Source: Streptomyces sp. NBC_01235 (GTDB lineage: Bacteria > Actinomycetota > Actinomycetes > Streptomycetales > Streptomycetaceae). From it: a DNA stretch of 64,000 bases. This document shows positions 1-64,000 of the stretch, one piece after another (the stretch's first letter is position 1; every line of letters begins with the position of its first letter). The stretch spans positions 8,432,001-8,496,000 of the forward strand of contig NZ_CP108513.1 of the NCBI RefSeq assembly GCF_035989285.1. Direction: 5' to 3'. Position numbers and translations under genes: made by a program. A model generated the notes under the pieces. It was not told where the DNA came from. It was given only the letters and a program-made list of their open reading frames with translations, and made no database searches.

Positions 1-87
1 GCGATGGGCTGTGTGATGGTCGCGGTGATCTCGGTGTTCCTGGCCCTGTTCCTGGTGGGCCGGATCAGGGGAGGTGACGACGCGTGA
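1..87 (+). CDS. C-terminal end of a sugar ABC transporter permease (partial)
   Basis: The window opens inside a reading frame that ends in a hydrophobic stretch (VIAVISVFLALFLVG-like) followed by RIRGGDDA and a TGA stop at 85-87. The stop overlaps the GTG start of the next permease (GTGA), and a MalG-type permease and a sugar-binding lipoprotein follow. A final membrane helix with a short charged tail is what the end of a MalF-type permease looks like. The assignment rests mainly on context, because only 28 residues are visible. Confidence 0.7.
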   Translation, partial: AMGCVMVAVISVFLALFLVGRIRGGDDA

Positions 88-917
88 GGACCCGTCCCGC
101 GGCCCGCGCCGGCCAGTACACGGCGCTGCTCGCGTACCTCCTCTTCCTCGCCTTCCCCTTCCTCTGGCTGCTCTCCGTCGCGTTCAAACCGCCCCGCGAA
201 CTGGGCAGCCTGCACCCCACCTGGATCCCGAAGCACCCCACCCTCGTCAACTTCCGCCAGGCCTTCGACGAACAGCCCCTGCTGCACGCCGCGGGCAACT
301 CCCTGCTCGCCGCGCTGGGCGCCGCCCTGATCGCCGTCGCGCTCGCCACCCCGATGGCGTACGTCATGGCCCGGCAGCGTACCCGGCTCGCGCGCGCCGT
401 TTCCGGGTGGGTGGTGCTCAGCCAGGCGTTCCCCTTCGTGCTGGTGATCATCCCGCTGTTCCTGGTGCTGAAGAACCTGCGGCTGATCGACTCCGTGCCG
501 GGGCTGGTGATGGTGTACGTGGTGTGGGCGCTGCCGTTCGCGCTGTGGATGCTCGTCGGATACGTCCGGGCCGTTCCCGTCGAACTGGAGGAGGCGGCGG
601 CGGTCGACGGGGCCGGGCGGCTGCGGACGCTTCTCTCGGTGACGGCGCCGCTGCTGGCACCGGGGATCGTCGCGACGGCGTTGTTCGCCTTCATCACCGC
701 GTGGAACGAGTTCTTCTTCGCGCTGGTGTTGCTGAAAACGCCTGAGAAACAGACGCTGCCGGTCGTCCTCACCCACTTCATCGGGGCGGAGGGCGTGGCC
801 GACCTGGGGCCGCTGGCCGCCGCCGCGTTCCTCGCCACCCTGCCCTCACTGGTCGTCTTCGCGCTCATCCAGCGGAGGATCACGGGCGGCATGCTCGCCG
901 GGGCGGTGAAGAGCTGA
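84..917 (+). CDS. Carbohydrate ABC transporter permease, MalG type
   Basis: A 277-aa inner-membrane permease of the binding-protein-dependent sugar transporter class (MalG/UgpE family). An N-terminal helix begins near residue 14 and about five more hydrophobic segments follow. The cytoplasmic EAA loop that docks on the ATPase starts near residue 167 (ELEEAAAVDGAG, then a conserved G about 20 residues on). The GTG start overlaps the stop of the upstream permease, and its own TGA overlaps the ATG of the binding protein, so the three genes are one translationally coupled operon. No ATPase gene is present; Streptomyces sugar importers commonly share the MsiK ATPase encoded elsewhere. The substrate is unknown. 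Confidence 0.92.
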   Translation: MRTRPAARAGQYTALLAYLLFLAFPFLWLLSVAFKPPRELGSLHPTWIPKHPTLVNFRQAFDEQPLLHAAGNSLLAALGAALIAVALATPMAYVMARQRTRLARAVSGWVVLSQAFPFVLVIIPLFLVLKNLRLIDSVPGLVMVYVVWALPFALWMLVGYVRAVPVELEEAAAVDGAGRLRTLLSVTAPLLAPGIVATALFAFITAWNEFFFALVLLKTPEKQTLPVVLTHFIGAEGVADLGPLAAAAFLATLPSLVVFALIQRRITGGMLAGAVKS

Positions 918-2191
918 TGCGGACGAGACTGCTGGCCCTGGTGGTGCTGCTGCTCCTCGCGGGCTGCTCGTCGGGCGGCGGGCGCGACGAGGGCCCCGTC
1001 ACCCTCCGCTTCCAGTCCCTGGCTTGGCAGGAGGAGTCCGTCACGGCCAACAGGGAACTCGTGAAGGAGTGGAACGCCACCCACGCGGACGTCAAAGTCG
1101 AGTATGTGCAGGGAAGTTGGGACAGCGTCCACGACCAGCTCCTCACCTCCTTCGAAGGAGGTGAGGCCCCCGACATCATCCACGACGCCTCCGACGACCT
1201 CGCCGATTTCGCCTACGGCGGCTACCTCGCCGACCTGAGCGACCTGCTTCCTGCCCGCCTCAAGTCCGACATCCCGCATCGCAGTTGGGAGACGACGACC
1301 TTCGGCGACGGCGTCTACGGCGTGCCCTTCCTCCAGGAGCCGCGTGTCCTCGTCGCCAACGCGACCTGGCTGAAGCGGTCCGGCGTGCGGATCCCGACCG
1401 CCGAACACCCCTGGAGCTGGGCGGAGTTCCGGCAGATCACCCAGCGGCTCAGCGGCGGTGGGAAGTACGGAGTGGCCTGGCCGCTGAAGGAGCCCGTGTC
1501 CGCCACCCTCAACCTCTCCCTGTCGGCGGGCGGGCAGTTGTTCCACCGAGGCGCGGACGGCCGTGTCACCGTCCGCTTCGAGACCGGCGACGAGGTCGTC
1601 CCGCGCACCGTCCACGACCAGGTCGCCGCCGACCACAGCGCCTCGCCCACCACGCTGGGCAGCGGCGGCTCGGACACCCTGCCCGGCTTCTTCGGCGGCA
1701 GGTACGCGATGGTCCCGCTCGGCTTCTCCTATCGCCAGCAGATCGCGCAGCAGGCGCCCAAGGGCTTCGACTGGCAGGTGCTGCCCGCCCCGGCGGGCGC
1801 CGACGGACTCGCCCAGGGGGTCAGCCCGCAGACCCTGTCCGTCGCCGAGGACAGCCCCCACAAGAAGGAGGCCGTCGCCTTCGTCGACTTCCTGCTGCGG
1901 CCTAAGAACATGGTGCGCCTCGCGCTGGGCGACTGGATGCTGCCGACCGGCACCCAGGCGCTCGCGGACCCCGCCCTGCACACGACGAAGGACGACTGGG
2001 CGACCGGCACCGCCCTCGCCGCGCACCTGCGCCCGGCGCCCGCCCAGTCCGTGCGGGGCTACCCCGAGTGGAAGGACAAGGTCGCGACCCCCGCCTTCCA
2101 GGAGTACTACAGCGGGGCCATCGGTCTCGACGAACTGCGCACCCGTCTGGAAAACGACGGAAACCTCGTTCTGGCCCGTTACCAGCGCTGA
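917..2191 (+). CDS. Extracellular sugar-binding lipoprotein of an ABC transporter
   Basis: A 424-aa solute-binding protein. The signal peptide ends in a lipobox (LLAGC, Cys17), followed by a Ser/Gly linker and a family-1 sugar-binding fold (LRFQSLAWQEESVTANRELVKEWN near the N-terminus, then the typical APDIIHDASDD segment). It would be anchored on the outer face of the membrane and deliver an oligosaccharide to the two upstream permeases, whose frames overlap with it. It is the last gene of the operon. A run of 20-bp tandem repeats follows directly after the stop codon. The ligand cannot be inferred from the sequence. Confidence 0.92.
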   Translation: MRTRLLALVVLLLLAGCSSGGGRDEGPVTLRFQSLAWQEESVTANRELVKEWNATHADVKVEYVQGSWDSVHDQLLTSFEGGEAPDIIHDASDDLADFAYGGYLADLSDLLPARLKSDIPHRSWETTTFGDGVYGVPFLQEPRVLVANATWLKRSGVRIPTAEHPWSWAEFRQITQRLSGGGKYGVAWPLKEPVSATLNLSLSAGGQLFHRGADGRVTVRFETGDEVVPRTVHDQVAADHSASPTTLGSGGSDTLPGFFGGRYAMVPLGFSYRQQIAQQAPKGFDWQVLPAPAGADGLAQGVSPQTLSVAEDSPHKKEAVAFVDFLLRPKNMVRLALGDWMLPTGTQALADPALHTTKDDWATGTALAAHLRPAPAQSVRGYPEWKDKVATPAFQEYYSGAIGLDELRTRLENDGNLVLARYQR

Positions 2192-2200
2192 GCGGCCGGT

Positions 2201-2260
2201 TCAGGGAACGGAGGGAGGATTCAGGGAACGGAGGGAGGGTTCAGGGAACGGAGGGACCGG
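2201..2260. repeat. Three tandem 20-bp repeats at the end of the DUF3152 gene
   Basis: Three head-to-tail copies of a 20-bp unit (tcagggaacggagggaggat and variants) start at 2201, 2221 and 2241; the third diverges after 16 bases. On the minus strand each copy encodes the final residues S-V-P and the TGA stop of the DUF3152 protein, so the end of that gene has been copied twice beyond its own stop. This looks like replication slippage. The convergent sugar-binding gene ends only 10 bp away. Confidence 0.9.
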
Positions 2261-3179
2261 TGACGAGCCGTCCCCGCCCGTCGTACGGCCAGACGTTGGG
2301 GACACAGCCGAACATGCCCTTGATCTGCTGCATCATCGCCGGGGCCGGTCGGCCCGGACCGGGGCAGCCGACATGGCCGTGGCCGAGGAAGTGGCCGACC
2401 TCGTGGTTGATGATCAGGGCGCGGTAGGCCGTGACGTCCTTGGCGTAGACGGGGGTGGCCAGCAGCCAGCGCCTGAGGTTGACCATGACGTTGTCGGCCA
2501 CGTTGCAGTTGACCTTGCCCTCGGTGTCCAGCCCGTACTGCCCGCAGATCTTGTCCACGGTGCCGGGGGTCGCGATCCGGACGGCGAAGTCGGTGGCGCC
2601 GCCGGAGACCCGCTGGAACGCCGAGTGGCCGTCCGCCGTCCAGCCGCGCCGGTCGGCCAGGATCTGCTCCACCTGCCGGGCGACGTCCGCGGCGGACAGG
2701 TCGAGGCCGTCCTCGACGTCCACCCGGTAGCGCAGGACGGTGCCCTTGCCCACCTTGGCACTCGAGCCGGACGCGGTCGTGAACGTGCCAGGTCCCGAGG
2801 CCGGGATGTCGGCCTCGGACGTGGCGCCGGAACCGCCGGACGCGTCGCCGGACGCCTCGCCCGACGAACCGGCCGGCGGATCGTCGGACGGACTGGCGGG
2901 TGGGCGCGGCGAGGCCGACAGGCCGGGCGTCGGCCGGGTGGGCGCCGGGCTGGACTCCGCAGGCCCGCCGGGTTCGGCGGACGCTGTCGAGCGGCCCCCG
3001 GCCGAGGTGCCGCCCGTCCCGGCCGAGGTCCATCCCACGGCCGCGAATCCGGCCGCGCTCAGAAGAACCAGTGCGGCCAGTCCTCCCCACAGCGGTCCTC
3101 TCCGGCCGCGCCCGGCGGAGTGCGCGGGGCCGCTCCGACGGCGGCGGGCGGAGGAGGAATCTGTTCGGTGCACGCTCAT
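2241..3179 (-). CDS. DUF3152 protein, secreted or membrane-anchored zinc protease-like
   Basis: A 312-aa protein. Residues 1-30 are basic, 31-50 form one membrane segment or uncleaved signal, and 51-140 are a Pro/Ser/Gly-rich linker. The C-terminal DUF3152 domain covers about 143-305. It carries NHEVGHFLGHGH, fitting HExxHxxGxxH with H259, E260, H263 and H269, followed by PAMM (about 280-283), which could serve as a Met-turn. These are the hallmarks of metzincin-type metallopeptidases. Cysteines at about 212, 225, 272 and 292 could form disulfides outside the cell. The gene is divergent from the response regulator. Peptidase activity is an inference; the family is formally of unknown function. 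Confidence 0.88.
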   Translation of the reverse strand: MSVHRTDSSSARRRRSGPAHSAGRGRRGPLWGGLAALVLLSAAGFAAVGWTSAGTGGTSAGGRSTASAEPGGPAESSPAPTRPTPGLSASPRPPASPSDDPPAGSSGEASGDASGGSGATSEADIPASGPGTFTTASGSSAKVGKGTVLRYRVDVEDGLDLSAADVARQVEQILADRRGWTADGHSAFQRVSGGATDFAVRIATPGTVDKICGQYGLDTEGKVNCNVADNVMVNLRRWLLATPVYAKDVTAYRALIINHEVGHFLGHGHVGCPGPGRPAPAMMQQIKGMFGCVPNVWPYDGRGRLVTGPSVP

Positions 3180-3319
3180 GGTTGTTTAGATTGTGATCAC
3201 GATGTGATCGGATCTGGCTCAGACGATAACGGAAAGATAACGACCCGACCGGTGTGGGTTCATGTGATCATCCGGTAACAGTGGCCCGGGGTGGCCGACG
3301 GCGTACCGATACTGAGCCC
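3180..3319. promoter_or_regulatory. Divergent promoter region between DUF3152 and the response regulator
   Basis: These 140 bp separate two divergent starts. They contain an inverted repeat, GATCAC-gat-GTGATC (3195-3209), and a direct repeat of gataacg at about 3224-3243, the kind of arrangement response regulators bind. No promoter hexamers stand out. Autoregulation by the neighbouring response regulator is plausible but not shown. Confidence 0.45.
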
Positions 3320-4012
3320 ATGCCACGAGTTCTGCTGATCGAGGACGACCGTGCCGTACGGGACGGCGTCGCCCTCGCGCTGCGCCGTCAGGGCCACGAG
3401 GTCGCCGCCGCCGAGACCGGGGAGGACGGCCTGCACCGGCTGCGCTCCTTCCGGCCGGACGTCGTGGTGCTGGACCTGATGCTGCCCGGCATGACTGGCC
3501 TGGACGTGTGCCGGCGGATGCGTGACCTGGACCAGACGCTGCCGATCATCATGGCGACCGCACGCGGCGAGGACGAGGACATCGTTGTCGGCCTGGAGGC
3601 GGGAGCCGACGACTACGTGGTCAAGCCCGTGCAGGCCCGGGTGCTCCAGGCCCGCATCCGCGCCGTCCTGCGCCGGGCGGCCGGTGCGCCCGCCGACGGC
3701 GGCATCCCGAGGATCGACACCTACGGCGACCTCGCCATCGACCGCGCCGGACTGTCGGTCACCTGGCAGGGGGCGCCGGTCGCCCTCGCCCCCTCCGAAC
3801 TGCGGCTGCTGCTGACCCTGTCCGCCTCGCCCGGCCAGGTGTTCAGCAGGCAGCAACTCCTGGAAGCGGTCTGGCAACACAGCTACCACGGTGACGCGCG
3901 TCTGGTGGACGCCTGCGTGAAAAGACTGCGCTCCAAACTGGGCGAACCTCCGCGCGAACCCCGGCACATCCAGACCGTGCGCGGCTTCGGCTACCGGTTC
4001 TCCTCGCGGTGA
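3320..4012 (+). CDS. Two-component response regulator, OmpR/PhoB family
   Basis: A 230-aa regulator. The receiver domain (about 3-118) has the acidic pocket IEDD at 7-10, the phosphoacceptor Asp52 in VVLDLMLPG, and the conserved Lys in DDYVVKPVQ. The C-terminal winged helix (about 130-228) ends RTVRGFGYRF, as in the OmpR family. ATG 3320 is chosen because it gives the standard N-terminus MPRVLLIEDD; an in-frame extension to 3254 would add residues with no family counterpart. The TGA overlaps the GTG of the sensor kinase. The DDYVVKPVQ segment resembles AfsQ1-type regulators, but I would not assign it to a named system. Confidence 0.93.
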   Translation: MPRVLLIEDDRAVRDGVALALRRQGHEVAAAETGEDGLHRLRSFRPDVVVLDLMLPGMTGLDVCRRMRDLDQTLPIIMATARGEDEDIVVGLEAGADDYVVKPVQARVLQARIRAVLRRAAGAPADGGIPRIDTYGDLAIDRAGLSVTWQGAPVALAPSELRLLLTLSASPGQVFSRQQLLEAVWQHSYHGDARLVDACVKRLRSKLGEPPREPRHIQTVRGFGYRFSSR

Positions 4013-5541
4013 GAGCTCAGGGAACGCGTTTCCGCGCCCCCCGACTGCACGCCCCCCGACTGCGTGCCCACCGACTGCGCGGCCTGCGCGTGCGGTTGGT
4101 GGTGGCGTTCGCGCTGGTCGCCGCCGTCACCGCCACGACCACCGGCGCGCTCACCTTCCGGGAGGCGCGCACCGGAGTGCTCCAGCAGAGCCAGGACACC
4201 GTGATCAAACTGCTGCGCACCCAGGTGACCCGGCTCGCCCCCGAGCTCACCTTCCCGCCGAACGAGGCCGAACTGCGGCGGTTCGCGACGGAGGTGGCCG
4301 GCGCCGAGCAGTCGGGCACCTGGCGGGTGCTGGTCGCCTATCGCGGACTGGAGGCCACATCCGTGCCCGACGACCCGTTCGTCGAGCTGACGCCCGCCCT
4401 GCGCGAGGCCGTGAACTCCAGGTCGGCCACCGTCTTCCAGCGGGTCAACCGCGCGGACCACACGGCACTCCTCGTCGGCATGTCGGTCACCTTCGCCTCC
4501 TCCGACTCCTCGGGCACCGGACCCCTCTCCGGTGTGAAGGTGTTCCTGACGGTGCCGCAGACCACGGAACAGGCCTACGTCGACGCCCTGGTCACCGCCA
4601 TGGAGCGGGCCGCCGTACCCGCCCTGGTCCTCGCCGTCCTGCTCGCGCTGCTCGCCGCCCGCGGGGTGCTGCGGCCGGTGCGCGCGCTGCGGCAGGCCAC
4701 CCGCAGCATCGCCGAGGGCCGGCTGGACATCCGGCTCGCCGTCGACGGGTCGGACGAACTCGCCGAGCTGTCGCACACGTTCAACGAGACGGCCGCCGCC
4801 CTGGAGGAGACGGTGGCCGAACTGCGCGGCATGGAGGCCCGGGCCCGTCGTTTCGCCGCCGACGTCTCGCACGAACTGCGCACTCCGCTGGCCGCCATGT
4901 CGGCCGTCACCGACGTCCTCGACGAGGACGCCGCCCGCCTCGACCCGGACACCGCCACCGCGGTCCGGCTGATCAGCGAGGAGACCGTGAAACTGGCCCG
5001 ACTGGTCGACGACCTGATGGAGATCTCCCGCTTCGACGCAGGCGCGGCCGTGCTGCACCTGGACGAGATCGACCTCGCCGAATCCCTCAGGCGCACCCTC
5101 GCCTCCCGCGGCTGGACCGACACGGTCGACACTCTGCTGCCGGCGCCGGACGCGCTGCGCGGACGCGTTGATCCGCGCCGCCTCGACGTCGTCGTCGCGA
5201 ACCTGGTCGGCAACGCCCTGCGGCACGGCGCCCGGCCGGTGCGCTTGAGCCTCCACGCGGACGACCGGCCCGGCGACGGGCGGCGGGCGGTCATCGAGGT
5301 GCTGGACAGTGGGCCGGGCATCCCCGACAGTGTGCTGCCCCACGTCTTCGAACGCTTCTACAAGTCGGACGCCGCCCGGTCCCGGACCGAGGGCAGCGGC
5401 CTGGGACTGGCGATCACGGAGGAGAACGTCCGGATGCACGGCGGCACCGTCCGGGCGGCGAACCGGCCGGACGGCGGCGCCGTCTTCACCGTGGAACTCC
5501 CGCTGCGGCGGGACGAGTCGACAGGGGAGGAGCGACCGTGA
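4009..5541 (+). CDS. Sensor histidine kinase, HAMP/HisKA type
   Basis: A 510-aa membrane kinase, partner of the preceding response regulator. Membrane helix 1 lies at about 25-46, an extracytoplasmic sensor domain of about 155 residues follows, and helix 2 is near 203-221. A HAMP linker leads to a HisKA box, FAADVSHELRTPL, with the phosphorylated His288. The ATPase domain shows the N box (LVGNALRHG), the G1 box (DSGPGIP), the F box (FERFYK) and the G2 box (GSGLGLAI). It starts at a GTG within the stop of the regulator and its own stop overlaps the lipoprotein start, so all three proteins are probably made in coupled amounts. The signal sensed is unknown. Confidence 0.94.
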   Translation: MRAQGTRFRAPRLHAPRLRAHRLRGLRVRLVVAFALVAAVTATTTGALTFREARTGVLQQSQDTVIKLLRTQVTRLAPELTFPPNEAELRRFATEVAGAEQSGTWRVLVAYRGLEATSVPDDPFVELTPALREAVNSRSATVFQRVNRADHTALLVGMSVTFASSDSSGTGPLSGVKVFLTVPQTTEQAYVDALVTAMERAAVPALVLAVLLALLAARGVLRPVRALRQATRSIAEGRLDIRLAVDGSDELAELSHTFNETAAALEETVAELRGMEARARRFAADVSHELRTPLAAMSAVTDVLDEDAARLDPDTATAVRLISEETVKLARLVDDLMEISRFDAGAAVLHLDEIDLAESLRRTLASRGWTDTVDTLLPAPDALRGRVDPRRLDVVVANLVGNALRHGARPVRLSLHADDRPGDGRRAVIEVLDSGPGIPDSVLPHVFERFYKSDAARSRTEGSGLGLAITEENVRMHGGTVRAANRPDGGAVFTVELPLRRDESTGEERP

Positions 5542-6248
5542 GAGCCCTGCGCCGAGCCGTGCTGTTGTGCGTCCCGGCACTGTGCACGCTGGTCTCCTGC
5601 GGCATTCCCGCGACCGGAGTGGTGGAGGCGGGCGGACCCGCCCACGGGATCGTGCCGACGGTACGGGTCTACCTCGTCGACGGCGATGCCCTGGTCGCCG
5701 TCCCCCGCAGGATCGCCGGACAGGTCGGCGTCGAGTCGGCAGTGAAGGCGCTCCTCCTGGGCCCGACGGAGGCGGAACGGGCGAAGCGCCTGACCACGCT
5801 GCTGCCGCAGGTGCCAACCCCGACGTCCTTCCTGGGCGCTGCCCCCGCCACCAATCCGTCCGGCGTCCCCACCATTGAGCCGTCGGGCGCCGCCGCCGCC
5901 GATCCGTCGGGCGCCGCCACCGCCGATCCGTCGGGCGCCGCCACCGCCGATCCGTCGGGCGTCCCCACCATCGATCCGTCGGGCGTCCCCACCATCGAGC
6001 CGTCCGGCGCCGCCGCCGAGGGTCCGGAGCCGGCCGCCGTGCGGGTGGCCACTCGGGGCGACGAGGTCTCCATCCAACTGCTTTCCGTCACCGCGGAGTT
6101 GACCCAGCTCGCCGCGGCGCAGCTGATCTGCACGGCCGTCGACGCCCGTCACACCGACGGCCCCGAAATCGAGACCGTGACCGTGACGGTGACGAACGCG
6201 GTCGGCCGGAGCGTCGAGGGATCCGACGAGCGCTGCCCCGACCTCTGA
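5538..6248 (+). CDS. Repeat-containing lipoprotein coupled to the two-component system
   Basis: A 236-aa lipoprotein with signal peptide and lipobox ending at Cys21 (LVSCG). Residues about 40-100 (VRVYLVDGDALVAVPRRI, ESAVKALLLGPTEAE) resemble the GerMN-type domain found in actinobacterial lipoproteins. A stretch at about 107-162 consists of octapeptide repeats PSG(A/V)(A/P)(A/T)(A/I)(D/E). The GTG start overlaps the kinase stop. By analogy with kinase-lipoprotein pairs such as CseA/CseC or LpqB/MtrB, it may sit outside the membrane and modulate the kinase; this is an inference from position and lipidation. Confidence 0.85.
   Translation: MRALRRAVLLCVPALCTLVSCGIPATGVVEAGGPAHGIVPTVRVYLVDGDALVAVPRRIAGQVGVESAVKALLLGPTEAERAKRLTTLLPQVPTPTSFLGAAPATNPSGVPTIEPSGAAAADPSGAATADPSGAATADPSGVPTIDPSGVPTIEPSGAAAEGPEPAAVRVATRGDEVSIQLLSVTAELTQLAAAQLICTAVDARHTDGPEIETVTVTVTNAVGRSVEGSDERCPDL
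5856..6023 (+). repeat. Seven 24-bp in-frame repeats inside the lipoprotein gene
   Basis: Seven consecutive 24-bp units (for example gatccgtcgggcgccgccac plus cgcc) encode PSG-xxxx-D/E octapeptides. Units with VPTI alternate with units with AATA or AAAA, which suggests repeated slippage or unequal exchange. Copy number probably varies between strains without breaking the frame. Confidence 0.85.
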
Positions 6249-6262
6249 CCCGCGTAATCGAA

Positions 6263-6299
6263 TTGCACGAGACGTATCGTCTCGCTTACGGTCGACGGC
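6263..6299 (+). promoter_or_regulatory. Promoter with TetR-like operator before the glycosyltransferase
   Basis: A perfect palindrome CGAGACG-TAT-CGTCTCG occupies 6268-6284, directly after a -35-like TTGCAC (6263-6268) and 16 bp before the start codon. The arm length, AT centre and overlap with the promoter fit a TetR-family repressor site. No TetR gene lies adjacent; the nearest one (8662-9321) belongs to the inserted element and its own intergenic palindrome has a different sequence. Confidence 0.55.
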
Positions 6300-7496
6300 A
6301 TGACCAGTCGCCCCGCCCATGTCGCCATGTTCTCCTTCGCCGCCCACGGCCACGTGAACCCGAGCCTGGAGGTGATCCGCGAGCTCGTCGCGCGCGGGCA
6401 CCGGGTGACGTACGCGATTCCGCCCGTCTTCGCCGAGAAGGTCGCCGGCGTGGGCTCCGAGCCAAGGCCGTGGCACTCGACGCTGCCCTCGCCCGACGAC
6501 GACCCCTCCGCCTGGGGGAACACCCTCCTCGACCACGTGGAACTCTTCCTGGCCGACGCGATCCAGGCGCTGCCTCAGCTGATCGAGGCTTATGACGGGG
6601 ACGAGCCGGACCTCGTCCTGCACGACATCACCTCCTACCCGGCGCGCGTCCTCGCCCACCGCTGGGGCGTCCCCGCGATCTCCCTCTCGCCCAACCTCGT
6701 CGCCTGGGAGGGCTACGAGAAGGAGGTCGCCGAACCGATGTGGGCCGAGCCGAGGAAGACAGAACGCGGAAAGGCTTACTACGCCCGTTTCCACGCCTGG
6801 CTGGAGGAGAACGGGATCACCGAGCACCCAGACCCCTTCGTCGGCCGCCCCGCCCGCTCCCTCGTGCTGATCCCGAGGGCGCTGCAGCCCCACGCCGACC
6901 GGGTCGACGAAAGCGTGTACACGTTCGTCGGCGCCTGCCAGGGCGACCGTGTGGCCGAGGGTGACTGGACGCGGCCCGCCGGCGCGGAGAAGGTCGTACT
7001 CGTCTCGCTGGGCTCGACCTTCACCGACCGGCCGGAGTTCTACCGGGAGTGCGTGCGGGCCTTCGGCGGACTGCCCGGCTGGCACCTCGTGCTCCAGATC
7101 GGCTCTCACGTCGACCCCGCCGCGCTGGGCGTCGTACCCGACAACGTCGAAGTACGGTCCTGGGTACCGCAGTTGGCGGTGCTGGGGCAGGCCGACCTGT
7201 TCGTCACGCACGCCGGTGCGGGCGGCAGTCAGGAGGGGCTGGCCACGGCCACACCGATGATCGCCGTACCGCAGGCCGTCGACCAGTTCGGCAACGCGGA
7301 CGTCCTGGAGGGGCTCGGTGTCGCCCGGCACATCGCCACGACGGACGCGACGGCGGAGGTCCTGCGGGAGGCTGCCCTCGCGCTCGTCGACGACCCGGAG
7401 GTCGCCCGCCGACTCCAGGCAATCCGGGCGGAGATGGCGAACGAGGGTGGCACCTTGCGGGCGGCGGACCTCGTCGAGGCCGAACTCCCCGGCTGA
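6300..7496 (+). CDS. Macrolide-type UDP-glycosyltransferase (GT1, MGT family)
   Basis: A 398-aa soluble GT-B fold enzyme. The N-terminal acceptor domain begins [18 protein letters not shown], with the His usually acting as catalytic base near residue 18. The C-terminal donor domain contains the GT1 signature [13 protein letters not shown]...P.I..PQAVDQ (about 302-330), which binds UDP-sugar. Relatives such as OleD and Mgt inactivate macrolides by glucosylating them in the cytoplasm, so a resistance or detoxification role is likely. The gene stands alone behind a palindromic operator. An RBS-like gaaagga and an ATG at 7506 follow its stop, but that putative next gene is cut by the transposon end. 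Confidence 0.9.
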
Positions 7497-7516
7497 GAAA
7501 GGACGATGACGACCCC

Positions 7517-7554
7517 GGGGATCAATCGAACCTTGGTTGGCGTTGAGATTGATC
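7517..7554 (+). repeat. Left terminal inverted repeat (38 bp)
   Basis: It begins GGGGATCAATCGAACCTTGG and ends GATTGATC. It pairs with 12975-13012 with two mismatches (positions 17 and 27). The last two bases lie inside the stop codon of the resolvase gene, so the gene reads right to the element end. Confidence 0.88.
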
Positions 7555-8485
7555 ACGGTCCCGCTGTGGCCGGAAGGGTATTGACGCGGTTCTTGTACTC
7601 GCGGCGGGCCTTGCGCCGTGCCGGGACCTCCGGAACGCGCTGGGTGCCGTCGAGGGGTTGGCAGCGGGCGAGGAGCTGGCGGTGAAGTGCGGGGGTAGTG
7701 CTGACTCGCAGGGTGTAGCCCTGGCCGCGCCGTACGGTGACGCCGTGGTCGAACGCGGCCCGCTCGGCGGGCTCCAGCTCGGTGGCGCGTAGGAAGTCGG
7801 CGACCTTGCCCGGCATGTCGAGGGTGACCGACAGCTCCGGGGTCGGGGCGTCCTCGCGGCCGACGGCGGTGTGCTCGGGCATGAGGCCGGCGACGGCCGT
7901 ACGGACGGCACCGCGGCTGACGCTATGTTCGCGGGCCAGGGCGGCGATGGACCGGCCGTCCAAGTACGCCGTGCGGACGGCGTCCGTCTTCCCGGCCGCG
8001 ATGGCGGGGCGACGGCCGCCCTTGCTGCCCTTGGTCTCCGCGGCCCGCAGCCCGTCGTAGGTCAGCTCGCGCTGGAGGTCGCGCTGGAGTTCACCGGCTG
8101 CTGCGAGGGTCCGCACCATGAACTTCACGGTGGACAGCAGTTCTCCGGTGCGCGGGTGGCGGGCGGTGAGGTCCATCGCGCAGAACGCGCCGTCGTGGAT
8201 GCGCAGGTCGAGCCGGTCGCGGTGGAGGACGTCGAGCACGTCGAGGATGTGCTTGGTGCCGCGTACAAGGCGGAACATCTCGGAGATGTGCACGGTGTCG
8301 CCCGGCCGCGCGTACGTGAGCAGCTCGCCGAACTTCGGCCGCTGGAGTGGGTGGAGGCGGCTGGAGGTGCCCGCGTCCTCCTCGAAGGCGACTGGGTCGT
8401 CGATCCCGGCCTCGTCGAGGACGAGGTTCTGCCGGGCGGTCGCCTGCTGGTCGGTCGAGACCCGCTTGTAGATCAGGTTCGCCAT
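7553..8485 (-). CDS. tnpR: Tn3-family serine resolvase (site-specific recombinase)
   Basis: A 310-aa serine recombinase. The N-terminal catalytic domain starts MANLIYKRVSTDQQ with the nucleophile Ser10 in its standard place, and continues through the EDAGTSSRLHPLQRPKF and VRGTKHILDVLDVLHRDR regions of the resolvase fold. The C-terminal part (about 175-235) has a helix-turn-helix (RSIAALAREHSVSRGAVRTA). About 70 additional residues follow, longer than Tn3 TnpR. ATG 8485 has a GGAAGGGA Shine-Dalgarno 6 nt upstream. Its role would be to resolve cointegrates at a res site, probably in the 8486-8611 segment upstream, though I could not define the res subsites. Confidence 0.9.
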   Translation of the reverse strand: MANLIYKRVSTDQQATARQNLVLDEAGIDDPVAFEEDAGTSSRLHPLQRPKFGELLTYARPGDTVHISEMFRLVRGTKHILDVLDVLHRDRLDLRIHDGAFCAMDLTARHPRTGELLSTVKFMVRTLAAAGELQRDLQRELTYDGLRAAETKGSKGGRRPAIAAGKTDAVRTAYLDGRSIAALAREHSVSRGAVRTAVAGLMPEHTAVGREDAPTPELSVTLDMPGKVADFLRATELEPAERAAFDHGVTVRRGQGYTLRVSTTPALHRQLLARCQPLDGTQRVPEVPARRKARREYKNRVNTLPATAGP

Positions 8486-8611
8486 CGGGGTCCCTTCCAC
8501 GCGGAGGAACGGACCCCACCTGTCGTCAAACCCTGTCATCAATCACCATCGGAACCGATTGGATCGGCGCCGCCCCGGCGCCCCGGAATGTCCGGGTTCA
8601 TTGGATGCTCA

Positions 8612-8651
8612 CGCGCCCTGTCGGCAAACGATCGTTTGCCGACAGGGCGCG
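8612..8651. terminator. 40-bp perfect palindrome between tetR and the resolvase
   Basis: Both halves are exact complements over 20 bp (CGCGCCCTGTCGGCAAACGA and its complement), with an AAACGATCGTTT centre. It sits 10 bp after the tetR stop and upstream of the resolvase start on the same strand. A long GC-rich stem fits an intrinsic terminator for tetR. The AAACGATCGTTT core also looks like a TetR-family operator, so control of the resolvase by the TetR protein is an alternative. Confidence 0.7.
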
Positions 8652-8661
8652 AGCAGGTCGG

Positions 8662-9321
8662 CTAGCTCGGGCGGATTGCGGCCTCGATGTGGGCGAGTTG
8701 GGCGGCGAGGATCTCTTCGAACGCCGCGCGGCGATCCACCCCGAGGGGGCGGACGTCGCGGGCGAAGTGGGCCAGGGCGGGGAAGCGTTCGGGGTCGGCG
8801 CCGAGTACCGCGACGCGGAACAGCTCCATGCCCTGTTCGTACTCTTCCGGGGTGATGGTACTGACTCCGGCCTCGGAGGCGATCAACGCGGCGATGAGGA
8901 CCGCGAGCCGGTGGTAGCGCGCCGGGATCTCCTCGTCGGGCAGCCCCGACGCGCGCAGGGCCTGCAGCACCTCTTCCATGACCAGCCGGGAACCGGCGCC
9001 GCCTGACGCGTACCGTCCCCAGACCGCGGCGAGCTGAGGCTGCTGGCCGAACGCCTCTCTCACGCGCAGGGCCAGGGCGGTGATGCGCTGCTTCCAGTCG
9101 CCCTCGGCGAGGTAGCCGTCCATGGAGGCCAGGAGGATCCGGTCGGCGACCGCGCGCAGCAGTTCTGTCTTGCTGCGGAAGTGCCGGTAGAGGCTGGAGG
9201 AATCGGTCCCGAGGGTCGCGGCGAGCTTGCGCACGCTGAACGACTCTGTGTCGCTCGTGCGCAGCAACTTCGCTGCCGCATCCAGGATTTCCTCGGTCGA
9301 CCAACGCCTTCGACCTGCCAT
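8662..9321 (-). CDS. TetR/AcrR-family transcriptional repressor
   Basis: A 219-aa regulator. The N-terminal helix-turn-helix (about 23-45, SVRKLAATLGTDSSSLYRHF) is typical of TetR proteins, and an all-helical ligand domain follows (LALRVREAFGQQPQLAAVWGRYA; GAGSRLVMEEVLQALRASGL), as in TetR_C subfamilies. ATG 9321 is preceded by GAGAGGGG. It is divergent from the serine hydrolase at 9508, and a perfect 17-bp palindrome lies between them, so it probably represses that hydrolase and itself. It is part of the cargo of the inverted-repeat-bounded element. Confidence 0.92.
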   Translation of the reverse strand: MAGRRRWSTEEILDAAAKLLRTSDTESFSVRKLAATLGTDSSSLYRHFRSKTELLRAVADRILLASMDGYLAEGDWKQRITALALRVREAFGQQPQLAAVWGRYASGGAGSRLVMEEVLQALRASGLPDEEIPARYHRLAVLIAALIASEAGVSTITPEEYEQGMELFRVAVLGADPERFPALAHFARDVRPLGVDRRAAFEEILAAQLAHIEAAIRPS

Positions 9322-9358
9322 TTCGCCCCTCTCATCGCACCCAGTTTAACCTATGCAC

Positions 9359-9386
9359 TTGGTGTTGCACGCACTGCGTGCATAAT
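9359..9386 (+). promoter_or_regulatory. Divergent tetR/hydrolase operator-promoter
   Basis: A perfect palindrome TGCACGCA-C-TGCGTGCA covers 9366-9382. A -35-like TTGGTG (9359-9364) and a -10-like CATAAT (9381-9386), 16 bp apart, place the palindrome inside the promoter of the plus-strand hydrolase. An extra half-site atgcac lies at 9353-9358. Binding of the adjacent TetR protein here would block the promoter. Confidence 0.65.
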
Positions 9387-9507
9387 GAGGACATGGGTGT
9401 GCCGAGCGACCCGGCAGCAGGCGGGCCGACGTGCCACGCGTGCCCTGTCACCCGGGTCGGGCGACCGACGTGGAGCTCACCCCGAGCAATGCGAAAGGAC
9501 GCATGTC

Positions 9508-10626
9508 GTGAGGAACTCACTGGATCCCGCGGAGCTGAACGCCGCCATCGAGAACGTCCACCGCGCCGGGATGCCGGGCCTGTTCGCCGAGGTGCGTGAC
9601 GGCGACCAGGTCTGGCGCGGCGCCGCCGGGGTCGCCGATGTCGCCACCGGTCGCCCCGTCACTGCCGACATGCGGCACCGCGTCGGCAGCACCACCAAGA
9701 CCTTCACCGCCGCCGCGGTTCTGCAGCAGGTCGAGAGCGGTCGGATCGGTCTCGACACACCGATCGGCCAGTACCTTCCGAAGTTGGTTCCCGGAGAACG
9801 CGGTGACGCGATCACGGTCCGGATGCTGATCAACCACACCAGCGGCCTCGCCGAGTACCTCCCGTACGCGTACCCCTCCCTCAAGGCGTACCCCGCCCTC
9901 GCAGACACCGGACCCCAGAGCCTGGACGACCACCGGCTCACCCGGTTCGACCCCGCTGAACTGATCGAGATGGGGGTCACCGCACCTGCCGTCGGCGCCC
10001 CGGGTGGTACGCCGGGGGTGTACTCCAACACCAACTACCTGCTCCTCGCCCAGCTCCTGGAACAGGTGACCGGCACCACGGCCGAGCGGTACATCACCCG
10101 GAACGTCATCGAGCGCGCCGGGCTCCGGGACACCGAACTCCCCATCGGACCGTACGTCGACGGGCCGCACTCGCAGCTCTACGAGTCATGGTTCGGCATG
10201 ATCGACCCGCCGCGCGACTACAGCGTCTACGACATGTCATGGGTGGGCCCGGCGGCCTCCCTGATATCGACCGTCGCGGACCTCAACCGCTTCTACCGCC
10301 TGCTGCTGGCCGGCGAGATCATCAGCCCGTCGTCGCTGGCCCAGATGCAACGCACCGTCCCGGTCATCTCCCAAGAGGGAAAGACAATCGACTACGGCCT
10401 CGGCCTCCACCCGACGGAGGCTGCCGGTCAGGCCACCTTCTGGGGCCACGGAGGCACGGTCTGGGGTGGCGGAGCGCTGGCCATGACCCGCGCCGACGGC
10501 AAGCGGCAGATGGCCGTCGCGCTGAACCTCCAGAGGTGGAACAGGCTCGACTCCTCCGGCAAGCCGCAGCCCCATCCCATCGACGACGCGCTTGTGACTC
10601 TGTACCGCGTGGCGATGTACGGCTGA
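9508..10626 (+). CDS. Serine hydrolase, class C beta-lactamase/DD-peptidase fold
   Basis: A 372-aa protein with the three penicillin-binding motifs: SxxK as S61-T-T-K64 (nucleophile and base), YxN as Y172-S-N174, and H314-G-G in place of KTG. The arrangement resembles the R61 DD-peptidase and EstB-type esterases. GTG 9508 is chosen because aaagga lies 8 nt upstream; ATG codons further up are out of frame. No signal peptide is visible, unlike R61, so it may act in the cytoplasm as an esterase or amidase, not on cell wall. It is divergent from tetR and probably regulated by it. True beta-lactamase activity is uncertain. Confidence 0.87.
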   Translation: MRNSLDPAELNAAIENVHRAGMPGLFAEVRDGDQVWRGAAGVADVATGRPVTADMRHRVGSTTKTFTAAAVLQQVESGRIGLDTPIGQYLPKLVPGERGDAITVRMLINHTSGLAEYLPYAYPSLKAYPALADTGPQSLDDHRLTRFDPAELIEMGVTAPAVGAPGGTPGVYSNTNYLLLAQLLEQVTGTTAERYITRNVIERAGLRDTELPIGPYVDGPHSQLYESWFGMIDPPRDYSVYDMSWVGPAASLISTVADLNRFYRLLLAGEIISPSSLAQMQRTVPVISQEGKTIDYGLGLHPTEAAGQATFWGHGGTVWGGGALAMTRADGKRQMAVALNLQRWNRLDSSGKPQPHPIDDALVTLYRVAMYG

Positions 10627-10750
10627 CCGAGACCGTGGGCGAGGGGTTGGTGGCACCGTTCGGCCTGTACCTGGACCGCATAGTCCGGATCACCCTGCTC
10701 CCGGCGAACTGATCAGCGCCCTGGAGGCCCCCGGCTGAACCCGTTGGCCC

Positions 10751-10993
10751 TCATTCCTCCTCCTCGTCCTCGTCAAGGCCGCCCGCACCCGGGTCCCGCA
10801 GTGGGCGCAGGCCGCCGTATACGGGGGTGGAGGAGCGGAAGCTGTAGCGGCCGAGCATGTTGAGGTTCGCGTGCTTGAGCGGAGAGACGCGGGCGACATC
10901 CTCGTCCCGGACGTCGTGCTCGCGCTCGTTGGCCGGCAGCGCCCGCAACTCCTCGACTGCGGCGTCCAGATAGCGGGCAGAGCACGGCGGCAT
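10751..10993 (-). pseudogene. tnpA: C-terminal remnant of a Tn3-family TnpA transposase
   Basis: The readable residues are ARYLDAAVEELRALPANE, then VRDEDVARVSPLKHANLNML-GRYSF and LRPLRDP with an acidic tail. This is the conserved end of Tn3-family TnpA (SPLxHxxLNxLGRYSF). About 900 residues that should precede it are missing. In a neighbouring frame the upstream bases spell LVLLFVVNAAVL, like the hydrophobic segment normally just before it, suggesting a frameshift near the break at about 10990. It shows that a full Tn3-type transposon once stood here. Confidence 0.8.
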
Positions 10994-10994
10994 T

Positions 10995-11440
10995 CACCAC
11001 GAAGAGAAGTACGAGGTGCGCTTCAACCTCAAGGGCGAAGCCGTCAAGGTCCGCCCTGATGCCGACCTGTCTGGCGTCGAGTGGCTCGCCGAGAAGATCG
11101 GCCGCCGCCTTCACGCGGTGGCCGCGGCTGGTGCGGACGGCACATCTCGCGGCCCTGCCCGAAGACCGCGGCCGACGGCTGCTACTTCTGCCAGGACTTC
11201 CAGAGCGATCGGCAGTTCCTGCCGGTTCACCGCGACACCCTTGCCCGCACGCGGGAGTTGCAGGCCGACGCCACGGCAGCCGGCCGGTCACGAGCCGCCG
11301 AGGTCAACGAGCGGCCGGCGGCCGCGGTCGAGCACGTCATCACGCGCATCACCGACCAGGAGCACGACGAGCTGTCCCCAGCACCGAACGACGCCGGGGC
11401 AAGGCACGACGAAACGGAGGGGACTGCCGATGCGGGCTGA
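10995..11440 (+). pseudogene. C-terminal remnant of a Tn554-like tyrosine recombinase
   Basis: From about 11140 the plus strand encodes CPKTAADGCYFCQDFQSDRQ, FLPVHRDTLARTRELQADA and AAEVNERPAAAVEHVITRI, matching the cysteine-containing tail of large tyrosine recombinases (TnpB-like) that accompany TnpC/DUF6262 genes in actinobacterial Tn554-type elements. Upstream, in another frame, YEVRFNLKGEAVKVRPDADL and GVEWLAEKIGRRLHAV reads as protein-like but I cannot place it. The catalytic domain is gone. The stop at 11440 overlaps the next start by 11 bp, the usual coupling. Confidence 0.6.
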
Positions 11441-11840
11441 CAACTCGGCGCACCTGGCCGAAGCCGCACAACAGCGACGTCTCGCCTGTATCGAGCGTGT
11501 CCGCGCCGTCCTGGACGCCCTGGAACACGACGGCGGAGCGATGACCGTCGCTGGCGTCGCCGTCCGGGCCGGGGCCTCCCGGAGCTTCCTCTACGACGCT
11601 GCCCAGGCACCACTGTTCGCCAGACTGCGCGACCTCGCCGACAAGCAGCCCTCCACGGGGCGACCCGCTCTGCCCGAACAGCAGAGAATCACCACCAAGT
11701 CGCACGAGACGGTAGTAAGAGCGCTGCGGGACGCAAACCTCAAACTGCACGGGGAGAACGAACGGCTTCGCAACGAACTCGCAGTGGCCCTCGGCCGGCT
11801 CCGAGACCTCCGCCGAGGCGTCGGTGCATCCGTTGACTGA
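11430..11840 (+). CDS. DUF6262 family protein, TnpC-like accessory of a Tn554-type element
   Basis: A 136-aa protein. The first part (HLAEAAQQRRLACIERVRA, MTVAGVAVRAGASRSFLYDA) forms a helix-turn-helix, and the C-terminal third (VRALRDANLKLHGENERLRN, ELAVALGRLRDLRR) is a coiled coil. This layout is that of DUF6262 proteins that follow tyrosine recombinases in Tn554-like elements, where TnpC influences orientation and frequency of transposition. ATG 11430 has a cggagggg box and overlaps the recombinase remnant. It appears intact although its partner recombinase is destroyed, so it may be a relic or may have a residual regulatory role. Confidence 0.8.
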   Translation: MRADNSAHLAEAAQQRRLACIERVRAVLDALEHDGGAMTVAGVAVRAGASRSFLYDAAQAPLFARLRDLADKQPSTGRPALPEQQRITTKSHETVVRALRDANLKLHGENERLRNELAVALGRLRDLRRGVGASVD

Positions 11841-11928
11841 GCGCATCAGCTTCGCGGCCAACCTTGGTGATGCAATTGCCCTTCCGGGCCGATGAGTTGG
11901 CGTCAGCTGTCGATCGGGCCGGTGACCG

Positions 11929-12654
11929 TTACAGGTCCGATGCGGCGATCCAGCAAATCGTCGCCACCAGATCTGGAGCCTTGTCGGTTGCTTCGGCTGC
12001 CAGCAAAGCCCAGTCCCGGCAGTCAGCCACGATCCGAGCCCAGGGCAGTCGGCGGTCAACCTCCCAGTCGATGCCCGGACCATGGCCTCCGAAGGCCTCG
12101 CCACCGGGCTTGACCTGCCAAATCTGGAAATAGAGCACCGCCTGACCGTGAGCAGCAAGCTGCTCAATGACTTCGGCGAGGTGGACTGTCGGCCATGCCG
12201 GATCCAAGTACTCCAGCGAACGCCGCAACGCAGCGGCCCTGGGCGGGACCACGACGTCACGGGCACCGAGTTCACTCAGCGCCCAGCGAAGTGCCACTCC
12301 TTCACTGTCGTCCGGGGCCTCACCCCGCTGCCGAAAGGATTCATAGGCTCGCTGAAGTCCCGGCACCGCACGCTGGATGCCCAGGTCCGCCAAGGCTTCG
12401 GCCGCCCATTGGCGAACGGTGGAGTTCCCGCTGTCCAGCAGGCCGACCAGCACGTCACCCGGCAGTGGATCCTGCAGCGCGGTGAAGACCTCAATGGCAC
12501 ACAGTTGTCCGAACGGTTCCAGACCGGATACTGCCGCGATCAGCTCGTTCAGCACTTCTGGCCCCATAGCGATCAGCGCATGCTGGGCGTCCTCTGCCAC
12601 TTCGCTTGATTCCGCGTCCAGTTCGCCAACCCTCTGGGCAACCGTGCCGTCCAT
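11929..12654 (-). CDS. HEAT-repeat protein
   Basis: A 241-aa protein with helical repeats in its first half: EDAQHALIAMGPEVLNELIA, LCAIEVFTALQDPLPGDVLV-GLLDSGNSTVRQWAAEAL and VPGLQRAYESF. These resemble PBS-lyase/HEAT repeats used as protein scaffolds. The C-terminal half (from about 140; AEVIEQLAAHGQAVLYFQIW) is a separate region that I do not recognise. It is the last gene inside the right inverted repeat, so it is probably cargo. It could be an immunity or adaptor-type protein; no enzymatic motif is visible. Confidence 0.75.
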   Translation of the reverse strand: MDGTVAQRVGELDAESSEVAEDAQHALIAMGPEVLNELIAAVSGLEPFGQLCAIEVFTALQDPLPGDVLVGLLDSGNSTVRQWAAEALADLGIQRAVPGLQRAYESFRQRGEAPDDSEGVALRWALSELGARDVVVPPRAAALRRSLEYLDPAWPTVHLAEVIEQLAAHGQAVLYFQIWQVKPGGEAFGGHGPGIDWEVDRRLPWARIVADCRDWALLAAEATDKAPDLVATICWIAASDL

Positions 12655-12974
12655 GCCCCTGAGTCTGGCTCGGCGTCACCCACCACGGCCACTCGATAAA
12701 CCACTCGCCCATGCCCACGACAACGTTGCTGTCCACGGACCTCGGACGACCGGACGCTCGGTCACAGCACGCTGGGACGGCACGTGGCTGACACTGTCAG
12801 CAACACGAAACCACAGCTCCAACCGACCAGGGAGAACGAAAGATCCAGATAACGGCCTGGTCGTCAGTCAGGAATTCCACCGGCACCCGGCGGACGGTAG
12901 CCACCCGTCATCCGAGCCCACCGAGCTTCCAGAGAAACCTGACGCCGCATCCCGGAGCCGTGCCAGACGGCCAA

Positions 12975-13012
12975 GATCAATCTCAGCGCCAACCACGGTT
13001 CGATTGATCCCC
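12975..13012 (-). repeat. Right terminal inverted repeat (38 bp)
   Basis: Read on the minus strand it begins GGGGATCAATCGAACCGTGG and ends GATTGATC, 36/38 identical to the left end. Four further bases (GGGG, 13013-13016) mirror the CCCC outside the left end. No direct target duplication follows. Confidence 0.88.
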
Positions 13013-13022
13013 GGGGCCGGAT

Positions 13023-13061
13023 GAGGGCCCGTCGACTCCCTGGGGAAGTCGATGGGCCCTC
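13023..13061. terminator. Strong hairpin next to the element end
   Basis: Arms GAGGGCCCGTCGACT and AGTCGATGGGCCCTC pair over 15 bp with a single G-T pair and a 9-base loop. It could be the original terminator of the glycosyltransferase transcription unit, separated from it by the insertion. It also lies where the guide segment of the tnpB omega-RNA would fall. Confidence 0.65.
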
Positions 13062-13116
13062 GGTTCATGACCGTTCAAGAGGGTTGAGGAGGGTTCCGCA
13101 GGGCCTCAGACCGTTC

Positions 13117-14820
13117 CTAAAGACTGAGCGGGAGTGAGTCCTGTTGCCAGAACCCATGCTCGGCCGAACGCCCCGAACGGTGTTGGGCGTTCTGGTTGCC
13201 CGCGTTCGCTCCGCGTCCGGGCGGCACGGATCGTGTCCGTGGTCCGGGGATGCGGGGGCGGGTTCCCTCACGCCCAAGGACGCCCGGTCGGGCCTGGACG
13301 GTCCGATGCCCCACCGCATCACTCCGGTGCTGTGGGGGCGGTGTCGTCCGTCGCCGGATCGGGTGTCCCTGGGCGCGCCTTCCGATCGCCACGGCGGCAG
13401 CGTCGTGGCGAGTGGTCTTACGGGTGGTGCTGGTGAGGGGCTTCTGCCAGTGCTGGGCGCCCCACTTCGAGGTGTAGGCAGGGTCCACCGCGATGACCGC
13501 GATACCCGTGGCGTCGGCCATCGAAGACAATCGGGCGCGGAGTTTCCCGGTGGGCATGCCGGAGATCAGCTGCCGGAAGCGTTTCCGGCGGCCGTGCTTC
13601 TCACGGGTCTTCTCGGCGGCGAAGTCCAGGTCCTCGACGGCAATCGCCCGCGCGCCGCACGTTCGGGCCCAGTGCAGGAGGCGGGTCAGGGCGTGGCGGA
13701 CCTGGGCGTCGCGGTGCTGCGCGGTGCCGGTCAGGTCGTAGAAGAAGCGGCGCGGGGCGCCGGTCGGGTTGCCGTTCACGTCCAAGCGCCAGGCAGCGAG
13801 GTGATCAGCGTTCATGTCGACGCCGATCACTCCGTGGGCCAGGGCGGCCTCGATGGGGAGGGTGGGGGTGGGCGGGATCTGCCAGGAGGCGGTCAGGTAC
13901 CAGCGGTCCCGGCCCATGTCGATGGGGGTCCCCCCGGTCGAGCGAAGTCGAGAGTGGGGGAGGAGGCGGTAGGCGATCGCCCGGTTGGCTGCGACGCGGT
14001 CCGCCCACTCGCCTCCCCGGTGCGCGAACGCGACCCGGCAGGCCAGGACGTACCGTCCGTGCGGGGCGTTGGCCAGATGCGCGAGCGGCGCGGGGAGTTT
14101 GAGGCTCACCTCTCCGTCGGGGCTGACCCGGATCGTCTCGTTGCCGTACCGCTTGCCGGACTCACCGTCCGCCTGGCAGAACCAGCGCTCGGCCTCCCAG
14201 CCCCGGCGCCACTGCGACTCCGTGAGCCCGGCCTCGTCCAGGTGGTGCCGGGTGCGGGCCAGGCTCTTGCCGCCGCGCACCACGTGCACGAGTCCGGCCT
14301 CGCGGTCGGCCCGCGCAGCGGCCAGCCGGTCCTGAAGCACCCGCAGACGCCGGGACTTCGCATGCCACTCCCGCCGCGACCGGTAACCGCCCGGGGCCTG
14401 CCTGGTCCCCTTCTGCCCGACCGGCTGGGACAGCCGGTGCTCGATGGTGCGGACGCCCGCTTCCAGGTTCTGGATGTGCGCCAGCTGGCAGCGGCGGGCC
14501 AGCGCCCACTGGTCGTGCGAGGCCTTGGTGATCGCCCCGGCCCACCGCGACGACGAGAGCGGCGTCAGCTCCCGCTTGCGTCCCGCCCACGTCTCAGCGG
14601 AGTGCTCCAGGCCATCCCGGCAGCGCGCCCTGAGATCCTTCGAGGCCAGCGACCCCAGATGCGCGCCGACCAGACGCAGCACCTTCTCATCGTCCGGCGC
14701 CAGGTGCTTGAGCCGGGTCCGGATGGCCACACCACTCGGACCGGACACGACGAACGACGCCGCCACACTCCTCAGCCCGCCCACCCCGTCACCCCCGACC
14801 CCACCCGAAGAACCCGTCAT
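13117..14820 (-). CDS. tnpB: TnpB-family RNA-guided nuclease (IS605/IS607-type OrfB) without zinc finger
   Basis: A 567-aa protein of the Streptomyces TnpB lineage. The RuvC-like acidic residues are all present: D335 (GVIGVDMNADH), E396 (IAVEDLDF) and D473 (TTRHDAAAVAIG). Between the last two, where TnpB normally has a four-cysteine zinc ribbon, the text reads DPAYTSKWGAQHWQKPLT with no Cys. A 39-bp palindromic repeat adds 13 residues at about 288-300. ATG 14820 is chosen as the start giving a length normal for the lineage; upstream in-frame starts exist and no good RBS is seen. No TnpA transposase is nearby. It may be a domesticated or stranded tnpB. Confidence 0.85.
   Translation of the reverse strand: MTGSSGGVGGDGVGGLRSVAASFVVSGPSGVAIRTRLKHLAPDDEKVLRLVGAHLGSLASKDLRARCRDGLEHSAETWAGRKRELTPLSSSRWAGAITKASHDQWALARRCQLAHIQNLEAGVRTIEHRLSQPVGQKGTRQAPGGYRSRREWHAKSRRLRVLQDRLAAARADREAGLVHVVRGGKSLARTRHHLDEAGLTESQWRRGWEAERWFCQADGESGKRYGNETIRVSPDGEVSLKLPAPLAHLANAPHGRYVLACRVAFAHRGGEWADRVAANRAIAYRLLPHSRLRSTGGTPIDMGRDRWYLTASWQIPPTPTLPIEAALAHGVIGVDMNADHLAAWRLDVNGNPTGAPRRFFYDLTGTAQHRDAQVRHALTRLLHWARTCGARAIAVEDLDFAAEKTREKHGRRKRFRQLISGMPTGKLRARLSSMADATGIAVIAVDPAYTSKWGAQHWQKPLTSTTRKTTRHDAAAVAIGRRAQGHPIRRRTTPPPQHRSDAVGHRTVQARPGVLGREGTRPRIPGPRTRSVPPGRGANAGNQNAQHRSGRSAEHGFWQQDSLPLSL
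13924..13962. repeat. 39-bp REP-like palindrome inserted in frame in tnpB
   Basis: The sequence gggggtccccccggtcgagc plus a mirrored second half has strong GC arms (ctcccccac / gggggga) around a variable loop. It is the same family as 37997-38035 (31/39 identical, differences confined mainly to the loop). In tnpB it inserts exactly 13 codons between two conserved segments (AIAYRL and DRWYLTASW). I know this palindrome type as a dispersed Streptomyces repeat. Confidence 0.75.
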
Positions 14821-15000
14821 CGCATCCAACGAGCAGTTCCGTAGAAGGTCACGCATTCGACGCGAGAACGTCAGTTCCCCCCTTAATACCGGTGCCATGG
14901 CCGAGGCACGCGACACGACACCGACCCCCGGCACTCACTCCCACTCACCAGAACACCCCTGAACACACTCCAGCGATAGCAGCTCCAAACCCTCACACCC

Positions 15001-17268
15001 TCAGACGCCCAGCCGCTCACCTTCGTCGTCCCGCGTCATCGGCGTGGTCGGCTCCGGCGACTCGTCGTGCGTGAGGTCGGGCAGCCGGTGCAGCCACTTC
15101 GGCAGGTACCAGTTGCGCTCGCCGAGCAGCGCCATCACGGCCGGGAGCAGCACTCCCCGGATGATCGTCGCGTCGATCAGGACCGCGGCCGCCAGACCCA
15201 CGCCCATCTGCTTCATGGACTGCATGGACAGCGTCCCGAAGATCGCGAACACGGCCACCATGATGACGGCGGCGCTGGTGACCACACCCGCCGTGGTGAC
15301 CACACCGTGCTTGATGGCCTCGTTCGTCGTACGGCCCCGCATCCGCGCCTCGCGGATCCGCGAGACGACGAACACGTGGTAGTCCATCGACAGGCCGAAC
15401 AGGATCACGAAGAGGAACAGCGGCAGCCAGGTGACGATGGCGCCGACGCCCTCCGCGCCCACCAACGACGCGCCCCAGCCGTGCTGGAAGACGCCCACGA
15501 GGATGCCGTAGGCCGCGCCCACCGACAGCAGGTTGAGCACGATCGAGGTGATCGCGATCGTCAGCGACCGGAACGACAGCAGCATCAGCAGGAAGGCGAA
15601 GACCACGACGAACGCGAAGACGGGTGCCACGGCTCCGCCCAACTGGTCGTTGAAGTCCCGCGAACCGGCCACCTGCCCGGTGATCGGCGCCTGCACGCCG
15701 TCGACCTTGCCGAGCGTGGCGGGCCGCACCTCGTCACGCAGCTTGTCCAGGCTCGCACCCGCCTTTTCCCGGTCGGAGCCGCCGATCAGCGGGACGTACA
15801 CATAGGCGATGTTCTGCGCGTCGTGCATCTTGATCTCGACCGGGCCGCGGGAGGCGCCCGAGCTGACCGCCTGCTCCTTGAACTGTGCGAGCGCGGCCTT
15901 CACCTCGGCGGCGTTGATGTCGTCCGCCTTGACGATCACCTCGGCCGGCTCGGAACCGCCCGGGAAGGCGTCGTTGACCCGGTTGTAGGTCTGCACGATG
16001 GGCAGCGAGTCGCCGAACTCCTGGTCCAGGGTGAGGTTCTGGGTCTTCATGCCGACCGCCGGAGCGGCGATCGCGAGCAACGCGCCGGCCGCGACGACCA
16101 GCGAGACGGCGGGCTTGGCCAGGACGACCTTCAGGACGGCGCTCCAGAAGCGGCTGCCCTCCTCGGCCCGGCGGGCGCCCGCCTTCTTGCGGCGCTTGTC
16201 CGGGTGCAGGAACGGAATGCGCCCCTTCTCCACCCGCTCGCCCAGCAGCGACAGCAACGCCGGGAGAACGGTTACCGAACCGACCATGGCGACGGCGACC
16301 ACCATCAGGGAGGCCAGGCCCATCGCCTGGAACGTGGCGAGCCCGGTGAACAGCATGCCCGCCATCGCCACGCACACGGTGACACCGGAGACGATCACGG
16401 CCCGGCCGCTGGTCGCCGCGGCGATCCTGAGAGCGGTTTCCGGATCACGTCCAGCGGCCCGCTCCTCGCGCTCGCGGCGCAGGTAGAACAGGCAGTAGTC
16501 GACGCCCACCGCCAGACCGACCAGCAGCATCACCGAGCTCGCGGTGTCGTCCATCGGCTGGAAGTGGCTGGCGATGCTCATCAGACCCATCGTCGCCATG
16601 ATCGCGGTGATCGCGAGCGCCACCGGCAGCAACGCCGCCACCAGCGCGCCGAAGGCGATCAGCAGGATGCCCAGCGCCACCGGCACGGCGGAGTACTCGG
16701 CCTGCTGGAAGTCGTCGCCGAACGCGTCGTCGAACGTCCTCATCATGCTGGCGCCGCCGATCTCCTCGATCCGCAGCGAGGAGTGGTCCTTCCCGACACC
16801 CTCGACGGCCTTGAGCACCGGCTCCACCCGGTCGCCCGCCGTCTCGGAGTCGCCCCGCATGTCGAACTGGACGAGCGCGCTGCGGCCGTCCTTCGAGATC
16901 GTGTCCGAGTCGTACGGCGAGGTCACGTCGGTGGCCTCGCCCGTCCCTTCGACGGCCTTGACGACCGCGGCGACGGCCTCCTTGAACTCGGCGTCCGTGG
17001 CCTTGACGGAACCGTCCTTCGACTGGATGAGGACGGTCTCACTGGCCGGCTCGTCGATCCCGGCGTCCTCGACGATCCGGGCGGCCGTGCGGGTCTCCCC
17101 TGAGAGTTGGTCGCTTTCCTTGACCTCGACCGTGCCCACGGCCGAACCGATCCCCATGGCCAGGACGACGAACAGCACCCATATACCGACGGCGGCCCAT
17201 CGGTGCCGGGCGCTCCAGCCGCCGGCCCGCGCGGCGATGCCCCGCACCCGTGTGTCTCCGTTCCCCAT
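15001..17268 (-). CDS. MMPL/RND-type membrane transporter
   Basis: A 755-aa MMPL-family exporter with two halves, each a membrane helix followed by a large extracytoplasmic loop and five further helices. Visible signatures include VGLAVGVDYCLFYLRREREE in the first half and FVILFGLSMDYHVFVVSRIR-E in the second, the charged helix-4 segments that relay protons. A basic linker (HPDKRRKKAG) separates the halves. MMPL proteins export lipids, siderophores or natural products with proton drive. ATG 17268 (MGNGDTRVRG) has gagggggc upstream; a longer in-frame start at 17349 is less likely. It stands alone, so the substrate is unknown. Confidence 0.93.
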   Translation of the reverse strand: MGNGDTRVRGIAARAGGWSARHRWAAVGIWVLFVVLAMGIGSAVGTVEVKESDQLSGETRTAARIVEDAGIDEPASETVLIQSKDGSVKATDAEFKEAVAAVVKAVEGTGEATDVTSPYDSDTISKDGRSALVQFDMRGDSETAGDRVEPVLKAVEGVGKDHSSLRIEEIGGASMMRTFDDAFGDDFQQAEYSAVPVALGILLIAFGALVAALLPVALAITAIMATMGLMSIASHFQPMDDTASSVMLLVGLAVGVDYCLFYLRREREERAAGRDPETALRIAAATSGRAVIVSGVTVCVAMAGMLFTGLATFQAMGLASLMVVAVAMVGSVTVLPALLSLLGERVEKGRIPFLHPDKRRKKAGARRAEEGSRFWSAVLKVVLAKPAVSLVVAAGALLAIAAPAVGMKTQNLTLDQEFGDSLPIVQTYNRVNDAFPGGSEPAEVIVKADDINAAEVKAALAQFKEQAVSSGASRGPVEIKMHDAQNIAYVYVPLIGGSDREKAGASLDKLRDEVRPATLGKVDGVQAPITGQVAGSRDFNDQLGGAVAPVFAFVVVFAFLLMLLSFRSLTIAITSIVLNLLSVGAAYGILVGVFQHGWGASLVGAEGVGAIVTWLPLFLFVILFGLSMDYHVFVVSRIREARMRGRTTNEAIKHGVVTTAGVVTSAAVIMVAVFAIFGTLSMQSMKQMGVGLAAAVLIDATIIRGVLLPAVMALLGERNWYLPKWLHRLPDLTHDESPEPTTPMTRDDEGERLGV

Positions 17269-17698
17269 GACGGGCTTGCCCCCTCGTGATGCGGTGCCGA
17301 CCCCCTGCCGCCACCTATCGATTCGAAGGTATGGGATGGATAAGACCATCTCCTCGTGCTGCCCGGTGAAGTGCCGGACACCCGAGTCCTCCCGTCGGAC
17401 CCCGCCGTCTCACCGCTGGGGAGGACAGTGGCCCCTTACACCTATCCGGCCATCTCCGGGGTGGTGATCAGGGTGACGGCCGCCGGCGAAGGCCGATGGG
17501 ATGTCGACGGGGATGTCGACGGGAAGGTCGGATTTGTGATTGCGAAAGTCTGTTGAACACGTCACGGGCCTGTGGAGAAGCGCGTCAGATGTTGATCCGC
17601 ACCCCGCCGATCGGCAAGAGTTTGCGCCCGGCCCTCCACCTCGGCCGCGGCCGTCGTGCCCACCCCCACGGGGCACGACGGCCGATTAGGGTGTGCGG
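17269..17698. other. 430-bp spacer with short direct repeat
   Basis: The spacer between the divergent MMPL and DUF1697 genes. The only structure seen is a direct repeat ggatgtcgacgggg/ggatgtcgacggga at about 17499-17524. Both promoters must lie here, but no hexamers stand out and I see no supported gene. Confidence 0.5.
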
Positions 17699-18247
17699 AT
17701 GACGACGACGTACGCGGCACTGCTGCGCGGCATCAACGTGGGCGGCAGCAAGAAGGTCCCGATGGCCGAACTGCGCACCCTGCTGGAGGGGCTCGACCTC
17801 GACGACGTGCGTACGTACCTTCAGAGCGGCCAGGCCGTCTTCTCCTCCACCCACGGGGACGAGGAGAGCCTCGCCGCCGAGATCGGGGCGGCGATCGAGA
17901 AACACCTCGGCTTCGGCGTCGACGTCATCGTGCGCGACCACGCCTTTCTGAAAGCGGTTGCCGACGCCTGTCCGTTCCCGGCCGCCGAGCTGGAGGCCAA
18001 GCAGCTCCACGTCACCTACTTCTCCGCCCCCGTCGACGAGGAGCGCTACGCCGGGATCGACCGGGACGCCCACCTCCCCGAGGAGTTCCGCCTCGGCGAC
18101 CGGGTCCTGTACCTGTACGCCCCCGACGGCCTCGGCCGCTCCAAGCTCGCCGAGCAACTGTCCAAGCCCCGCCTCAACAAGGGGCTCATCGCCACGACCC
18201 GGAACTGGAACACCGTCGTCAAGCTGGTGGAGATGACGCAAGCGTGA
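17699..18247 (+). CDS. DUF1697 family protein
   Basis: A 182-aa protein beginning MTTTYAALLRGINVGGSKKV, the conserved start of DUF1697. The motifs AELRTLLEGLDLDDVRTYLQ-SGQAVF and LNKGLIATTRNWNTVVKL are family hallmarks. Its biochemical function is not established. ATG 17699 gives the family N-terminus; a GTG two codons earlier is also possible. Its last 29 bp overlap the 3' end of the convergent transglutaminase gene. Confidence 0.93.
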   Translation: MTTTYAALLRGINVGGSKKVPMAELRTLLEGLDLDDVRTYLQSGQAVFSSTHGDEESLAAEIGAAIEKHLGFGVDVIVRDHAFLKAVADACPFPAAELEAKQLHVTYFSAPVDEERYAGIDRDAHLPEEFRLGDRVLYLYAPDGLGRSKLAEQLSKPRLNKGLIATTRNWNTVVKLVEMTQA

Positions 18248-19103
18248 CCCTGCGCAGGCCGTGGAACGGGGCCCAGGAGAGGATCTCTCGGGGCACCGTG
18301 AGCCGCGGATCGGCGTAGAGACGACGGATCTCCTCGGGGGTGCGGGCGGCGGCCACGGCGTCCACGAGGGCCAGGTCGCCCTCGGTGAGCGAGTCGTAGC
18401 CCTGTGGACCCGACAGCCCCCAGCCGTCCCAGGGAAGCGGTTCCACGCCGTTACGGGCCGCGAGGTCCAGGACGACGCTGTTGAGGACGAGCCACCTTCC
18501 TCGGAGACCGGGATCGACCCACACACCGAACGTCTCCGGGTCCGCCTCGCCCGACCGGCAGGCCCGCCACGCCCGACCGGCGACCAGGAACCGGTCCCGC
18601 GGTACGTCCAGCGGGTCGAAGGGCACGTCGTAGAAGTCGGCGGACACCTGCGGGTCGACCAGTCGCCAACTCCCGTCCGGCAGCCGGTACTCGGTGACCC
18701 AGTGGTCCTCGTGGAAGCCCTCCACGAAGTACGTCGCGAACCCGCCCCGGACGCGGGCCGGCGTCCCGGTCGCCCGCAGCAGCGAGCACAGCAGCAGCGA
18801 GTAGTCCCGGCACGTGCCGACGAACTGCTCGTCGTACGAGCGCCGTTGGGTGAGCGGGGCGTCCTTGCGCGCGCGCAGGATCCGCAGCATCCGGGTCACG
18901 TACCGTGACTCGGCGTCGTTGTGCAGCCGTTCCTCGGGGATCTCGTACCCGACCCGCTCGCCCTCCAGCCGATGCAGGACCAGGCCTCTTACAACAGCGG
19001 TGAGTTGAGCTGGATCACGGGGCAGGTCGGCGACGTCGAGGTCGCCCGGGTCGCTGTACGGCGTCTGCTTCAGGTGGCGGTCGTCCGCCCGGGTGCTGTC
19101 CAT
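18219..19103 (-). CDS. Transglutaminase-like domain protein
   Basis: A 294-aa soluble protein with a transglutaminase/protease-like core. The catalytic triad is visible as Cys98 (FVGTCRDYSLLL), His134 (HEDHWVTEY) and Asp150 (WRLVDPQ), with normal spacing. No signal peptide or membrane segment is seen, so it is probably cytoplasmic. Such proteins are usually peptidases or amidases, not protein cross-linkers. It is convergent with DUF1697 (29-bp overlap) and divergent from the PanE-like gene. Confidence 0.9.
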   Translation of the reverse strand: MDSTRADDRHLKQTPYSDPGDLDVADLPRDPAQLTAVVRGLVLHRLEGERVGYEIPEERLHNDAESRYVTRMLRILRARKDAPLTQRRSYDEQFVGTCRDYSLLLCSLLRATGTPARVRGGFATYFVEGFHEDHWVTEYRLPDGSWRLVDPQVSADFYDVPFDPLDVPRDRFLVAGRAWRACRSGEADPETFGVWVDPGLRGRWLVLNSVVLDLAARNGVEPLPWDGWGLSGPQGYDSLTEGDLALVDAVAAARTPEEIRRLYADPRLTVPREILSWAPFHGLRRVTLASSPPA

Positions 19104-19209
19104 GCCCGAACCCTCGGCCCTGCCCCAAGGGCAAGGTCAATCCGGTGCGCCCAGGTCACTTCCCCTCGCATCCGATGGGGCGTCCACACGACTGTGCGAG
19201 GCTCGTCCC

Positions 19210-20238
19210 ATGCGCTACATCATCATCGGGGCAGGGGCGGTCGGGGGCACGGTCGGCGGACGGCTGGCCGAGGCCGGGCAGGAGGTCGTGCTGGTCGCGC
19301 GCGGCACGCACGGGGCGGCGCTCACGGAGGGCGGACTGCGGCTCAGGGTGCCGGAGGGCGAGCTGACGTACCGGCTGCCCGTCGTCGACGGACCGGGCGC
19401 GCTCGGCACGCTGCGCGCCGACGACGTCCTCGTCCTCGCCGTCAAGACCCAGGACGGCGAGGCGGCACTCCAGGCGTGGGGCCCGGCCCCGGTCGAGGGC
19501 GGCGGCACGGCGGCCGGGCGGCTGCCCGTGGTCTGCGCGCAGAACGGGGTGGAGAGCCCACGTCTGGCCCTGCGCCGCTTCCGGCACGTCTACGGCGTCT
19601 GCGTCTGGCTGCCCGCCACCCATGTCGAACCCGGCGTCGTCTCCGCCGCCGGCACCCCGCTCACCGGCATCCTCCACCTCGGCCGGTACCCGCACGGCAC
19701 CGACGACACGGCCCGCCGCATCGCCGCCGACCTGGAGAAGGCGTGCTTCGAGGCGCCGGTCGTCCCGGACGTCTCCCGCTGGCAGTACGCGAAACTGCTG
19801 TCCAACCTGGCCAATGCCCTGGAAGCGGTGAGCGGCCCGGTCGGCGACCCCGCGGCCCAGGCGCTGTTCGCGCGGGTGCGGGCCGAGGGCGAGGCCGTGC
19901 TGCACGCCGCCGGGATCGCGTACGTGAGCGCCGAGGAACAGCGGGCGGTACGCGGCGACAAGATCACCCTCGTCCCGCTCGACGGCGTCCCGCGTGGCGG
20001 CGGCTCCTCCTGGCAGTCCCTCAGGCGCGGCGCCGGCAGCATCGAGGCCGACTACCTCAACGGCGAGATCGCGCTCCTCGGTCGCCTGCACGGCGTACCG
20101 ACCCCGCTGAACGAGCTGCTCCAGCGGCTTGCGAACGAGTTCGCCCGGGAGCGGCGGGCGCCGGGGTCGCTGCCGGTGGCGGAGCTGATCCGACTGGCCG
20201 ACGAGGCAGACGCAGCCGCTGCGGTGCGAGAGCGCTGA
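19210..20238 (+). CDS. Ketopantoate reductase family oxidoreductase (PanE/ApbA-like)
   Basis: A 342-aa NAD(P)-dependent dehydrogenase. The N-terminal Rossmann fold starts MRYIIIGAGAVGGTVGGRLA (GxGxxG at 7-12). The C-terminal helical domain contains WQYAKLLSNLANALEAVSG, which includes the catalytic Lys of the family. PanE makes pantoate for coenzyme A, but the family is broad and Streptomyces genomes have several members, so the substrate is uncertain. ATG 19210 gives the standard start. The stop codon lies in the first unit of a 37-bp tandem repeat array. Confidence 0.88.
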   Translation: MRYIIIGAGAVGGTVGGRLAEAGQEVVLVARGTHGAALTEGGLRLRVPEGELTYRLPVVDGPGALGTLRADDVLVLAVKTQDGEAALQAWGPAPVEGGGTAAGRLPVVCAQNGVESPRLALRRFRHVYGVCVWLPATHVEPGVVSAAGTPLTGILHLGRYPHGTDDTARRIAADLEKACFEAPVVPDVSRWQYAKLLSNLANALEAVSGPVGDPAAQALFARVRAEGEAVLHAAGIAYVSAEEQRAVRGDKITLVPLDGVPRGGGSSWQSLRRGAGSIEADYLNGEIALLGRLHGVPTPLNELLQRLANEFARERRAPGSLPVAELIRLADEADAAAAVRER

Positions 20239-20530
20239 GGGTGTCGCTGCCTGGGGTGTGGTGCAAGAGCCCTGAGGGTCTGGCTGCCTGGGGTGTGGTG
20301 CAAGAGCCCTGAGGGTCTGGCTGCCTGGGGTGTGGTGCAAGAGCCCTGAGGGTCTGGCTGCCTGGGGTGTGGTGCAAGAGCCCTGAGGGTCTGGCTGCCT
20401 GGGGTGTGGTGCAAGAGCGCTGAGGGTCTGGCTGCCTGGGGTGTGGTGCAAGAGCCCTGAGGGTCTGGCTGCCTGGGGTGTGGTGCAAGAGCCCTGAGGG
20501 TCTGGCTGCCTGGGGTGTGGTGCAAGAGCG
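20229..20530. repeat. Eight-copy 37-bp tandem repeat array
   Basis: A unit beginning ctgcctggggtgtggtgcaa recurs exactly every 37 bp at 20247, 20284, 20321, 20358, 20395, 20432, 20469 and 20506. Copies are nearly identical, with a c/g variation in the tail (agccctga or agcgctga). The first partial unit coincides with the stop of the PanE-like gene. Repeats are contiguous with no spacers, so this is a minisatellite and not a CRISPR array. The near-identity implies recent amplification. Confidence 0.95.
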
Positions 20531-20575
20531 CCGGGGCGATCGGGGGCATCCGCCGCTGGTCGGTCACCGTCGGTC

Positions 20576-20631
20576 GAGCGCCACTGGCTGAGCGCCACTG
20601 GCTGAGCGCCGCTGGTCGAGCGCCGCTGGTC
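20576..20631. repeat. Four-copy 14-bp tandem repeat
   Basis: The unit gagcgccactggct (two copies), then gagcgccgctggtc (two copies), starts at 20576, 20590, 20604 and 20618. It lies between the 37-bp array and the sirohydrochlorin chelatase gene, so this whole spacer (20239-20670) is repeat-rich and without a supported gene. Confidence 0.85.
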
Positions 20632-20670
20632 GGCGGGCGTCCGCCGTCGCCGAGGGCGGGCCGCCGGCGC

Positions 20671-21432
20671 TCAGGCGCCGACGGCCGCCAGCGTCGGCAT
20701 CCGCACCGTGTCGTACCGCTCCAGCAACACCCGCGCCACCTCCGGCGCCGGGCCCAGTACCTCGGCCAGGACGTCCGCCCCGGCCGCGCCGCGCGCGATG
20801 CGGTCCGGCAGGAAGCCGGGGGCCAGGACGTACGGTGCGACGGCGACCCGCGAGCAGCCCAGCGCCCGCAGTTCGCGGACCGCGTCCTCGGTGCGCGGGA
20901 ACCCCGCGGGAGAACCGGCGGAGGCGAACGCAGGCCGCACGGCACACCAACCGGTGCGCCGCCACTCCCGCGCGATTTCTGCGATCACTGCGATCGCCTC
21001 CGGGTCCGTGGACCCCGCCGAGGCCAGCACGACCCCGGTCGAGGACTTGTCGGCGGGCCGCAACCCCGCCTCGTACAACCGCCGTTCGAGGACGGTGAGC
21101 AGCAGCGGCGAGGGGCCGAGCACCTCGGCCTGCCTGATCCGCAACTGCGCCGGCGCCTCCCGCAGGACTGCCGGGATGTCCGCCTTCGCGTGGAACGCGC
21201 GGGTCAGCAGCAGTGGCAGCGCCACGACGTCACGGACGCCCTCCGCCGCCAGCGACTCCAGCACCCCGTGCACGGACGGGATGTTGAAATCCAGGAAACC
21301 GGTCTCCACGCGCAGCCCCGGCCGCAGCGAACGTACACGCCGCACCAGGGCGTGGACGGTCGCTGCGTGCCGCGGGTCGCGGCTGCCGTGGGCGATCACC
21401 ACAAGGACGGGGGGAAACGGATTCCTGTACAT
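20671..21432 (-). CDS. Sirohydrochlorin chelatase, CbiX family
   Basis: A 253-aa protein with two CbiX halves. The first starts VLVVIAHGSRDPRH with metal-binding His15, followed by LPLLLTRAFHAKADIP with a second His; the second half (GVVLASAGSTDPEA) lacks the equivalent His. Such enzymes insert Fe2+ (or Co2+) into sirohydrochlorin, here probably to make siroheme for the sulfite reductase of the same cluster. ATG 21432 (MYRNPF) is chosen, 11 bp after the permease stop; an in-frame GTG at 21483 would overlap that gene. It is the last gene of the sulfur cluster. Confidence 0.88.
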   Translation of the reverse strand: MYRNPFPPVLVVIAHGSRDPRHAATVHALVRRVRSLRPGLRVETGFLDFNIPSVHGVLESLAAEGVRDVVALPLLLTRAFHAKADIPAVLREAPAQLRIRQAEVLGPSPLLLTVLERRLYEAGLRPADKSSTGVVLASAGSTDPEAIAVIAEIAREWRRTGWCAVRPAFASAGSPAGFPRTEDAVRELRALGCSRVAVAPYVLAPGFLPDRIARGAAGADVLAEVLGPAPEVARVLLERYDTVRMPTLAAVGA

Positions 21433-21443
21433 GGGACTTCGGC

Positions 21444-22343
21444 TCAGCCCTTCACCAGCAGACCGCGGCTGCGCAGCACCCACCGCTCCAGCGGGCTGAA
21501 GATCAGCAGGTCGATGGCGATGCCGACGAACAGGATCAGCAGGATCGCCTCGAACACCATCGACATGTCACTGGCGTTGCGGCCGTTCTCCAGCAGCTGA
21601 CCGAGACCGACGCCGAGATCGGGGAAGGACGCGATGATCTCCGCCGCCATCAGCGAACGCCACGAGAACGCCCAGCCCTGCTTCAGACCCGCCACATAAC
21701 CCGGCAGCGCGGCCGGCAACGTGATGTAAACGGTTCCCCTCAGACCCGTCGCCCCCATCGTGCGACCGGCCCGCAGGAACAGCGGCGGCACCTGGTCGAC
21801 GCCCGACACCAGCCCGTTGGCGATGGACGGCACCGCGCCGAGCAGGATCACCGCGTACATCATCGAATTGTTCAGACCCAGCCACAGCACGGCCGGCGGC
21901 ACCCACGCCACCGACGGCAGAGACTGCAGACCGGACAGGATCGGGCCGATCGCCGCCCGCACGAACTTCACCCGCGCCACCAGCAGACCCAGCGGGGTGC
22001 CGATCGCCAGGGCGAAGAGGAAGCCGAGCAGACCGCGCGAGACGCTGGTCCAGATGTAACCGAGCAGCGTGCCCTCGAGCCAGGCGTCCCGGAGCGTCCG
22101 CCAGACGTCCAGCGGCGAGACCAGCTTGGTCGGATCGTCGACGACCTCGAAGGTGATCTGCCAGGCGACCAGCAGCAGCGCGGTCGCGATGATCGGCGGC
22201 AGGATCTTGTCGACGAAGGTCCGCCGGAAGGGCGTACGGCCGACGGGCGCGACCACGTCCAGCGCGTCGAGACCCGCCTCCACACCGGCCAGCTCGGTGG
22301 TGACCGACTTCGTCACCGTCGTCTTCGTCTCAGTGCTGGCCAT
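21444..22343 (-). CDS. ssuC: ABC transporter permease, sulfonate/nitrate/taurine type
   Basis: A 299-aa permease with about six membrane helices (ILPPIIATALLLVAWQI at the N-terminus; ILLILFVGIAIDLLIF near the end). The EAA-like loop is LRAGRTMGATGLRGTVYITL-PAALPGYVAG. It matches SsuC/TauC-type permeases. ATG 22343 (MASTETKTT) overlaps the upstream ATPase gene by 14 bp. With the binding protein and ATPase it would import organosulfonates or a related sulfur source; the exact substrate is inferred from the cluster, not from sequence. Confidence 0.9.
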   Translation of the reverse strand: MASTETKTTVTKSVTTELAGVEAGLDALDVVAPVGRTPFRRTFVDKILPPIIATALLLVAWQITFEVVDDPTKLVSPLDVWRTLRDAWLEGTLLGYIWTSVSRGLLGFLFALAIGTPLGLLVARVKFVRAAIGPILSGLQSLPSVAWVPPAVLWLGLNNSMMYAVILLGAVPSIANGLVSGVDQVPPLFLRAGRTMGATGLRGTVYITLPAALPGYVAGLKQGWAFSWRSLMAAEIIASFPDLGVGLGQLLENGRNASDMSMVFEAILLILFVGIAIDLLIFSPLERWVLRSRGLLVKG

Positions 22344-23118
22344 GACGGCGGATCTCCCCACGCAGGACTTCGGTGATCTCGATGGACAGTTCCGCCACGG
22401 GGGCGTCCTCGATCCGGCGCGGCTGCGGGATGTCGACCGTCCACTCGCGCGCCACCCGGCCGGGCCGGGACGACAGCAGGACGACACGCTGGGCGAGCCG
22501 CACCGCCTCGCGCACGTTGTGCGTGACGAACATGACGGACAGCCCCGTCTCCTCCCAGATCCGGGTCAGCTCGTCGTGCAGCACGTCCCGCGTGATGGCG
22601 TCCAGCGCCGCGAACGGCTCGTCCATCAGCAGCAGTTGACTTTCCTGCGCCAGGGCGCGAGCCATGGCCACGCGCTGCCGCATACCGCCGGAGAGCTCGT
22701 GAACACGCTTGCCGTACGCGCCCTTCAACCGGACCAGTTCGAGCAGCTCCTCGGCCTTGCCGCGCCGCTCGGGCTTCGCCACTCCCCTGAGCTTCAGGGC
22801 GAGCTCGATGTTCTTGCCCGCGGTCAGCCACGGGAAGAGGGCGTGCTCCTGGAACATCAGCGCCGGGCGGCCGTCCGTCGTGATGGAGCCGGCGGTGGGC
22901 TCGTCGAGCCCCGCCACCAGGTTCAGCAGCGTGGACTTGCCGCAGCCGGAAGCCCCCAGGAGGGTGACGAACTCGCCGGGAGCGACATCGAGAGTGATGT
23001 CGTCCAGGACGAGCTGCTGCCCGCCCGGTCCCGCGAAGGACTTCGAGACGTGCTCAAGGCGTGCCGCGTACTCCACGGACTCGGTGGACTCTGCGGCCGT
23101 GGCGAGGGTCGTGGCCAT
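22330..23118 (-). CDS. ssuB: ABC transporter ATPase, sulfonate/nitrate/taurine type
   Basis: A 262-aa nucleotide-binding subunit. Walker A is GASGCGKST (55-63), the signature is LSGGMRQRVAMARAL, Walker B is LLLMDEP, and the switch His is in FVTHNVREA. ATG 23118 (MATTLAT) is preceded by a very strong AGGAGGTG 7 nt away, so it is preferred over the in-frame ATG at 23142. It energises the permease encoded just downstream. The stop overlaps the permease start. Confidence 0.92.
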   Translation of the reverse strand: MATTLATAAESTESVEYAARLEHVSKSFAGPGGQQLVLDDITLDVAPGEFVTLLGASGCGKSTLLNLVAGLDEPTAGSITTDGRPALMFQEHALFPWLTAGKNIELALKLRGVAKPERRGKAEELLELVRLKGAYGKRVHELSGGMRQRVAMARALAQESQLLLMDEPFAALDAITRDVLHDELTRIWEETGLSVMFVTHNVREAVRLAQRVVLLSSRPGRVAREWTVDIPQPRRIEDAPVAELSIEITEVLRGEIRRHGQH

Positions 23119-23152
23119 GGTCGTCACCTCCTGGGAACTCATCGGACTCCGA

Positions 23153-24268
23153 TCAGCCGACGCCGAGACCGGCGTCGTCGACCGCGGACTCGCCCTCGGC
23201 CTTGAGGACCTTGTTCAGGAGCGTCAGGTCGTAGATGCCCTTGAGGTCGGGCTGCTTCAGCAGACCCGCCTTGACCGCGTGCTCCGCCTCGGTGTTGAGG
23301 GTGGAGGCCAGCGGGTCGTTGATGAACTGGACCGACGTCCACGCGGGGTCCAGGACGTTCGTCGGCAGCGCCTTGCCGGAGTCCGTCTCCAGCTGCTTGT
23401 TCGCCGCGGCCTTGGCCTCCGCCGGGTTGGCGTTGATCCACTTGTTGGTCTCGACCGAGCCCTTCAGCACGGCCTCGACGACCTTCGGGTGCTGCGTGAG
23501 GAACTTCTGCGACACGATGATGTTCGTGATCACGAACTTCTTGTCGGGCCACAGCGACGCCTCGTCGAGCAGCACCTTGCCGCCCTCGGCGACCAGCTTG
23601 GACGCGGTCGGCTCCGGCACCCAGGCGCCGTCGAGCGAACCGGCCTTGAAGGCGTCCGGCGTGACCTTGTTGTCACTGCGGACGACGGTGACGTCACCCT
23701 TGCCGCTCTGCGCGTCGACCTTCCAGCCCTGCTCCGCGATCCAGTTCAGAAACGCCACATCCTGCGTGTTTCCGAGCTGAGGCGTCGCGATCTTCTTGCC
23801 CTTGACGTCCTTCAGGGACTTGACCTTGTCCGGGTTCACGACGAGCTTCACACCGCCGGACGCCGAACCGCCGACGATGCGCAGGCTCTTTCCGTCGGAC
23901 TTGGTGTAGCCGTTGATCGCCGGGGAGGGGCCGATCCAGCCGATGTCGATGGAACCGGCGTTCAGCGCCTCGATCTCGGACGGGCCCGCGTTGAAGGTCG
24001 CGTACGACGCCTTGGTGGCGCCCAGCGCCTTCTGGAAGATGCCCTGCTCACGGCCGACCAGCGCGGTCGCGTGCGTCAGGTTGCCGAAGTAGCCGATCTT
24101 GACGGTGTCGAGTCCGTCGATCTTCTCCGATCCGGCGGCGACCTTCTCGTTGGCGTTGTCGTCCTTCGCCTGGGAACCGTAACCGCAGGCGGCGAGGGTG
24201 AGAAGGGGAAGTGCGGCGATCACGGTGATTCCGCGGCGAAGCCGAGAAAGGGGGAGGTTGGCAGGCAC
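23153..24268 (-). CDS. ssuA: ABC transporter substrate-binding lipoprotein, aliphatic sulfonate type
   Basis: A 371-aa lipoprotein: basic N-terminus, hydrophobic core and lipobox LTLAAC, then a periplasmic-binding type II fold (VKIGYFGNLTHATALVGREQ, GSIDIGWIGPSPAINGY, LVVNPDKVKSLKDVKGKKIA). These features match SsuA/TauA-like proteins. GTG 24268 is preceded by gagagga; the ATG upstream at 24301 would add 11 residues before the signal. It lies between cysN and the transporter subunits, so the transporter brings sulfur into the same pathway. Confidence 0.9.
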   Translation of the reverse strand: MPANLPLSRLRRGITVIAALPLLTLAACGYGSQAKDDNANEKVAAGSEKIDGLDTVKIGYFGNLTHATALVGREQGIFQKALGATKASYATFNAGPSEIEALNAGSIDIGWIGPSPAINGYTKSDGKSLRIVGGSASGGVKLVVNPDKVKSLKDVKGKKIATPQLGNTQDVAFLNWIAEQGWKVDAQSGKGDVTVVRSDNKVTPDAFKAGSLDGAWVPEPTASKLVAEGGKVLLDEASLWPDKKFVITNIIVSQKFLTQHPKVVEAVLKGSVETNKWINANPAEAKAAANKQLETDSGKALPTNVLDPAWTSVQFINDPLASTLNTEAEHAVKAGLLKQPDLKGIYDLTLLNKVLKAEGESAVDDAGLGVG

Positions 24269-24504
24269 GGGAGGGGTTCCTCTCGTTGGCCCGGCGGTCA
24301 CGGTCTCTCAGGTCGTGGCCGGGAAATCGGCAAAGGGTCTTCGTCGCTTCCGGGACGTCGGGTGGGGGGTGAGGGCGCGCAGGCAGTGCGCGTACGTCAG
24401 AGCGCACATCGCGCCACTCCGCCCTGCCCGCTGCCGAGGGCGCCGCTGCCGATGCGGCCGCCCTCCTTCGCGAACGTCGAGTAGAAATCGGTTGGATTCA
24501 TGTC
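24269..24504 (-). other. Spacer between cysN and the sulfonate transporter genes, with a possible 34-aa ORF
   Basis: A 236-bp gap in an otherwise tightly packed cluster. On the minus strand an ATG at 24501, 3 bp after the cysN stop, opens a 34-codon frame (24397-24501; MNPTDFYSTFAKEGG... ending VARCAL). It may be translated by coupling to cysN but has no family I know. A separate promoter for the transporter genes could lie here. Confidence 0.35.
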
Positions 24505-25839
24505 TCAGAAGTCCCAACCGTCGTCGTCGGACTCGTCCTTGACCGGTACCGGCGACGCGAAGGACTCGCCGACCATGCCCGCGGTGAGCGTGGTGCCGTC
24601 GGCCGGGTCGATCAGGATGAACGAGCCCGTACGGCGCGAGTCCGCGTAGGAATCCACCGGAAGCGGCTGCGCCGTGCGGATCTTCACCCGGCCGATGTCG
24701 TTGGCGACGAGCTGTCCCGGGTGCGGGTGCAGGGACAGGTCGTCGAGCGTGAGACGGGACGGGATGTCCCTGACGATCGCCTTGACCGTACGGGTGCCGT
24801 GCTTGATCAGCACCCGGTGCCCGACCGTCAGCGGCTGGTCGGCGACGTGGCACACCGTCGCCTCGACGTCCTGCGTGGTGGCCGGCGCGTCCTTGGTCGG
24901 CACGATCAGGTCGCCGCGCGAGATGTCGATGTCGTCCGCGAGGAGCACGGTCACCGACTGGGTCGTCCACGCCACGTCCACCGGCTCGCCCAGCAGGTCG
25001 ATGCCGGAGATCGTCGACGTACGGCCGGACGGCAGCACCGTCACCGGCTCGCCCACCCGGAACGTACCGGCCGCGATCTGGCCCGCGTACCCCCGGTAGT
25101 CCGGGTGCTCGGCGGTCTGCGGCCGGATCACGTACTGCACGGGCAGCCGCGCGTGGCAGTGCGCCAGGTCGTGACTCACGGGAACCGTTTCCAGGTGTTC
25201 CAGGAAGGTCGGTCCGCCGTACCAGTCCATGTTCGCGGACGGATCCACCACGTTGTCCCCGGCGAGCGCCGAGATCGGGATCGCGGTGACCTCGGGAACG
25301 CCCAGCTCGCCGGCGTACGCCGTGAACTCCTCGGCAATCGCCGCGAATACGGTTTCCCGGTACTCGACGAGGTCCATCTTGTTGACGGCGAGCACGACGT
25401 GCGGGACCCGCAGCAGAGCCGCGATCGCCGCGTGCCGACGGGTCTGTTCCACAACCCCGTTACGGGCGTCGACCAGGATCACCGTCAGCTCGGCCGTGGA
25501 GGCACCCGTCACCATGTTGCGGGTGTACTGCACGTGACCGGGCGTGTCGGCGAGGATGAACCGGCGCCGCGGCGTGGCGAAGTAGCGGTAGGCCACGTCG
25601 ATGGTGATGCCCTGCTCGCGCTCGGCGCGCAGACCGTCGGTGAGGAGGGCGAGGTCGGGGGCTTCCTGGCCGCGGCTCGCCGAGACGCGCTCGACGGCCT
25701 CCAGCTGGTCGCTGAGGATCGACTTGGAGTCGTGCAACAGCCGGCCCACCAGGGTGGACTTGCCGTCGTCGACGGAACCGGCGGTGGCGAACCGCAGCAG
25801 GGTCGTGGCCGAGAGTTCCTCGGCGGTGATCGTGCTCAT
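24505..25839 (-). CDS. cysN: Sulfate adenylyltransferase large subunit (GTPase)
   Basis: A 444-aa GTPase subunit of ATP sulfurylase. An EF-Tu-like G domain shows GSVDDGKSTL (P-loop, about 21-30), DTPGH and NKMD, followed by two beta-barrel domains. With CysD it makes adenosine-5'-phosphosulfate (APS) from sulfate and ATP, GTP hydrolysis driving the reaction. The length is that of the single-function CysN, without a fused APS kinase, in keeping with the separate cysC. The gene starts 2 bp after cysD. Confidence 0.97.
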   Translation of the reverse strand: MSTITAEELSATTLLRFATAGSVDDGKSTLVGRLLHDSKSILSDQLEAVERVSASRGQEAPDLALLTDGLRAEREQGITIDVAYRYFATPRRRFILADTPGHVQYTRNMVTGASTAELTVILVDARNGVVEQTRRHAAIAALLRVPHVVLAVNKMDLVEYRETVFAAIAEEFTAYAGELGVPEVTAIPISALAGDNVVDPSANMDWYGGPTFLEHLETVPVSHDLAHCHARLPVQYVIRPQTAEHPDYRGYAGQIAAGTFRVGEPVTVLPSGRTSTISGIDLLGEPVDVAWTTQSVTVLLADDIDISRGDLIVPTKDAPATTQDVEATVCHVADQPLTVGHRVLIKHGTRTVKAIVRDIPSRLTLDDLSLHPHPGQLVANDIGRVKIRTAQPLPVDSYADSRRTGSFILIDPADGTTLTAGMVGESFASPVPVKDESDDDGWDF

Positions 25840-25841
25840 GC

Positions 25842-26780
25842 TTAGAAGTACCCCTCGCGCTTGCGGTCTTCCATCGCGGCCTCGGACATCTTGTCGTCGG
25901 CGCGGGTCGCGCCGCGCTCGGTGAGCCGGGAGGCGGCGATCTCGGTGATGACGTCGTCGAGCGTCACCGCGTCGGAGTCGACGGCACCGGTGCAGGACAT
26001 GTCACCGACGGTCCGGTAACGGACGAGTCGCTTCTCGACGGTCTCGCCGTCCTTGGCTCCGCCCCACTCACCGGCGGTCAGCCACATGCCACCGCGCCGG
26101 AACACCTCCCGCTCGTGCGCGAAGTAGATCTCGGGCAGTTCGATGCCCTCGCGGGCGATGTACTGCCAGACGTCGAGTTCGGTCCAGTTGCTGAGCGGGA
26201 ACACGCGCACGTGCTCACCGGGCGCGTGCCGCCCGTTGTAGAGGTTCCACAGTTCCGGGCGCTGACGGCGCGGGTCCCACTGGGAGAACTCGTCGCGCAG
26301 GGAGAACACCCGCTCCTTCGCGCGGGCCTTCTCCTCGTCGCGCCGGCCGCCGCCGAAGACGGCGTCGAACTTCTCCGACTGGATCTTCTCGGTCAGCGGA
26401 AGCGTTTGCAGCGGGTTACGCGTTCCGTCGGGACGTTCCTTCAGCACACCGCGGTCGATGTAGTCCTGCACGGAGGCCACATGGAGGCGCAGGCCGTGTG
26501 CGGCGACCACGCGGTCGCGGTACTCGAGCACCTCGGGGAAGTTGTGTCCGGTGTCCACGTGCAGCAGCGTGAAGGGGATCGCCGCGGGGGCGAACGCCTT
26601 CAGCGCGAGGTGCAGCATGACGATGGAGTCCTTGCCGCCGGAGAACAGGATCACCGGGTTCTCGAACTCGCCCGCCACCTCGCGGAAGATGTGCACCGCC
26701 TCGGACTCCAGCGAGTCCAGGTGGCTGAGGGCGTACGGGCTGGCCGTGCCCTCCTCGGCCTCGGCGACGGTCGTCGTCAT
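25842..26780 (-). CDS. cysD: Sulfate adenylyltransferase small subunit
   Basis: A 312-aa catalytic subunit of ATP sulfurylase (PAPS reductase-like fold). The PP-loop is ILFSGGKDSIVML (about 44-56), and conserved VDTGHNFPE and FGGGRRDEEKARAKER segments are present. It works with CysN to make APS. Its ATG overlaps the cysC stop (ATGA). Confidence 0.97.
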   Translation of the reverse strand: MTTTVAEAEEGTASPYALSHLDSLESEAVHIFREVAGEFENPVILFSGGKDSIVMLHLALKAFAPAAIPFTLLHVDTGHNFPEVLEYRDRVVAAHGLRLHVASVQDYIDRGVLKERPDGTRNPLQTLPLTEKIQSEKFDAVFGGGRRDEEKARAKERVFSLRDEFSQWDPRRQRPELWNLYNGRHAPGEHVRVFPLSNWTELDVWQYIAREGIELPEIYFAHEREVFRRGGMWLTAGEWGGAKDGETVEKRLVRYRTVGDMSCTGAVDSDAVTLDDVITEIAASRLTERGATRADDKMSEAAMEDRKREGYF

Positions 26781-27313
26781 GCCAGTCCCCTCTCGCTGAG
26801 CAGGGCGTACAACGACGCCGCGGACTCCTGCACGGTCTGGTCCTGGGACTCGATCCGCAGGTCGGGTGCGTCGGGCGCCTCGTACGGGTCGTCGACCCCG
26901 GTGAGCCCGGACAGTTCGCCCGCCGCCTGCTTGGCGTACAGACCCTTCACGTCACGGACCGAGCACACCTCGACCGGGGTCGCCACGTGCACCTCCAGGT
27001 AAGCGGTTCCGCTCTCCTGATGGCGCTTGCGCACCGCCTCACGGCTGTCGGCGTACGGCGCGATCACCGGCACAAGCGTCTTCACACCGTTACGGGCGAG
27101 CAACTCGGCCAGGAAACCGATGCGCTGCACGTTGGTGTGCCGGTCCTCGCGGCTGAAACCGAGGCCCGCGGAGATGAACTCGCGGATCTCGTCGCCGTCG
27201 AGCACCTCGACGAGGTGGCCCTCCTCGCGCAGCCGGCCGGCCAGCTCGTACGCGATGGTGGTCTTGCCGGCACTCGGCAGACCCGTGAGCCAGACGGTGG
27301 CTCCGGTCGTCAC
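26777..27313 (-). CDS. cysC: Adenylylsulfate (APS) kinase
   Basis: A 178-aa kinase that phosphorylates APS to PAPS. It shows Walker A GLPSAGKTT (about 10-18), the DGDEIR segment, FSREDRHTNVQRIGF, and VKGLYAKQAAGE near the end, all diagnostic. GTG 27313 (VTTGATVWLTG) is chosen because gggaga lies 5 nt upstream and it gives the family N-terminus. An ATG at 27370 would add a 19-residue Thr-rich tail and would start 5 bp after the cysH stop. The stop overlaps cysD. Confidence 0.94.
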   Translation of the reverse strand: MTTGATVWLTGLPSAGKTTIAYELAGRLREEGHLVEVLDGDEIREFISAGLGFSREDRHTNVQRIGFLAELLARNGVKTLVPVIAPYADSREAVRKRHQESGTAYLEVHVATPVEVCSVRDVKGLYAKQAAGELSGLTGVDDPYEAPDAPDLRIESQDQTVQESAASLYALLSERGLA

Positions 27314-27375
27314 GTGGTTCTCCCGGTTCGTAGAAGTGGGGGTGGACGTGGTGGTGGCGGTCGCGGTCATGGTGA

Positions 27376-28086
27376 TCAGCCGTGCAGCCCGCACTCGGTC
27401 TTCGCGCGTCCCGCCCAGCGGCCGGCGCGTGCGTCCTCGCCCGCCAGGACCCGGCGGGTGCACGGCGCGCAGCCGACGGAGGCGTAGCCGTCCATCAGCA
27501 GGGGGTTGGACAGTACGCCGTGCTCGGTGATGTACGCATCGACGTCGTCCTGGGTCCAGCGGGCGATTGGCGAGATCTTGACCTTCTGCCGCTTCTCGTC
27601 CCAGCCGACGACCGGAGTGTTCGCACGGGTGGGTGACTCGTCGCGCCGCAGGCCGGTGGCCCAGGCCCGGTAGCCCTTGAGCCCCTCCTCCAACGGCTGC
27701 ACCTTGCGCAACTTGCAGCACAGGTCGGGGTTGCGGTCGTGCAACTTCGGCCCGTACTCGGCGTCCTGCTCGGCGACCGTCTGACGCGGGGTGAGCGTGA
27801 TGACGTTGACGTCCATCACCGCCTCGACCGCGTCCCGGGTGCCGATGGTCTCGGGGAAGTGGTAACCGGTGTCGAGGAACACCACGTCCACGCCCTTGAG
27901 GACCCGGGACGCCAGGTGCGCGACCACGGCGTCCTCCATGGACGACGTCACGCAGAACTGCTTGCCGAAGGTGTCCACCGCCCACTGGAGGATCTCCAGC
28001 GCGGAGGCGTCCTCCAGGTCGCGGCCCGCCTGCTCGGCGAGCTGCTTCAACTCCTCGGCCGTACGCTCTTCCTGAGCCGTGGTCAT
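27376..28086 (-). CDS. cysH: Assimilatory adenylylsulfate/PAPS reductase with 4Fe-4S cysteines
   Basis: A 236-aa reductase. Four cluster-ligand cysteines are present as CC (123-124) and CAPC (206-209), and the catalytic Cys232 lies in the C-terminal ECGLH. This two-pair pattern is that of the iron-sulfur APS reductase group, which reduces APS directly to sulfite; enzymes using only PAPS lack it. The presence of cysC in the same operon leaves open dual or PAPS use. The ATG overlaps the stop of the 58-aa zinc-ribbon gene (ATGA). Confidence 0.95.
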   Translation of the reverse strand: MTTAQEERTAEELKQLAEQAGRDLEDASALEILQWAVDTFGKQFCVTSSMEDAVVAHLASRVLKGVDVVFLDTGYHFPETIGTRDAVEAVMDVNVITLTPRQTVAEQDAEYGPKLHDRNPDLCCKLRKVQPLEEGLKGYRAWATGLRRDESPTRANTPVVGWDEKRQKVKISPIARWTQDDVDAYITEHGVLSNPLLMDGYASVGCAPCTRRVLAGEDARAGRWAGRAKTECGLHG

Positions 28087-28259
28087 ATTCGGTCCCCTCC
28101 GTTGTCGGCTCGCTGAACTCCCCGGGCGAGCAGCCCGAGGAACTTCAGCTGGAATGCGCGGTTGCACGCCGCGCATTCCCAGGCGCCGTGACCCTCGTTC
28201 GGACGCAGGTCCTCGTCGCCGCAGTAGGGGCAGTAGAAAGGGGCGGCCCGCTCGCTCAT
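28083..28259 (-). CDS. 58-aa zinc-ribbon protein between sulfite reductase and cysH
   Basis: A small protein beginning MSERAAPFYCPYCGDED, with two CxxC knuckles: C10-P-Y-C13 and C29-A-A-C32, spaced like a rubredoxin-type zinc ribbon or small iron site. The tail is FQLKFLGLLARG. Its start overlaps the sulfite reductase stop and its stop overlaps the cysH start, so it is translationally locked into the pathway. A metal-binding electron-transfer or assembly helper for the Fe-S enzymes on either side is likely but unproven. It is below the usual gene-calling size. Confidence 0.85.
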   Translation of the reverse strand: MSERAAPFYCPYCGDEDLRPNEGHGAWECAACNRAFQLKFLGLLARGVQRADNGGDRI

Positions 28260-29953
28260 GAGAGGGCCTCCTCGCTGGCACGCGAGGCCCAGGCGGCGAA
28301 CCGCTCGCCGTCCTCGCGCTCCTCCTGGAACCGCTTCAGCACACGTTCCACGTAGTCCGGCAGCTCATCCGACGTGACCTTCAGACCACGAACCTTGCGG
28401 CCGAAACCGGCTTCCAGACCGAGCGCGCCGCCCAGGTGCACCTGGTAGCCCTCGACCTGCTCGCCCTGGTCGTTGAGGACCAGCTGGCCCTTGAGGCCGA
28501 TGTCCGCGACCTGGATACGGGCGCAGGCGTTCGGGCAGCCGTTGAGGTTGATGGTGATCGGCTCGTCGAACTCCGGGATGCGGCGCTCCAGTTCGTCGAT
28601 CAGCGAGGAGCCGCGCTGCTTGGTCTCGACGATGGCGAGCTTGCAGTACTCGATGCCGGTGCAGGCCATGGTGCCGCGCCGGAACGGGCTGGGCTTGGCG
28701 GTCAGGTCCAGTGCCTCGAGCGCCTCGACCAGCGACTCGACCTGCGCCTCCTCGACGTCGAGGACGATCATCTTCTGCTCGACGGTGGTACGGACCCGGC
28801 CCGAGCCGTGCGCCTCGGCGAGCTCCGCGATCTTCGTCAGGGTCGCGCCGTCCACGCGGCCGACGCGCGGGGCGAAACCGACGTAGAAACGGCCGTCCTT
28901 CTGACGGTGCACACCGATGTGGTCGCGCCAGCGGGCGACCGGCTGGTCCGGTGCGGGGCCGTCGACGAGCTTGCGCTTGAGGTACTCGTCCTGAAGGACC
29001 TGGCGGAACTTCTCCGGGCCCCAGTCGGCGACCAGGAACTTCAGACGGGCGCGGGTGCGCAGCCGCCGGTAACCGTAGTCGCGGAAGATCGAGATGACGC
29101 CCTCGTGGACGTCCGGTACCTCGTCCAGCGGGACCCAGGCGCCGAGCCGGACGCCGATCTTGGGGTTCGTGGACAGGCCGCCGCCGACCCACACGTCGAA
29201 GCCGGGGCCGTGTTCGGGGTGGTTCACGCCGACGAAGGCGACGTCGTTGATCTCGTGCGCCACGTCGAGCAGCGGCGAGCCGGAGACCGCGGTCTTGAAC
29301 TTGCGGGGCAGGTTCGAGTAGGCCTTGTTGCCGATGACCCTGCGGTGGATCTCCTCGATGGCCGGGGTGCCGTCGATGATCTCGTCCTCGGCGATACCGG
29401 CGACGGGGGAGCCGAGGACCACGCGGGGCGTGTCACCGCAGGCCTCGGTGGTGGACAGGCCGACCGCCTCGAGGCGGTTCCAGATCTCGGGCACGTCCTC
29501 GATGCGGATCCAGTGGTACTGGATGTTCTGCCGGTCGGTGATGTCGGCGGTGCCGCGGGCGAACTCCTGCGAGATCTCGCCGATCACCCTCAGCTGCTCG
29601 GTGCTGAGCCGGCCGCCGTCGATGCGCACGCGCAGCATGAAGTACTCGTCGTCCAGCTCCTCCGGCTCCAGGATCGCGGTCTTGCCGCCGTCGATCCCGG
29701 GCTTGCGCTGGGTGTACAGGCCCCACCAGCGCATCCGGCCGCGCAGGTCGTTGGGGTCGATCGAGTCGAAGCCCCGCTTGGAGTAGATCGTCTCAATGCG
29801 TGTCCGCACATTGAGACCGTCATCGTCCTTCTTGAACTGCTCGTTGCCGTTGAGCGGGGTGAAGTGCCCCGCGGCCCACTGGCCCTCACCGCGGTGACGG
29901 CTCACCTTGCGGCGGGGAGTCGCGGCGGCAGGGTTCTGCGGGGTGGCGGCCAT
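28256..29953 (-). CDS. sir: Ferredoxin-dependent sulfite reductase (siroheme, 4Fe-4S)
   Basis: A 565-aa hemoprotein that reduces sulfite to sulfide with six electrons. The cluster/siroheme ligands are C431 and C437 (ACTGIEYCK) and C473 and C477 (NGCPNACAR). Tyr80 (WGLYTQRKPG) and Cys172 (TEACGDTPR) are 92 residues apart, the same spacing as the Tyr-Cys crosslinked pair of mycobacterial NirA/SirA, which favours sulfite over nitrite reductase. It heads the sulfur operon and its stop overlaps the next start. A Cys-containing leader peptide lies upstream. Confidence 0.95.
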   Translation of the reverse strand: MAATPQNPAAATPRRKVSRHRGEGQWAAGHFTPLNGNEQFKKDDDGLNVRTRIETIYSKRGFDSIDPNDLRGRMRWWGLYTQRKPGIDGGKTAILEPEELDDEYFMLRVRIDGGRLSTEQLRVIGEISQEFARGTADITDRQNIQYHWIRIEDVPEIWNRLEAVGLSTTEACGDTPRVVLGSPVAGIAEDEIIDGTPAIEEIHRRVIGNKAYSNLPRKFKTAVSGSPLLDVAHEINDVAFVGVNHPEHGPGFDVWVGGGLSTNPKIGVRLGAWVPLDEVPDVHEGVISIFRDYGYRRLRTRARLKFLVADWGPEKFRQVLQDEYLKRKLVDGPAPDQPVARWRDHIGVHRQKDGRFYVGFAPRVGRVDGATLTKIAELAEAHGSGRVRTTVEQKMIVLDVEEAQVESLVEALEALDLTAKPSPFRRGTMACTGIEYCKLAIVETKQRGSSLIDELERRIPEFDEPITINLNGCPNACARIQVADIGLKGQLVLNDQGEQVEGYQVHLGGALGLEAGFGRKVRGLKVTSDELPDYVERVLKRFQEEREDGERFAAWASRASEEALS

Positions 29954-30098
29954 GGTTGATACGTCCTTCGGGACAGCGACGGGAGGGGGGCCGACGCGCG
30001 GGCGGCTCTGACCTGCGCGTACGGGCGCATGGGGGCATACGTGCGCGTCGTTGCGCGGGGAGGAGACAGAAACGTTCGGAAAGCGGCGGTGGTGCGGC

Positions 30099-30182
30099 TC
30101 AGCTCGCCGGACAGATGGCGCTGGACATGCGGCCGAGGTCGACGTGTCGCCGACTCACCAAGGCAATTCCAGTTCCGGACAT
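30099..30182 (-). CDS. Cys-containing putative leader peptide of the sulfur operon
   Basis: A 27-codon frame whose second half reads VSRRHVDLGRMSSAICPAS. This matches the RRHVDLGR..SAIC pattern of short putative leader peptides that precede sulfur genes in Streptomyces. The Cys codon lies three codons before the stop, where a shortage of Cys-tRNA would stall the ribosome. ATG 30182 has no clear RBS; an in-frame GTG at 30158, with ggaa 8 nt upstream, would give 19 residues. It probably makes sulfite reductase and downstream cys expression sensitive to cysteine. Confidence 0.75.
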   Translation of the reverse strand: MSGTGIALVSRRHVDLGRMSSAICPAS

Positions 30183-30204
30183 GGCGAAAGCGTGTCACGG
30201 CGAT

Positions 30205-30268
30205 CTGGACACAGTCCAGCTTCGTCCGTGATGCGGACACCCTTGTCCCGAGATGTGAGACAAGGGTG
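30205..30268 (-). promoter_or_regulatory. Inverted repeats upstream of the sulfur leader peptide
   Basis: Two perfect inverted repeats lie just upstream of the leader peptide: CTGGAC-aca-GTCCAG (30205-30219) and CACCCTTGTC-N11-GACAAGGGTG (30238-30268). The second, with 10-bp arms about two helical turns apart, looks like an operator for a dimeric or tetrameric sulfur regulator. The regulator is not encoded in the window. Confidence 0.5.
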
Positions 30269-30332
30269 GCGTCGATCACATGACTCGCACGGACTCTTGT
30301 CCCTGCAGGTCGGAACGGGTATGAGCGCCAGG

Positions 30333-30905
30333 TCAGGCCGGGAACGCGCCCGGCCAGGGACCTGGCGCGGACACCTCGGGCTCTTCCTCGACCTTGGTGT
30401 CGAAAAGCTTGAAACCGCGACGCCGGTAGTTGTCCATCGCGTGCTCGCCGTCCAGGCTGCAGGTGTGCAGCCACACCCGCTTGGTCTGCGGCAGCCCGGG
30501 CCAGCGGTCGGCGAGCTCCCAGGCGCGTGCGGCGCCGTACGACAGCAGATGGCCGCCGATCCGCCGCCCCCGGAAGGCCGGGATCAGTCCGAAGTAAACG
30601 ATCTCCACGACGCCGTCGTCCTGCGGATCCAGCTCCACGTATCCGGCCGGAGTGCCCCGGTCGTACGCGACCCATGTCTCGACCCCCGGACGCGCCAGAT
30701 GCTCCTGCCACTGCGCGTACGTCCAGCTCAGCCGGTCGATCCAGCGGATGTCCCCGCCCACGGACGCGTACAGGAAACGGCTGAACTCGGGGGAGGGGAC
30801 CTCGGAGCGGACGATCCGGACGTCGCCCTCGGGCGCGGCGGCCGGGAGGAGGTCGGCCGGGTCGGTCTGCTCCAGGGACCAGGTGGTCACGGGGATGTGG
30901 GTCAT
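30333..30905 (-). CDS. GNAT family N-acetyltransferase
   Basis: A 190-aa acetyltransferase. The acetyl-CoA site is IPAFRGRRIGGHLLSYGAAR (R/Q-x-x-G-x-G/A type, about 110-128), followed by VWLHTCSLDGEHAMDNYRRR-GFK, the usual end of the fold. The acceptor is unknown. It is a single gene between the sulfur operon promoter and a secreted protein gene. Confidence 0.9.
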   Translation of the reverse strand: MTHIPVTTWSLEQTDPADLLPAAAPEGDVRIVRSEVPSPEFSRFLYASVGGDIRWIDRLSWTYAQWQEHLARPGVETWVAYDRGTPAGYVELDPQDDGVVEIVYFGLIPAFRGRRIGGHLLSYGAARAWELADRWPGLPQTKRVWLHTCSLDGEHAMDNYRRRGFKLFDTKVEEEPEVSAPGPWPGAFPA

Positions 30906-30922
30906 GCCCGTCAGGGAATCAC

Positions 30923-32251
30923 TTACTCGCTTGTTCTGTCGATGGAGGCCAGCGGCAGCGCGAAGAGCACCCGCCCCGACTGGGTCCAGACCTCGCCGGT
31001 CTCCGCCCAGTAGGAAAGGGATTCGGTCTGCGTGCTCCAGCAGCTGTGCGTGTCATCCGTGCCGCACTCCGCGGCCCGCGCCCTGTCCGCCTTGCGGTCC
31101 GCCTCACCGTGCGTCCTGCCGGCGGTCTGCCGCCACAGCGTCCCGTGCTCGTCCCGCGGGCCGGCGGCGCGGGTCACGTACCACTGCGACCCGTACGACA
31201 GCACACCCCGCACTCCGGTCACCTTCGTCTCGTACGCCTCCGAGGCCGCCACCCGCCCGGTGGCGCCGGCGGCGAGCAGCCCGGCGTGTCCGGGGGATGT
31301 GCTGAAGGGGTAGCGCCACAGGCGGGCGTCCTGGTCACCGTCGTCGAGGGTCCACTCCCCGGCGACCAGGCTGTCCGGCACGGTGCTGCGGTCGAGGGAA
31401 ACGGTTGCGGGATGGGGGGCGTCGGAATCGCCGCTCAGCTCGTAGGAGCCGATGGCCGGCAGTACGAAGCGGTAACCGTGTGCCGACCAGCCACCCGGCA
31501 CCCGGCCGACCGCGTCGCCCACGACGGTGGCGCGCTGGACGCGGTTCATGTCATAGACGTACAGCGCGGTCCGGTCCCCGTCGTCCGCGGTGACCAGCAG
31601 CTTGTCCTGGTACCAGACCATCCCGGAGACATGGGAGACCAGGCCTCGGTAGTCGCGTCCGTCGGCGACCGGGACGGCGAGCAGGGCCCAGGTGTAGGAG
31701 AGGTGGTTCAGGTCGCCCGCGTTGACGAAGCCGACCCGGGCCAGACCGCGGTCGGCCGCCGGGCCGCCGCTGCGCGACCAGCCGGAGAGGATCACCCGGT
31801 TCGCGCCCCAGGCGCCGTCGTCGTCCGCGTCCCCCGACGTGGTGACCGCGCCCGGCTGCCAGCCCGCTGTGTCGTCCGTGTTCCAGCAGTACGCGCGGGT
31901 GGCCACGGGGGAGACCGGCAGGGCCCGGCGCTCGGCGGGCGAGCAGTCGATCGCGTCCCGCAGGGTGCGGTCGGCACCGGCCAGCACCGCGCCGACGCCG
32001 ACCGGCCGGCCCATTCCCGCCGTGAGGCGGTCCAGGGAGGCCTGCGGTACCAGGTTCTCCGTCAGTCGCAGTTTCCCGGTGTCGGCCGTTGCGGTAAGCG
32101 GTTTCAGCGCCCCGGGTCCGTCGTCGGTCACCGTCGCCTGGGAAACGCTGATCATGGTGGCGGCAGCGGTGAGCGCGAGGGCGGTTCCGGACAGGAACGC
32201 GCGCAGTGCCCTGCCTCGCCTGCGCCGGCGGTGTCGGCCGCGATGTTTCAT
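30923..32251 (-). CDS. Secreted protein of unknown function
   Basis: A 442-aa protein. Residues 1-16 are strongly basic (KHRGRHRRRRRGR), 17-40 are hydrophobic and a likely signal peptide. The body has repeated aromatic and WYQDKLLVTADDG, YVYDMNRVQRATVVGD and SYGSQWYVTRAAG segments that suggest a beta-propeller. Cysteines in pairs (about 104/122; two more near the C-terminus, AECGTDDTHSCW) could be disulfides. I recognise Streptomyces hypothetical proteins of this type but no function. Confidence 0.8.
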   Translation of the reverse strand: MKHRGRHRRRRRGRALRAFLSGTALALTAAATMISVSQATVTDDGPGALKPLTATADTGKLRLTENLVPQASLDRLTAGMGRPVGVGAVLAGADRTLRDAIDCSPAERRALPVSPVATRAYCWNTDDTAGWQPGAVTTSGDADDDGAWGANRVILSGWSRSGGPAADRGLARVGFVNAGDLNHLSYTWALLAVPVADGRDYRGLVSHVSGMVWYQDKLLVTADDGDRTALYVYDMNRVQRATVVGDAVGRVPGGWSAHGYRFVLPAIGSYELSGDSDAPHPATVSLDRSTVPDSLVAGEWTLDDGDQDARLWRYPFSTSPGHAGLLAAGATGRVAASEAYETKVTGVRGVLSYGSQWYVTRAAGPRDEHGTLWRQTAGRTHGEADRKADRARAAECGTDDTHSCWSTQTESLSYWAETGEVWTQSGRVLFALPLASIDRTSE

Positions 32252-32417
32252 TCGCCCTCCCGAGGCGGGTCAACTGCGCCTGATGATCAGCATGTTGATC
32301 GAGGAGCAGGTGGGGTGACCCGTAGAGGGATGCTACGGCAGTCGACCGCCTTCGGGGACGAAGACCCCGCAAATATGCGGAAGACGCCACCGGAAGGACT
32401 CGGGTGAACCATCGTCG

Positions 32418-33704
32418 TTACGGTGCCGGCGCCCGGTTCCTCACCACTGCGGGCGCGGTCGAATGGGGCAACAGGCCCTTCGGATCCTCCGGAAGGAGCA
32501 CTTCGACCTCGGCATCCTCGCAGAAACGATAAGGCCGGTGTTCCAGAAAACCCCCCAGATACCGCCGCACCCGGGACATCTCGGCCCGCACCGTCACCGT
32601 ACGGCCCGAGTCGCCGAACATGTCCTCGGCCAGCGCCGCCGCGCTCCGGCCGCCGCGGTGCGTTGCCAGCAGGTACAGCAACTCGGCATGCCGGGGACTG
32701 AGTTCGTGGGCCCACGATGCCGCGCCCCCCGACACCGTCACCGACCAGCGCCGGGGCCGGGTCAGGTCCAGCACGATCCGGGTCGCGCCGCCCCGCAACG
32801 GCTCGGCGGCATCGTCCACCGACCGCACCAGCCAGCCCCCGGCCAGCGGCTCGATCGAGCACAGTCCCAGCGCCGGCAGCCATCGGCGGCCCGGGGACGG
32901 TGACTTGGGCAGCGCGATCCGGCTCGCGTACGGCATCCCGGTCAGCGCCGCGGTCCAGCCATCCCCGTCCACCACAGCCGCCCGGCCGCCGAGCCGGGCC
33001 AGCACCGGCGCCGCCACCGCGCGCAGCCGATCCAGCGAACTCAGGTGTTTCTCGCGCAACCTGGACTCCGCGAGCTTCGCCACCGAGTCGACCCAGGCGA
33101 GGGTGGCCGGATGCATCGTCTCCAGCGGCCCGCTGACATCGACCACACCGAGCAGCCGTCCGGTGCGCGGGTCGGTGATCGGGGCGCCCGCGCAGGTCCA
33201 GGCCGCGTGCGAGCGCACGAAGTGCTCGGCGGCGAACACCTGCACGGGGCGGCGCACCACCGCCGGAGTACCCACGCCGTTGGTGCCGACGACGGCCTCG
33301 CCCCAGTCCGCGCCCAGTTCGAAGCCGAGCCCGTCGGCCTTGCGCAGCACGGGGTTGCAGCCCTCGCGCCACAGCACCCGACCTTCATCGTCGGCGACGA
33401 CCATGATGTGGTGGGCGACGTCCGCGACCGACAGCAGCCCCTCGCGCAGCACCGGCAGCACCTCCCGCAACGGCGACTCCTCCCGCCGTCGCCGCACCTC
33501 GTCGTCGCTGAGCAACCCCACTCTGAAATCGTGCTCGGGGTCGACGCCGCTGCGCAGCATCCGCTCCCAGGACTGCTCGATCACGGGGCGCGGGGCGACG
33601 CGCGCCCGCTGGCCGGCCAGCCGGGCGTCGCGCACCTCGTTGAGCACCCGCGCCGCCCGCGCGGCGTCGACGGCCGCCAGCTGCGGCACGTTCATCGGTG
33701 GCAT
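32418..33704 (-). CDS. GAF-domain transcriptional regulator, AcoR-like N-terminus with winged helix
   Basis: A 428-aa regulator. The N-terminus (RPVIEQSWERMLRSGVDPEH, about 40-60) and the GAF region (VGTNGVGTPAVVRRPVQVFA, TCAGAPITDPRTGRLLGVVD) are those of AcoR/FhlA-type activators. In place of the sigma-54 AAA+ domain there is a C-terminal segment LSPRHAELLYLLATHRGGRS-AAALAEDMFGD and VRAEMSRVRRYLG, a winged-helix typical of actinobacterial members. ATG 33704 has gggagg 9 nt upstream; longer starts lack support. It may sense a small ligand and control the neighbouring acyl-CoA dehydrogenase or a distant alcohol/aldehyde pathway. Confidence 0.88.
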   Translation of the reverse strand: MPPMNVPQLAAVDAARAARVLNEVRDARLAGQRARVAPRPVIEQSWERMLRSGVDPEHDFRVGLLSDDEVRRRREESPLREVLPVLREGLLSVADVAHHIMVVADDEGRVLWREGCNPVLRKADGLGFELGADWGEAVVGTNGVGTPAVVRRPVQVFAAEHFVRSHAAWTCAGAPITDPRTGRLLGVVDVSGPLETMHPATLAWVDSVAKLAESRLREKHLSSLDRLRAVAAPVLARLGGRAAVVDGDGWTAALTGMPYASRIALPKSPSPGRRWLPALGLCSIEPLAGGWLVRSVDDAAEPLRGGATRIVLDLTRPRRWSVTVSGGAASWAHELSPRHAELLYLLATHRGGRSAAALAEDMFGDSGRTVTVRAEMSRVRRYLGGFLEHRPYRFCEDAEVEVLLPEDPKGLLPHSTAPAVVRNRAPAP

Positions 33705-34016
33705 CGCCACTGGGCCTCCCGGGGAGTACGCAGGCGGACAACGGATGTCAAGCTCGTGCGGCGACTGTTTCCGGTCTTGCTGAAAGCCTCCATCTTGCCG
33801 TCCACGCGTGACGGAGGGGCATAGTCCGGTCACAAGCACCGCCAAGTTGCAACCCTCTGCAACCCTGGTGAACATCCACAGGGTGTTTGAAACTTGAGCC
33901 ACGCCGTCCCGAGCGGCGATTCTGGCCTCGCAGGGCCATTGCGGCGGGGGTGGTGCCGTGTCGGCGCAGCACCACCCCCGCTTCCTGTTTCCCCGGGATT
34001 CCTCAGGTCGGCGCGG
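33705..34016. other. Spacer between the GAF regulator and the acyl-CoA dehydrogenase
   Basis: 312 bp holding the regulator promoter and a strong terminator hairpin at 33944-33981. No gene is supported. Confidence 0.6.
33944..33981. terminator. Terminator hairpin after the acyl-CoA dehydrogenase gene
   Basis: Perfect 13-bp arms GCGGGGGTGGTGC and GCACCACCCCCGC enclose a 12-base loop, 36 bp beyond the stop of the minus-strand dehydrogenase. There is no T-run, as is common in Streptomyces. Confidence 0.85.
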
Positions 34017-35678
34017 TCAGGGGCGGGGTTCGGGGCGGGGTTCGGCCCGGTCGACGATCGCCGCCAGGTCCAGGCTGTGAGGCAGCGTACCGAAGGCCGC
34101 ACCCCCGTCTCCGCCCAGCCGCGAGGCACAGAACGCGTCGGCGACCTCCGGCGGCGCGAACCGTACGAGCAGCGACCCCTGAAGCACCAGGGCGAAGCGC
34201 TCCGCCAGCCGCCGGGCCCGCCCCTCCGCGCCGTCCAGATCCGCCAGTTCCGTCAACAGACCCTTGATCGCCCCGTCCAGCCGGTGATCGGCCCCCCGCG
34301 CCCGCCCCACCTCCTGGAGATACGCGTTCAGCGCCTGCGGCTCCCGCTGCAGCGCCCGCAGCACATCCAGCGCCTGGACGTTGCCCGCGCCCTCCCACAC
34401 CGAGTTCAGCGGCGACTCGCGCACCAGCCGGGGCATCCCCGACTCCTCCACGTAACCGCTTCCCCCCAGGCACTCCGACGCCTCCACGACCACCGGCGCG
34501 CAGCGCTTGGTCACCCAGTACTTGGCCGCCGGAACCGCGATCCGCAGCAGCGCCCGTTCCTGCTCGCCCCCGTCGTCGTAGGCCGCCGCCAGTCGCAGCG
34601 CGAGGGTGGTCGCCGCCTCCGACTCCAGCGCGAGATCGGCCAGGACATTGCGCATCAACGGCTTGTCGACGAGCTTCCCGCCGAACGCCTCACGGTAGGT
34701 GCAGTGATGGATCGCCTGCGCCACCGCCTGCCGCATCAGCCCCGCCGAACCCAGCACACAGTCCAGCCGGGTCGCCGCGACCATGTCGATGATGGTGCGC
34801 ACCCCGCGCCCCTCCTCACCGACCCGGCGCGCCCACGTCCCGTCGAACTCGACCTCGCTGGAGGCGTTGGACCGGTTGCCCAGCTTGTCCTTGAGCCGCT
34901 GGAGGCGGAAGACGTTGCGGGTAGCGTCCTCGAGAACGCGCGGCACGAGGAAACACGTGAGTCCACCTCCGCCCCGGACGGGCGCCGCCTGGGCCAGAAC
35001 CAGGAAACCGTCCGACATCGGTGCCGAACAGAACCACTTGTGCCCGGTCAGCTCGTACGTACCGTCCTCGGCGAGAGGAGTGGCGACGGTCGTGTTCGCC
35101 CGTACGTCGCTGCCGCCCTGTTTCTCCGTCATCCCCATCCCGAACAGCGCCCCGGCCTTCAGACGGGCCGGCCGCAGCTCACGGTCGTAGATCGTGGACG
35201 TCAGCCGGGGCTCCCACTCGGCGGCCAGCTCCGGGTCGGTGCGCAGCGCGGGAACCGCCGCATGGGTCATCGACAGCGGACAGCAGTTGCCCGCCTCGAC
35301 CTGCGTCCACACCAGGAACCCCGCCGCCCGCCGCACATGCCCGCCCGGCCGCCCCCAGGCATTCGTCAGCTGGGCACCGACGCCCTTGCCGAGCAGCCGG
35401 TGCCACGCCGGATGGAAGTCGACCTCGTCGATGCGATGGCCGTAACGGTCGTGCGTGCGCAGTTTCGGCGGATACTCGTTGGCCTGCACCGCCCACTCCT
35501 GCAACTGCGCCGATCCGGCAGCCCGCCCGAGCGCCGACAACTCGCCGCGCGCCTCGTCGAGCAGCTCCGGATCCAGGTGTCGTTCGACAGCGGCCGCCAG
35601 TGCCTGGTCGGTGCCGTAGACGTCGTACCCGGTCAGGGGCGGGGGCTGGTTGGTCACGGTGTGGGTGCTGCCTGCCAT
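34017..35678 (-). CDS. Acyl-CoA dehydrogenase family flavoprotein, AidB-like
   Basis: A 553-aa flavoprotein. GMGMTEKQGGSDVRANTT (about 177-194) is the signature of the AidB branch of the acyl-CoA dehydrogenases, and ECLGGSGYVEESGMPRLVRE near 415-435 is also typical. The N-terminus (NQPPPLTGYDVYGTDQAL) matches AidB-type proteins, which have an extra N-terminal part compared with the ~390-aa classical enzymes. AidB in E. coli is linked to protection against alkylating agents; actinobacterial relatives may be isovaleryl-CoA-type dehydrogenases. The C-terminus ends in a short EPRPEPRP repeat. Confidence 0.9.
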   Translation of the reverse strand: MAGSTHTVTNQPPPLTGYDVYGTDQALAAAVERHLDPELLDEARGELSALGRAAGSAQLQEWAVQANEYPPKLRTHDRYGHRIDEVDFHPAWHRLLGKGVGAQLTNAWGRPGGHVRRAAGFLVWTQVEAGNCCPLSMTHAAVPALRTDPELAAEWEPRLTSTIYDRELRPARLKAGALFGMGMTEKQGGSDVRANTTVATPLAEDGTYELTGHKWFCSAPMSDGFLVLAQAAPVRGGGGLTCFLVPRVLEDATRNVFRLQRLKDKLGNRSNASSEVEFDGTWARRVGEEGRGVRTIIDMVAATRLDCVLGSAGLMRQAVAQAIHHCTYREAFGGKLVDKPLMRNVLADLALESEAATTLALRLAAAYDDGGEQERALLRIAVPAAKYWVTKRCAPVVVEASECLGGSGYVEESGMPRLVRESPLNSVWEGAGNVQALDVLRALQREPQALNAYLQEVGRARGADHRLDGAIKGLLTELADLDGAEGRARRLAERFALVLQGSLLVRFAPPEVADAFCASRLGGDGGAAFGTLPHSLDLAAIVDRAEPRPEPRP

Positions 35679-35801
35679 AGCCCGAACCTACCCCCGGGTA
35701 CGAGGGTCATGGCCATTCGGAGCCCGCGCGCCGATTCCCGACCCGGTGACGCGGCCTTGCCGGAGGTGAGTGCAGCCCCGAACGGCGGATACCTTTAGGG
35801 C

Positions 35802-37037
35802 GTGCAGCCAGCAAGTCAGTCACCCGAGCAACCCGGGGGCCCCACCGGGCGTCTCCACCGCGCGCGTGCCCTTTACCGAAACGTTTCCAAGCGCCGGACC
35901 GCCTGGCTGCTGTTGAAGGACACCGTCAACACCTGCATCGAGTACCGCATCCTCGGCCTCGCTGCCGAAGCCGCTTTCTTCACGTTGCTGTCCGTGCCGC
36001 CGCTGCTCCTCAGCCTCATCGGCCTGCTCGGCTACGTCGACGACTGGACCGGCACCGACAGCATCAGCAGCCTGGAGAGCAATCTCCTGGAGGCCTCGCG
36101 CACGGTCCTGTCCGACAAGGGCGTCCGGCAGATCGCCCAGCCGATCCTCGACGACGTGATGAAGGGCGGCCGCCCCGACGTCATCTCCATCGGTTTCCTG
36201 TTCGCGCTGTGGTCCGGCTCGCGTGCGGTAAACGTCTTCATAGACACGATCACCGTGATGTACGGCCTCGACGGGGTGCGCGGGATCGTCAAGACGCGGC
36301 TGGTGGCGTTCCTGCTGTTCGTCGCGGCCCTGCTGATCGGCTCGGTAGCGCTGCCGCTGATGGTCGCCGGGCCGGACGCGGTGGTACGGATCGTGCCCTG
36401 GTCGACAACCGTCGTGCAGGTCCTGTACTGGCCGGTCGTGATCGTCCTGTCCATCGCGTTCCTGACGACGCTCTACCACGTTTCCGTGCCCGTGCGCTCC
36501 CCGTGGATCGAGGACGTGCCCGGCGCGCTCGTCGCCCTCGCCATGTGGGTGCTCGGCAGTTTCCTGCTGCGCATCTACCTGACGAACACGATCGAGGGCG
36601 CCACCATCTACGGCTCTCTCGCCGCCGCCGTCGCCGTACTGCTGTGGATCGGCGTGTCCGCCTTCGCCGTGCTGGTCGGCGCCGCCGTCAACGCGGCGAT
36701 CGACCGGGTCTGGCCGGCCGCCGCGACGGCCGCGGCCCGCGCCGACAACGAACGGCTGCGGCAGGAGGAGGCCGCCGAGTACGTGGCCCGCGTGGCGGCG
36801 ATCCGCTCCCACGAGGAGGACGATCCCGACGACCCCGACATGCCGTCCGAGTTCCCCGAGCGATGGTCCCGCTTTCTTCCGCCGGAGGACGTGACAGGAC
36901 GGTTCCGGACGCATGTGAAGAGTTCTCCGAAAGGAAACGGGGGGAACGGCGGAAACGCTGGAAACGGCGGAAACGGCGGAAACGGCGGTGACAGCGGTGA
37001 CGGCGGTGACGGGGAGGAACAGCTCCCGGAAAAGTGA
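35802..37037 (+). CDS. YihY/BrkB family inner-membrane protein
   Basis: A 411-aa membrane protein. The core (about 35-300) has six hydrophobic segments with the YihY hallmarks RILGLAAEAAFFTLLSVPPL-LLSL and LWSGSRAVNVFIDTITVMYG, and LTNTIEGATIYGSLAAAVAV-LLWI later. The cytoplasmic C-terminus is charged and ends in a Gly/Asn-rich tract of GGN and GNGG repeats (about 372-405), encoded by ggaaacggc repeats. The family was once called a ribonuclease (RNase BN) by mistake; its function is unknown, possibly transport. The GTG start 35802 is the only one upstream of the core that keeps a normal length. Confidence 0.92.
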   Translation: MQPASQSPEQPGGPTGRLHRARALYRNVSKRRTAWLLLKDTVNTCIEYRILGLAAEAAFFTLLSVPPLLLSLIGLLGYVDDWTGTDSISSLESNLLEASRTVLSDKGVRQIAQPILDDVMKGGRPDVISIGFLFALWSGSRAVNVFIDTITVMYGLDGVRGIVKTRLVAFLLFVAALLIGSVALPLMVAGPDAVVRIVPWSTTVVQVLYWPVVIVLSIAFLTTLYHVSVPVRSPWIEDVPGALVALAMWVLGSFLLRIYLTNTIEGATIYGSLAAAVAVLLWIGVSAFAVLVGAAVNAAIDRVWPAAATAAARADNERLRQEEAAEYVARVAAIRSHEEDDPDDPDMPSEFPERWSRFLPPEDVTGRFRTHVKSSPKGNGGNGGNAGNGGNGGNGGDSGDGGDGEEQLPEK

Positions 37038-37069
37038 GCCTCCGGAGTGAGCCCCCAGGGCTTCGGGCG

Positions 37070-37909
37070 CTACGCCTTCCAGACGCCCGTGCCCGCAGCC
37101 TCCCTCGCGAACTCCGTGAAGTCACGCGGCTCGCGGCCGAGTATTTCCTGGACGCCGTCCGAGAGACGGGCGTTACGCCCGTCCAGCAACGACTCGAACA
37201 GCTCCACCAGAAAAGCGACTTCCTCGGGCGGCACACCGAACCCGGCCAGCTGCTCGCCGTACTGACGCGCCGGCATCGGCGTGTACGTCAGCTCTCGCCC
37301 GGCCGCCCGCCCGACCTCCGCAACCGCTTCCCGAAACGTCAGTAGCCGCGGCCCGGTCACCTCCAGCGTCTTCCCCGCGTACCGGTCGCCCTCGGTCAGC
37401 ACCTTCACCACCACGTCGGCGACGTCCCGCAGGTCGACGAACGGCTCCCGCACCTCCCCACCCGGAAACACCAGCTCCCCGCTCTGCCGCAGACCCTCCA
37501 CCAGCGGCCCCTCGCTGAAGTTCTGCGCGAACCATGCGGCCCGTACGGCCGTCCAGTCCGCGCCCGACGCCCGTAATGCCTCCTCGGCCGGCAGCGCCCG
37601 CTCCTCGCCCCGCGAAGACAGCAGCACCAGCCGCCGCACCCCGAGCGCGACCGCCTCCCGGGCCAGCCGTCCCACCGCGCCGGCCGCGTCCGGTGCGCCC
37701 ACGTCCGTGGGGTACACCAGGTACGCCGCGTCCGCGCCGCGCAGGACGTCCGCCCACGTCGAGTCGTCGTGCCAGTCGAAGCCCTGGGCCCGCGAGGCCG
37801 CCCGCACCGTCAGCCCGGCCGCCCCGGCGGCCCGCGCCACCCGGCCGCCCGTACGACCGGACGCGCCGGTCACCACCACCGTCATCCTCTGTGCCGTGTT
37901 CTGTGTCAT
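37070..37909 (-). CDS. NmrA-like NAD(P)-binding oxidoreductase
   Basis: A 279-aa atypical short-chain dehydrogenase. The Rossmann motif is [20 protein letters not shown] (GxxGxxG), and [13 protein letters not shown] and [20 protein letters not shown] follow, as in NmrA/YtfG-type quinone reductases or NAD(P) sensors. The active-site YxxxK of classical SDRs is absent. It is divergent from the AraC regulator at 37990, which probably controls it. ATG 37909 is chosen for family length; an internal ATG 8 codons later is possible. Confidence 0.88.
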
Positions 37910-37989
37910 GCCTTCAGTCAACTGCCGTGCGCGGCACGGTCCCATCGCTGAACGGCTCATTCCCATAAGCGCGCGTCTACGCTGGCCGC

Positions 37990-38961
37990 ATGGACGCTCC
38001 CCCACGCTCGAACATGCTCACGCGGGGGGACCCCCTTGCAGGCCTTCTGGAGGGTCCACGCGCGCGTGGCGCCCTCATGATCCGTGCGTGCTTCGACCCA
38101 CCGTGGGGCGTACGGGTCGAGGACAACGCCCCGCTCACGGTCATGCTCATGGTGCGCGGCGAGAGCTGGGTGGTGCCCGACGACGGGGAAGACGTCCGGC
38201 TGCGGGCCGGCGACCTCGCCATCGCCCGCGGTCCCGCCCCGTACACCTGCGCCGACGACCCCGGCACGCCCCCGCAGGCGCTGATCCTTCCGGGCGGACG
38301 GTGCGCGTACCCCGACGGCCGCTCCCTGAACGGCTCCATGACCCTGGGCGTGCGCACCTGGGGCGACCGCCTCGACGGCTCGACGGTCGTCCTCATCGGG
38401 ACGTACCTGATGCAGGGCGAGATCAGTGGCCGGCTCCTCGACGCGCTGCCTCCGCTGCTGTCCCTCACCACCGACGTATGGCAGTGCCCGCTCACTCCGC
38501 TGCTGATGGAGGAGATCGTCCGGGACGAACCCGGCCAGGAGGTCGTCCTGGACCGGATGCTGGACCTCCTGGTCATCGCTGCGCTGCGGGCCTGGTTCTC
38601 CCGCCCGGAGGCGGCGGCGCCGGCCTGGTACCAGGCGCTGGCCGACCCGGTCGTGGGCCGCGTCCTGCGCCTCGTCCAGGACGACCCTGCGCACCCCTGG
38701 ACCGTCGCGTCCCTCGCCGCCAAGGCGGGTGTCTCCCGGGCGGCCCTGGCCCGCCGCTTCACCGACCTCGTCGGCGAGCCCCCGATGACCTACCTCACCG
38801 GCCGGCGCCTCGCCCTCGCCGCCGACCGGCTGCGCGACACCGAGGACACGATCGGCGCGATCGCCCGCCAGATCGGTTACGGAAGCGCTTTCGCCCTGTC
38901 CAGCGCCTTCAAGCGGGTGTACGGGGTCAGCCCACAGGAACACCGGACGCGGGCGGTATAG
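37990..38961 (+). CDS. AraC-family regulator with cupin sensor domain
   Basis: A 323-aa regulator. The N-terminal cupin-type AraC-binding domain (about 15-200; [40 protein letters not shown]) is followed by two helix-turn-helix motifs ([20 protein letters not shown] and [27 protein letters not shown]). Relatives begin MDPLAGLLxGPRARGA; here a 39-bp palindromic repeat adds 13 residues between the start Met-Asp and DPLAGLL. It is divergent from the NmrA-like gene. ATG 37990 is retained, although the ATG inside the repeat (38014) could also be used. Confidence 0.92.
37997..38035. repeat. 39-bp REP-like palindrome inserted in frame at the start of the AraC gene
   Basis: It reads ctcccccacgctcgaacatg, then gctcacgcggggggaccccc after the shared stem, and matches the complement of 13924-13962 at 31 of 39 positions, with the stem arms conserved and the loop varying. 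It adds 13 codons without breaking the frame. Confidence 0.75.
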
Positions 38962-38983
38962 GAACAGGAGAGAGCAGAAGGGA

Positions 38984-39020
38984 ACAGAAATGCGCGTCGC
39001 GGCTCCGGCGCAGTTTCTGT
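38984..39020 (+). terminator. Hairpin after the AraC regulator gene
   Basis: cagaaatgcgc and gcgcagtttctg pair, with one bulged base, around a GC-rich loop, about 25 bp after the stop. It is a likely terminator. The remaining spacer up to 39185 shows nothing else. Confidence 0.5.
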
Positions 39021-39185
39021 TTCCAGCCGGGGGCGTCGCACCTCGGGCGGAAACGGCTTCTGGCTGAAGGCAAGGCGTTGTGGCTTCGTACGGTGCGTTC
39101 CCGCCCTTCCCGGAACGGCGCGAAGCGGTACGGCTCCGTGGGTCCGTCCCGGGGGCCCGGTCCACGGCGGCGTAACCTGACGTAC

Positions 39186-39860
39186 GTGTACGAGGAGCGG
39201 GCCTCCCGGCTGGCCGGGGCGGTGGTGTGGACGAACACTCCGTCGGCGGCGTCCAGCGTGCTTCCCGTACTGCCCGACGGCTGCATGGACCTGCTGTGGA
39301 GCGAGGGCAGGCTGCTGGTCGCCGGACCGGACACCCGGGCCTACATCCCCGACGGCCCGCCCGTGCCCTGGGTGGGCATCCGCCTCTACCCGGGCACGGC
39401 GCCGGCCCTCCTCGGCGTACCGGCCCACGAACTGCGCGACCGGCGTGTGGAGTTGGCCGATCTCTGGCCGATGTCGGAGGTACGGCGCCTGAGTGCCCGG
39501 GTCGCGGCGGCGGCGCACCCGGCGGCGGCGCTGGAGGCACTGGCGCTGGAGCGGGCGGCCCCGCCCGAACCCGCACTGCGTCGATTGGTCGCAGCACTCG
39601 CCGCGGGCCGTACGGTGGCTGCCACCGCCGACGAACTCGGCCTCGGCGCCCGACAGTTGCACCGCCGCTCCCTGGCCGTCTTCGGCTACGGCCCCAAGAC
39701 GCTGGCCCGGATCCTGCGCCTGCAACGGGCTCTGGCGCTGGCCCGGGAGGGAGTGCCGTACGCGGAGACGGCGGCCCGCGCCGGTTACGCCGACCAAGCA
39801 CATCTCTCCCGGGACGTGAGGGAGTTCACGGGCCGGACACCGGGCGACTTGCTGCACTAG
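39186..39860 (+). CDS. AraC-type helix-turn-helix regulator (DUF6597-like N-terminus)
   Basis: A 224-aa regulator starting [20 protein letters not shown], then [23 protein letters not shown], the conserved start of DUF6597-containing transcription factors. The C-terminal AraC domain reads [20 protein letters not shown] and [32 protein letters not shown]. The ligand and targets are unknown. GTG 39186 gives the family N-terminus. It is convergent with the VOC gene downstream, which is often the neighbour of such regulators. Confidence 0.88.
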
Positions 39861-39915
39861 GGGGCCGACCTGCCGACTTGGCGGGCCGACCTGGCCACAT
39901 CGCCAGGCTGCAGGT

Positions 39916-40311
39916 CTACTGGGCCAGCGGCGCGAACAGGTCGACACCGTTGCCGTCGGGGTCGTGCACGACGGCGTACCGCTGGCCCCAGAAGGCGTCC
40001 CACGGCTTCAGCTCGCCTTGGTGACCGGCGCCCACCAGCTCCTCGTACACGGTGTCGACCTCGCCCGGTGTGTCGCAGCGCAGCGCGAGCGAGGCCCGGC
40101 CGCCTCCGGACGGCGGCCGCCACCCCGGGTGGAACGAGTGGACGGTGGCCTCGGTGTCCAGCAACAACCGTAGCCCGCCGGGCAGTTCGGCCTCGGTGTG
40201 CGGCTCCCGTTCGGCACCCTCGGGGAAGGCGAACCCGAGCCGGCGGTAGAAGGAAACAGAGGCGGCCATGTCGGAGACGACCAGGCCGATGGCATCGAAT
40301 CGTGGACTCAT
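39916..40311 (-). CDS. VOC family protein (glyoxalase/bleomycin-resistance fold)
   Basis: A 131-aa protein with paired beta-alpha-beta-beta-beta modules: FDAIGLVVSDMAASVSFYRR-LGF at the start and YAVVHDPDGNGVDLFAPL at the end, where the Asp-Pro-(Asp/Glu)-Gly-Asn turn and final metal-ligand region are typical. The protein may bind or isomerise a small molecule or confer resistance; the family does not tell which. ATG 40311 (MSPRFDAIGL) starts right at the fold. It is convergent with the DUF6597-type regulator. Confidence 0.9.
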   Translation of the reverse strand: MSPRFDAIGLVVSDMAASVSFYRRLGFAFPEGAEREPHTEAELPGGLRLLLDTEATVHSFHPGWRPPSGGGRASLALRCDTPGEVDTVYEELVGAGHQGELKPWDAFWGQRYAVVHDPDGNGVDLFAPLAQ

Positions 40312-40417
40312 ACGGCCACCGTAGGCAGGGCCGGTGCAGCCGGTCTTGAAGGAAACGGACGTCCGGCCCGGAAGACCGTTCCACAGGTGTTTCCGGCACA
40401 CACGTCAGGGTGGCCCG

Positions 40418-40940
40418 ATGGACAACCTTGGCCGTCGTGAGCTGCCGAGCCGGCACTTGACCTGGCCCGGTCCCTCTTCCAGTACCACCTGGACCGACTG
40501 GAACCGGAGGACTTCCGATGGGAACCGGCAGCTCACCCCTTGGACACTCCACCCGGTCGCCGCCGGAGGGCGGACGCCCGACCGGGCGGACACGGAACCG
40601 GACCACGTCCCGGTTCCGGGCGTCGGCTGGGTGAGCCGGCATCTCGCCCGGTGGCTGGGAGTCGCCACCGACCACCTCCTCGGCCGCCCGCCCCGGGAGC
40701 GCGCCGACGTCCGCCCGCCAGGGGGCGGGGAATCGGCCGTCGCCTGGCTGCGCGGCCTGCGCGAGGAGTGGGCGCCCGCGGCGGCGGGGCTCACCGACGC
40801 CGACCTGGACCGGACCGCTCCGTTCCCCCGGCCGAACGACCCCGAGCACCCTGTGGCCCCCTGCTCGCCCGGGTGAACGCGGAGCTGGTGACGAACGTGT
40901 CCGAGATCGGGCGAATGCGCCTGCTGAAGAGCGGCCTGCC
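40418..40940 (+). pseudogene. Frameshifted DinB-like protein gene
   Basis: Pieces of one DinB/YfiT-type protein are found in three frames: SLFQYHLDRLEPEDFRWEP (about 40470-40530), then WTLHPVAAGGRTPDRADTEP and VGWVSRHLARWLGVATDHLL through TDADLDRTAPFPRPNDPEHP (about 40537-40860), then ARVNAELVTNVSEIGRMRLL (from about 40867). At least two frameshifts separate them, so no full protein can be made. Intact homologues are metal-binding four-helix proteins, often mycothiol-linked. An ATG at 40418 may be the original start. Confidence 0.8.
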
Positions 40941-40943
40941 AGG

Positions 40944-41576
40944 TCAGTCGAACGTCACCGGCCCGTTGGGTGTGTCCAGCGTGAACGAGAAGCCCGCGGG
41001 GCCCTCGCCGAGGGTGAGGTCGGTGCCGAGGGCACTCAGCAGAGGGCGGATGTCCTCGGCCTCGGGGGCGGTCGCGGTCAGCTCCAGCAGCGGACTGACG
41101 GGCAGGCCCGACGCCGAGGGGTGGGGCGTGGTGCCCCAGTCGATGAGGAAGGGCACCAGGCCGGACGGGTGCGGGGAGCCGCCGTCGGTCAGCCGCCACC
41201 GAAGCAGGGTGCCGTCGGGACGACGTCGGCTCATCTCCCGTACCTCACCGGTGTCGTAGCCCCGGGCGCGGGCGGCCGCGACGGCCGCGTCCAGATCAGG
41301 CGGGCTGATCGCCCAGGTGATCGTCCGGGCTGAGGGGAGCACGTCCATCCCGAAGGGCCGTGCCTGGGACGGCGCGGGCTGCTCCGGATCGGGGCCGATG
41401 ATCTCCAGGTACGCGCAACCACCCAGCCCCACCAGGTAGTTGCGGGTGCCTAGCCCGATGTGCACCCCGCCCGGCGCCGGGGCCACTCCCGTGCGCCGGG
41501 CGAACTCGGCGACCGTCGTCGCCAGATCGGGCGTTGCGAGGACGATGTGGTCGAGACGTGCGGGAATGGTGTTCAT
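40944..41576 (-). CDS. VOC family protein, glyoxalase-like domain
   Basis: A 210-aa protein beginning MNTIPARLDHIVLATPDLAT, with GGVHIGLGTRNYLVGLGGCA-YLEIIGPDP, the pattern of the Glyoxalase_3 type (PF13468) double-VOC proteins. A second module follows (GLVPFLIDWGTTPHPSASGL, LELTATAPEAEDIRPLL). No catalytic role can be fixed. ATG 41576 starts at the conserved core; the frame stays open upstream but without similarity. Confidence 0.88.
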   Translation of the reverse strand: MNTIPARLDHIVLATPDLATTVAEFARRTGVAPAPGGVHIGLGTRNYLVGLGGCAYLEIIGPDPEQPAPSQARPFGMDVLPSARTITWAISPPDLDAAVAAARARGYDTGEVREMSRRRPDGTLLRWRLTDGGSPHPSGLVPFLIDWGTTPHPSASGLPVSPLLELTATAPEAEDIRPLLSALGTDLTLGEGPAGFSFTLDTPNGPVTFD

Positions 41577-42194
41577 CCTGCCCGAGCCTACGCGCCCGGC
41601 CAATGCTGCCGCCTCCCGCGCTCCCGCGCGGCTGCGGAAACCGCATAGAGGCAATGGATCCGGCAGAACTCGGCGTCCGTGCACAGACGTTGGGATTCCC
41701 ACCCGGAACCTGTTTGCACCGCCTGGGCAACCGGTTACGACATTCTCCTGGCGCTCCTGCAGACCGCCACCGTGGTGAGCCCCCTGATCGACGGCGACCC
41801 CCTGCGCGCCGGCATCGACCAGGCCACCGACGACCTCCCTCTGGCGAACACCCAACTCCTGCCCGTCCGAGTCAAGCAGCGATCCGGAACGCAGGGACGC
41901 CCGCTGCGCTCCGGCCCGACCTGTCCGCTCGTGAGCGAGGGCCGATTTGGATGTATCGGCCTGGGGCACAGCGCTGGACCCGTGGGTTCACGCTGTTCGG
42001 GGCCCTGATCCCCGCGGGTTCAAGGAAACCGAAGGCTCTTCAGTCCTGGCGCAGACAGCAGCCGCAAGGTAACCGGTGGCCTTGAGAGCTTCGTTCGCGG
42101 CTGGTGACACGGTTCTTACCGCCCTGCTGACTGCGCGGCTTCTGCGGCGGCCGCCGAGAGACGGTCTCCGGGCCCGCTCGGAGACCGTGGCGGC
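41577..42194. other. 618-bp stretch without a recognised gene
   Basis: Open frames exist on both strands but none has recognisable motifs, a good start or consistent codon pattern. It could hold decayed coding DNA; I see no repeat or RNA structure. Confidence 0.5.
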
Positions 42195-43133
42195 TCAGAA
42201 GTCGTAGCAGACGTAGGCGCCCTCGTGCCCGCGGGCGATCCGGTCCGAGCCCCAGCAGTGGAGCATCGGCCCAACGCGGTACAGGGCGGCGCCACCGGCC
42301 AGCAGGACAAGGACGGCGAGCACGGCGGTCACGATCCGCATGGTCGTCATCCGCCGTACGAGCCACCAAGCCCCGGCGACCGCAAGCGCCCCCAGCCCCA
42401 GCATGACGGCCGATACCGGGGCGGTGTTGTTCTGGATCCCGGGAAAGCGGTCCGGGTGCGCGGCGTGTTGGACGGCGGCGAAGGCGAAGAAGAACAGCAG
42501 CAGCCCCAGCAGCAACAGTCCGACGGAGCCGACCCCGCGGCCGACGGCCCGGCCCCGGCTCCGCGGGCTTCCGGGCGCCTCGGCGTCGTCCGCGCGCACG
42601 AGCCGCCGGTCGAGGACCGCCCGCAGCCGGTCCACCTCCTCCGGATCCGCCACGGCCCGCTTGGGCAGGACGACGAAGCCGACGGCGGACTTGTCTGCGC
42701 TGAGAAGCACGAACAGCTCCGGCGTCTCGACATAGCGCGAGTAGAGGTGCCAGTCGAAGCCGGCCGAGCTGTGCGCGGTGGTGAGCCGGACCCCGGTGTC
42801 GTCGACCGTCCCGCAGATGTCTCCCTGCCGTTCGGCGAGCCGGTGGAGGCGGCGCGCCTGCAACCGCGGCACCGCAGTCATGAAGGCGACGAGGACCACC
42901 ACCCCCGCATACAGCGGCCACGGTGTGTCCCGGTGGCCGGAGCCGGCCGCCGACAGCAGGGCGCCGACGGTCGTGACCGCCACCGTCCAGACCAGGGCCC
43001 CGCGCTGAAAGCGTCCCGCGCCGGTGCTCCTCGCGCGTGCCCGCAGCGCGGACGCCAATTCGCCGACGGTCGGCCGGTAGGCCAGCTCCACCGGTCTCTC
43101 GGAGACCGCGTCCGTTTCCCGGCCCTCGGCCAT
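42195..43133 (-). CDS. YcxB-like membrane protein
   Basis: A 312-aa membrane protein. Two helices near residues 45-90 (ALVWTVAVTTVGALLSAAG, PLYAGVVVLVAFMTAV) precede a soluble segment, RLTTAHSSAGFDWHLYSRYV-ETPELFVLL...VLPKRA, which is the YcxB C-terminal-like domain. Three further helices follow (GSVGLLLLGLLLFFFAFAAV; AVMLGLGALAVAGAWWLV; IVTAVLAVLVLLAGGAALY). Function is unknown. The ATG is close to a ggagggga-type RBS on the minus strand. Confidence 0.85.
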   Translation of the reverse strand: MAEGRETDAVSERPVELAYRPTVGELASALRARARSTGAGRFQRGALVWTVAVTTVGALLSAAGSGHRDTPWPLYAGVVVLVAFMTAVPRLQARRLHRLAERQGDICGTVDDTGVRLTTAHSSAGFDWHLYSRYVETPELFVLLSADKSAVGFVVLPKRAVADPEEVDRLRAVLDRRLVRADDAEAPGSPRSRGRAVGRGVGSVGLLLLGLLLFFFAFAAVQHAAHPDRFPGIQNNTAPVSAVMLGLGALAVAGAWWLVRRMTTMRIVTAVLAVLVLLAGGAALYRVGPMLHCWGSDRIARGHEGAYVCYDF

Positions 43134-43568
43134 GTCCCCTCCTCGATTCGGTGATCAACCGGATCGTAGAGGCTTTCTCAGCCGCTCCGGCTGGGACGTT
43201 GACCTGGGTGTCGCGCTGAACCACGGTAGCGGTCCTGGCAGCGGGCGGGCGTGGGCCTCACTCATCGAGCGATGAAACTGCGAAGACGCCATCAGGCCGC
43301 ATCCGATGCGAGATTCTCGCGTCAGATGCGATAGACGGAGAGTGCGGGCGGACGGGTGGGGGCGGTCTCGTCAACAGGGCCGAGACCGACACCCGGCAGC
43401 CCACTGTGGGCAGCCCGGGCCTGACCGACACGGCCGAGAACCTGGCGCGTAGTGGGCGGACCCGACCACGTCCCTCGAAGGCGCGAGGAACGCGCCGACC
43501 CCAACCCACGACGAGTGCCTCCCGATCCGCACGGCGACTTGTCCGCACCTGCTGCCACCATGAGGCCC
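43134..43568. other. 435-bp divergent spacer
   Basis: The spacer lies between the divergent YcxB-like and 43569 genes. A small inverted repeat GCGAG-att-CTCGC and a repeated gatgcga element near 43300-43330 are the only structures noted. No gene is supported. Confidence 0.45.
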
Positions 43569-44219
43569 ATGAGCCACATCATCACGATGACCACCGCTAA
43601 CCAGAGCCGCGTCGTGGCCTACCTGCAAGGAGGCGAACTCGACGCGACTCAGCAGCGCATGCTCCGCGATCACATACGCAAGGACGCCCACGCCGACCAG
43701 CTCAGCCTCGAACGCCAAGGCATCGATCTGGGCCTCACCATCCCCGAGGCACTCGACCACCTCCTCGCCGGCCACGCCGACGCGGACGGCGAATACGTGG
43801 GCCACGCGTACTACAAGGCGCTCCAGCACATCATCGACTGGAGCGGGTCCGATCCCAGGGATTTCGGCGTGTACTCCAAACCCTCCACGTTCTTCGGGTG
43901 CATGGGCGACGAATTGCGGCGCCTCGGTGTCCCAGCAGGCCTGCTGCCACTCGACTTCCTGTTCGCCGGGCCGCCCGACGAGATCCCCTTCCACGTTCCG
44001 CCGCCCATGGACGGGTACCCGGCCATCGGCCGTCTGCCGCTGGCCGAGGCCAAGCCACTCGCCGACGCCTACGCCGCAGTCCTGGACCGCATGGACACCG
44101 CCTTCACCCATGAGGCCCAGAGGCTCATCGACATGATGCGGGTCGAGCACGACGAATGGCAGAGCGCTCTCAAGTACGGACACACCATGGACACGCTGTT
44201 CTTCTCCATTCAGGGCTGA
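43569..44219 (+). CDS. Uncharacterised protein (Streptomyces hypothetical family)
   Basis: A 216-aa acidic soluble protein starting MSHIITMTTANQSRVVAYLQ. It has helical segments (LDATQQRMLRDHIRKDAHAD; PEALDHLLAGHADADGEYVG-HAYYKALQHIID) and a central DFGVYSKPSTFFGCMGDELR. I recall similar proteins of unknown function in streptomycetes but no confirmed domain name. ATG 43569 is chosen as the family-like start. No membrane segment or catalytic motif is seen. Confidence 0.75.
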   Translation: MSHIITMTTANQSRVVAYLQGGELDATQQRMLRDHIRKDAHADQLSLERQGIDLGLTIPEALDHLLAGHADADGEYVGHAYYKALQHIIDWSGSDPRDFGVYSKPSTFFGCMGDELRRLGVPAGLLPLDFLFAGPPDEIPFHVPPPMDGYPAIGRLPLAEAKPLADAYAAVLDRMDTAFTHEAQRLIDMMRVEHDEWQSALKYGHTMDTLFFSIQG

Positions 44220-44650
44220 CCGACTCCTGCCCCTCCCCGCTCGCCGCGCAGCCCCCCACCTCACGCCGCTGCGCGGCCCTGGCCGTCATGGCGTGGTCCA
44301 ACGCCATTTCGGATCCGGAGCGATGAACAAGGCGCTCCCAGAGGACCCGCTACAGCGGCAAGCACGCAGAGTGATCTTCCGGCCGCGCCGGCGGCGCATA
44401 CGCGACACCTCGACATGCGACCTCACCAGTCCCGCCGCCGACGCACCGCCACGGCATCCGCCTTCGTCGAGGCCCTCGATCGTCTTGCTGAGACTCTGAC
44501 GGGGCTACAACTACCATCGGACGGTTGGCCCTGCGCTTCGGTCGGCAGGCTCCTCCTGGCCTTGTCGGCGAGTTACGGGATCACGCACAAATTCCGTGAG
44601 GGCGATCAACGGCATTCGGCCTCGGTGACGCAACGTCATCTGAGACCGTA
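44220..44650. other. 431-bp stretch before the IS remnants
   Basis: No complete gene is supported. One short frame (about 44450-44640; FVEALDRLAETLTGLQLPSD) reads as protein-like but lacks a partner or recognised family, and may be part of a destroyed gene. Confidence 0.4.
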
Positions 44651-44825
44651 GTGCGGCGTGACGACCTGGTCGGTGACCTGTTTCCGCACCTCAGCGAGTT
44701 GCTGGTGGAGCGAGTGTTCTCCGAGTGCGGTGTGATGCGGCTGGTGGCGAGAACTCGGGAGACCGAGGTGGCCTGTCCTGTTTGTGCGGCGCCCTCCAGC
44801 CGGGTGCACAGCACGTATGGGGAGT
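44651..44825 (+). pseudogene. N-terminal fragment of an ISL3-family transposase
   Basis: The frame starts at GTG 44651 with RRDDLVGDLFPHLSELLVER-VF, then ACPVCAAPSSRVHSTYG. This matches the N-terminus of ISL3 transposases, including the CxxC zinc-finger pair (first half only). Similarity stops at about 44822, where the DNA switches to an IS21 fragment in the other direction. Confidence 0.75.
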
Positions 44826-44828
44826 CAC

Positions 44829-45068
44829 CTGCCGCAGCCGTCCGTCGGCCAGCCCCGGGAACCCACCCTTGATCAGTTTCGACCAGTCGGCCTCGCTCAT
44901 CGGCGGCCCACCCGGGGCGATCCCGGACGCCTCCGCCGGGGCTATGTACTTCCTGACCGTCTTGCGGTCCACCCCCAGCGACGCGGCCAATGCGCTCTTC
45001 GAGCGGCCCGCGTACCAGTGGATGTAAATCTCGGTGATGTCGACCACGACGAACGTTCTCCTCGCCAT
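44829..45068 (-). pseudogene. N-terminal fragment of an IS21-family transposase (IstA)
   Basis: From ATG 45068 the minus strand reads MARRTFVVVDITEIYIHWYA, GRSKSALAASLGVDRKTVRK and GGPPMSEADWSKLIKGGFPG-LADGRLRQVT. This is the helix-turn-helix N-terminus of IstA. The DDE domain and istB are missing. The two IS fragments meet tail to tail at 44822-44829, suggesting a deletion joining two former IS copies. Confidence 0.8.
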
Positions 45069-45164
45069 CCGGGCTGCCCATCGGCCTTCCGAACCACGGG
45101 ACGAGGAACATGAGCAGCTCCGCGACGACCTCCCTCGATCCCGGACTCCGCGCGGAGCGCGGCG

Positions 45165-45863
45165 TCAGCCGAGCTGCCCGGTCGGCCGCATGGTGATGTG
45201 GTTGATGTCCACGCCCGCGGGCTGGTTGACGGCGAAGACGATCGTGTCCGCGATCTGCTCGGCGGTCATCGTCGGCGTCGCCTCGGGGGTGCCGCCGCGC
45301 TCGTCCCAGAACGGGGTGTCCACCACCCCGGGGGCGACGACGGTCACGCCGACTCCGTCCTTGCCGACCAGCAGCCGGGTGTTCTCGGCCAGCGCGTGCG
45401 CGGCCCACTTGGTGACCGAGTACAGGTTGCCAGGCGTGTTGCGCACCCCGGCGACCGAACCGATGATCACGATCCGGCCCTTGGACTCCCTGAGGTGCGG
45501 CAGGGTCTCCCGCACCAGCAGGGCCGGTCCCAGGACGTTGGTGAGGACCATGGCGCGCATGTCCTCGGGGGCGTGGCTCTCCAGGTTGCCGGGCAGTGAG
45601 AAACCGGCGTTGGCGATGACGTTGTCCAGTCGGCCCCACGCGTCCACCACGCGGCGCACGGCGGAGGCGACGTCGTGCGCGTCGCTGGTGTCGCCGGTGA
45701 TCGTCAGCAGCCGCTCGCCCGCTCCGGCCGAAGCGGCGAAGGCGGCCAGCTTGTCTGCGTCACGTCCGGTGACGGCCACGCGGTGGCCCTGCTTGAGCAG
45801 GGCGCGGGCGGTGGCGGCGCCGATTCCGGTCGAGCCACCGGTGATCAGCGTGACGGGTTCCAT
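45165..45863 (-). CDS. Short-chain dehydrogenase/reductase
   Basis: A 232-aa classical SDR. The cofactor site is TLITGGSTGIGAATARALL (TGxxxGIG), the NAG motif is VIANAG, and the catalytic Ser, Tyr and Lys are in IIGSVAG and LYSVTKWAAHAL (YxxxK). An alcohol/ketone oxidoreductase; the substrate is unknown. It is the only intact gene in the decayed strip 44.2-46.3 kb. Confidence 0.94.
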   Translation of the reverse strand: MEPVTLITGGSTGIGAATARALLKQGHRVAVTGRDADKLAAFAASAGAGERLLTITGDTSDAHDVASAVRRVVDAWGRLDNVIANAGFSLPGNLESHAPEDMRAMVLTNVLGPALLVRETLPHLRESKGRIVIIGSVAGVRNTPGNLYSVTKWAAHALAENTRLLVGKDGVGVTVVAPGVVDTPFWDERGGTPEATPTMTAEQIADTIVFAVNQPAGVDINHITMRPTGQLG

Positions 45864-46141
45864 GGGACGGCCTCCTCAGCGATATGGGTCACCGGGGCTC
45901 CGCCAGGGTCCCGGATGCCGATGAACGCGAGGTGGCGCGTGAGGTCGGCCGACTCCGGGTCGCCGGTTCCCCGAAACGCCTGCACTATACCCAGCGATCT
46001 TCCCGCCGAGCCGGTACGCCATCGCTGACCGGCCACGATGCCGTACGAAGTGGCCGAACCCGCGCTGCAGGCACCCATGTTGGGCCCTGCGCGGCGCGCA
46101 GGGCCCGGGCTGCGCTCACGCTCCTGGTCCGGCAAGCATGA
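45864..46141. other. Spacer with terminator-like hairpin
   Basis: It holds the upstream region of the SDR and a perfect hairpin GGGCCCTGCGC-ggc-GCGCAGGGCCC (46082-46106). No gene is supported. Confidence 0.5.
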
Positions 46142-46336
46142 CGGATCCACGCCAACCTCCGCGACCGACTCCAAGAAGCCAACGAGCAGGGCTGGCTCGG
46201 CGAAGTCGCCGCGAACGAGACCACCCTGGCGGACGCGGAAAAGAAGCTCCAGGCCATGCGCGAGGCCACGAACCACAGCACCACCATCAGCCTCGGCATG
46301 CCCGATATCCGCCGCGCGACAGGACGATCGAGGTGA
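46142..46336 (+). pseudogene. C-terminal fragment of an integrase/transposase
   Basis: The frame reads RIHANLRDRLQEANEQGWLG-EV, LADAEKKLQAMREATN and ISLGMPDIRRATGRS, then stops. This looks like the tail of the large tyrosine-recombinase (site-specific integrase) proteins of actinobacterial Tn554-like elements (RLQEAxxQGWLGEV). A stop codon directly precedes it and there is no start, so it is a remnant. Confidence 0.6.
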
Positions 46337-46348
46337 CATCCTTGCCGG

Positions 46349-46717
46349 ATGCTCCTGCCCTCAACCTCCCCGCAGACCCGGCGACTTGAGTGCGTCCGCA
46401 TCGAAGACCCCACGGGGTCCCACGAGTGGACGGGCGTTCCTGGAACGACCACCAGAACGTGGCTCGACAAGGAAGCCCTGGAAATCCTCGATCTCGTGAC
46501 CGATCTGCCGACGGGCGACGTCATGCGCTGCTTTATGCCCGGATACGGCATCCGAGCCCACAACGCCGATCAGCTCCTCTTCGAGATCGCCTTCTGCTTC
46601 CAATGCCACAACGCACTCATCCTCCAGCCCGCCCCTCACAAGCGACGTGACCTCGTCGGCTTCAAGGCCGACAGTCGACTCGCCCAACACCTACTGGCGC
46701 TGTTCAAGGCCCTTTGA
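46349..46717 (+). CDS. Small uncharacterised protein
   Basis: A 122-aa frame with TRTWLDKEALEILDLVTDLP and MRCFMPGYGIRAHNADQLLF-EIAFCFQCHNALI. The paired cysteines in FCFQCHN suggest metal or redox chemistry. I have seen similar short proteins in streptomycetes but know no function. It sits among element debris, so it may be a passenger or a trimmed gene; the first ~25 residues look unnatural and the true start may lie further in. Confidence 0.55.
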   Translation: MLLPSTSPQTRRLECVRIEDPTGSHEWTGVPGTTTRTWLDKEALEILDLVTDLPTGDVMRCFMPGYGIRAHNADQLLFEIAFCFQCHNALILQPAPHKRRDLVGFKADSRLAQHLLALFKAL

Positions 46718-46799
46718 TTCCCAGTAGACGCCCTACGACGACACGATGCAGGAACTCGCCCAGTTGCACGGCCGAACCCATCTCGGGGTGCCGCGTTTC

Positions 46800-47012
46800 G
46801 GCTCGTCAAGCGGACGGCAACTCTGACGGCGGTGATGACATCGGACCTGCGGGGACAGGCGCTCGTCCCGCAGGCGCACGGCGGTGGCGAGCATGTCGTC
46901 GTCGGAAACCGGTGCCCCGCCGATGGCCTTGCCCTTGGCACGGGCGGTCTCCTGGCCCTCCAGGGTCTTGATCGCGGATGTAGTCGCGCTCGAATCGGCG
47001 CGGCCGGGAGCG
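46800..47012 (-). pseudogene. C-terminal remnant of a serine resolvase
   Basis: On the minus strand RFERDYI in one frame is followed by TLEGQETARAKGKAIGGAPV-SDDDMLATAVRLRDE in the next. This matches the FEREYIRERT...GxxARARGKxxGG junction between the catalytic and helix-turn-helix parts of resolvases. A frameshift and the loss of the catalytic domain make it inactive. It is not from the same gene as the resolvase at 7553. Confidence 0.7.
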
Positions 47013-47227
47013 ATGGGGACACGGCCGGGTGGCAGCCTGTCCTCGCGCCGGGCTCAGCTGCGTGCGATGGCCCGGCTGGCCTGGGAGCACCCGGCCGGTT
47101 CAGGCTGCCGGGTGCCCGGATTCCCGCCCGCGTCCAGGGCACGCTCCGGGAAAGGGGCCGGTCGTTTCGCGACAGCCGACCCCTCCCCCCCCCGATTCGC
47201 GTCCCCCTGACGTGTCAGTCCCGGCTA

Positions 47228-47366
47228 TCAGCAGCTGGGGCTGTCCATGATGCGGATCTTGTCGACGGTGCCGATGGAGCGCAGGTCGTTGCGCGAGTCC
47301 TCCGGTCCCAGGCACAGCCGCGCGCCGTTGGTGAAGTGGAGCAGCGCGGCGCCTGGAACCGTTCAA
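47228..47366 (-). pseudogene. Possible C-terminal fragment of a small secreted protein
   Basis: The frame VPGAALLHFTNGARLCLGPE-DSRNDLRSIGTVDKIRIMDS-PSC ends at TGA 47228. An in-frame stop lies just before it and no start is available. The two Cys and the short length resemble secreted Streptomyces peptides. Weak support. Confidence 0.35.
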
Positions 47367-47538
47367 GGCGGAGTTTCTCGCCGCCGCACGCCACAGCCTG
47401 ACCTGACCTGACCACTGGCACAGCCACTCGTTGATCGAGGCGATCAGCACGGTCGCCTCGGCGAGGAGCCGGGGGGCTTCGAGGGTCGGGGGGTGCTTCG
47501 ATGAGGGGAAGCGAGGGGCGGGTGCGGGGACATGATCG

Positions 47539-48582
47539 TCAGCCCCGCGGTGGCGCCGTACTCGCCCGTTGCACGAGCCGCGTCGACAGCTCCGTCCGCG
47601 TTCCTTCCGGGTGGTCCCCGTCCATCATCCGTACCAGCAGCCGCAGGGCTGTCGCCGCCATCTCCGCCAACGGCTGACGGACGGTGGTGAGGGCGGGGGT
47701 GGTCCACCGGGACTCCGGCAGGTCGTCGAAACCAACGACGCTGACGTCGTGCGGAATCCTCAACCCCCGTTCCGCCAGGGCCTGGTAGACGCCGAGGGCC
47801 ATGCGATCGGAGCAGACGAAGACGGCCGTCGGCGGTTCGGGCAGATCGAGCAGTTCGCGCATGCGCCGATGGGCGACGGACTCGTCGAAGCCCCCGTTGC
47901 GCAGGTACTCGGGGCGGTGCGCGAGCCCGGCCGAGGCCAGCGCCGAGCGGTAGCCGGCGACCCGGGCGCTGCTGCACATCTTGCGGCGTGGGCCGGCGAT
48001 CACGGCGATGCGTCGGTGGCCGAGCGCCAGCAGGTGCTCGGTCGCCGTCACCCCGCCCTGCCAGTTCGCCGCGCCCACCGACACCACCCCGGGCGGCGGC
48101 TCGACCACCGGGTCGATCATCACGAACGGCGTGCGGTGCTGCTCCAGCCACGCGAACTGGGACGCCGTCAACTCAGCCAGATTGAACAGGACTCCGGCCG
48201 ATCCGCGGGCGGTCAGCTTGTCCAGCCAGCCGCGCTGCGGGCGGCCGACGCGGGTGCGGGACAGGGCGGCCGAGACGACCACGTCCAGACCCGCGTCGTG
48301 CGCCGCCTCCTCCACGCCGTGCAGCACCGCGCCCGACCAGGAACTGTCCAGAGAGTGCACGACGAGGTCGACCAACCGGGGAGGCTTGGTCGCGTCGAAG
48401 CGCGGTCTGCGTACGTAGCCGAGCCGGTCCAGCGCCTCCGTGACCCGGCGTCGGGTCTCGGGGGCGACGTCCTCCCGGCCGTTGACCACCTTGGAAGCGG
48501 TCGGCACGGACACCCCGGCCTCGCGAGCCACGACCGCCAGGGTCGGCCCGGCCGTCATGCTCGCACTCGCCGTGCGCACCAT
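47539..48582 (-). CDS. LacI-family repressor (downstream of the GH43 operon)
   Basis: A 347-aa regulator. The helix-turn-helix is LAVVAREAGVSVPTASKVVN (about 15-34), followed by the hinge region, and the sugar-sensing domain runs from about 70 (VDLVVHSLDSSWSGAVLHGV-EEAA) to FDDLPESRWTTPALTTVRQP. The ATG at 48582 or an internal ATG 8 codons later could be used. Its own upstream region carries an AAGCGCTT palindrome (48670-48683), so it may be self-controlled. It probably responds to the sugar handled by the adjacent ABC/GH43 operon. Confidence 0.93.
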   Translation of the reverse strand: MVRTASASMTAGPTLAVVAREAGVSVPTASKVVNGREDVAPETRRRVTEALDRLGYVRRPRFDATKPPRLVDLVVHSLDSSWSGAVLHGVEEAAHDAGLDVVVSAALSRTRVGRPQRGWLDKLTARGSAGVLFNLAELTASQFAWLEQHRTPFVMIDPVVEPPPGVVSVGAANWQGGVTATEHLLALGHRRIAVIAGPRRKMCSSARVAGYRSALASAGLAHRPEYLRNGGFDESVAHRRMRELLDLPEPPTAVFVCSDRMALGVYQALAERGLRIPHDVSVVGFDDLPESRWTTPALTTVRQPLAEMAATALRLLVRMMDGDHPEGTRTELSTRLVQRASTAPPRG

Positions 48583-48883
48583 CGGGAACCACCTCTCCGG
48601 CCCGCCCGAGGGCCAGCGAAAGTTCGACCAGCGCCCTTTCGGAGCCGATTCGGAAAGCAGGCGGCTCGCAGAAAGCGCTTGCTATCCTAGGTGCGCCTCA
48701 GCCTGACGTGAAGACACCGGGAAACGCGGGATCTTGAACGCCTGAACTTTCCGATGAACTTTCCGAAACCCCGAGCACGTGGGACGGCCCCGAAGGAGGG
48801 CGGGCGCCGGCGACAGCGGCAGGTCTGCCTGCGTTGTGAGGGCACTGGGCCGGTGTGGCTGTCCTTGGACGGCACGCCCGGGT
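48583..48883. other. Spacer between GH43 gene and the LacI regulator
   Basis: 301 bp containing the LacI promoter region and its operator-like palindrome (48670-48683). Nothing else is recognised. Confidence 0.5.
48670..48683. promoter_or_regulatory. LacI-type operator (AAGCGCTT core)
   Basis: agaaagcgcttgct has a perfect AAGCGCTT palindrome at its centre, the form of many actinobacterial LacI sites. It lies 88 bp upstream of the LacI start at 48582, and 186 bp beyond the end of the GH43 gene. Confidence 0.6.
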
Positions 48884-50476
48884 TCACGCCGACGTACAGG
48901 TCAGCCGGAAGTCCCGGAAGTCCGCGGTGAAGGACGCGTCGACCAGGTCCCGGACATGGATCCCGGCCAGGGTGCCGGTGAAGCGCAGCCGCCCGCCGTG
49001 GTCGTCGGACAGCCGGCCGGCGTCCAGCGGCGGCCCGACCGGCGTGCGCACCCCGTCGCGCACGTACCAGAAACGCGCCTCCACCCCGTCGACCGTGACG
49101 CCCAGCGTGACCGGCACGCTCGCGTCGACGTCCACGACCGCCGCCTGCCGCGCGCCCTTCTCGTCGCGCTCCACCAGGCTGAGCACCGTCCGTCCCTCGC
49201 CGCGCCACTGCTGGCCGCGCTGCGGTTCGCCCGCGGGCTCCGCCCAGGTGAGATCGAGGGAGAGATACGCCTGCGCGTCGTAGCGGAGGATCAGGCCCGC
49301 GGCCTGCGTGAAGGTGAACGGCTCTGCGTCCACGGTTACTTGAGCGGTTGCCCGGTGCTCGGTGAGGCGTTGCGCGAGCAGGCTCTGCGCCCAGCGGGAC
49401 TCCGGGCCGTGCCGCCCACGCAGGCGGATCCAACCCGGACGGGAGGCGGCGTCCGCCCAGGAGGGATCCGGCGGTTCGCGCAGGGTGCTCCAGGGCCAGC
49501 CCAACGGGGCACAGGAGGAGGGGGGTTGGGGATGCTCGTACGGACCGGCCGGTACCGCGACCTCGACCGACGGATGCCAACCACCCTGTCTGAGGCGGGG
49601 TTTGCCCTCCGCGTCCCAGGTCACCGCCTGGATCGCGGTTTCCCGGCCGAGGGTGCAGCGGGGGCCGTCCGGCGTGTCGAGCGGGCGGGCCGTGAGGTGG
49701 CTCAGGAACCACTCGCCGTCCGGCGTCTGGACCAGCTCGCCGTGCCCCGCCTTCTGCAGCGGCAGCTTCGGGTCGTCGCGTGAGGTGAGCAACGGGCGGT
49801 CGTCGAGTTCGTACGGTCCGGTGAGACTGCGGCTGCGGGCGGTCCGGACACCGTGCTCGAAACCGGTTCCGCCCTCGGCGAGAACGAGGTGGTACCACCC
49901 GCCGCGCTTGAGCAACTTCGGTCCCTCGACGAGCCGTTCGTGCTGGAGCAGCAGATGGGTGTCGCCGAGCGGGGCGAGTGTGTCGCGGTCCAGCTCCGTC
50001 AGGACGATGCCCGCGAAGCGCTTGCCGCCCGGGCGGTGGTCGTTCTGGAGGTTCAGCAGCCAGAGCCGGCCCTCCTCGTGGAAGAGAGCGGGGTCGAAAC
50101 CGTGACTCGCGACACGGCGCGGCGGCGTCCAGGGGCCGCTCACGTCGGTGGCCGTGGTGACGTAGGTGTCCTGGTCGAAGTACGGCGTACCGACGGACCG
50201 TACGACCGCGTAGGCCATCCAGAAGCGCTCGCCGTCCCAGCTCAGCGACGGCGCCCAGATGCCGCCGGAGTCGGGGACGCCGGCCAACGTCCCTCCAGGA
50301 GCGGCTCCTTGGACATGGCCCGCGTACTCCCAGTGCGCCAGGTCGCGTGAGCTGTGGATCGGGATCGTCGGGAACCACTCGAAGGAACTGGTCGCCGCGT
50401 AGTACCGGTCGCCGACCCGGATCAGGGACGGATCGGGCGCGAAACCGCGGATCACGGGATTGTGCAGAACGGTCAC
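48884..50476 (-). CDS. Glycoside hydrolase family 43 (beta-xylosidase/arabinofuranosidase type)
   Basis: A 530-aa enzyme. The five-bladed propeller domain starts NPVIRGFAPDPSLIRVGDRY with base Asp15; Asp128 (HGFDPALF) and the acid Glu184 (RLVEGPKLLKR) complete the triad. The C-terminal beta-sandwich (about 330-530, ending FTADFRDFRLTCTSA) is that of XynB-type members. There is no signal peptide, so it would cleave imported oligosaccharides in the cytoplasm, most likely xylo- or arabino-oligosaccharides. Its ATG overlaps the stop of the permease (ATGA), so it is the last gene of the ABC operon. Confidence 0.93.
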   Translation of the reverse strand: MTVLHNPVIRGFAPDPSLIRVGDRYYAATSSFEWFPTIPIHSSRDLAHWEYAGHVQGAAPGGTLAGVPDSGGIWAPSLSWDGERFWMAYAVVRSVGTPYFDQDTYVTTATDVSGPWTPPRRVASHGFDPALFHEEGRLWLLNLQNDHRPGGKRFAGIVLTELDRDTLAPLGDTHLLLQHERLVEGPKLLKRGGWYHLVLAEGGTGFEHGVRTARSRSLTGPYELDDRPLLTSRDDPKLPLQKAGHGELVQTPDGEWFLSHLTARPLDTPDGPRCTLGRETAIQAVTWDAEGKPRLRQGGWHPSVEVAVPAGPYEHPQPPSSCAPLGWPWSTLREPPDPSWADAASRPGWIRLRGRHGPESRWAQSLLAQRLTEHRATAQVTVDAEPFTFTQAAGLILRYDAQAYLSLDLTWAEPAGEPQRGQQWRGEGRTVLSLVERDEKGARQAAVVDVDASVPVTLGVTVDGVEARFWYVRDGVRTPVGPPLDAGRLSDDHGGRLRFTGTLAGIHVRDLVDASFTADFRDFRLTCTSA

Positions 50477-51396
50477 TTCAGCGCCCCCAGTGTGACGCCG
50501 GTCCGCCAGTAGCGACGCATCGCGATCATCATGATCGCCATCGGCACGATGGACAGCAGTGCGCCGGTCAGCACCAGGCTGGTGACGTCGACGCCCGATT
50601 CCAGGCGCTTGCCGCTCCAGTTGTACAGGCCGATGTTGAGCGTCCAGTTCTTCTCGCCGCGCAGCACGGTCAGAGGCAGGAAGAAGGCGTTCCAGGTGTT
50701 GACGAAGGCCAGCAGGAAGACCGTGGCGCCGCCCGTCGTCATCATCCGCAGGACGATGCTGAAGAAGATCCGCAGCTCACCGGCGCCGTCGAGGCGGGCC
50801 GCCTCCAGGAGTTCGTAGGGAATCGTGGCCTCGGTGTAGACCTTGGCGAGGTACACGCTGAACGGGTTGATCAGGCAGGGGATCAGCATCGCCCAGGGCG
50901 TGTCGACCAGGCCGATCTCCGAGAACATGAGGTAGAGCGGGAGGGTGAGCAGCGCGATCGGGATCAGGAACGAACCCACCACGCTCGCGAACACCACGTT
51001 GCGGCCGGGGAAGTCGAATCGGGCCAGGCCGTAGCCCGTGGCGAGGGCGATCAGCGTTCCGCCCAGGGAGCCGACCCCCGCGTACAGCAGGGAGTTGGCG
51101 GTCCAGCGCAGGAAGATGCCGTCCTCGTACGTGAACACCTGGTGCAGGTTGTCCCACAGGTGCCAGCCGGAGAACCACAGCCCGTTGCTCTGGTAGAGGC
51201 CGACGCGGTCCTTGGTGGCGGCGACGATCAGCCACCACACCGGGAACAGGCTGTAGGCGCTGGCCAGGACGAGTCCGACGAGCAGGAAGCGCTGGCCGCC
51301 GCGCGAGCCGGTGGCCGGGTCCGGGCGGGTCCGGCGGCGGACGGCCGGCGCCGGGGGCTTGTCGGGCTTCTCGGCGCGGTTTTCGGTGAGCGTCAT
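50473..51396 (-). CDS. Sugar ABC transporter permease, MalG type (GH43 operon)
   Basis: A 307-aa permease. An N-terminal charged tail (about 1-35) precedes six helices; the EAA loop is YELLEAARLDGAGELRIFFS-IVLRMM (about 200-225). ATG 51396 overlaps the stop of the upstream permease and has gggaggc upstream. It ends with GVTLGALK, the common C-terminus of this class. With its partner and the binding protein it imports the substrate of the GH43 enzyme. Confidence 0.95.
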   Translation of the reverse strand: MTLTENRAEKPDKPPAPAVRRRTRPDPATGSRGGQRFLLVGLVLASAYSLFPVWWLIVAATKDRVGLYQSNGLWFSGWHLWDNLHQVFTYEDGIFLRWTANSLLYAGVGSLGGTLIALATGYGLARFDFPGRNVVFASVVGSFLIPIALLTLPLYLMFSEIGLVDTPWAMLIPCLINPFSVYLAKVYTEATIPYELLEAARLDGAGELRIFFSIVLRMMTTGGATVFLLAFVNTWNAFFLPLTVLRGEKNWTLNIGLYNWSGKRLESGVDVTSLVLTGALLSIVPMAIMMIAMRRYWRTGVTLGALK

Positions 51397-52280
51397 CAGT
51401 CGGCCTCCCTCGAAGTCAGCCGGTAGAAGAGGAAGGAGGCCACGCCGAGGATGAGGGCGAGCAGCACCGACAGGGTCGCGGCGTAGTGGTAGTTGCCGGC
51501 GTTGAACGCCTGGTTGTAGATGATCATGATCGGCGTGAAGCTGTCGTTCACCGTCTGCGGGGTGACGTTCCTGAACAGCGCCGGCTCGTTGAAGATCTGC
51601 AGCATCTGGATGATGGACAGCAGACCGGTCAGGACGAGCGCGCCGCGCACGTACGGGACCTTGATGCTGCGCGCGATCCGCAGCTCGGAGGCCCCGTCGA
51701 GCCGGGCGGCCTCGAACAGCTCGCGGGGCACGGCCTGCAGCGCCGAGTAGATGATCACCATGTTGTAGCCGATGCCGTGCCAGGTGAGCAGGTTGCCGAT
51801 GGACGGCCAGACCATGGATGGCGTGAAGAAGTTCCAGTCGAACCCGAACAGCTTGCCCAGCGGGGTCAGCGGACCGACGTCGGGGCTGTAGAGGTTGATC
51901 CACACGATCGCCGCGACCACCCCCGGGATCATGTACGGGACCAGGAGCAGGATCCGGAACCGGCCGGCCGCGCGCGAGGTGAGCGTGTCCAGGAGCAGCG
52001 CCAGTACCAGGCTGATGAACAGCATCACCGGGATCTGCACGCAGGCGAACAGCACCACGCGCAGGATGGAGCTCAGGAACGCCGAGTCCGTCAGGCCCTG
52101 CTGGTAGTTGTCGAAGCCGGAGAACTCCTCCGTGGCGCCGCCCAGACCGAGCCCGGACTGCTGCGTGCGGAACAGGGACTGGTAGACGGCGTAGCCGATC
52201 GGGACCAGGTAGAGAAACACGAAGCCGAGCTGGAAGGGCACCGTGAAGGCGGCACCCTTCCAGCGCAGGGAGCGAATCAT
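51396..52280 (-). CDS. Sugar ABC transporter permease, MalF type (GH43 operon)
   Basis: A 294-aa permease with six hydrophobic segments (QLGFVFLYLVPIGYAVYQSL first) and the EAA loop RELFEAARLDGASELRIARS-IKVPYVRG. It starts 10 bp after the binding-protein stop and overlaps the next permease. It forms the heterodimeric channel with that protein. Confidence 0.95.
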   Translation of the reverse strand: MIRSLRWKGAAFTVPFQLGFVFLYLVPIGYAVYQSLFRTQQSGLGLGGATEEFSGFDNYQQGLTDSAFLSSILRVVLFACVQIPVMLFISLVLALLLDTLTSRAAGRFRILLLVPYMIPGVVAAIVWINLYSPDVGPLTPLGKLFGFDWNFFTPSMVWPSIGNLLTWHGIGYNMVIIYSALQAVPRELFEAARLDGASELRIARSIKVPYVRGALVLTGLLSIIQMLQIFNEPALFRNVTPQTVNDSFTPIMIIYNQAFNAGNYHYAATLSVLLALILGVASFLFYRLTSREAD

Positions 52281-52290
52281 CGAGTCTGCC

Positions 52291-53628
52291 TCAGCCCTTG
52301 ACGCTGATGCCGCGGGACTTCAGGTCGTTGACCGTCCACTGCTGCATGTGCGCGAGGAGGTCGGTGACCTTCTGCTCCTTGCTGACGACCTTGCCCCAAC
52401 CCGCCTGCAGCTCGGTGAACATCGCGGTCCAGTCCGGGCCGAAGGCCCAGTCGGTGGTGACGGTTCCCAGGCTGTCCTTCACGACCTGCTGGGCCGGCTG
52501 GTAGTTCGTACCGAGCAGCTTCTGGGAGATCGCCTCGCCGACGTAGGAGTTGCTGTCGGCCAGCGCGGGCATCACGCCGTTGCCGGTGGTCGGGCTCGCC
52601 ATCGTCTTGACCGCGCCGGTGTCGGTGGACATCCACAGCGCCGCCTCGGCGGCCTGCTTCTGGTTCTCGCACTGCTTGGGCACCAGGGTCACACCACCGC
52701 TCTGGTTGGTGCCGGCCGGGGTCTTGGCCGCCTCACCCGCGAAGGTCGGCCACGGCGTGAGCGCCCACTGGCCGAAGGACTTGGTGAAGTTGTTCACCAT
52801 GCCGGCCATCTGCCAGGTGGAGATCTGGCGGGTCGCGGTGCCGCCGTTGTCGTAGTTGCGCTGGACGGCGGCGTAGTCGGCGAAGGAGAGCTTGGAGTTG
52901 AGGTCGTTGTCGATGATGTCCTGGATCACCTTCGCGGCCTTGAGAGTGCCCTCGTCCTGGAAGTTCACCTTCCAGGAGTTGCCGTCGACGGAGTACCAGT
53001 GCGCCCCGGCCTGCATGGCGAGCACCTCCAGGGTGCTGGGGTCCTCACCGGCGTAGTTGGTGATCTTGACGTTGTGCTTCTTCAGCTCCTTGCCCGCGGC
53101 GATGAACTCGTCCCAGGTCGTGGGCGCCTTGAGGCCGTACTTGGTGAAGATGTCCGTGCGGTAGATGGTGAACGCGGGTGCCGAACTGGTCGGCACGCCG
53201 TAGACCTTGCCCTGCACCTGCCCGGCGGCCCAGGACCCGGTGTTGAACTTGGCCTTGCTCGACTCGACGTACTTCGTGATGTCGGCGAGCGCGTCCTGCG
53301 AGACCCAGCTCGTCACGTATTCGGCGGTGTTCTGCACCAGGCAGGGGGCGTTCTTCGCCTTGACCGCGTTGGTCAGCTGCTTCTGCATGGTGAGCTGGTC
53401 GGTGACCTTGGTGTACTTGAGCTGGACGTCCTTGTGGGAGGCGTTGAACGCCTTGACGACCGCCTCCTGTCCGTTGGCCCAGCCCCAGAATTCGAGGGTG
53501 ACCGGACCGGACGACTTCGAGGACGAGTCATCGTCCCCGGACCCGCCGCAAGCGGTGAGTAGACCTGTCAGCGCGAATCCCGCAACGGCGGCGCGGGCGA
53601 ACCTTCTCCGGGGGCTGGTGGAGTTCAT
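52291..53628 (-). CDS. Sugar-binding lipoprotein of the GH43 operon
   Basis: A 445-aa family-1 extracellular binding protein. The signal peptide ends in the lipobox LLTACG, then a Ser/Asp-rich linker and SGPVTLEFWGWANGQEAVVK, the classic start of the mature domain. ATG 53628 (MNSTSPRRRF) has an aaagga box 11 nt upstream; an open frame upstream lacks any start with an RBS. It is the first gene of the operon; promoter and operator lie upstream. Confidence 0.94.
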   Translation of the reverse strand: MNSTSPRRRFARAAVAGFALTGLLTACGGSGDDDSSSKSSGPVTLEFWGWANGQEAVVKAFNASHKDVQLKYTKVTDQLTMQKQLTNAVKAKNAPCLVQNTAEYVTSWVSQDALADITKYVESSKAKFNTGSWAAGQVQGKVYGVPTSSAPAFTIYRTDIFTKYGLKAPTTWDEFIAAGKELKKHNVKITNYAGEDPSTLEVLAMQAGAHWYSVDGNSWKVNFQDEGTLKAAKVIQDIIDNDLNSKLSFADYAAVQRNYDNGGTATRQISTWQMAGMVNNFTKSFGQWALTPWPTFAGEAAKTPAGTNQSGGVTLVPKQCENQKQAAEAALWMSTDTGAVKTMASPTTGNGVMPALADSNSYVGEAISQKLLGTNYQPAQQVVKDSLGTVTTDWAFGPDWTAMFTELQAGWGKVVSKEQKVTDLLAHMQQWTVNDLKSRGISVKG

Positions 53629-53753
53629 CTGACCGTGATCCTTTGGGAAGTAGGCCTCGGAAACGAGGAACGGCGGCTCGGTACTGGCCAGGAACGGCGG
53701 CCGGAGGACATCGGCTCGCGGTTGCGGGGGGTTCGGCCAAAGCGGAAGCTGTA

Positions 53754-53765
53754 GTAACCGGTTGC
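53754..53765. promoter_or_regulatory. LacI-type operator (AACCGGTT core) before the GH43 operon
   Basis: gtaaccggttgc contains the palindrome AACCGGTT, located 5-10 bp downstream of a -10-like TACGGT, where a bound repressor would block transcription. The same core occurs twice before the second sugar operon. Confidence 0.65.
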
Positions 53766-53769
53766 TTGG

Positions 53770-53799
53770 ACCGTAGGACGGCCGCTCCGCCCATAGCAA
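53770..53799 (-). promoter_or_regulatory. Putative promoter of the GH43 ABC operon
   Basis: On the minus strand TTGCTA (53799-53794) and TACGGT (53775-53770) are separated by 18 bp. The match to -35/-10 is moderate, but the operator directly downstream supports it. Confidence 0.45.
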
Positions 53800-53997
53800 G
53801 AGGTAGGCGGAAACTTGTTACGACTGCTGATCCGTGGGGTGAAGTTCCAGGGAACGTCGCCTACGGTGAATCAGGCGGAATCTGCGCAGGTCAGAGGTGA
53901 TGCGCAGGGGCCTTCAGGACTCCTGGCGGGCACCGCTCAAGCGCTCGGCGAGGTCGGCAAATACCTGCGGAAAACGGTTTCGTAACGTAATCACAGC

Positions 53998-55092
53998 TCA
54001 CCCGCTCACATGGCGAGGCGGAGGCTGCACCGAGTCGCGTACGACGACATGGGTGCCCAGCACGAGGTGCTCGCTGTCGCCGCTCCTGCGGCTGCCCGAG
54101 CCGCCTTCGCGCCGGTCGGCGACCGCGCGCAGGGCGACGCGGCCCATCTCCTCGTACGGGACGTGCACGGTGGTCAGCTGGGGGGTGAGCTGGGAGGCCA
54201 GCGGGATGTCGTCGTAGCCGACGATCGACACGTCCTCCGGGACGCGCAGGCCCGCCGAGCGCAGCGCCTGCATGGCTCCGGCCGCGACGATGTCGGTCCC
54301 GGCGAGCACGGCGGTGAAGTCGGGTGTCTCGTGCAGGGCCGTCTCGACGGCCGCGTACCCGTGCTCGTCGTCGTACGGACCGTGCCGCACCAGGCCCGGG
54401 TCGAACGGCACCCCGTACGCCTCGAAGGCCCGCCGGGCGCCCTTCAGCCTGCTCTGCGCCGTGGTCAGCCCGGCGGGGCCGGGCAGCACCAGGACCCGCC
54501 GGTGGCCCGCGGACAGCAGATGGCTGGCCATGGCGTAGGCGCCGGACTCGTTGTCGTAGTCGACCGTCGTGGCCGGTACGTCGCCCTCCAGAGGCGGCCT
54601 GCCGACCAGGACCAGGTGCGAGCCGGCCGCGTCCAGGGAGCGGGCGAAGCGGGCCATGCGCAGCTGGTACTCCTCGTAGTCGTAGGCGCCGCCGAGCAGG
54701 ACCACCGCGGCGACACCCTGCTGGCGCATCATGTTCACCAGGGCGAGCTCGCGTTCCGGGTCGTCGCCGGTGGTGCCCACCAGGGAGAGCCATCCGCGCA
54801 GTGTGGCGGCGCCCTCGACGCCCTTGGCCACGTGGGCGAAGGCGGCGCCGGTGATGTTGTTGAGGAGGATCGCGACCGTCGGGGTGCCGCCGCCGGCCAG
54901 GGAGCGGGCGTGGGCGTTGGTGACGTAGTCCAGGTCGCGGACGACCTTCATCACCCGGCGGCGCAGTTCTTCCGAGACCGGGTAGTTGCCGGACAGCACG
55001 CGCGACACGCTCGCCACGGACACGCCCGCGCGCTCCGCCACGTCACGGATGGTCGACCGTCCGGCGTCCGTGCTCGTCTTGCGCTGACTCAC
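53998..55092 (-). CDS. LacI-family repressor (between the two sugar operons)
   Basis: A 364-aa regulator. The helix-turn-helix is IRDVAERAGVSVASVSRVLS (about 17-36), with hinge DYVTNAHARSLAGG, and a periplasmic-binding-like ligand domain ends near VSIVGYDDIPLASQLTPQLT. GTG 55092 has aaggag about 9 nt upstream. It lies between the two operons that share the AACCGGTT core, so it is the best candidate for their common repressor. The ligand is probably a breakdown sugar. Confidence 0.94.
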   Translation of the reverse strand: MSQRKTSTDAGRSTIRDVAERAGVSVASVSRVLSGNYPVSEELRRRVMKVVRDLDYVTNAHARSLAGGGTPTVAILLNNITGAAFAHVAKGVEGAATLRGWLSLVGTTGDDPERELALVNMMRQQGVAAVVLLGGAYDYEEYQLRMARFARSLDAAGSHLVLVGRPPLEGDVPATTVDYDNESGAYAMASHLLSAGHRRVLVLPGPAGLTTAQSRLKGARRAFEAYGVPFDPGLVRHGPYDDEHGYAAVETALHETPDFTAVLAGTDIVAAGAMQALRSAGLRVPEDVSIVGYDDIPLASQLTPQLTTVHVPYEEMGRVALRAVADRREGGSGSRRSGDSEHLVLGTHVVVRDSVQPPPRHVSG

Positions 55093-55306
55093 CGTGCTGG
55101 CTCCTTCGCCGTCGTGGTCCGCCCGCCGGGGAGGCCCAGGCCGCCGGTCCCCTCGGCGGTGCGGAAACGGTATCCCATCGTTCCTCCAGGTGGGGGAGCC
55201 TGTGGACAGCGGACGGCGAGGGCCGCGGAACAGGGCTTTTGGCCACGTGCCGGCCACCGGTGAGCCGAAGGTGCGTGCCGGCCGGGACGCCCGGGCGGCG
55301 CCTGCA

Positions 55307-56320
55307 TCACGCGACCCGGGCCAGGTCCGCGTGCCGTACCTCGTGGGCCAGGGGCAGGCCCTGCGCCAGGCGCTCCAGTTCCTCGACGACGATGCGGCCG
55401 AGCCGCTCCAGTTCGTTGCCGAGGGAGCCCGCGATGTGCGGGGTGAGGAAGACGTTGGGCAGCCGGTACAGGGGGGAGTCGGCGGGCAGCGGTTCGGGCT
55501 CGGTGACGTCCAGGACCGCGTGCAGCCGACCGGAGAGCAGCTCGTCGGTGAGGGCGACGTGGTCGACCAGGGCACCCCGGGAGGTGTTGATCACCAGGCC
55601 GCCGTCACGGATCAGCGCGAGCCGCGCGCGGTCGAGCATGTGGTGGGTCTCGGGGATGTCGGGGGCGTGCAGGCTGACGATGTCGCTGTGTCGCAGCAGA
55701 TCCTCCAGGGAGAGGAGCTGGGCGCCGAGCTCGGCGGCCTCGGCCGCGTCGACGTACGGATCGTGGAGGAAGGCCTCGAAGTCGTAGGGGCGCAACAGCT
55801 CCAGGAGGCGGCGGCCCACACGTGAGGCCCCGATGACGCCGACGCGGCGGCCGAGGTTGCCGGTGGACGCGGTCTCGGCGGGGGTGGGGTAGGCGTGGGT
55901 GCGGCGGAAGCGCTCCCGGTGGCCGAAGGCGTCCTTCCCGGCGAGCAGGATCATGGCCAGGGTGTATTCGGCGACGGGTACGGCGTTGCCGGTGACCGCG
56001 CTGGAGACGGCGACGCCGTGCTTCCACAGGGCGTCGCCGACGAGGGAGCGGACCGAGCCCGCCGCGTGCAGGACCGTGCGCAGCCCGGGTGCCGCGGTGA
56101 GCGCTTCCGCGTCGAGGTGGGGGCAGCCCCAGCCGGTGATCAGGACCTCGGCGGCGGCCAGCGCGGGCCCGGCGGCCGGGTCGGCGAAGTCCCGTACGAC
56201 GAGCGCGGGGTCGATGTCGGCCGTTTGCCGCAGGCGGGCCAGGAGCGGCGCCGGGAACAGCAGGGGGAGATGCACCGGATCCATGGCGAACACGGCCCTG
56301 GGCAGCTGGGCGCTGGGCAT
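55307..56320 (-). CDS. D-2-hydroxyacid dehydrogenase family protein
   Basis: A 337-aa NAD-dependent dehydrogenase. The Rossmann motif is RRVGVIGASRVGRRLLELL (about 153-171). The catalytic residues are visible: Arg in INTSRGALVD, Glu in VLDVTEPEPLP and His in LTPHIAGSLGNEL. It could reduce or oxidise a 2-keto acid arising in uronic or aldonic acid metabolism, fitting the neighbouring polysaccharide genes. It lies upstream of and in the same direction as the LacI gene 53998, with a 214-bp gap. Confidence 0.92.
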   Translation of the reverse strand: MPSAQLPRAVFAMDPVHLPLLFPAPLLARLRQTADIDPALVVRDFADPAAGPALAAAEVLITGWGCPHLDAEALTAAPGLRTVLHAAGSVRSLVGDALWKHGVAVSSAVTGNAVPVAEYTLAMILLAGKDAFGHRERFRRTHAYPTPAETASTGNLGRRVGVIGASRVGRRLLELLRPYDFEAFLHDPYVDAAEAAELGAQLLSLEDLLRHSDIVSLHAPDIPETHHMLDRARLALIRDGGLVINTSRGALVDHVALTDELLSGRLHAVLDVTEPEPLPADSPLYRLPNVFLTPHIAGSLGNELERLGRIVVEELERLAQGLPLAHEVRHADLARVA

Positions 56321-56512
56321 GACACTCCTGAGTGCGTAGGAAACATTTTCTGAAAGCGTCTTCTACCGTAGATCTGCTCTAGAGCCGGGGTCAATCGGTG
56401 GGGTGGATCGCCGGGGCGGAAATCCTTTCGGGCCGCTTCGTGGGCAAAGGGGCACCTCAGCACGGGAGTTGGGGGACTGCGGCGGGGTGTGCGGGCGGGC
56501 CTCGGGGAGCGA

Positions 56513-56524
56513 GAAACATGTTTC
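56513..56524. promoter_or_regulatory. Perfect 12-bp palindrome GAAACATGTTTC
   Basis: A LacI/GntR-like perfect palindrome in the middle of the divergent region. It differs from the AACCGGTT sites, so it might bind another regulator. Confidence 0.45.
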
Positions 56525-56570
56525 CGTCGTCGAGGCGGGGGCCGAGAGGCGGAGGCGGAGCTGCCGTCAC

Positions 56571-56578
56571 AACCGGTT
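56571..56578. promoter_or_regulatory. AACCGGTT site, distal
   Basis: cacAACCGGTTgcc, 250 bp upstream of the stronger 18-bp site. The spacing would allow DNA looping by a LacI-type tetramer. Confidence 0.45.
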
Positions 56579-56820
56579 GCCGAGGGAGCGTGGAGGCGGC
56601 GTTCACCGGTGCGGGCCGGCGAAATCTTCGAACGGCGGGTCACCGTGCGGATTTGGTGGCCGAACTGGCGATCACCACAGGTCAGAAGGGTTTTTCCGGG
56701 ATTCCGGAGACCGTTCTCCGGCGCGTCTGCGGCGCAGTGGGCACGGGCGCAGAGTTTTCGAAAGTCTGCGCAGGCTCTTGACGCGCCATCGAGACCGACA
56801 CAAGCTCTGGCCACCCGCTC

Positions 56821-56838
56821 GTAGCAACCGGTTGCTAC
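56821..56838. promoter_or_regulatory. 18-bp perfect palindromic operator before the second sugar operon
   Basis: gtagcaaccggttgctac is an exact palindrome with the AACCGGTT core, placed about 15 bp after the putative -10 (56801-56806) and 91 bp before the start of the binding-protein gene. It is the strongest operator candidate of the locus. Confidence 0.7.
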
Positions 56839-56928
56839 TTGTTACTACGGCGAGTCTGTCGCGATCCCGCGTTCGTGTCCTCCCGGATCGCCCGAACTCG
56901 TATCCCCGAACCAGAAGGCGAGGCCCCC

Positions 56929-58278
56929 ATGCGCTCCCATGCCGGTGCCCCTCCCAGCCGCCGCCGCTTCCTCGCTCTGTCGGCCGGTGGCGCCGTGGCC
57001 GGTGCGACGGCGCTGAGCGGCTGTGCGATGCAGGTGTCGAGCGGGGTCGGTGGATCCGGTGAGAACGTCACCGTGATGGTCAACTCCGGAGACATCCTCC
57101 CGGAGCAGGTCCAGCAGGCCAAGAAGGACCTCGGCATCAAGATCAGTTTGGTGAAGTACGACATCACCAAACTGATCGCGATGCTCACCAGCGGCAATCC
57201 GCCCGACCTGGTGCGCGGCGTCGGGGCTGTGGACTCGCCGTTCTTCGCGGCGCGGGACGTGGCCGAGGAACTGGACCCCTACTTCGCCCGGAGCAGCGTC
57301 CTCAAGCTGGACGACCTGGACCCCGTCAACGACCTGTGGCGCTACGACGGCCGTGCCCAGGGCAAGGGCCCGCGCTACGGCATGGCGAAGGACTTCTCCC
57401 AGGACTCCATGTACTGGTACAACACCGCGGCCTTCGACAAGGGCGGTGTCGACTACCCCTCGGAGACCGAGCCGGTCACGTACGAGGAGTGGCTGGACAC
57501 CGCCAAGCACCTCGTGCAGCGCAGGAGGGGCCAGACCACCGTCTTCGGTGGCAGCTACGGCGGCCTCACCCGGGCCACGCTTCTGGCGACCATGACGGCG
57601 TCCGCCGGAGGCAGCCTCTTCAGCGACGACTTCTCCCGGGTCGACTTCACCACCCCCGAGGCTCGCAAGGCCCTGGCCTGGTACATCGACTACTGCAGGA
57701 CCAAGGTCGGGCCGAGCCTCGTCCAGCCCGACCCCAACGGCTGGGACGGGCCCACCTACCAGGCCGGGCGGTTGGCCATGTCGAACTCCGGTTACTGGAT
57801 GGGCGGCATGATCGGCGCCGACAAGAAACTGGCGGAGGTGTCCCGCCTGGCACCCGCCCCGGTCTTCGCGGGCGGCCCGCGGATCAGCGCCTGCCAGGGC
57901 GGCACCGGCCTGTGGATGCCGCGCGGAGCGAAGAACAAGGACGCCGCATGGCGGGTCTTCGAGTGGTTCTTCGGCGAGGAGCCGGCCAAGGCGCGCGCCT
58001 CCGGAGGCTGGGGCATCCCCACCCTGAAGTCGATGCGCTCGCTGATGCCGGCCCAGGAGGACTACCAGAAGCGCGTGCTGAAGGCGCAGGAGAACGAGCT
58101 GAAGCACTTCTCGGTGGTCTCCTTCACCCCCTACTCCAGGGCAGACGCGGTCGACGCCCTCTTCAACCAGATCGCCCCCGCCGCGATGAACGGCCAGATC
58201 TCCGTCGACACTCTCGCCGGGCGCCTGAACTCGGCCATCAACGAGCAGCTGAAGCGCGGTAAGGAGCAAGTGGGATGA
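56929..58278 (+). CDS. Sugar-binding lipoprotein of the second ABC operon (Tat-like signal)
   Basis: A 449-aa extracellular binding protein. The signal carries twin arginines (SRRRFLALSAGG) and ends in a lipobox (LSGC, about residue 31-34), suggesting Tat export followed by lipidation. The mature part (NVTVMVNSGDILPEQVQQAK, and later LVQPDPNGWDGPTYQAGRLA) matches family-1 sugar-binding proteins. It starts at ATG 56929 behind the 18-bp operator and overlaps the next gene by 4 bp. It likely binds oligosaccharides from the secreted enzymes downstream. Confidence 0.93.
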   Translation: MRSHAGAPPSRRRFLALSAGGAVAGATALSGCAMQVSSGVGGSGENVTVMVNSGDILPEQVQQAKKDLGIKISLVKYDITKLIAMLTSGNPPDLVRGVGAVDSPFFAARDVAEELDPYFARSSVLKLDDLDPVNDLWRYDGRAQGKGPRYGMAKDFSQDSMYWYNTAAFDKGGVDYPSETEPVTYEEWLDTAKHLVQRRRGQTTVFGGSYGGLTRATLLATMTASAGGSLFSDDFSRVDFTTPEARKALAWYIDYCRTKVGPSLVQPDPNGWDGPTYQAGRLAMSNSGYWMGGMIGADKKLAEVSRLAPAPVFAGGPRISACQGGTGLWMPRGAKNKDAAWRVFEWFFGEEPAKARASGGWGIPTLKSMRSLMPAQEDYQKRVLKAQENELKHFSVVSFTPYSRADAVDALFNQIAPAAMNGQISVDTLAGRLNSAINEQLKRGKEQVG

Positions 58279-59273
58279 CGGTCGACCAGGTCTCCTTCGT
58301 CGCGGACCGGCCCGGCGCCGCCGCGAGCGCCGGACGCGCACCGGCCGCCGGCGGGCCGCGGACTTCCATGACCGCGCGCAGGCATCGCGCGTTCTACATG
58401 TTCACCTCGCCCTGGATCATCGGGTTCCTGCTGCTGACCGTCACACCGATGGCGTACGCGCTGTGGCTGAGCTTCACCACGTTCGACGGCATCTCTCCCC
58501 ACTGGAAGTACGTCGGACTCGGCAACTACCGCGAGCTGTTCGCCGATTCCCAGACCTGGGACGCGCTCGGCCGCGCGGGCCTGTTCGCGCTGAGCTCGGT
58601 GCCGCTGTCGATCATCGCGGGGCTCGTCCTCGCCGTCCTGGTCAACCGGCCCATCAAGGCGCGCGGCCTGTTCCGCACCCTGCTCTATCTGCCCGCCGTG
58701 GTGCCGCCGGTGGGCGCGGGCCTCGCCTTCAAGCTTCTCTTCGACCAGAACTCCGGAGCCTCCAACGGCGTCCTGACCTTCCTCGGCATCGACGCCGTGG
58801 GCTGGCTCGCCGACCCCTACGCCCGCTACGTGCTGCTGATGACGGTGCTCTGGGGTGCCGGGAACGTCATGATCATCTCGCTGGCCGGGCTCCAGGACGT
58901 ACCCCGCGAACTCCACGAGGCGGCCCGCATCGACGGGGCGAGCGCCTGGCGTACGTTCCGCAGTATCACCGTGCCGCTGCTGTCGCCCGTCCTGCTCTTC
59001 CAGGCGGTGACCGGAATGATCGCCTCGGTGCAGACCATCATGCCGCTGCTGCTGGCCCCGCTCGGGGACACCAGTGGCATCACCACGGTCCCGCAGTCCA
59101 ACTACCTCTACATGATGCACGTGTTCGCGCAGTACTTCGCGCTCGGCCGCTACGGCTACGCCTCCGCGCTGCTGTGGGTGCTCTTCGTCCTGATCCTCGT
59201 CGTGACCGGACTCATCTTCAAGTTCACGTCCGGCGCGGTGTTCTACAACGTCGACCCGGAGGCGAAGAAGTGA
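58275..59273 (+). CDS. Sugar ABC transporter permease, MalF type (second operon)
   Basis: A 332-aa permease. A variable N-terminus of about 35 residues precedes FYMFTSPWIIGFLLLTVTPM, the typical first helix; the EAA loop is RELHEAARIDGASAWRTFRS-ITVPLLSP. ATG and stop overlap the neighbouring genes. It forms the channel with the next permease. Confidence 0.95.
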   Translation: MTVDQVSFVADRPGAAASAGRAPAAGGPRTSMTARRHRAFYMFTSPWIIGFLLLTVTPMAYALWLSFTTFDGISPHWKYVGLGNYRELFADSQTWDALGRAGLFALSSVPLSIIAGLVLAVLVNRPIKARGLFRTLLYLPAVVPPVGAGLAFKLLFDQNSGASNGVLTFLGIDAVGWLADPYARYVLLMTVLWGAGNVMIISLAGLQDVPRELHEAARIDGASAWRTFRSITVPLLSPVLLFQAVTGMIASVQTIMPLLLAPLGDTSGITTVPQSNYLYMMHVFAQYFALGRYGYASALLWVLFVLILVVTGLIFKFTSGAVFYNVDPEAKK

Positions 59274-60142
59274 CCGCCACCACCCTGCCGCCCAAGTCGT
59301 CGATGACCGACATCCGCGTACGGGTGCGCGTCAGGCGCCTCGTCCTCTACACGGTCCTCGTCGCCGTCACCGGGCTGTTCCTCGGCCCCTTCGGCTGGCT
59401 GATCCTCAGCGGCCTGAAGACCCAGGGCGAACTGGCCGCCTCGCCCGTGCACTGGCTGCCCGACGCCTTCCAGTGGCACAACTTCGCCGACGCCTTCAAC
59501 CAGATCGACTTTCTGGGCTACGCCCGCAACTCCCTGGCCATCGCCCTCATCTACGCCACACTCGTCACCCTCAGCTCCGCCTGGGTCGGCTTCGGCTTCG
59601 CCCGGCTCGACGCGCCCGGCAAGAAGGTGTTGTTCGGCGTCCTGCTCGGCTCGATGATGCTGCCCCAGATGGTCACGCTGCTGCCGACCTACCTGATCTT
59701 CGCCAAGCTCGGCATGGTCGACACGTACTGGCCGTGGGTGCTGTGGGGCCTGTCGGCGGCACCGTATCTGGTCTTCCTCTTCCGGCAGTTCTTCGCGGCC
59801 ATGCCGCGCGAGCTGGAGGAGGCCGCGATCGTCGACGGCTGCGGATACACATCGATCTTCTGGCGGATCTTCCTGCCGCAGTCCTGGCCCGTGCTGTCCG
59901 CGAGCTTCATCATCGCCTTCACCTGGACCTGGGGCGACTACATCGCCCCGCAGCTCCTGCTGTCCACCGACCGCACCACGCTCGCCGTCGCCGTGATGAC
60001 CACCTACGTCAGCCAGGCCGGCACGCCCGTCCCCGAGCTTCAGGCCGCCGCCTCCGTCATGTACGTGGTCCCGATCCTGCTCATCTTCCTCATCGCCCAG
60101 CGCGGCTTCGTCGCCGGGATGTCGACCTCCGGTCTCAAGTAA
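59270..60142 (+). CDS. Sugar ABC transporter permease, MalG type (second operon)
   Basis: A 290-aa permease starting at a GTG overlapping the previous stop. Six helices are visible (YTVLVAVTGLFLGPFGWLIL first), and the EAA loop is RELEEAAIVDGCGYTSIFWR-IFLPQSWP. It ends GFVAGMSTSGLK, as is common. No ATPase gene is present in this operon either. Confidence 0.95.
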   Translation: MTATTLPPKSSMTDIRVRVRVRRLVLYTVLVAVTGLFLGPFGWLILSGLKTQGELAASPVHWLPDAFQWHNFADAFNQIDFLGYARNSLAIALIYATLVTLSSAWVGFGFARLDAPGKKVLFGVLLGSMMLPQMVTLLPTYLIFAKLGMVDTYWPWVLWGLSAAPYLVFLFRQFFAAMPRELEEAAIVDGCGYTSIFWRIFLPQSWPVLSASFIIAFTWTWGDYIAPQLLLSTDRTTLAVAVMTTYVSQAGTPVPELQAAASVMYVVPILLIFLIAQRGFVAGMSTSGLK

Positions 60143-60180
60143 CCGTCTCACCAGCCCCCGTTTATCGAAGGAACAGCCCC

Positions 60181-61965
60181 ATGAACGACACCCAGAACAC
60201 CGGACTGAGCCGGCGCACCCTCATCCAGGCCGCGGGCGCGACCGTCGCCGCGTACTCACTGATCGGCGCGGCGGCCGGCACCGCCCGGGCCGCGGACACG
60301 CCCGGAGCGTCCGACCGGCTGGTGGTGTACCCCATCCCGAGCGGAGTCCCGACCAACTCGAGTTTCTCCGTCAAGGCCCGTACGCCGGGCGGAGAGTGGC
60401 AGACGGTGCCCGTCTACCGCGCCAGAGCGAAGCAGATCGACGCGAACACGGGCAGCGGCCCGGTCTTCAACTCCTCCGTCGCCATGTTCGACTTCGACGG
60501 CACCGTGGAGGTCGCCGTCACCTCGTCCAAGGGCACCATCGGCACCGCGCGGATACGTCCCCTGTCCTACGGCACCCAGTTCACGGTGGACGGCGCGACG
60601 GTGAGCTTCACCCTCACCGAGCCGCGCAACCTCTCCATCGAGATCGACGGCGAGATCTTCAACAACCTGCAGCTGCACGCCAACCCGATCGAGTCGAACG
60701 CGCCCGACCTCGACGACCCGGACGTCATCTACTTCGGCCCGGGCCTGCACACCACAGTGGGCGGCGTGGTGAACGTGCCCAGCGGCAAGATGGTCTACCT
60801 GGCCGGCGGTGCGGTGCTGACGTCGCGGGTGGCGTTCCAGAACGTGGAGAACGCGCGGCTGCGCGGCCGTGGCGTGCTGTACAACTCGGCCAACGGTGTC
60901 CTCGTGGAGTACTCCGAGAACATCGAGATCGACGGCGTGATGGTGCTCAACCCGAGCAGCGGCTACGCCTGCACCATCGGCCAGTCGAAGCAGGTCACCA
61001 TCCGCAACCTGCACTCCTACAGCCACGGCCAGTGGGGCGACGGCATCGACGTCTTCTCCAGCGAGGACGTCCTCATCGAGGGCGTCTGGATGCGCAACGC
61101 CGACGACTGCATCGCGATCTACGCCCACCGCTGGGGGTACTACGGCGACTGCCGCAACATCACGGTCCGCAACTCCACCCTCTGGGCGGACGTCGCGCAC
61201 CCGATCAACGTCGGTACGCACGGCAACACCGACAAGCCGGAGACCATCGAGAACCTCGTCTTCAGCAACATCGACATCCTCGACCACCGCGAACCGCAGA
61301 TGGACTACCAGGGCTGCATCGCGCTCAACCCCGGCGACAGCAACCTGGTGAGAAACGTCCGCGCCCAGGACATCCGGGTGGACGACTTCCGCTGGGGCCA
61401 GCTGATCAACATGCGGGTCATGTTCAACAAGTCGTACAACACCTCCGTCGGACGGGGCATCGACGGCGTGTACATACGGAACCTCACGTACACCGGGACG
61501 CACGCCAACCCGTCCGTCATGGTCGGCTACGACGTGGACCACGCCATCCAGAACGTCACCTTCCAGAACCTCGTCATCAACGGCAAGGCCATCGCCAACG
61601 GGATGAAGAAGCCCGGCTGGTACAAGTTCACCGACCTGATGCCGGCCTACGCCAACGAGCACGTACTGAACACCCGGTTCCTGAACTCCACCGAGGCCAC
61701 GGCCACCGACAAGCCCCAGATCACCAGCCCCGACCAGGCCACGGCCACCAAGAACCAGGTCTTCAACTACCTGATCACGGCCTCCGCGCTGCCGACGTCG
61801 TTCAACGCCGACGGGCTGCCGAAGGGGCTGGACATCGACACGGCCACCGGTCTGATCTCCGGGACCGCCAGGGACAACGTCGGCACCTTCACCGCCACCG
61901 TCTCGGCCACCAACAGCGTGGGCACCGCGACGCAGACCGTCACGTTCACCGTCCAGCACGCGTGA
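60181..61965 (+). CDS. Secreted glycoside hydrolase, GH28-like parallel beta-helix
   Basis: A 594-aa secreted enzyme. A Tat signal (LSRRTLIQAAGATVAAYSLI) ends near AGTARA. The beta-helix (about 190-510) contains WGDGIDVFSSEDVLIEG and NADDCIAIYAHRWG, corresponding to the Asp-rich catalytic segments of GH28/GH49-type enzymes, and INVGTHGNT in the position of the GHG motif. A C-terminal Ig-like domain (SPDQATATKNQVFNYLITAS, GLPKGLDIDTATGLISG) follows. It probably cleaves pectin-like or other uronate/dextran-type chains outside the cell to feed the ABC transporter. Confidence 0.87.
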   Translation: MNDTQNTGLSRRTLIQAAGATVAAYSLIGAAAGTARAADTPGASDRLVVYPIPSGVPTNSSFSVKARTPGGEWQTVPVYRARAKQIDANTGSGPVFNSSVAMFDFDGTVEVAVTSSKGTIGTARIRPLSYGTQFTVDGATVSFTLTEPRNLSIEIDGEIFNNLQLHANPIESNAPDLDDPDVIYFGPGLHTTVGGVVNVPSGKMVYLAGGAVLTSRVAFQNVENARLRGRGVLYNSANGVLVEYSENIEIDGVMVLNPSSGYACTIGQSKQVTIRNLHSYSHGQWGDGIDVFSSEDVLIEGVWMRNADDCIAIYAHRWGYYGDCRNITVRNSTLWADVAHPINVGTHGNTDKPETIENLVFSNIDILDHREPQMDYQGCIALNPGDSNLVRNVRAQDIRVDDFRWGQLINMRVMFNKSYNTSVGRGIDGVYIRNLTYTGTHANPSVMVGYDVDHAIQNVTFQNLVINGKAIANGMKKPGWYKFTDLMPAYANEHVLNTRFLNSTEATATDKPQITSPDQATATKNQVFNYLITASALPTSFNADGLPKGLDIDTATGLISGTARDNVGTFTATVSATNSVGTATQTVTFTVQHA

Positions 61966-61994
61966 TACGGCCCTTCTGAACCATGGAGTCACCC

Positions 61995-64000
61995 GTGCTT
62001 CCTCTCAGCCGACGGTCCTTCCTCGGCGCGGCGGGGCTCGTGGTCGCTGCAGGAGGCGGACTGCTGTCCGCCTCCGCGGCGGCCTGGGCCCAGGACGACA
62101 AGGCCCGGCTGCGGGCCTTCACCCACCCCGGACTGCTGCACAGCGCCGCGGACCTCGCCCGCATGAAGGCCGCGGTCGCTGCCCAGGAATCGCCCGTCTA
62201 CGACGGTTTCCTGGTGTTCGCGGCCCACGCCCGCTCGAAGGCCACGTACACGATCCAGAACACCGGCCAGATCACCTCCTGGGGCCGAGGCCCCACCAAC
62301 TTCCAGAACCAGGCCGTCGCCGACTCGGCCGCCGCCTACCAGACGGCGCTGATGTGGTGCGTCACCGGCAACCGTGCCTACGCGGACAAGGCCCGGGACA
62401 TCCTCAACGCCTGGTCGGCGTCCCTGACGGCGATCACCGGGGCGGACGGCCCGCTCGGCGCGGGTCTGCAGGCCTTCAAGTTCGTCAACGCGGCCGAGCT
62501 GCTGCGGCACAGCGACTACGACGGCTGGTCGGACGCGGACATCGCGCGCTGCGAGGAGTCCTTCCTGCGGGTGTGGTACCCGGCCGTCTCCGGCTACATG
62601 CTGTACGCCAACGGCAACTGGGACCTGACGTCCGTTCAGTCCATCATGGCCATCGGCGTGTTCTGCGAGAACCGCACGCTCTTCGAGGACGCGCTGCGGT
62701 TCGCCGCGGCCGGTGCGGGCAACGGCAGCGTCCTGGGCCGCATCGTCAACGACGCGGGCCAGGGCCAGGAGAGCGGCCGCGACCAGGGCCACGAACAGCT
62801 CGCCGTCGGCCTGATGGGCGACGCCGCACAGGTCGCCTGGAACCAGGGCGTCGACCTGTGGGGTTTCGACGACAACCGCATCCTCGCCAACTTCGAGTAC
62901 GCGGCCCGCTACAACCTCGGCGGCGACGTGCCCTTCGTCCCCGACCTGGACCGCACCGGCAAGTACATCAAGACCGCCGTGTCGGACAAGGGGCGCGGCA
63001 GCCTCCCGCCGATCTACGAGATGGCGTACGCGCACTACGCCGGCGTGCGCGGGCTCGACGCCCCGTACACGAAGAACGCCGTCTTCCGGGGAACGGGAGG
63101 CACCCGCGTGATCGAAGCGAGCAACGACGATCTGCCGAGCTGGGGCACGCTCACCTACGCCGGGACCAAGGCCACCGAGCCGAGCGTGCCGACCGCCCCC
63201 GCCGGCGTCACCGCGATCGGCGACGACCACGCGGTCACCGTGTCCTGGCTGCCGTCCGCGTGGGCGACCGGTTACACGCTCCAGCGGGCCACCAGACCCG
63301 AGGGCCCCTACGAGCAGCTCGCCTCCGGAATCGAGGCGGCCCGTTACACCGACCAGGACGTGAGCCCGGGCCGGACTTACCACTACACCGTCACCGCCGT
63401 GAACTCCCTCGGCGAGAGCGACGCTTCGTCCTCGACGTCGGCGACCGCCGGACTTCCCCGGCCCTGGTCCACCCAGGACGTGGGCACGGTGAAGATCCCC
63501 GGTTCCGTCGCCTTCGACGGCGAGCGTTTCGTCCTGGAGGCGAGCGGCACCGCCGACACCTACCGGCTGGTGCATCTGCCGCTGTACGGCGACTGCACCG
63601 TCACGGCGCGGATCGTGTGGCCCCTCAGCTCGCAGTACTCCAAGATCGGCGTCACCCTGCGTGACTCCCTCAAGGCGGACGCCGCGCACGCCTCCATGCT
63701 CATCCAGGGCCTGCCGCTGCACACGTGGAGCGGTGTGTGGACCGTACGCCCCTCGACGGGTGCCGCCGTGTCCGCCACCGGCAGCACACCCGTGCCGCCC
63801 TCCCAGCAGCAGGCGATCACGACCGACGCGGCGTTCCCGATCTCCAGCCTCGGTGCGCTGCCCGACTCCGCGACGCCGCTCGAGGCCCCGTACGTCGAGG
63901 GTGCGGGCGACGGCTACCGGATGCGGACACCGTACTGGGTGCGAGTGAGTCGCAAGGGCCGGCGCTGCACCGGAGCCATCTCCCCGGACGGCGTCCGGTG
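61995..64000 (+). CDS. Secreted alginate-lyase-family protein with FN3 domain (partial)
   Basis: At least 668 residues, cut by the window end. A Tat signal (LSRRSFLGAAGLVVAAGGG) is followed by an alginate-lyase-type (alpha/alpha) domain (about 45-330; FTHPGLLHSAADLARMKAAV, YMLYANGNWDLTSVQSIMAI, ESGRDQGHEQLAVGLMGDAA), an FN3 domain (about 395-475; VTVSWLPSAWATGYTLQRAT), and a beta-sandwich like DUF1349 (IGVTLRDSLKADAAHASMLI). GTG 61995 has ggag 6 nt upstream; ATG 61983 in the same frame is possible. A polysaccharide lyase acting with the GH28-like enzyme is likely. Confidence 0.88.
   Translation, partial: MLPLSRRSFLGAAGLVVAAGGGLLSASAAAWAQDDKARLRAFTHPGLLHSAADLARMKAAVAAQESPVYDGFLVFAAHARSKATYTIQNTGQITSWGRGPTNFQNQAVADSAAAYQTALMWCVTGNRAYADKARDILNAWSASLTAITGADGPLGAGLQAFKFVNAAELLRHSDYDGWSDADIARCEESFLRVWYPAVSGYMLYANGNWDLTSVQSIMAIGVFCENRTLFEDALRFAAAGAGNGSVLGRIVNDAGQGQESGRDQGHEQLAVGLMGDAAQVAWNQGVDLWGFDDNRILANFEYAARYNLGGDVPFVPDLDRTGKYIKTAVSDKGRGSLPPIYEMAYAHYAGVRGLDAPYTKNAVFRGTGGTRVIEASNDDLPSWGTLTYAGTKATEPSVPTAPAGVTAIGDDHAVTVSWLPSAWATGYTLQRATRPEGPYEQLASGIEAARYTDQDVSPGRTYHYTVTAVNSLGESDASSSTSATAGLPRPWSTQDVGTVKIPGSVAFDGERFVLEASGTADTYRLVHLPLYGDCTVTARIVWPLSSQYSKIGVTLRDSLKADAAHASMLIQGLPLHTWSGVWTVRPSTGAAVSATGSTPVPPSQQQAITTDAAFPISSLGALPDSATPLEAPYVEGAGDGYRMRTPYWVRVSRKGRRCTGAISPDGVR

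Follow-up and report, generated by a model that had tools for sequence, protein, structure and literature searches.

Within a 64,000-nucleotide stretch of the Streptomyces sp. NBC_01235 genome (contig NZ_CP108513.1, positions 8,432,001 to 8,496,000; hereafter the window), the remains of one transposon lie inside those of another, raising the question of how the two came together and how both came to be broken. The initial annotation had read the locus as a decayed Tn3-family element with ends of exactly 38 bp, an unusual cargo and a broken Tn554-like element nested inside it. Our analysis points, with high confidence, to a more specific account: a Tn3 element with 45-bp ends, a Tn554-like insertion at codon 11 of its tnpA, and then one deletion that disabled both.

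The outer element is a Tn3-type insertion with 45-bp ends

As first noted, the 38-bp stretches 7517-7554 and 12975-13012 both start with GGGG and agree at 36 of 38 positions. The full repeat, however, is 45 bp long, with a resolvase-side copy at 7510..7554 (+ strand) and a tnpA-side copy at 12975..13019 (- strand) that differ by 3 mismatches; the element thus measures 5,510 bp, and its edges, previously set at 7517-13012, are corrected to 7510-13019. Directly outside bp 45 of both ends lies a perfect direct repeat, GATGA (7505..7509 and 13020..13024, both + strand). A comparison of 20 element pairs, which provided this position rule, revealed a perfect 5-bp duplication just outside bp 45 (7 bp outside GGGG) in 16 pairs, the window included, the four pairs without one there being L041, L052, L065 and L066; at 11 other offsets tested (0-6 and 8-11 bp outside GGGG, bp 38 included) the count was 0 of 20. 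The duplication at bp 45 is therefore not due to chance. Terminal inverted repeats of at least 38 bp and a 5-bp target duplication are both traits of the Tn3 family, which is further characterised by a large DDE TnpA and by replicative transposition through cointegrates.

The host gene upstream encodes a glycosyltransferase (6300-7496), and a terminator-like hairpin of the host lies outside the element at its other edge (13025..13059, no strand assigned). In relatives, a similar hairpin follows this glycosyltransferase gene, according to visual inspection of 10 gaps. The insert was absent from all 14 relatives fetched (no match to window 7498-14999). The outer element is an insertion, not ancestral sequence, and we found neither sign of an ancestral 5.5-kb segment nor repeats occurring apart from Tn3-type tnpA.

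The interior retains a serine resolvase of 310 aa (7553..8485, - strand; PF00239, E 1.4e-17; start set by homology) and two fragments of tnpA. The first is its 3' end, about the last 75-80 codons (10751..11005, - strand), whose 80-aa product matches the tail of PF01526 with an E value of 0.0014, below that family's cut-off; the second, identified by junction comparison, comprises the first 11 codons (12854..12886, - strand), broken after CAGGCC. The reading of a decayed Tn3-family element stands. Full-length relatives carrying tnpA do exist. An apparently intact sibling (L017), on plasmid NZ_CP108570.1, contains tnpA, cargo and resolvase, and its ends, tnpA and resolvase match the window; its TnpA homologue has 1051 aa and is annotated as a Tn3 family transposase. 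The window resolvase is 83% identical to that of L017 at the amino acid level (tblastn), with in-frame dN/dS values of 0.41 against L017 and 0.33 against a second apparently intact sibling (L034; tnpA 96% and resolvase 85% identical to L017), and the TnpA tail is 72% identical to the L017 protein over 75 aa. The tail and the outer 166-169 bp are parts of one element, since each matches the same sibling family where it should; that the tail derives from a Tn3 other than that of the ends was rejected, the siblings being common to both.

Upstream of the resolvase, an alignment of 16 such regions outlined a putative res region (8486..8655, no strand assigned), within which a perfect 40-bp palindrome (8612-8651, no strand assigned) may represent subsite I and the boundary between cargo and backbone. 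A palindrome-like sequence is found upstream of the resolvase in the window and in 15 sibling loci, although displaced in L091. We consider that it serves as res, in which case site-specific resolution, a further Tn3-family trait, would be represented by both enzyme and site; a role merely as a tetR terminator is disfavoured, because such a palindrome precedes the resolvase gene irrespective of which cargo is present. With its ends, duplication, insert-free relatives and intact-looking siblings established, the outer element belongs to a set of actinobacterial Tn3 elements that share 45-bp ends, encode a serine resolvase and hold their cargo in a slot flanked by tnpA and the res-like palindrome.

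Varied cassettes occupy the cargo slot

The slot holds a TetR regulator (8662..9321, - strand; PF00440/PF02909), 96.8% identical to its counterpart in L086 with a dN/dS of 0.12, and a serine hydrolase of the beta-lactamase/DD-peptidase family (9508..10626, + strand; PF00144, E 2.2e-65), 89.5% identical to that of L086 and related by sequence to PDB entries 4y7p and 1cef. Across 25 sibling loci sampled (60 proteins from ORFs picked by hand, a subset of all ORFs), the slot contains varied cassettes, of which TetR plus serine hydrolase is one. The TetR, hydrolase and HEAT-like ORFs first described as unusual cargo are thus all present, but a TetR-hydrolase pair is not unusual for this Tn3 set, because the slot holds varied cassettes. 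Nor is the pair specific to the window element, since of 295 genomes in the genus at least 94, the present one among them, match it at E<=1e-60 and at least 24 besides the present one have nearly the whole cassette covered; both counts are lower bounds, as the scan scored two candidates per genome. Among the flanks of 12 copies, sequence was in common in 5 pairings only. The 45-bp ends and the palindrome-bounded slot allow annotators to delimit a set of Tn3 elements in Streptomyces whose cargo is a regulator-plus-enzyme cassette.

A Tn554-like remnant sits at codon 11 of tnpA

The nested element is real and broken, as proposed. It retains the C-terminal remnant of a Tn554-like TnpB, the long tyrosine recombinase (10999..11440, + strand; tblastn), and a TnpC (11430..11840, + strand; DUF6262, PF19776, E 2.1e-7), the remains of the Tn554-type set of two tyrosine recombinases plus TnpC. 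Its relative at L042 has both recombinases (PF00589 twice) and a TnpC homologue; TnpC is 82% identical between the two, and window 10999-11822 matches L042 with 82.7% DNA identity. The TnpC-side end, located by junction comparison, spans 12789..12853 (- strand) and starts GTTATCTG at 12853. Between this end and TnpC, in a stretch that is variable in the Tn554-like element, lies a gene for a HEAT-like protein (11929..12654, - strand; best HEAT match E 3.8e-5, below cut-off). Judged solely by its position, this gene probably belongs to the inner element and not, as first assumed, to the outer cargo; three HEAT relatives examined (L207-L209) had no Tn554-like genes nearby.

The remnant interrupts tnpA at codon 11, and Tn554-like elements occupy the identical nucleotide in L042, L080 and L158, all four loci having the junction CAGGC[CT] directly followed by GTTATCTG. 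In 39 loci the codon-11 site is uninterrupted. Tn554-related elements are characterised by a 6-bp footprint and no target duplication; the 6 bp at the two element ends read AGGCTG twice in L042, AGGCCG twice in L158, and AGGCTG and AAGCTG in L080. A one-clade origin of the Tn3 hosts was rejected by AU tests on the right flank (p 2.7e-10; 3 versus 33 rows) and on the left (p 7e-18; 4 versus 9 rows), the latter resting on 166 columns. As the right-hand tnpA flank of the window is deleted, its host can be placed by the left flank only. On that side L080 groups with L042, L039 and L060, so that separate insertion is least certain for L042 and L080. Right-flank identities are 83.8% for L042/L080, 83.6% for L042/L158 and under 81% for L080/L158. 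The same nucleotide used in four loci whose hosts do not form one clade represents the specific target site typical of Tn554-related elements. At the level of sequence comparison, the four loci share the insertion nucleotide and their Tn3 hosts have separate ancestry, indicating site-specific rather than random nesting.

Transposition genes as targets of related elements

Placing 21 Tn554-like insertions, a small sample in which several targets were judged by eye, revealed that 17 interrupt a transposase, integrase or TniB gene of another element. The remaining four interrupt DUF5999 genes, and the proposition that Tn554-like relatives always lie in mobile genes was therefore rejected. Insertions of distant relatives (TnpA 42-50% identical) likewise recur at exact positions of other genes; for example, two different IS256-type transposases are both interrupted between Pfam positions 337 and 338. 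We lean slightly towards the reading that actinobacterial Tn554-like elements are hyperparasites of mobile elements, with sublineages each fixed on a conserved codon in a different transposition gene; the targets would be codon 11 of Tn3 tnpA, a second site in another Tn3 tnpA, IS256-type and IS5-type transposases, a tyrosine recombinase and TniB.

Because bacteria so commonly carry transposase genes, a transposon with a conserved transposase codon as its attachment site never lacks a target, and it travels with its host element. If the hyperparasite reading is true, Tn554-like elements would spread wherever other elements spread, and would silence or re-start the transposase of the host element. 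Such targeting would explain the spread of Tn554-like elements in actinobacteria and provides a naturally occurring control on other elements that can be tested. Literature consulted in part, mostly outside subscription papers, yielded no account of transposase genes as the target of a Tn554-like element.

Proposed history and alternative explanations

The outer Tn3, carrying its TetR and serine-hydrolase cassette, jumped into the short gap between glycosyltransferase gene and terminator, duplicating GATGA. Before or after that move, a site-specific Tn554-like element with two tyrosine recombinases and TnpC entered codon 11 of tnpA, probably bringing the HEAT-like gene. Directly visible in the window is a deletion joint (10998..11005, no strand assigned) that sets Tn554-like tnpB against Tn3 tnpA, with a short sequence shared at the joint. 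One subsequent deletion, running from tnpB to around codon 970 of tnpA, would have taken the recombination machinery of both elements, and both are therefore presumably dead here. We infer the order of insertion and transposition, the single deletion step and the present-day inactivity.

The shared nucleotide might instead reflect descent from a single ancestral insertion that then spread by recombination swapping the Tn3 flanks. The Tn554-like cores of L042, L080 and L158 are indeed 90.5-91.4% alike, and backbone modules of the Tn3 set look exchanged, for example at the res-like palindrome; both flanks, however, group the hosts with different Tn3 elements that lack the insertion, a one-clade origin is rejected, and distant relatives reuse exact positions in other genes, as in the IS256-type transposases, leaving this explanation distinctly improbable. 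One gain of the codon-11 insertion may also have been followed by many losses. That the locus is an ordinary decayed Tn3, with 38-bp ends, a random nested insertion and unusual cargo, seems barely credible: the 36/38 matching ends, the tnpA tail and the resolvase are real, but the ends are 45 bp long, nesting occurs at one nucleotide in four loci, and the same slot holds varied cassettes in siblings.

Somewhat less improbable, but still unlikely, is that tnpA was lost first and that the outer element then moved here in trans as a non-autonomous, TIME-like unit. Both of its ends survive almost complete between the copies of a perfect duplication, and siblings of 2.9 kb (L018) and 1.1 kb (L083) have duplications without a full tnpA. 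The duplication, however, shows merely one joint movement of the ends; neither the one further end copy in its own genome (L016) nor the end-match loci of 9 other genomes (295 scanned) have a HEAT or TnpC match, and its own genome yielded no close intact tnpA. A TIME is a miniature element without coding capacity that is mobilised in trans, and the window element, which spans 5.5 kb and has ORFs for a resolvase, TetR and a hydrolase, is not one. Mobilisation of the window element in trans, as first suggested, is possible in principle, but a close intact transposase was looked for in its own genome and not found.

Comparison with known systems

As far as the excerpts consulted describe them, several known systems share features with this locus. 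Tn4556 of Streptomyces fradiae is a class II element of 6.6 kb with 38-bp inverted repeats, 5-bp target duplications, a PF00589 TnpR encoded on the opposite strand and a palindrome proposed as res (PMC6403206). The window element resembles it in its Streptomyces host, the gene order tnpA, cargo, tnpR, the 5-bp duplications and the putative res palindrome, but differs from Tn4556 as described in its 45-bp repeats and in a serine resolvase (PF00239) colinear with tnpA. Tn3-family repeats are given as 38 to 40 bp, sometimes longer (PMC7157771). In Tn3 elements with toxin-antitoxin modules, the module abuts res upstream of the resolvase, other passenger genes generally lying away from the transposition module, and exchange at res subsite I has been proposed for TnTsp1/Tn5501 (PMC7157771). 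The window cargo likewise adjoins its putative res; unlike in those elements, regulator, enzyme and transporter cassettes fill the res-abutting slot.

TIMEs are described as non-autonomous, Tn3-derived miniature elements with Tn3 ends (PMC4133298, PMC13367494). Tn5053-type elements, known as res-site hunters (PMC7765201), similarly enter other transposons, but the Tn554-like elements belong to another enzyme family and sit at fixed tnpA codons. Tn554 and the actinobacterial Tn554-related class combine one long and one normal-sized tyrosine recombinase with TnpC and show target specificity (PMC3414803, PMC10214605), the actinobacterial class with a 6-bp footprint (PMC10214605). The relatives of the inner element share the recombinase pair, TnpC and target specificity; whereas the passages available on the published class name no target gene, the insertions placed here lie mostly (17/21) in the transposition genes of other elements.

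Structure and insertion of the Tn3-family element

The outer element is a previously undescribed member of the Tn3 family, and its copy in the window (bases 8,432,001-8,496,000 of an 11.09-Mb single-contig genome) is a dead remnant, of interest for the target habit revealed through the Tn554-like element nested within its tnpA. The initial annotation described ends of exactly 38 bp. While these units exist, and are alike at 36/38 positions, they lie within a longer, 45-bp inverted repeat (7510-7554 and 12975-13019; 93% complementary). Since a perfect 5-bp direct repeat was found 7 bp outside the GGGG in 16/20 element pairs of the family, including the window's own (GATGA), the transposed unit is 7510-13019, or 5,510 bp. 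At 11 other tested offsets no perfect repeat was seen in any of the 20 pairs; the four pairs without a perfect duplication at 7 bp were L041, L052, L065 and L066.

The gene upstream was matched in 64 of the 81 genomes searched, and regions were fetched from 14 among the better matches. None matched window 7498-14999 at a bit score >80, in line with the earlier proposal that the outer-element stretch is an insertion, not ancestral sequence. The downstream MMPL gene picks up again within the fetched stretch in nine of these relatives and not in the other five. In all ten gaps printed, as judged by eye, the glycosyltransferase gene is followed by a terminator-like hairpin, and a hairpin of this kind lies just beyond the right-hand duplication in the window (13025-13059); the element was therefore most likely inserted between this gene and its terminator. 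Just past the hairpin is a TnpB/Cas12f-like ORF (13117-14934, minus strand; PF07282 at E 0.00078, below the cut-off), which, lying beyond the hairpin and having no counterpart in the 14 relatives, looks like a separate insertion. A 72% homologue of this ORF lies near another Tn3 of the same family (L091 14394-16022). The window also carries a 24-bp tandem repeat (5817-6056) within ORF 5538-6248.

The 38-bp end pattern (≤3 mismatches) occurs in 10/295 genus genomes, the strain's own among them. As anticipated, searching with the ends led to a full-length relative, L017, on an 80-kb circular plasmid of Streptomyces sp. NBC_01197 (NZ_CP108570.1), with both ends flanking a 1051-aa tnpA, TetR, SDR, VOC and resolvase, in that order, and a TTGTC duplication. 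The window's DNA is 86% identical to L017 over the 1140-bp resolvase module, 79% over the tnpA tail and 86% over the tnpA-side 169 bp. Across the named genomes, the L017 TnpA query returned 77 loci, one of which (L034, Streptantibioticus ferralitis) has two perfect 38-bp units. In the strain's own genome all eight matches, the window's tail included, are incomplete; the two strongest form a pair at 3.27 Mb, with 44-54% identity divided between two overlapping frames. A second decayed sibling there (L016, 889500-908000, at 0.90 Mb) retains a tnpA tail, LysR, SDR and one end at about L016 5919-9145, with no match to the resolvase. A 2.9-kb unit at L018 11283-14139 (duplication GTCTT) has no tnpA match; it contains the end sequence three times, fragments of a broken resolvase, and an ORF of peptidase type that we take to resemble methionine aminopeptidase.

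Tn554-like insertion at codon 11 of tnpA

In the window, Tn3 sequence stops at tnpA codon 11, between 12854 and 12853. A complete Tn554-like trio sits at the identical tnpA nucleotide in L042 (two PF00589 recombinases and a TnpC homologue), L080 (counted once with L152, taken from its length to be the same contig) and L158 (Streptomyces sp. NBC_01006, on a 571-kb plasmid). The site, mostly GAGCAGGC[CT]GAGGCGTACGG, is uninterrupted in 39 loci (43 tnpA copies), the tally leaving aside L043, whose tnpA begins at residue 7.

By left flank, the Tn3 end in the window falls with L017/L034/L088, that of L042 with L060 and that of L158 with L040/L041/L052; by right flank, L042 again groups with L060, and L080 with L053/L056/L061/L067/L162/L163. 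Forcing the insertion-bearing rows into one group was rejected for both the right (3 of 36 rows; p-AU 2.7e-10) and left flanks (4 of 13 rows; p-AU 7.2e-18). Less probably, a single gain of the insert was followed by loss in many lineages. The Tn554-like cores of L042, L080 and L158 are 90.5-91.4% identical, against right-flank identities of 83.8% (L042/L080), 83.6% (L042/L158) and <81% (L080/L158), which suggests that the insertions postdate the divergence of the Tn3 hosts. At the right junction of L080 (about 7995-8010) the 6-mer is AAGCTG, a variant also found uninterrupted in L060 tnpA and possibly the footprint of an earlier residence.

In the window, Tn554-like tnpB homology reaches 10999 and Tn3 tnpA homology starts at 11005, the two sequences having a few bases in common at the joint. 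From an L042-like ancestor, one deletion of ~6 kb would have taken most of tnpB, the second recombinase and one end, together with tnpA codons 12 to about 970. In the window the HEAT-like gene occupies the interval between tnpC and the remaining Tn554-like end (12789-12853), an interval whose length is different in L042, L080 and L158; the gene is therefore likely inner-element cargo. Its relatives occur in 36/295 genus genomes, the strain's own counted (E≤1e-15); at three loci examined (L207-L209) no Tn554-like genes were found nearby. The strain's genome has no close Tn554-like recombinase, only three weak matches (≤34% identity).

Targets of Tn554-like elements

We placed 21 loci: those from 12/392 genus genomes (every match at E≤1e-60) and 7/121 plasmid records, plus the window and L042; the other 114 plasmid records include Enterococcus and Staphylococcus. 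A transposition gene was interrupted in 17 of the 21; the classical Tn554 target is another gene. The 17 interrupted genes are Tn3 tnpA at codon 11 (window, L042, L080, L158), a distant Tn3 tnpA at another place (L216, L218), IS256-type transposases (L213 and L214, each broken between PF00872 positions 337 and 338), IS5-type transposases (L156, L157), tyrosine recombinases (L153, L154, L155, L212, L217, L222; the PF00589 match of L222 and of L212 stops at 150-151) and TniB (L215). A DUF5999 gene is interrupted in L219, L220, L221 and L223. The elements at these four loci make up a Tn554-like branch of their own (TnpA identity about 41%); the L219 insertion splits PF19462 at position 40/57.

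Targets were identified by Pfam on both flanks in L213, L214 and L157, on one flank in L156, L212, L215, L216, L218, L222, L158 and L219, and weakly in L154 (E 0.008, below the cut-off). For L153, L155, L217, L220, L221 and L223, and for the second flank at several loci, the target was recognised by eye from translations. An estimated offset was used to place the TnpA-side end in L156, L157 and L213. Because the printed flanks of L154 and L217 are identical, and the sites within each of the pairs L219/L220 and L221/L223 are homologous, there are fewer than 21 independent events. The abundance of mobile genes on plasmids favours such targets in the plasmid sample; among the genus-genome matches alone the count is 8/12.

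Cargo and the res-like palindrome

Across 25 loci, one of them L016, Pfam searches of 60 proteins chosen by hand revealed varied cargo between tnpA and the recombinase, for example S15 peptidase and TetR (L039), MerB and MerR (L040), ArsR and P-type ATPase (L066), TetR and FAD monooxygenase (L052), TetR and methyltransferase (L045), LysR and SDRs (L062), a DndB-type protein (L059), MFS (L079, L091) and PF00144 hydrolases (L034, L049). L041 and L044 have one cassette in common, and a recognisable regulator is present at 15/25 loci, as in the window. A palindrome-like sequence of the CCTGTCGTCAAACGATCGTTTGACGACAGG type, imperfect in several, lies upstream of the resolvase in an alignment of 16 regions (the window and 15 others), bordered by conserved sequence on the resolvase side and by unrelated sequence on the cargo side. 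We infer that this palindrome is a putative res subsite I and cargo boundary. In L091 it lies nearer the resolvase gene (upstream of 11917), adjoining the motif closest to the resolvase, the arrangement that would result if two subsites had recombined and the intervening DNA had been lost.

Compared with their counterparts in Streptomyces calidiresistens (L086), which likewise follow a tnpA tail, TetR in the window shows 96.8% identity and the hydrolase 89.5%; with dN/dS of 0.12 and 0.30, respectively, both look maintained. Solved structures related to the hydrolase in sequence are those of an alkaline D-peptidase (4y7p) and of DD-carboxypeptidases (e.g. 1cef). The cassette also occurs alone, with matches in at least 94/295 genus genomes (E≤1e-60). 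In 5/16 copies a half-palindrome is kept at the same offset after tetR (mismatches of 16: L195 0, L086 1, L198 1, L194 4, L200 4), equalled in at most 6/2000 shuffles; the other 11 have no convincing one. Near the free-standing cassette of L195, which has the full palindrome core, is a distant Tn3-type tnpA (1463-3358, 22% identity).

Comparison with known elements

The definition of a Tn554-related class in actinobacteria dates from 2012 (PMC3414803), and target specificity and a 6-bp footprint are described for Tn554 (PMC10214605); in the sections consulted of these and the other literature searched, we found no transposase named as a Tn554-like target. The 45-bp ends of the outer element are longer than the 38-bp ends of Tn4556 (PMC6403206), yet fall within the range given for the Tn3 family, where 38-40 bp is stated and some ends are longer (PMC7157771). 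The same paper, in the part consulted, describes an instance in which modules were exchanged at res subsite I, with which the reading of the palindrome as this subsite and as a cargo boundary agrees.
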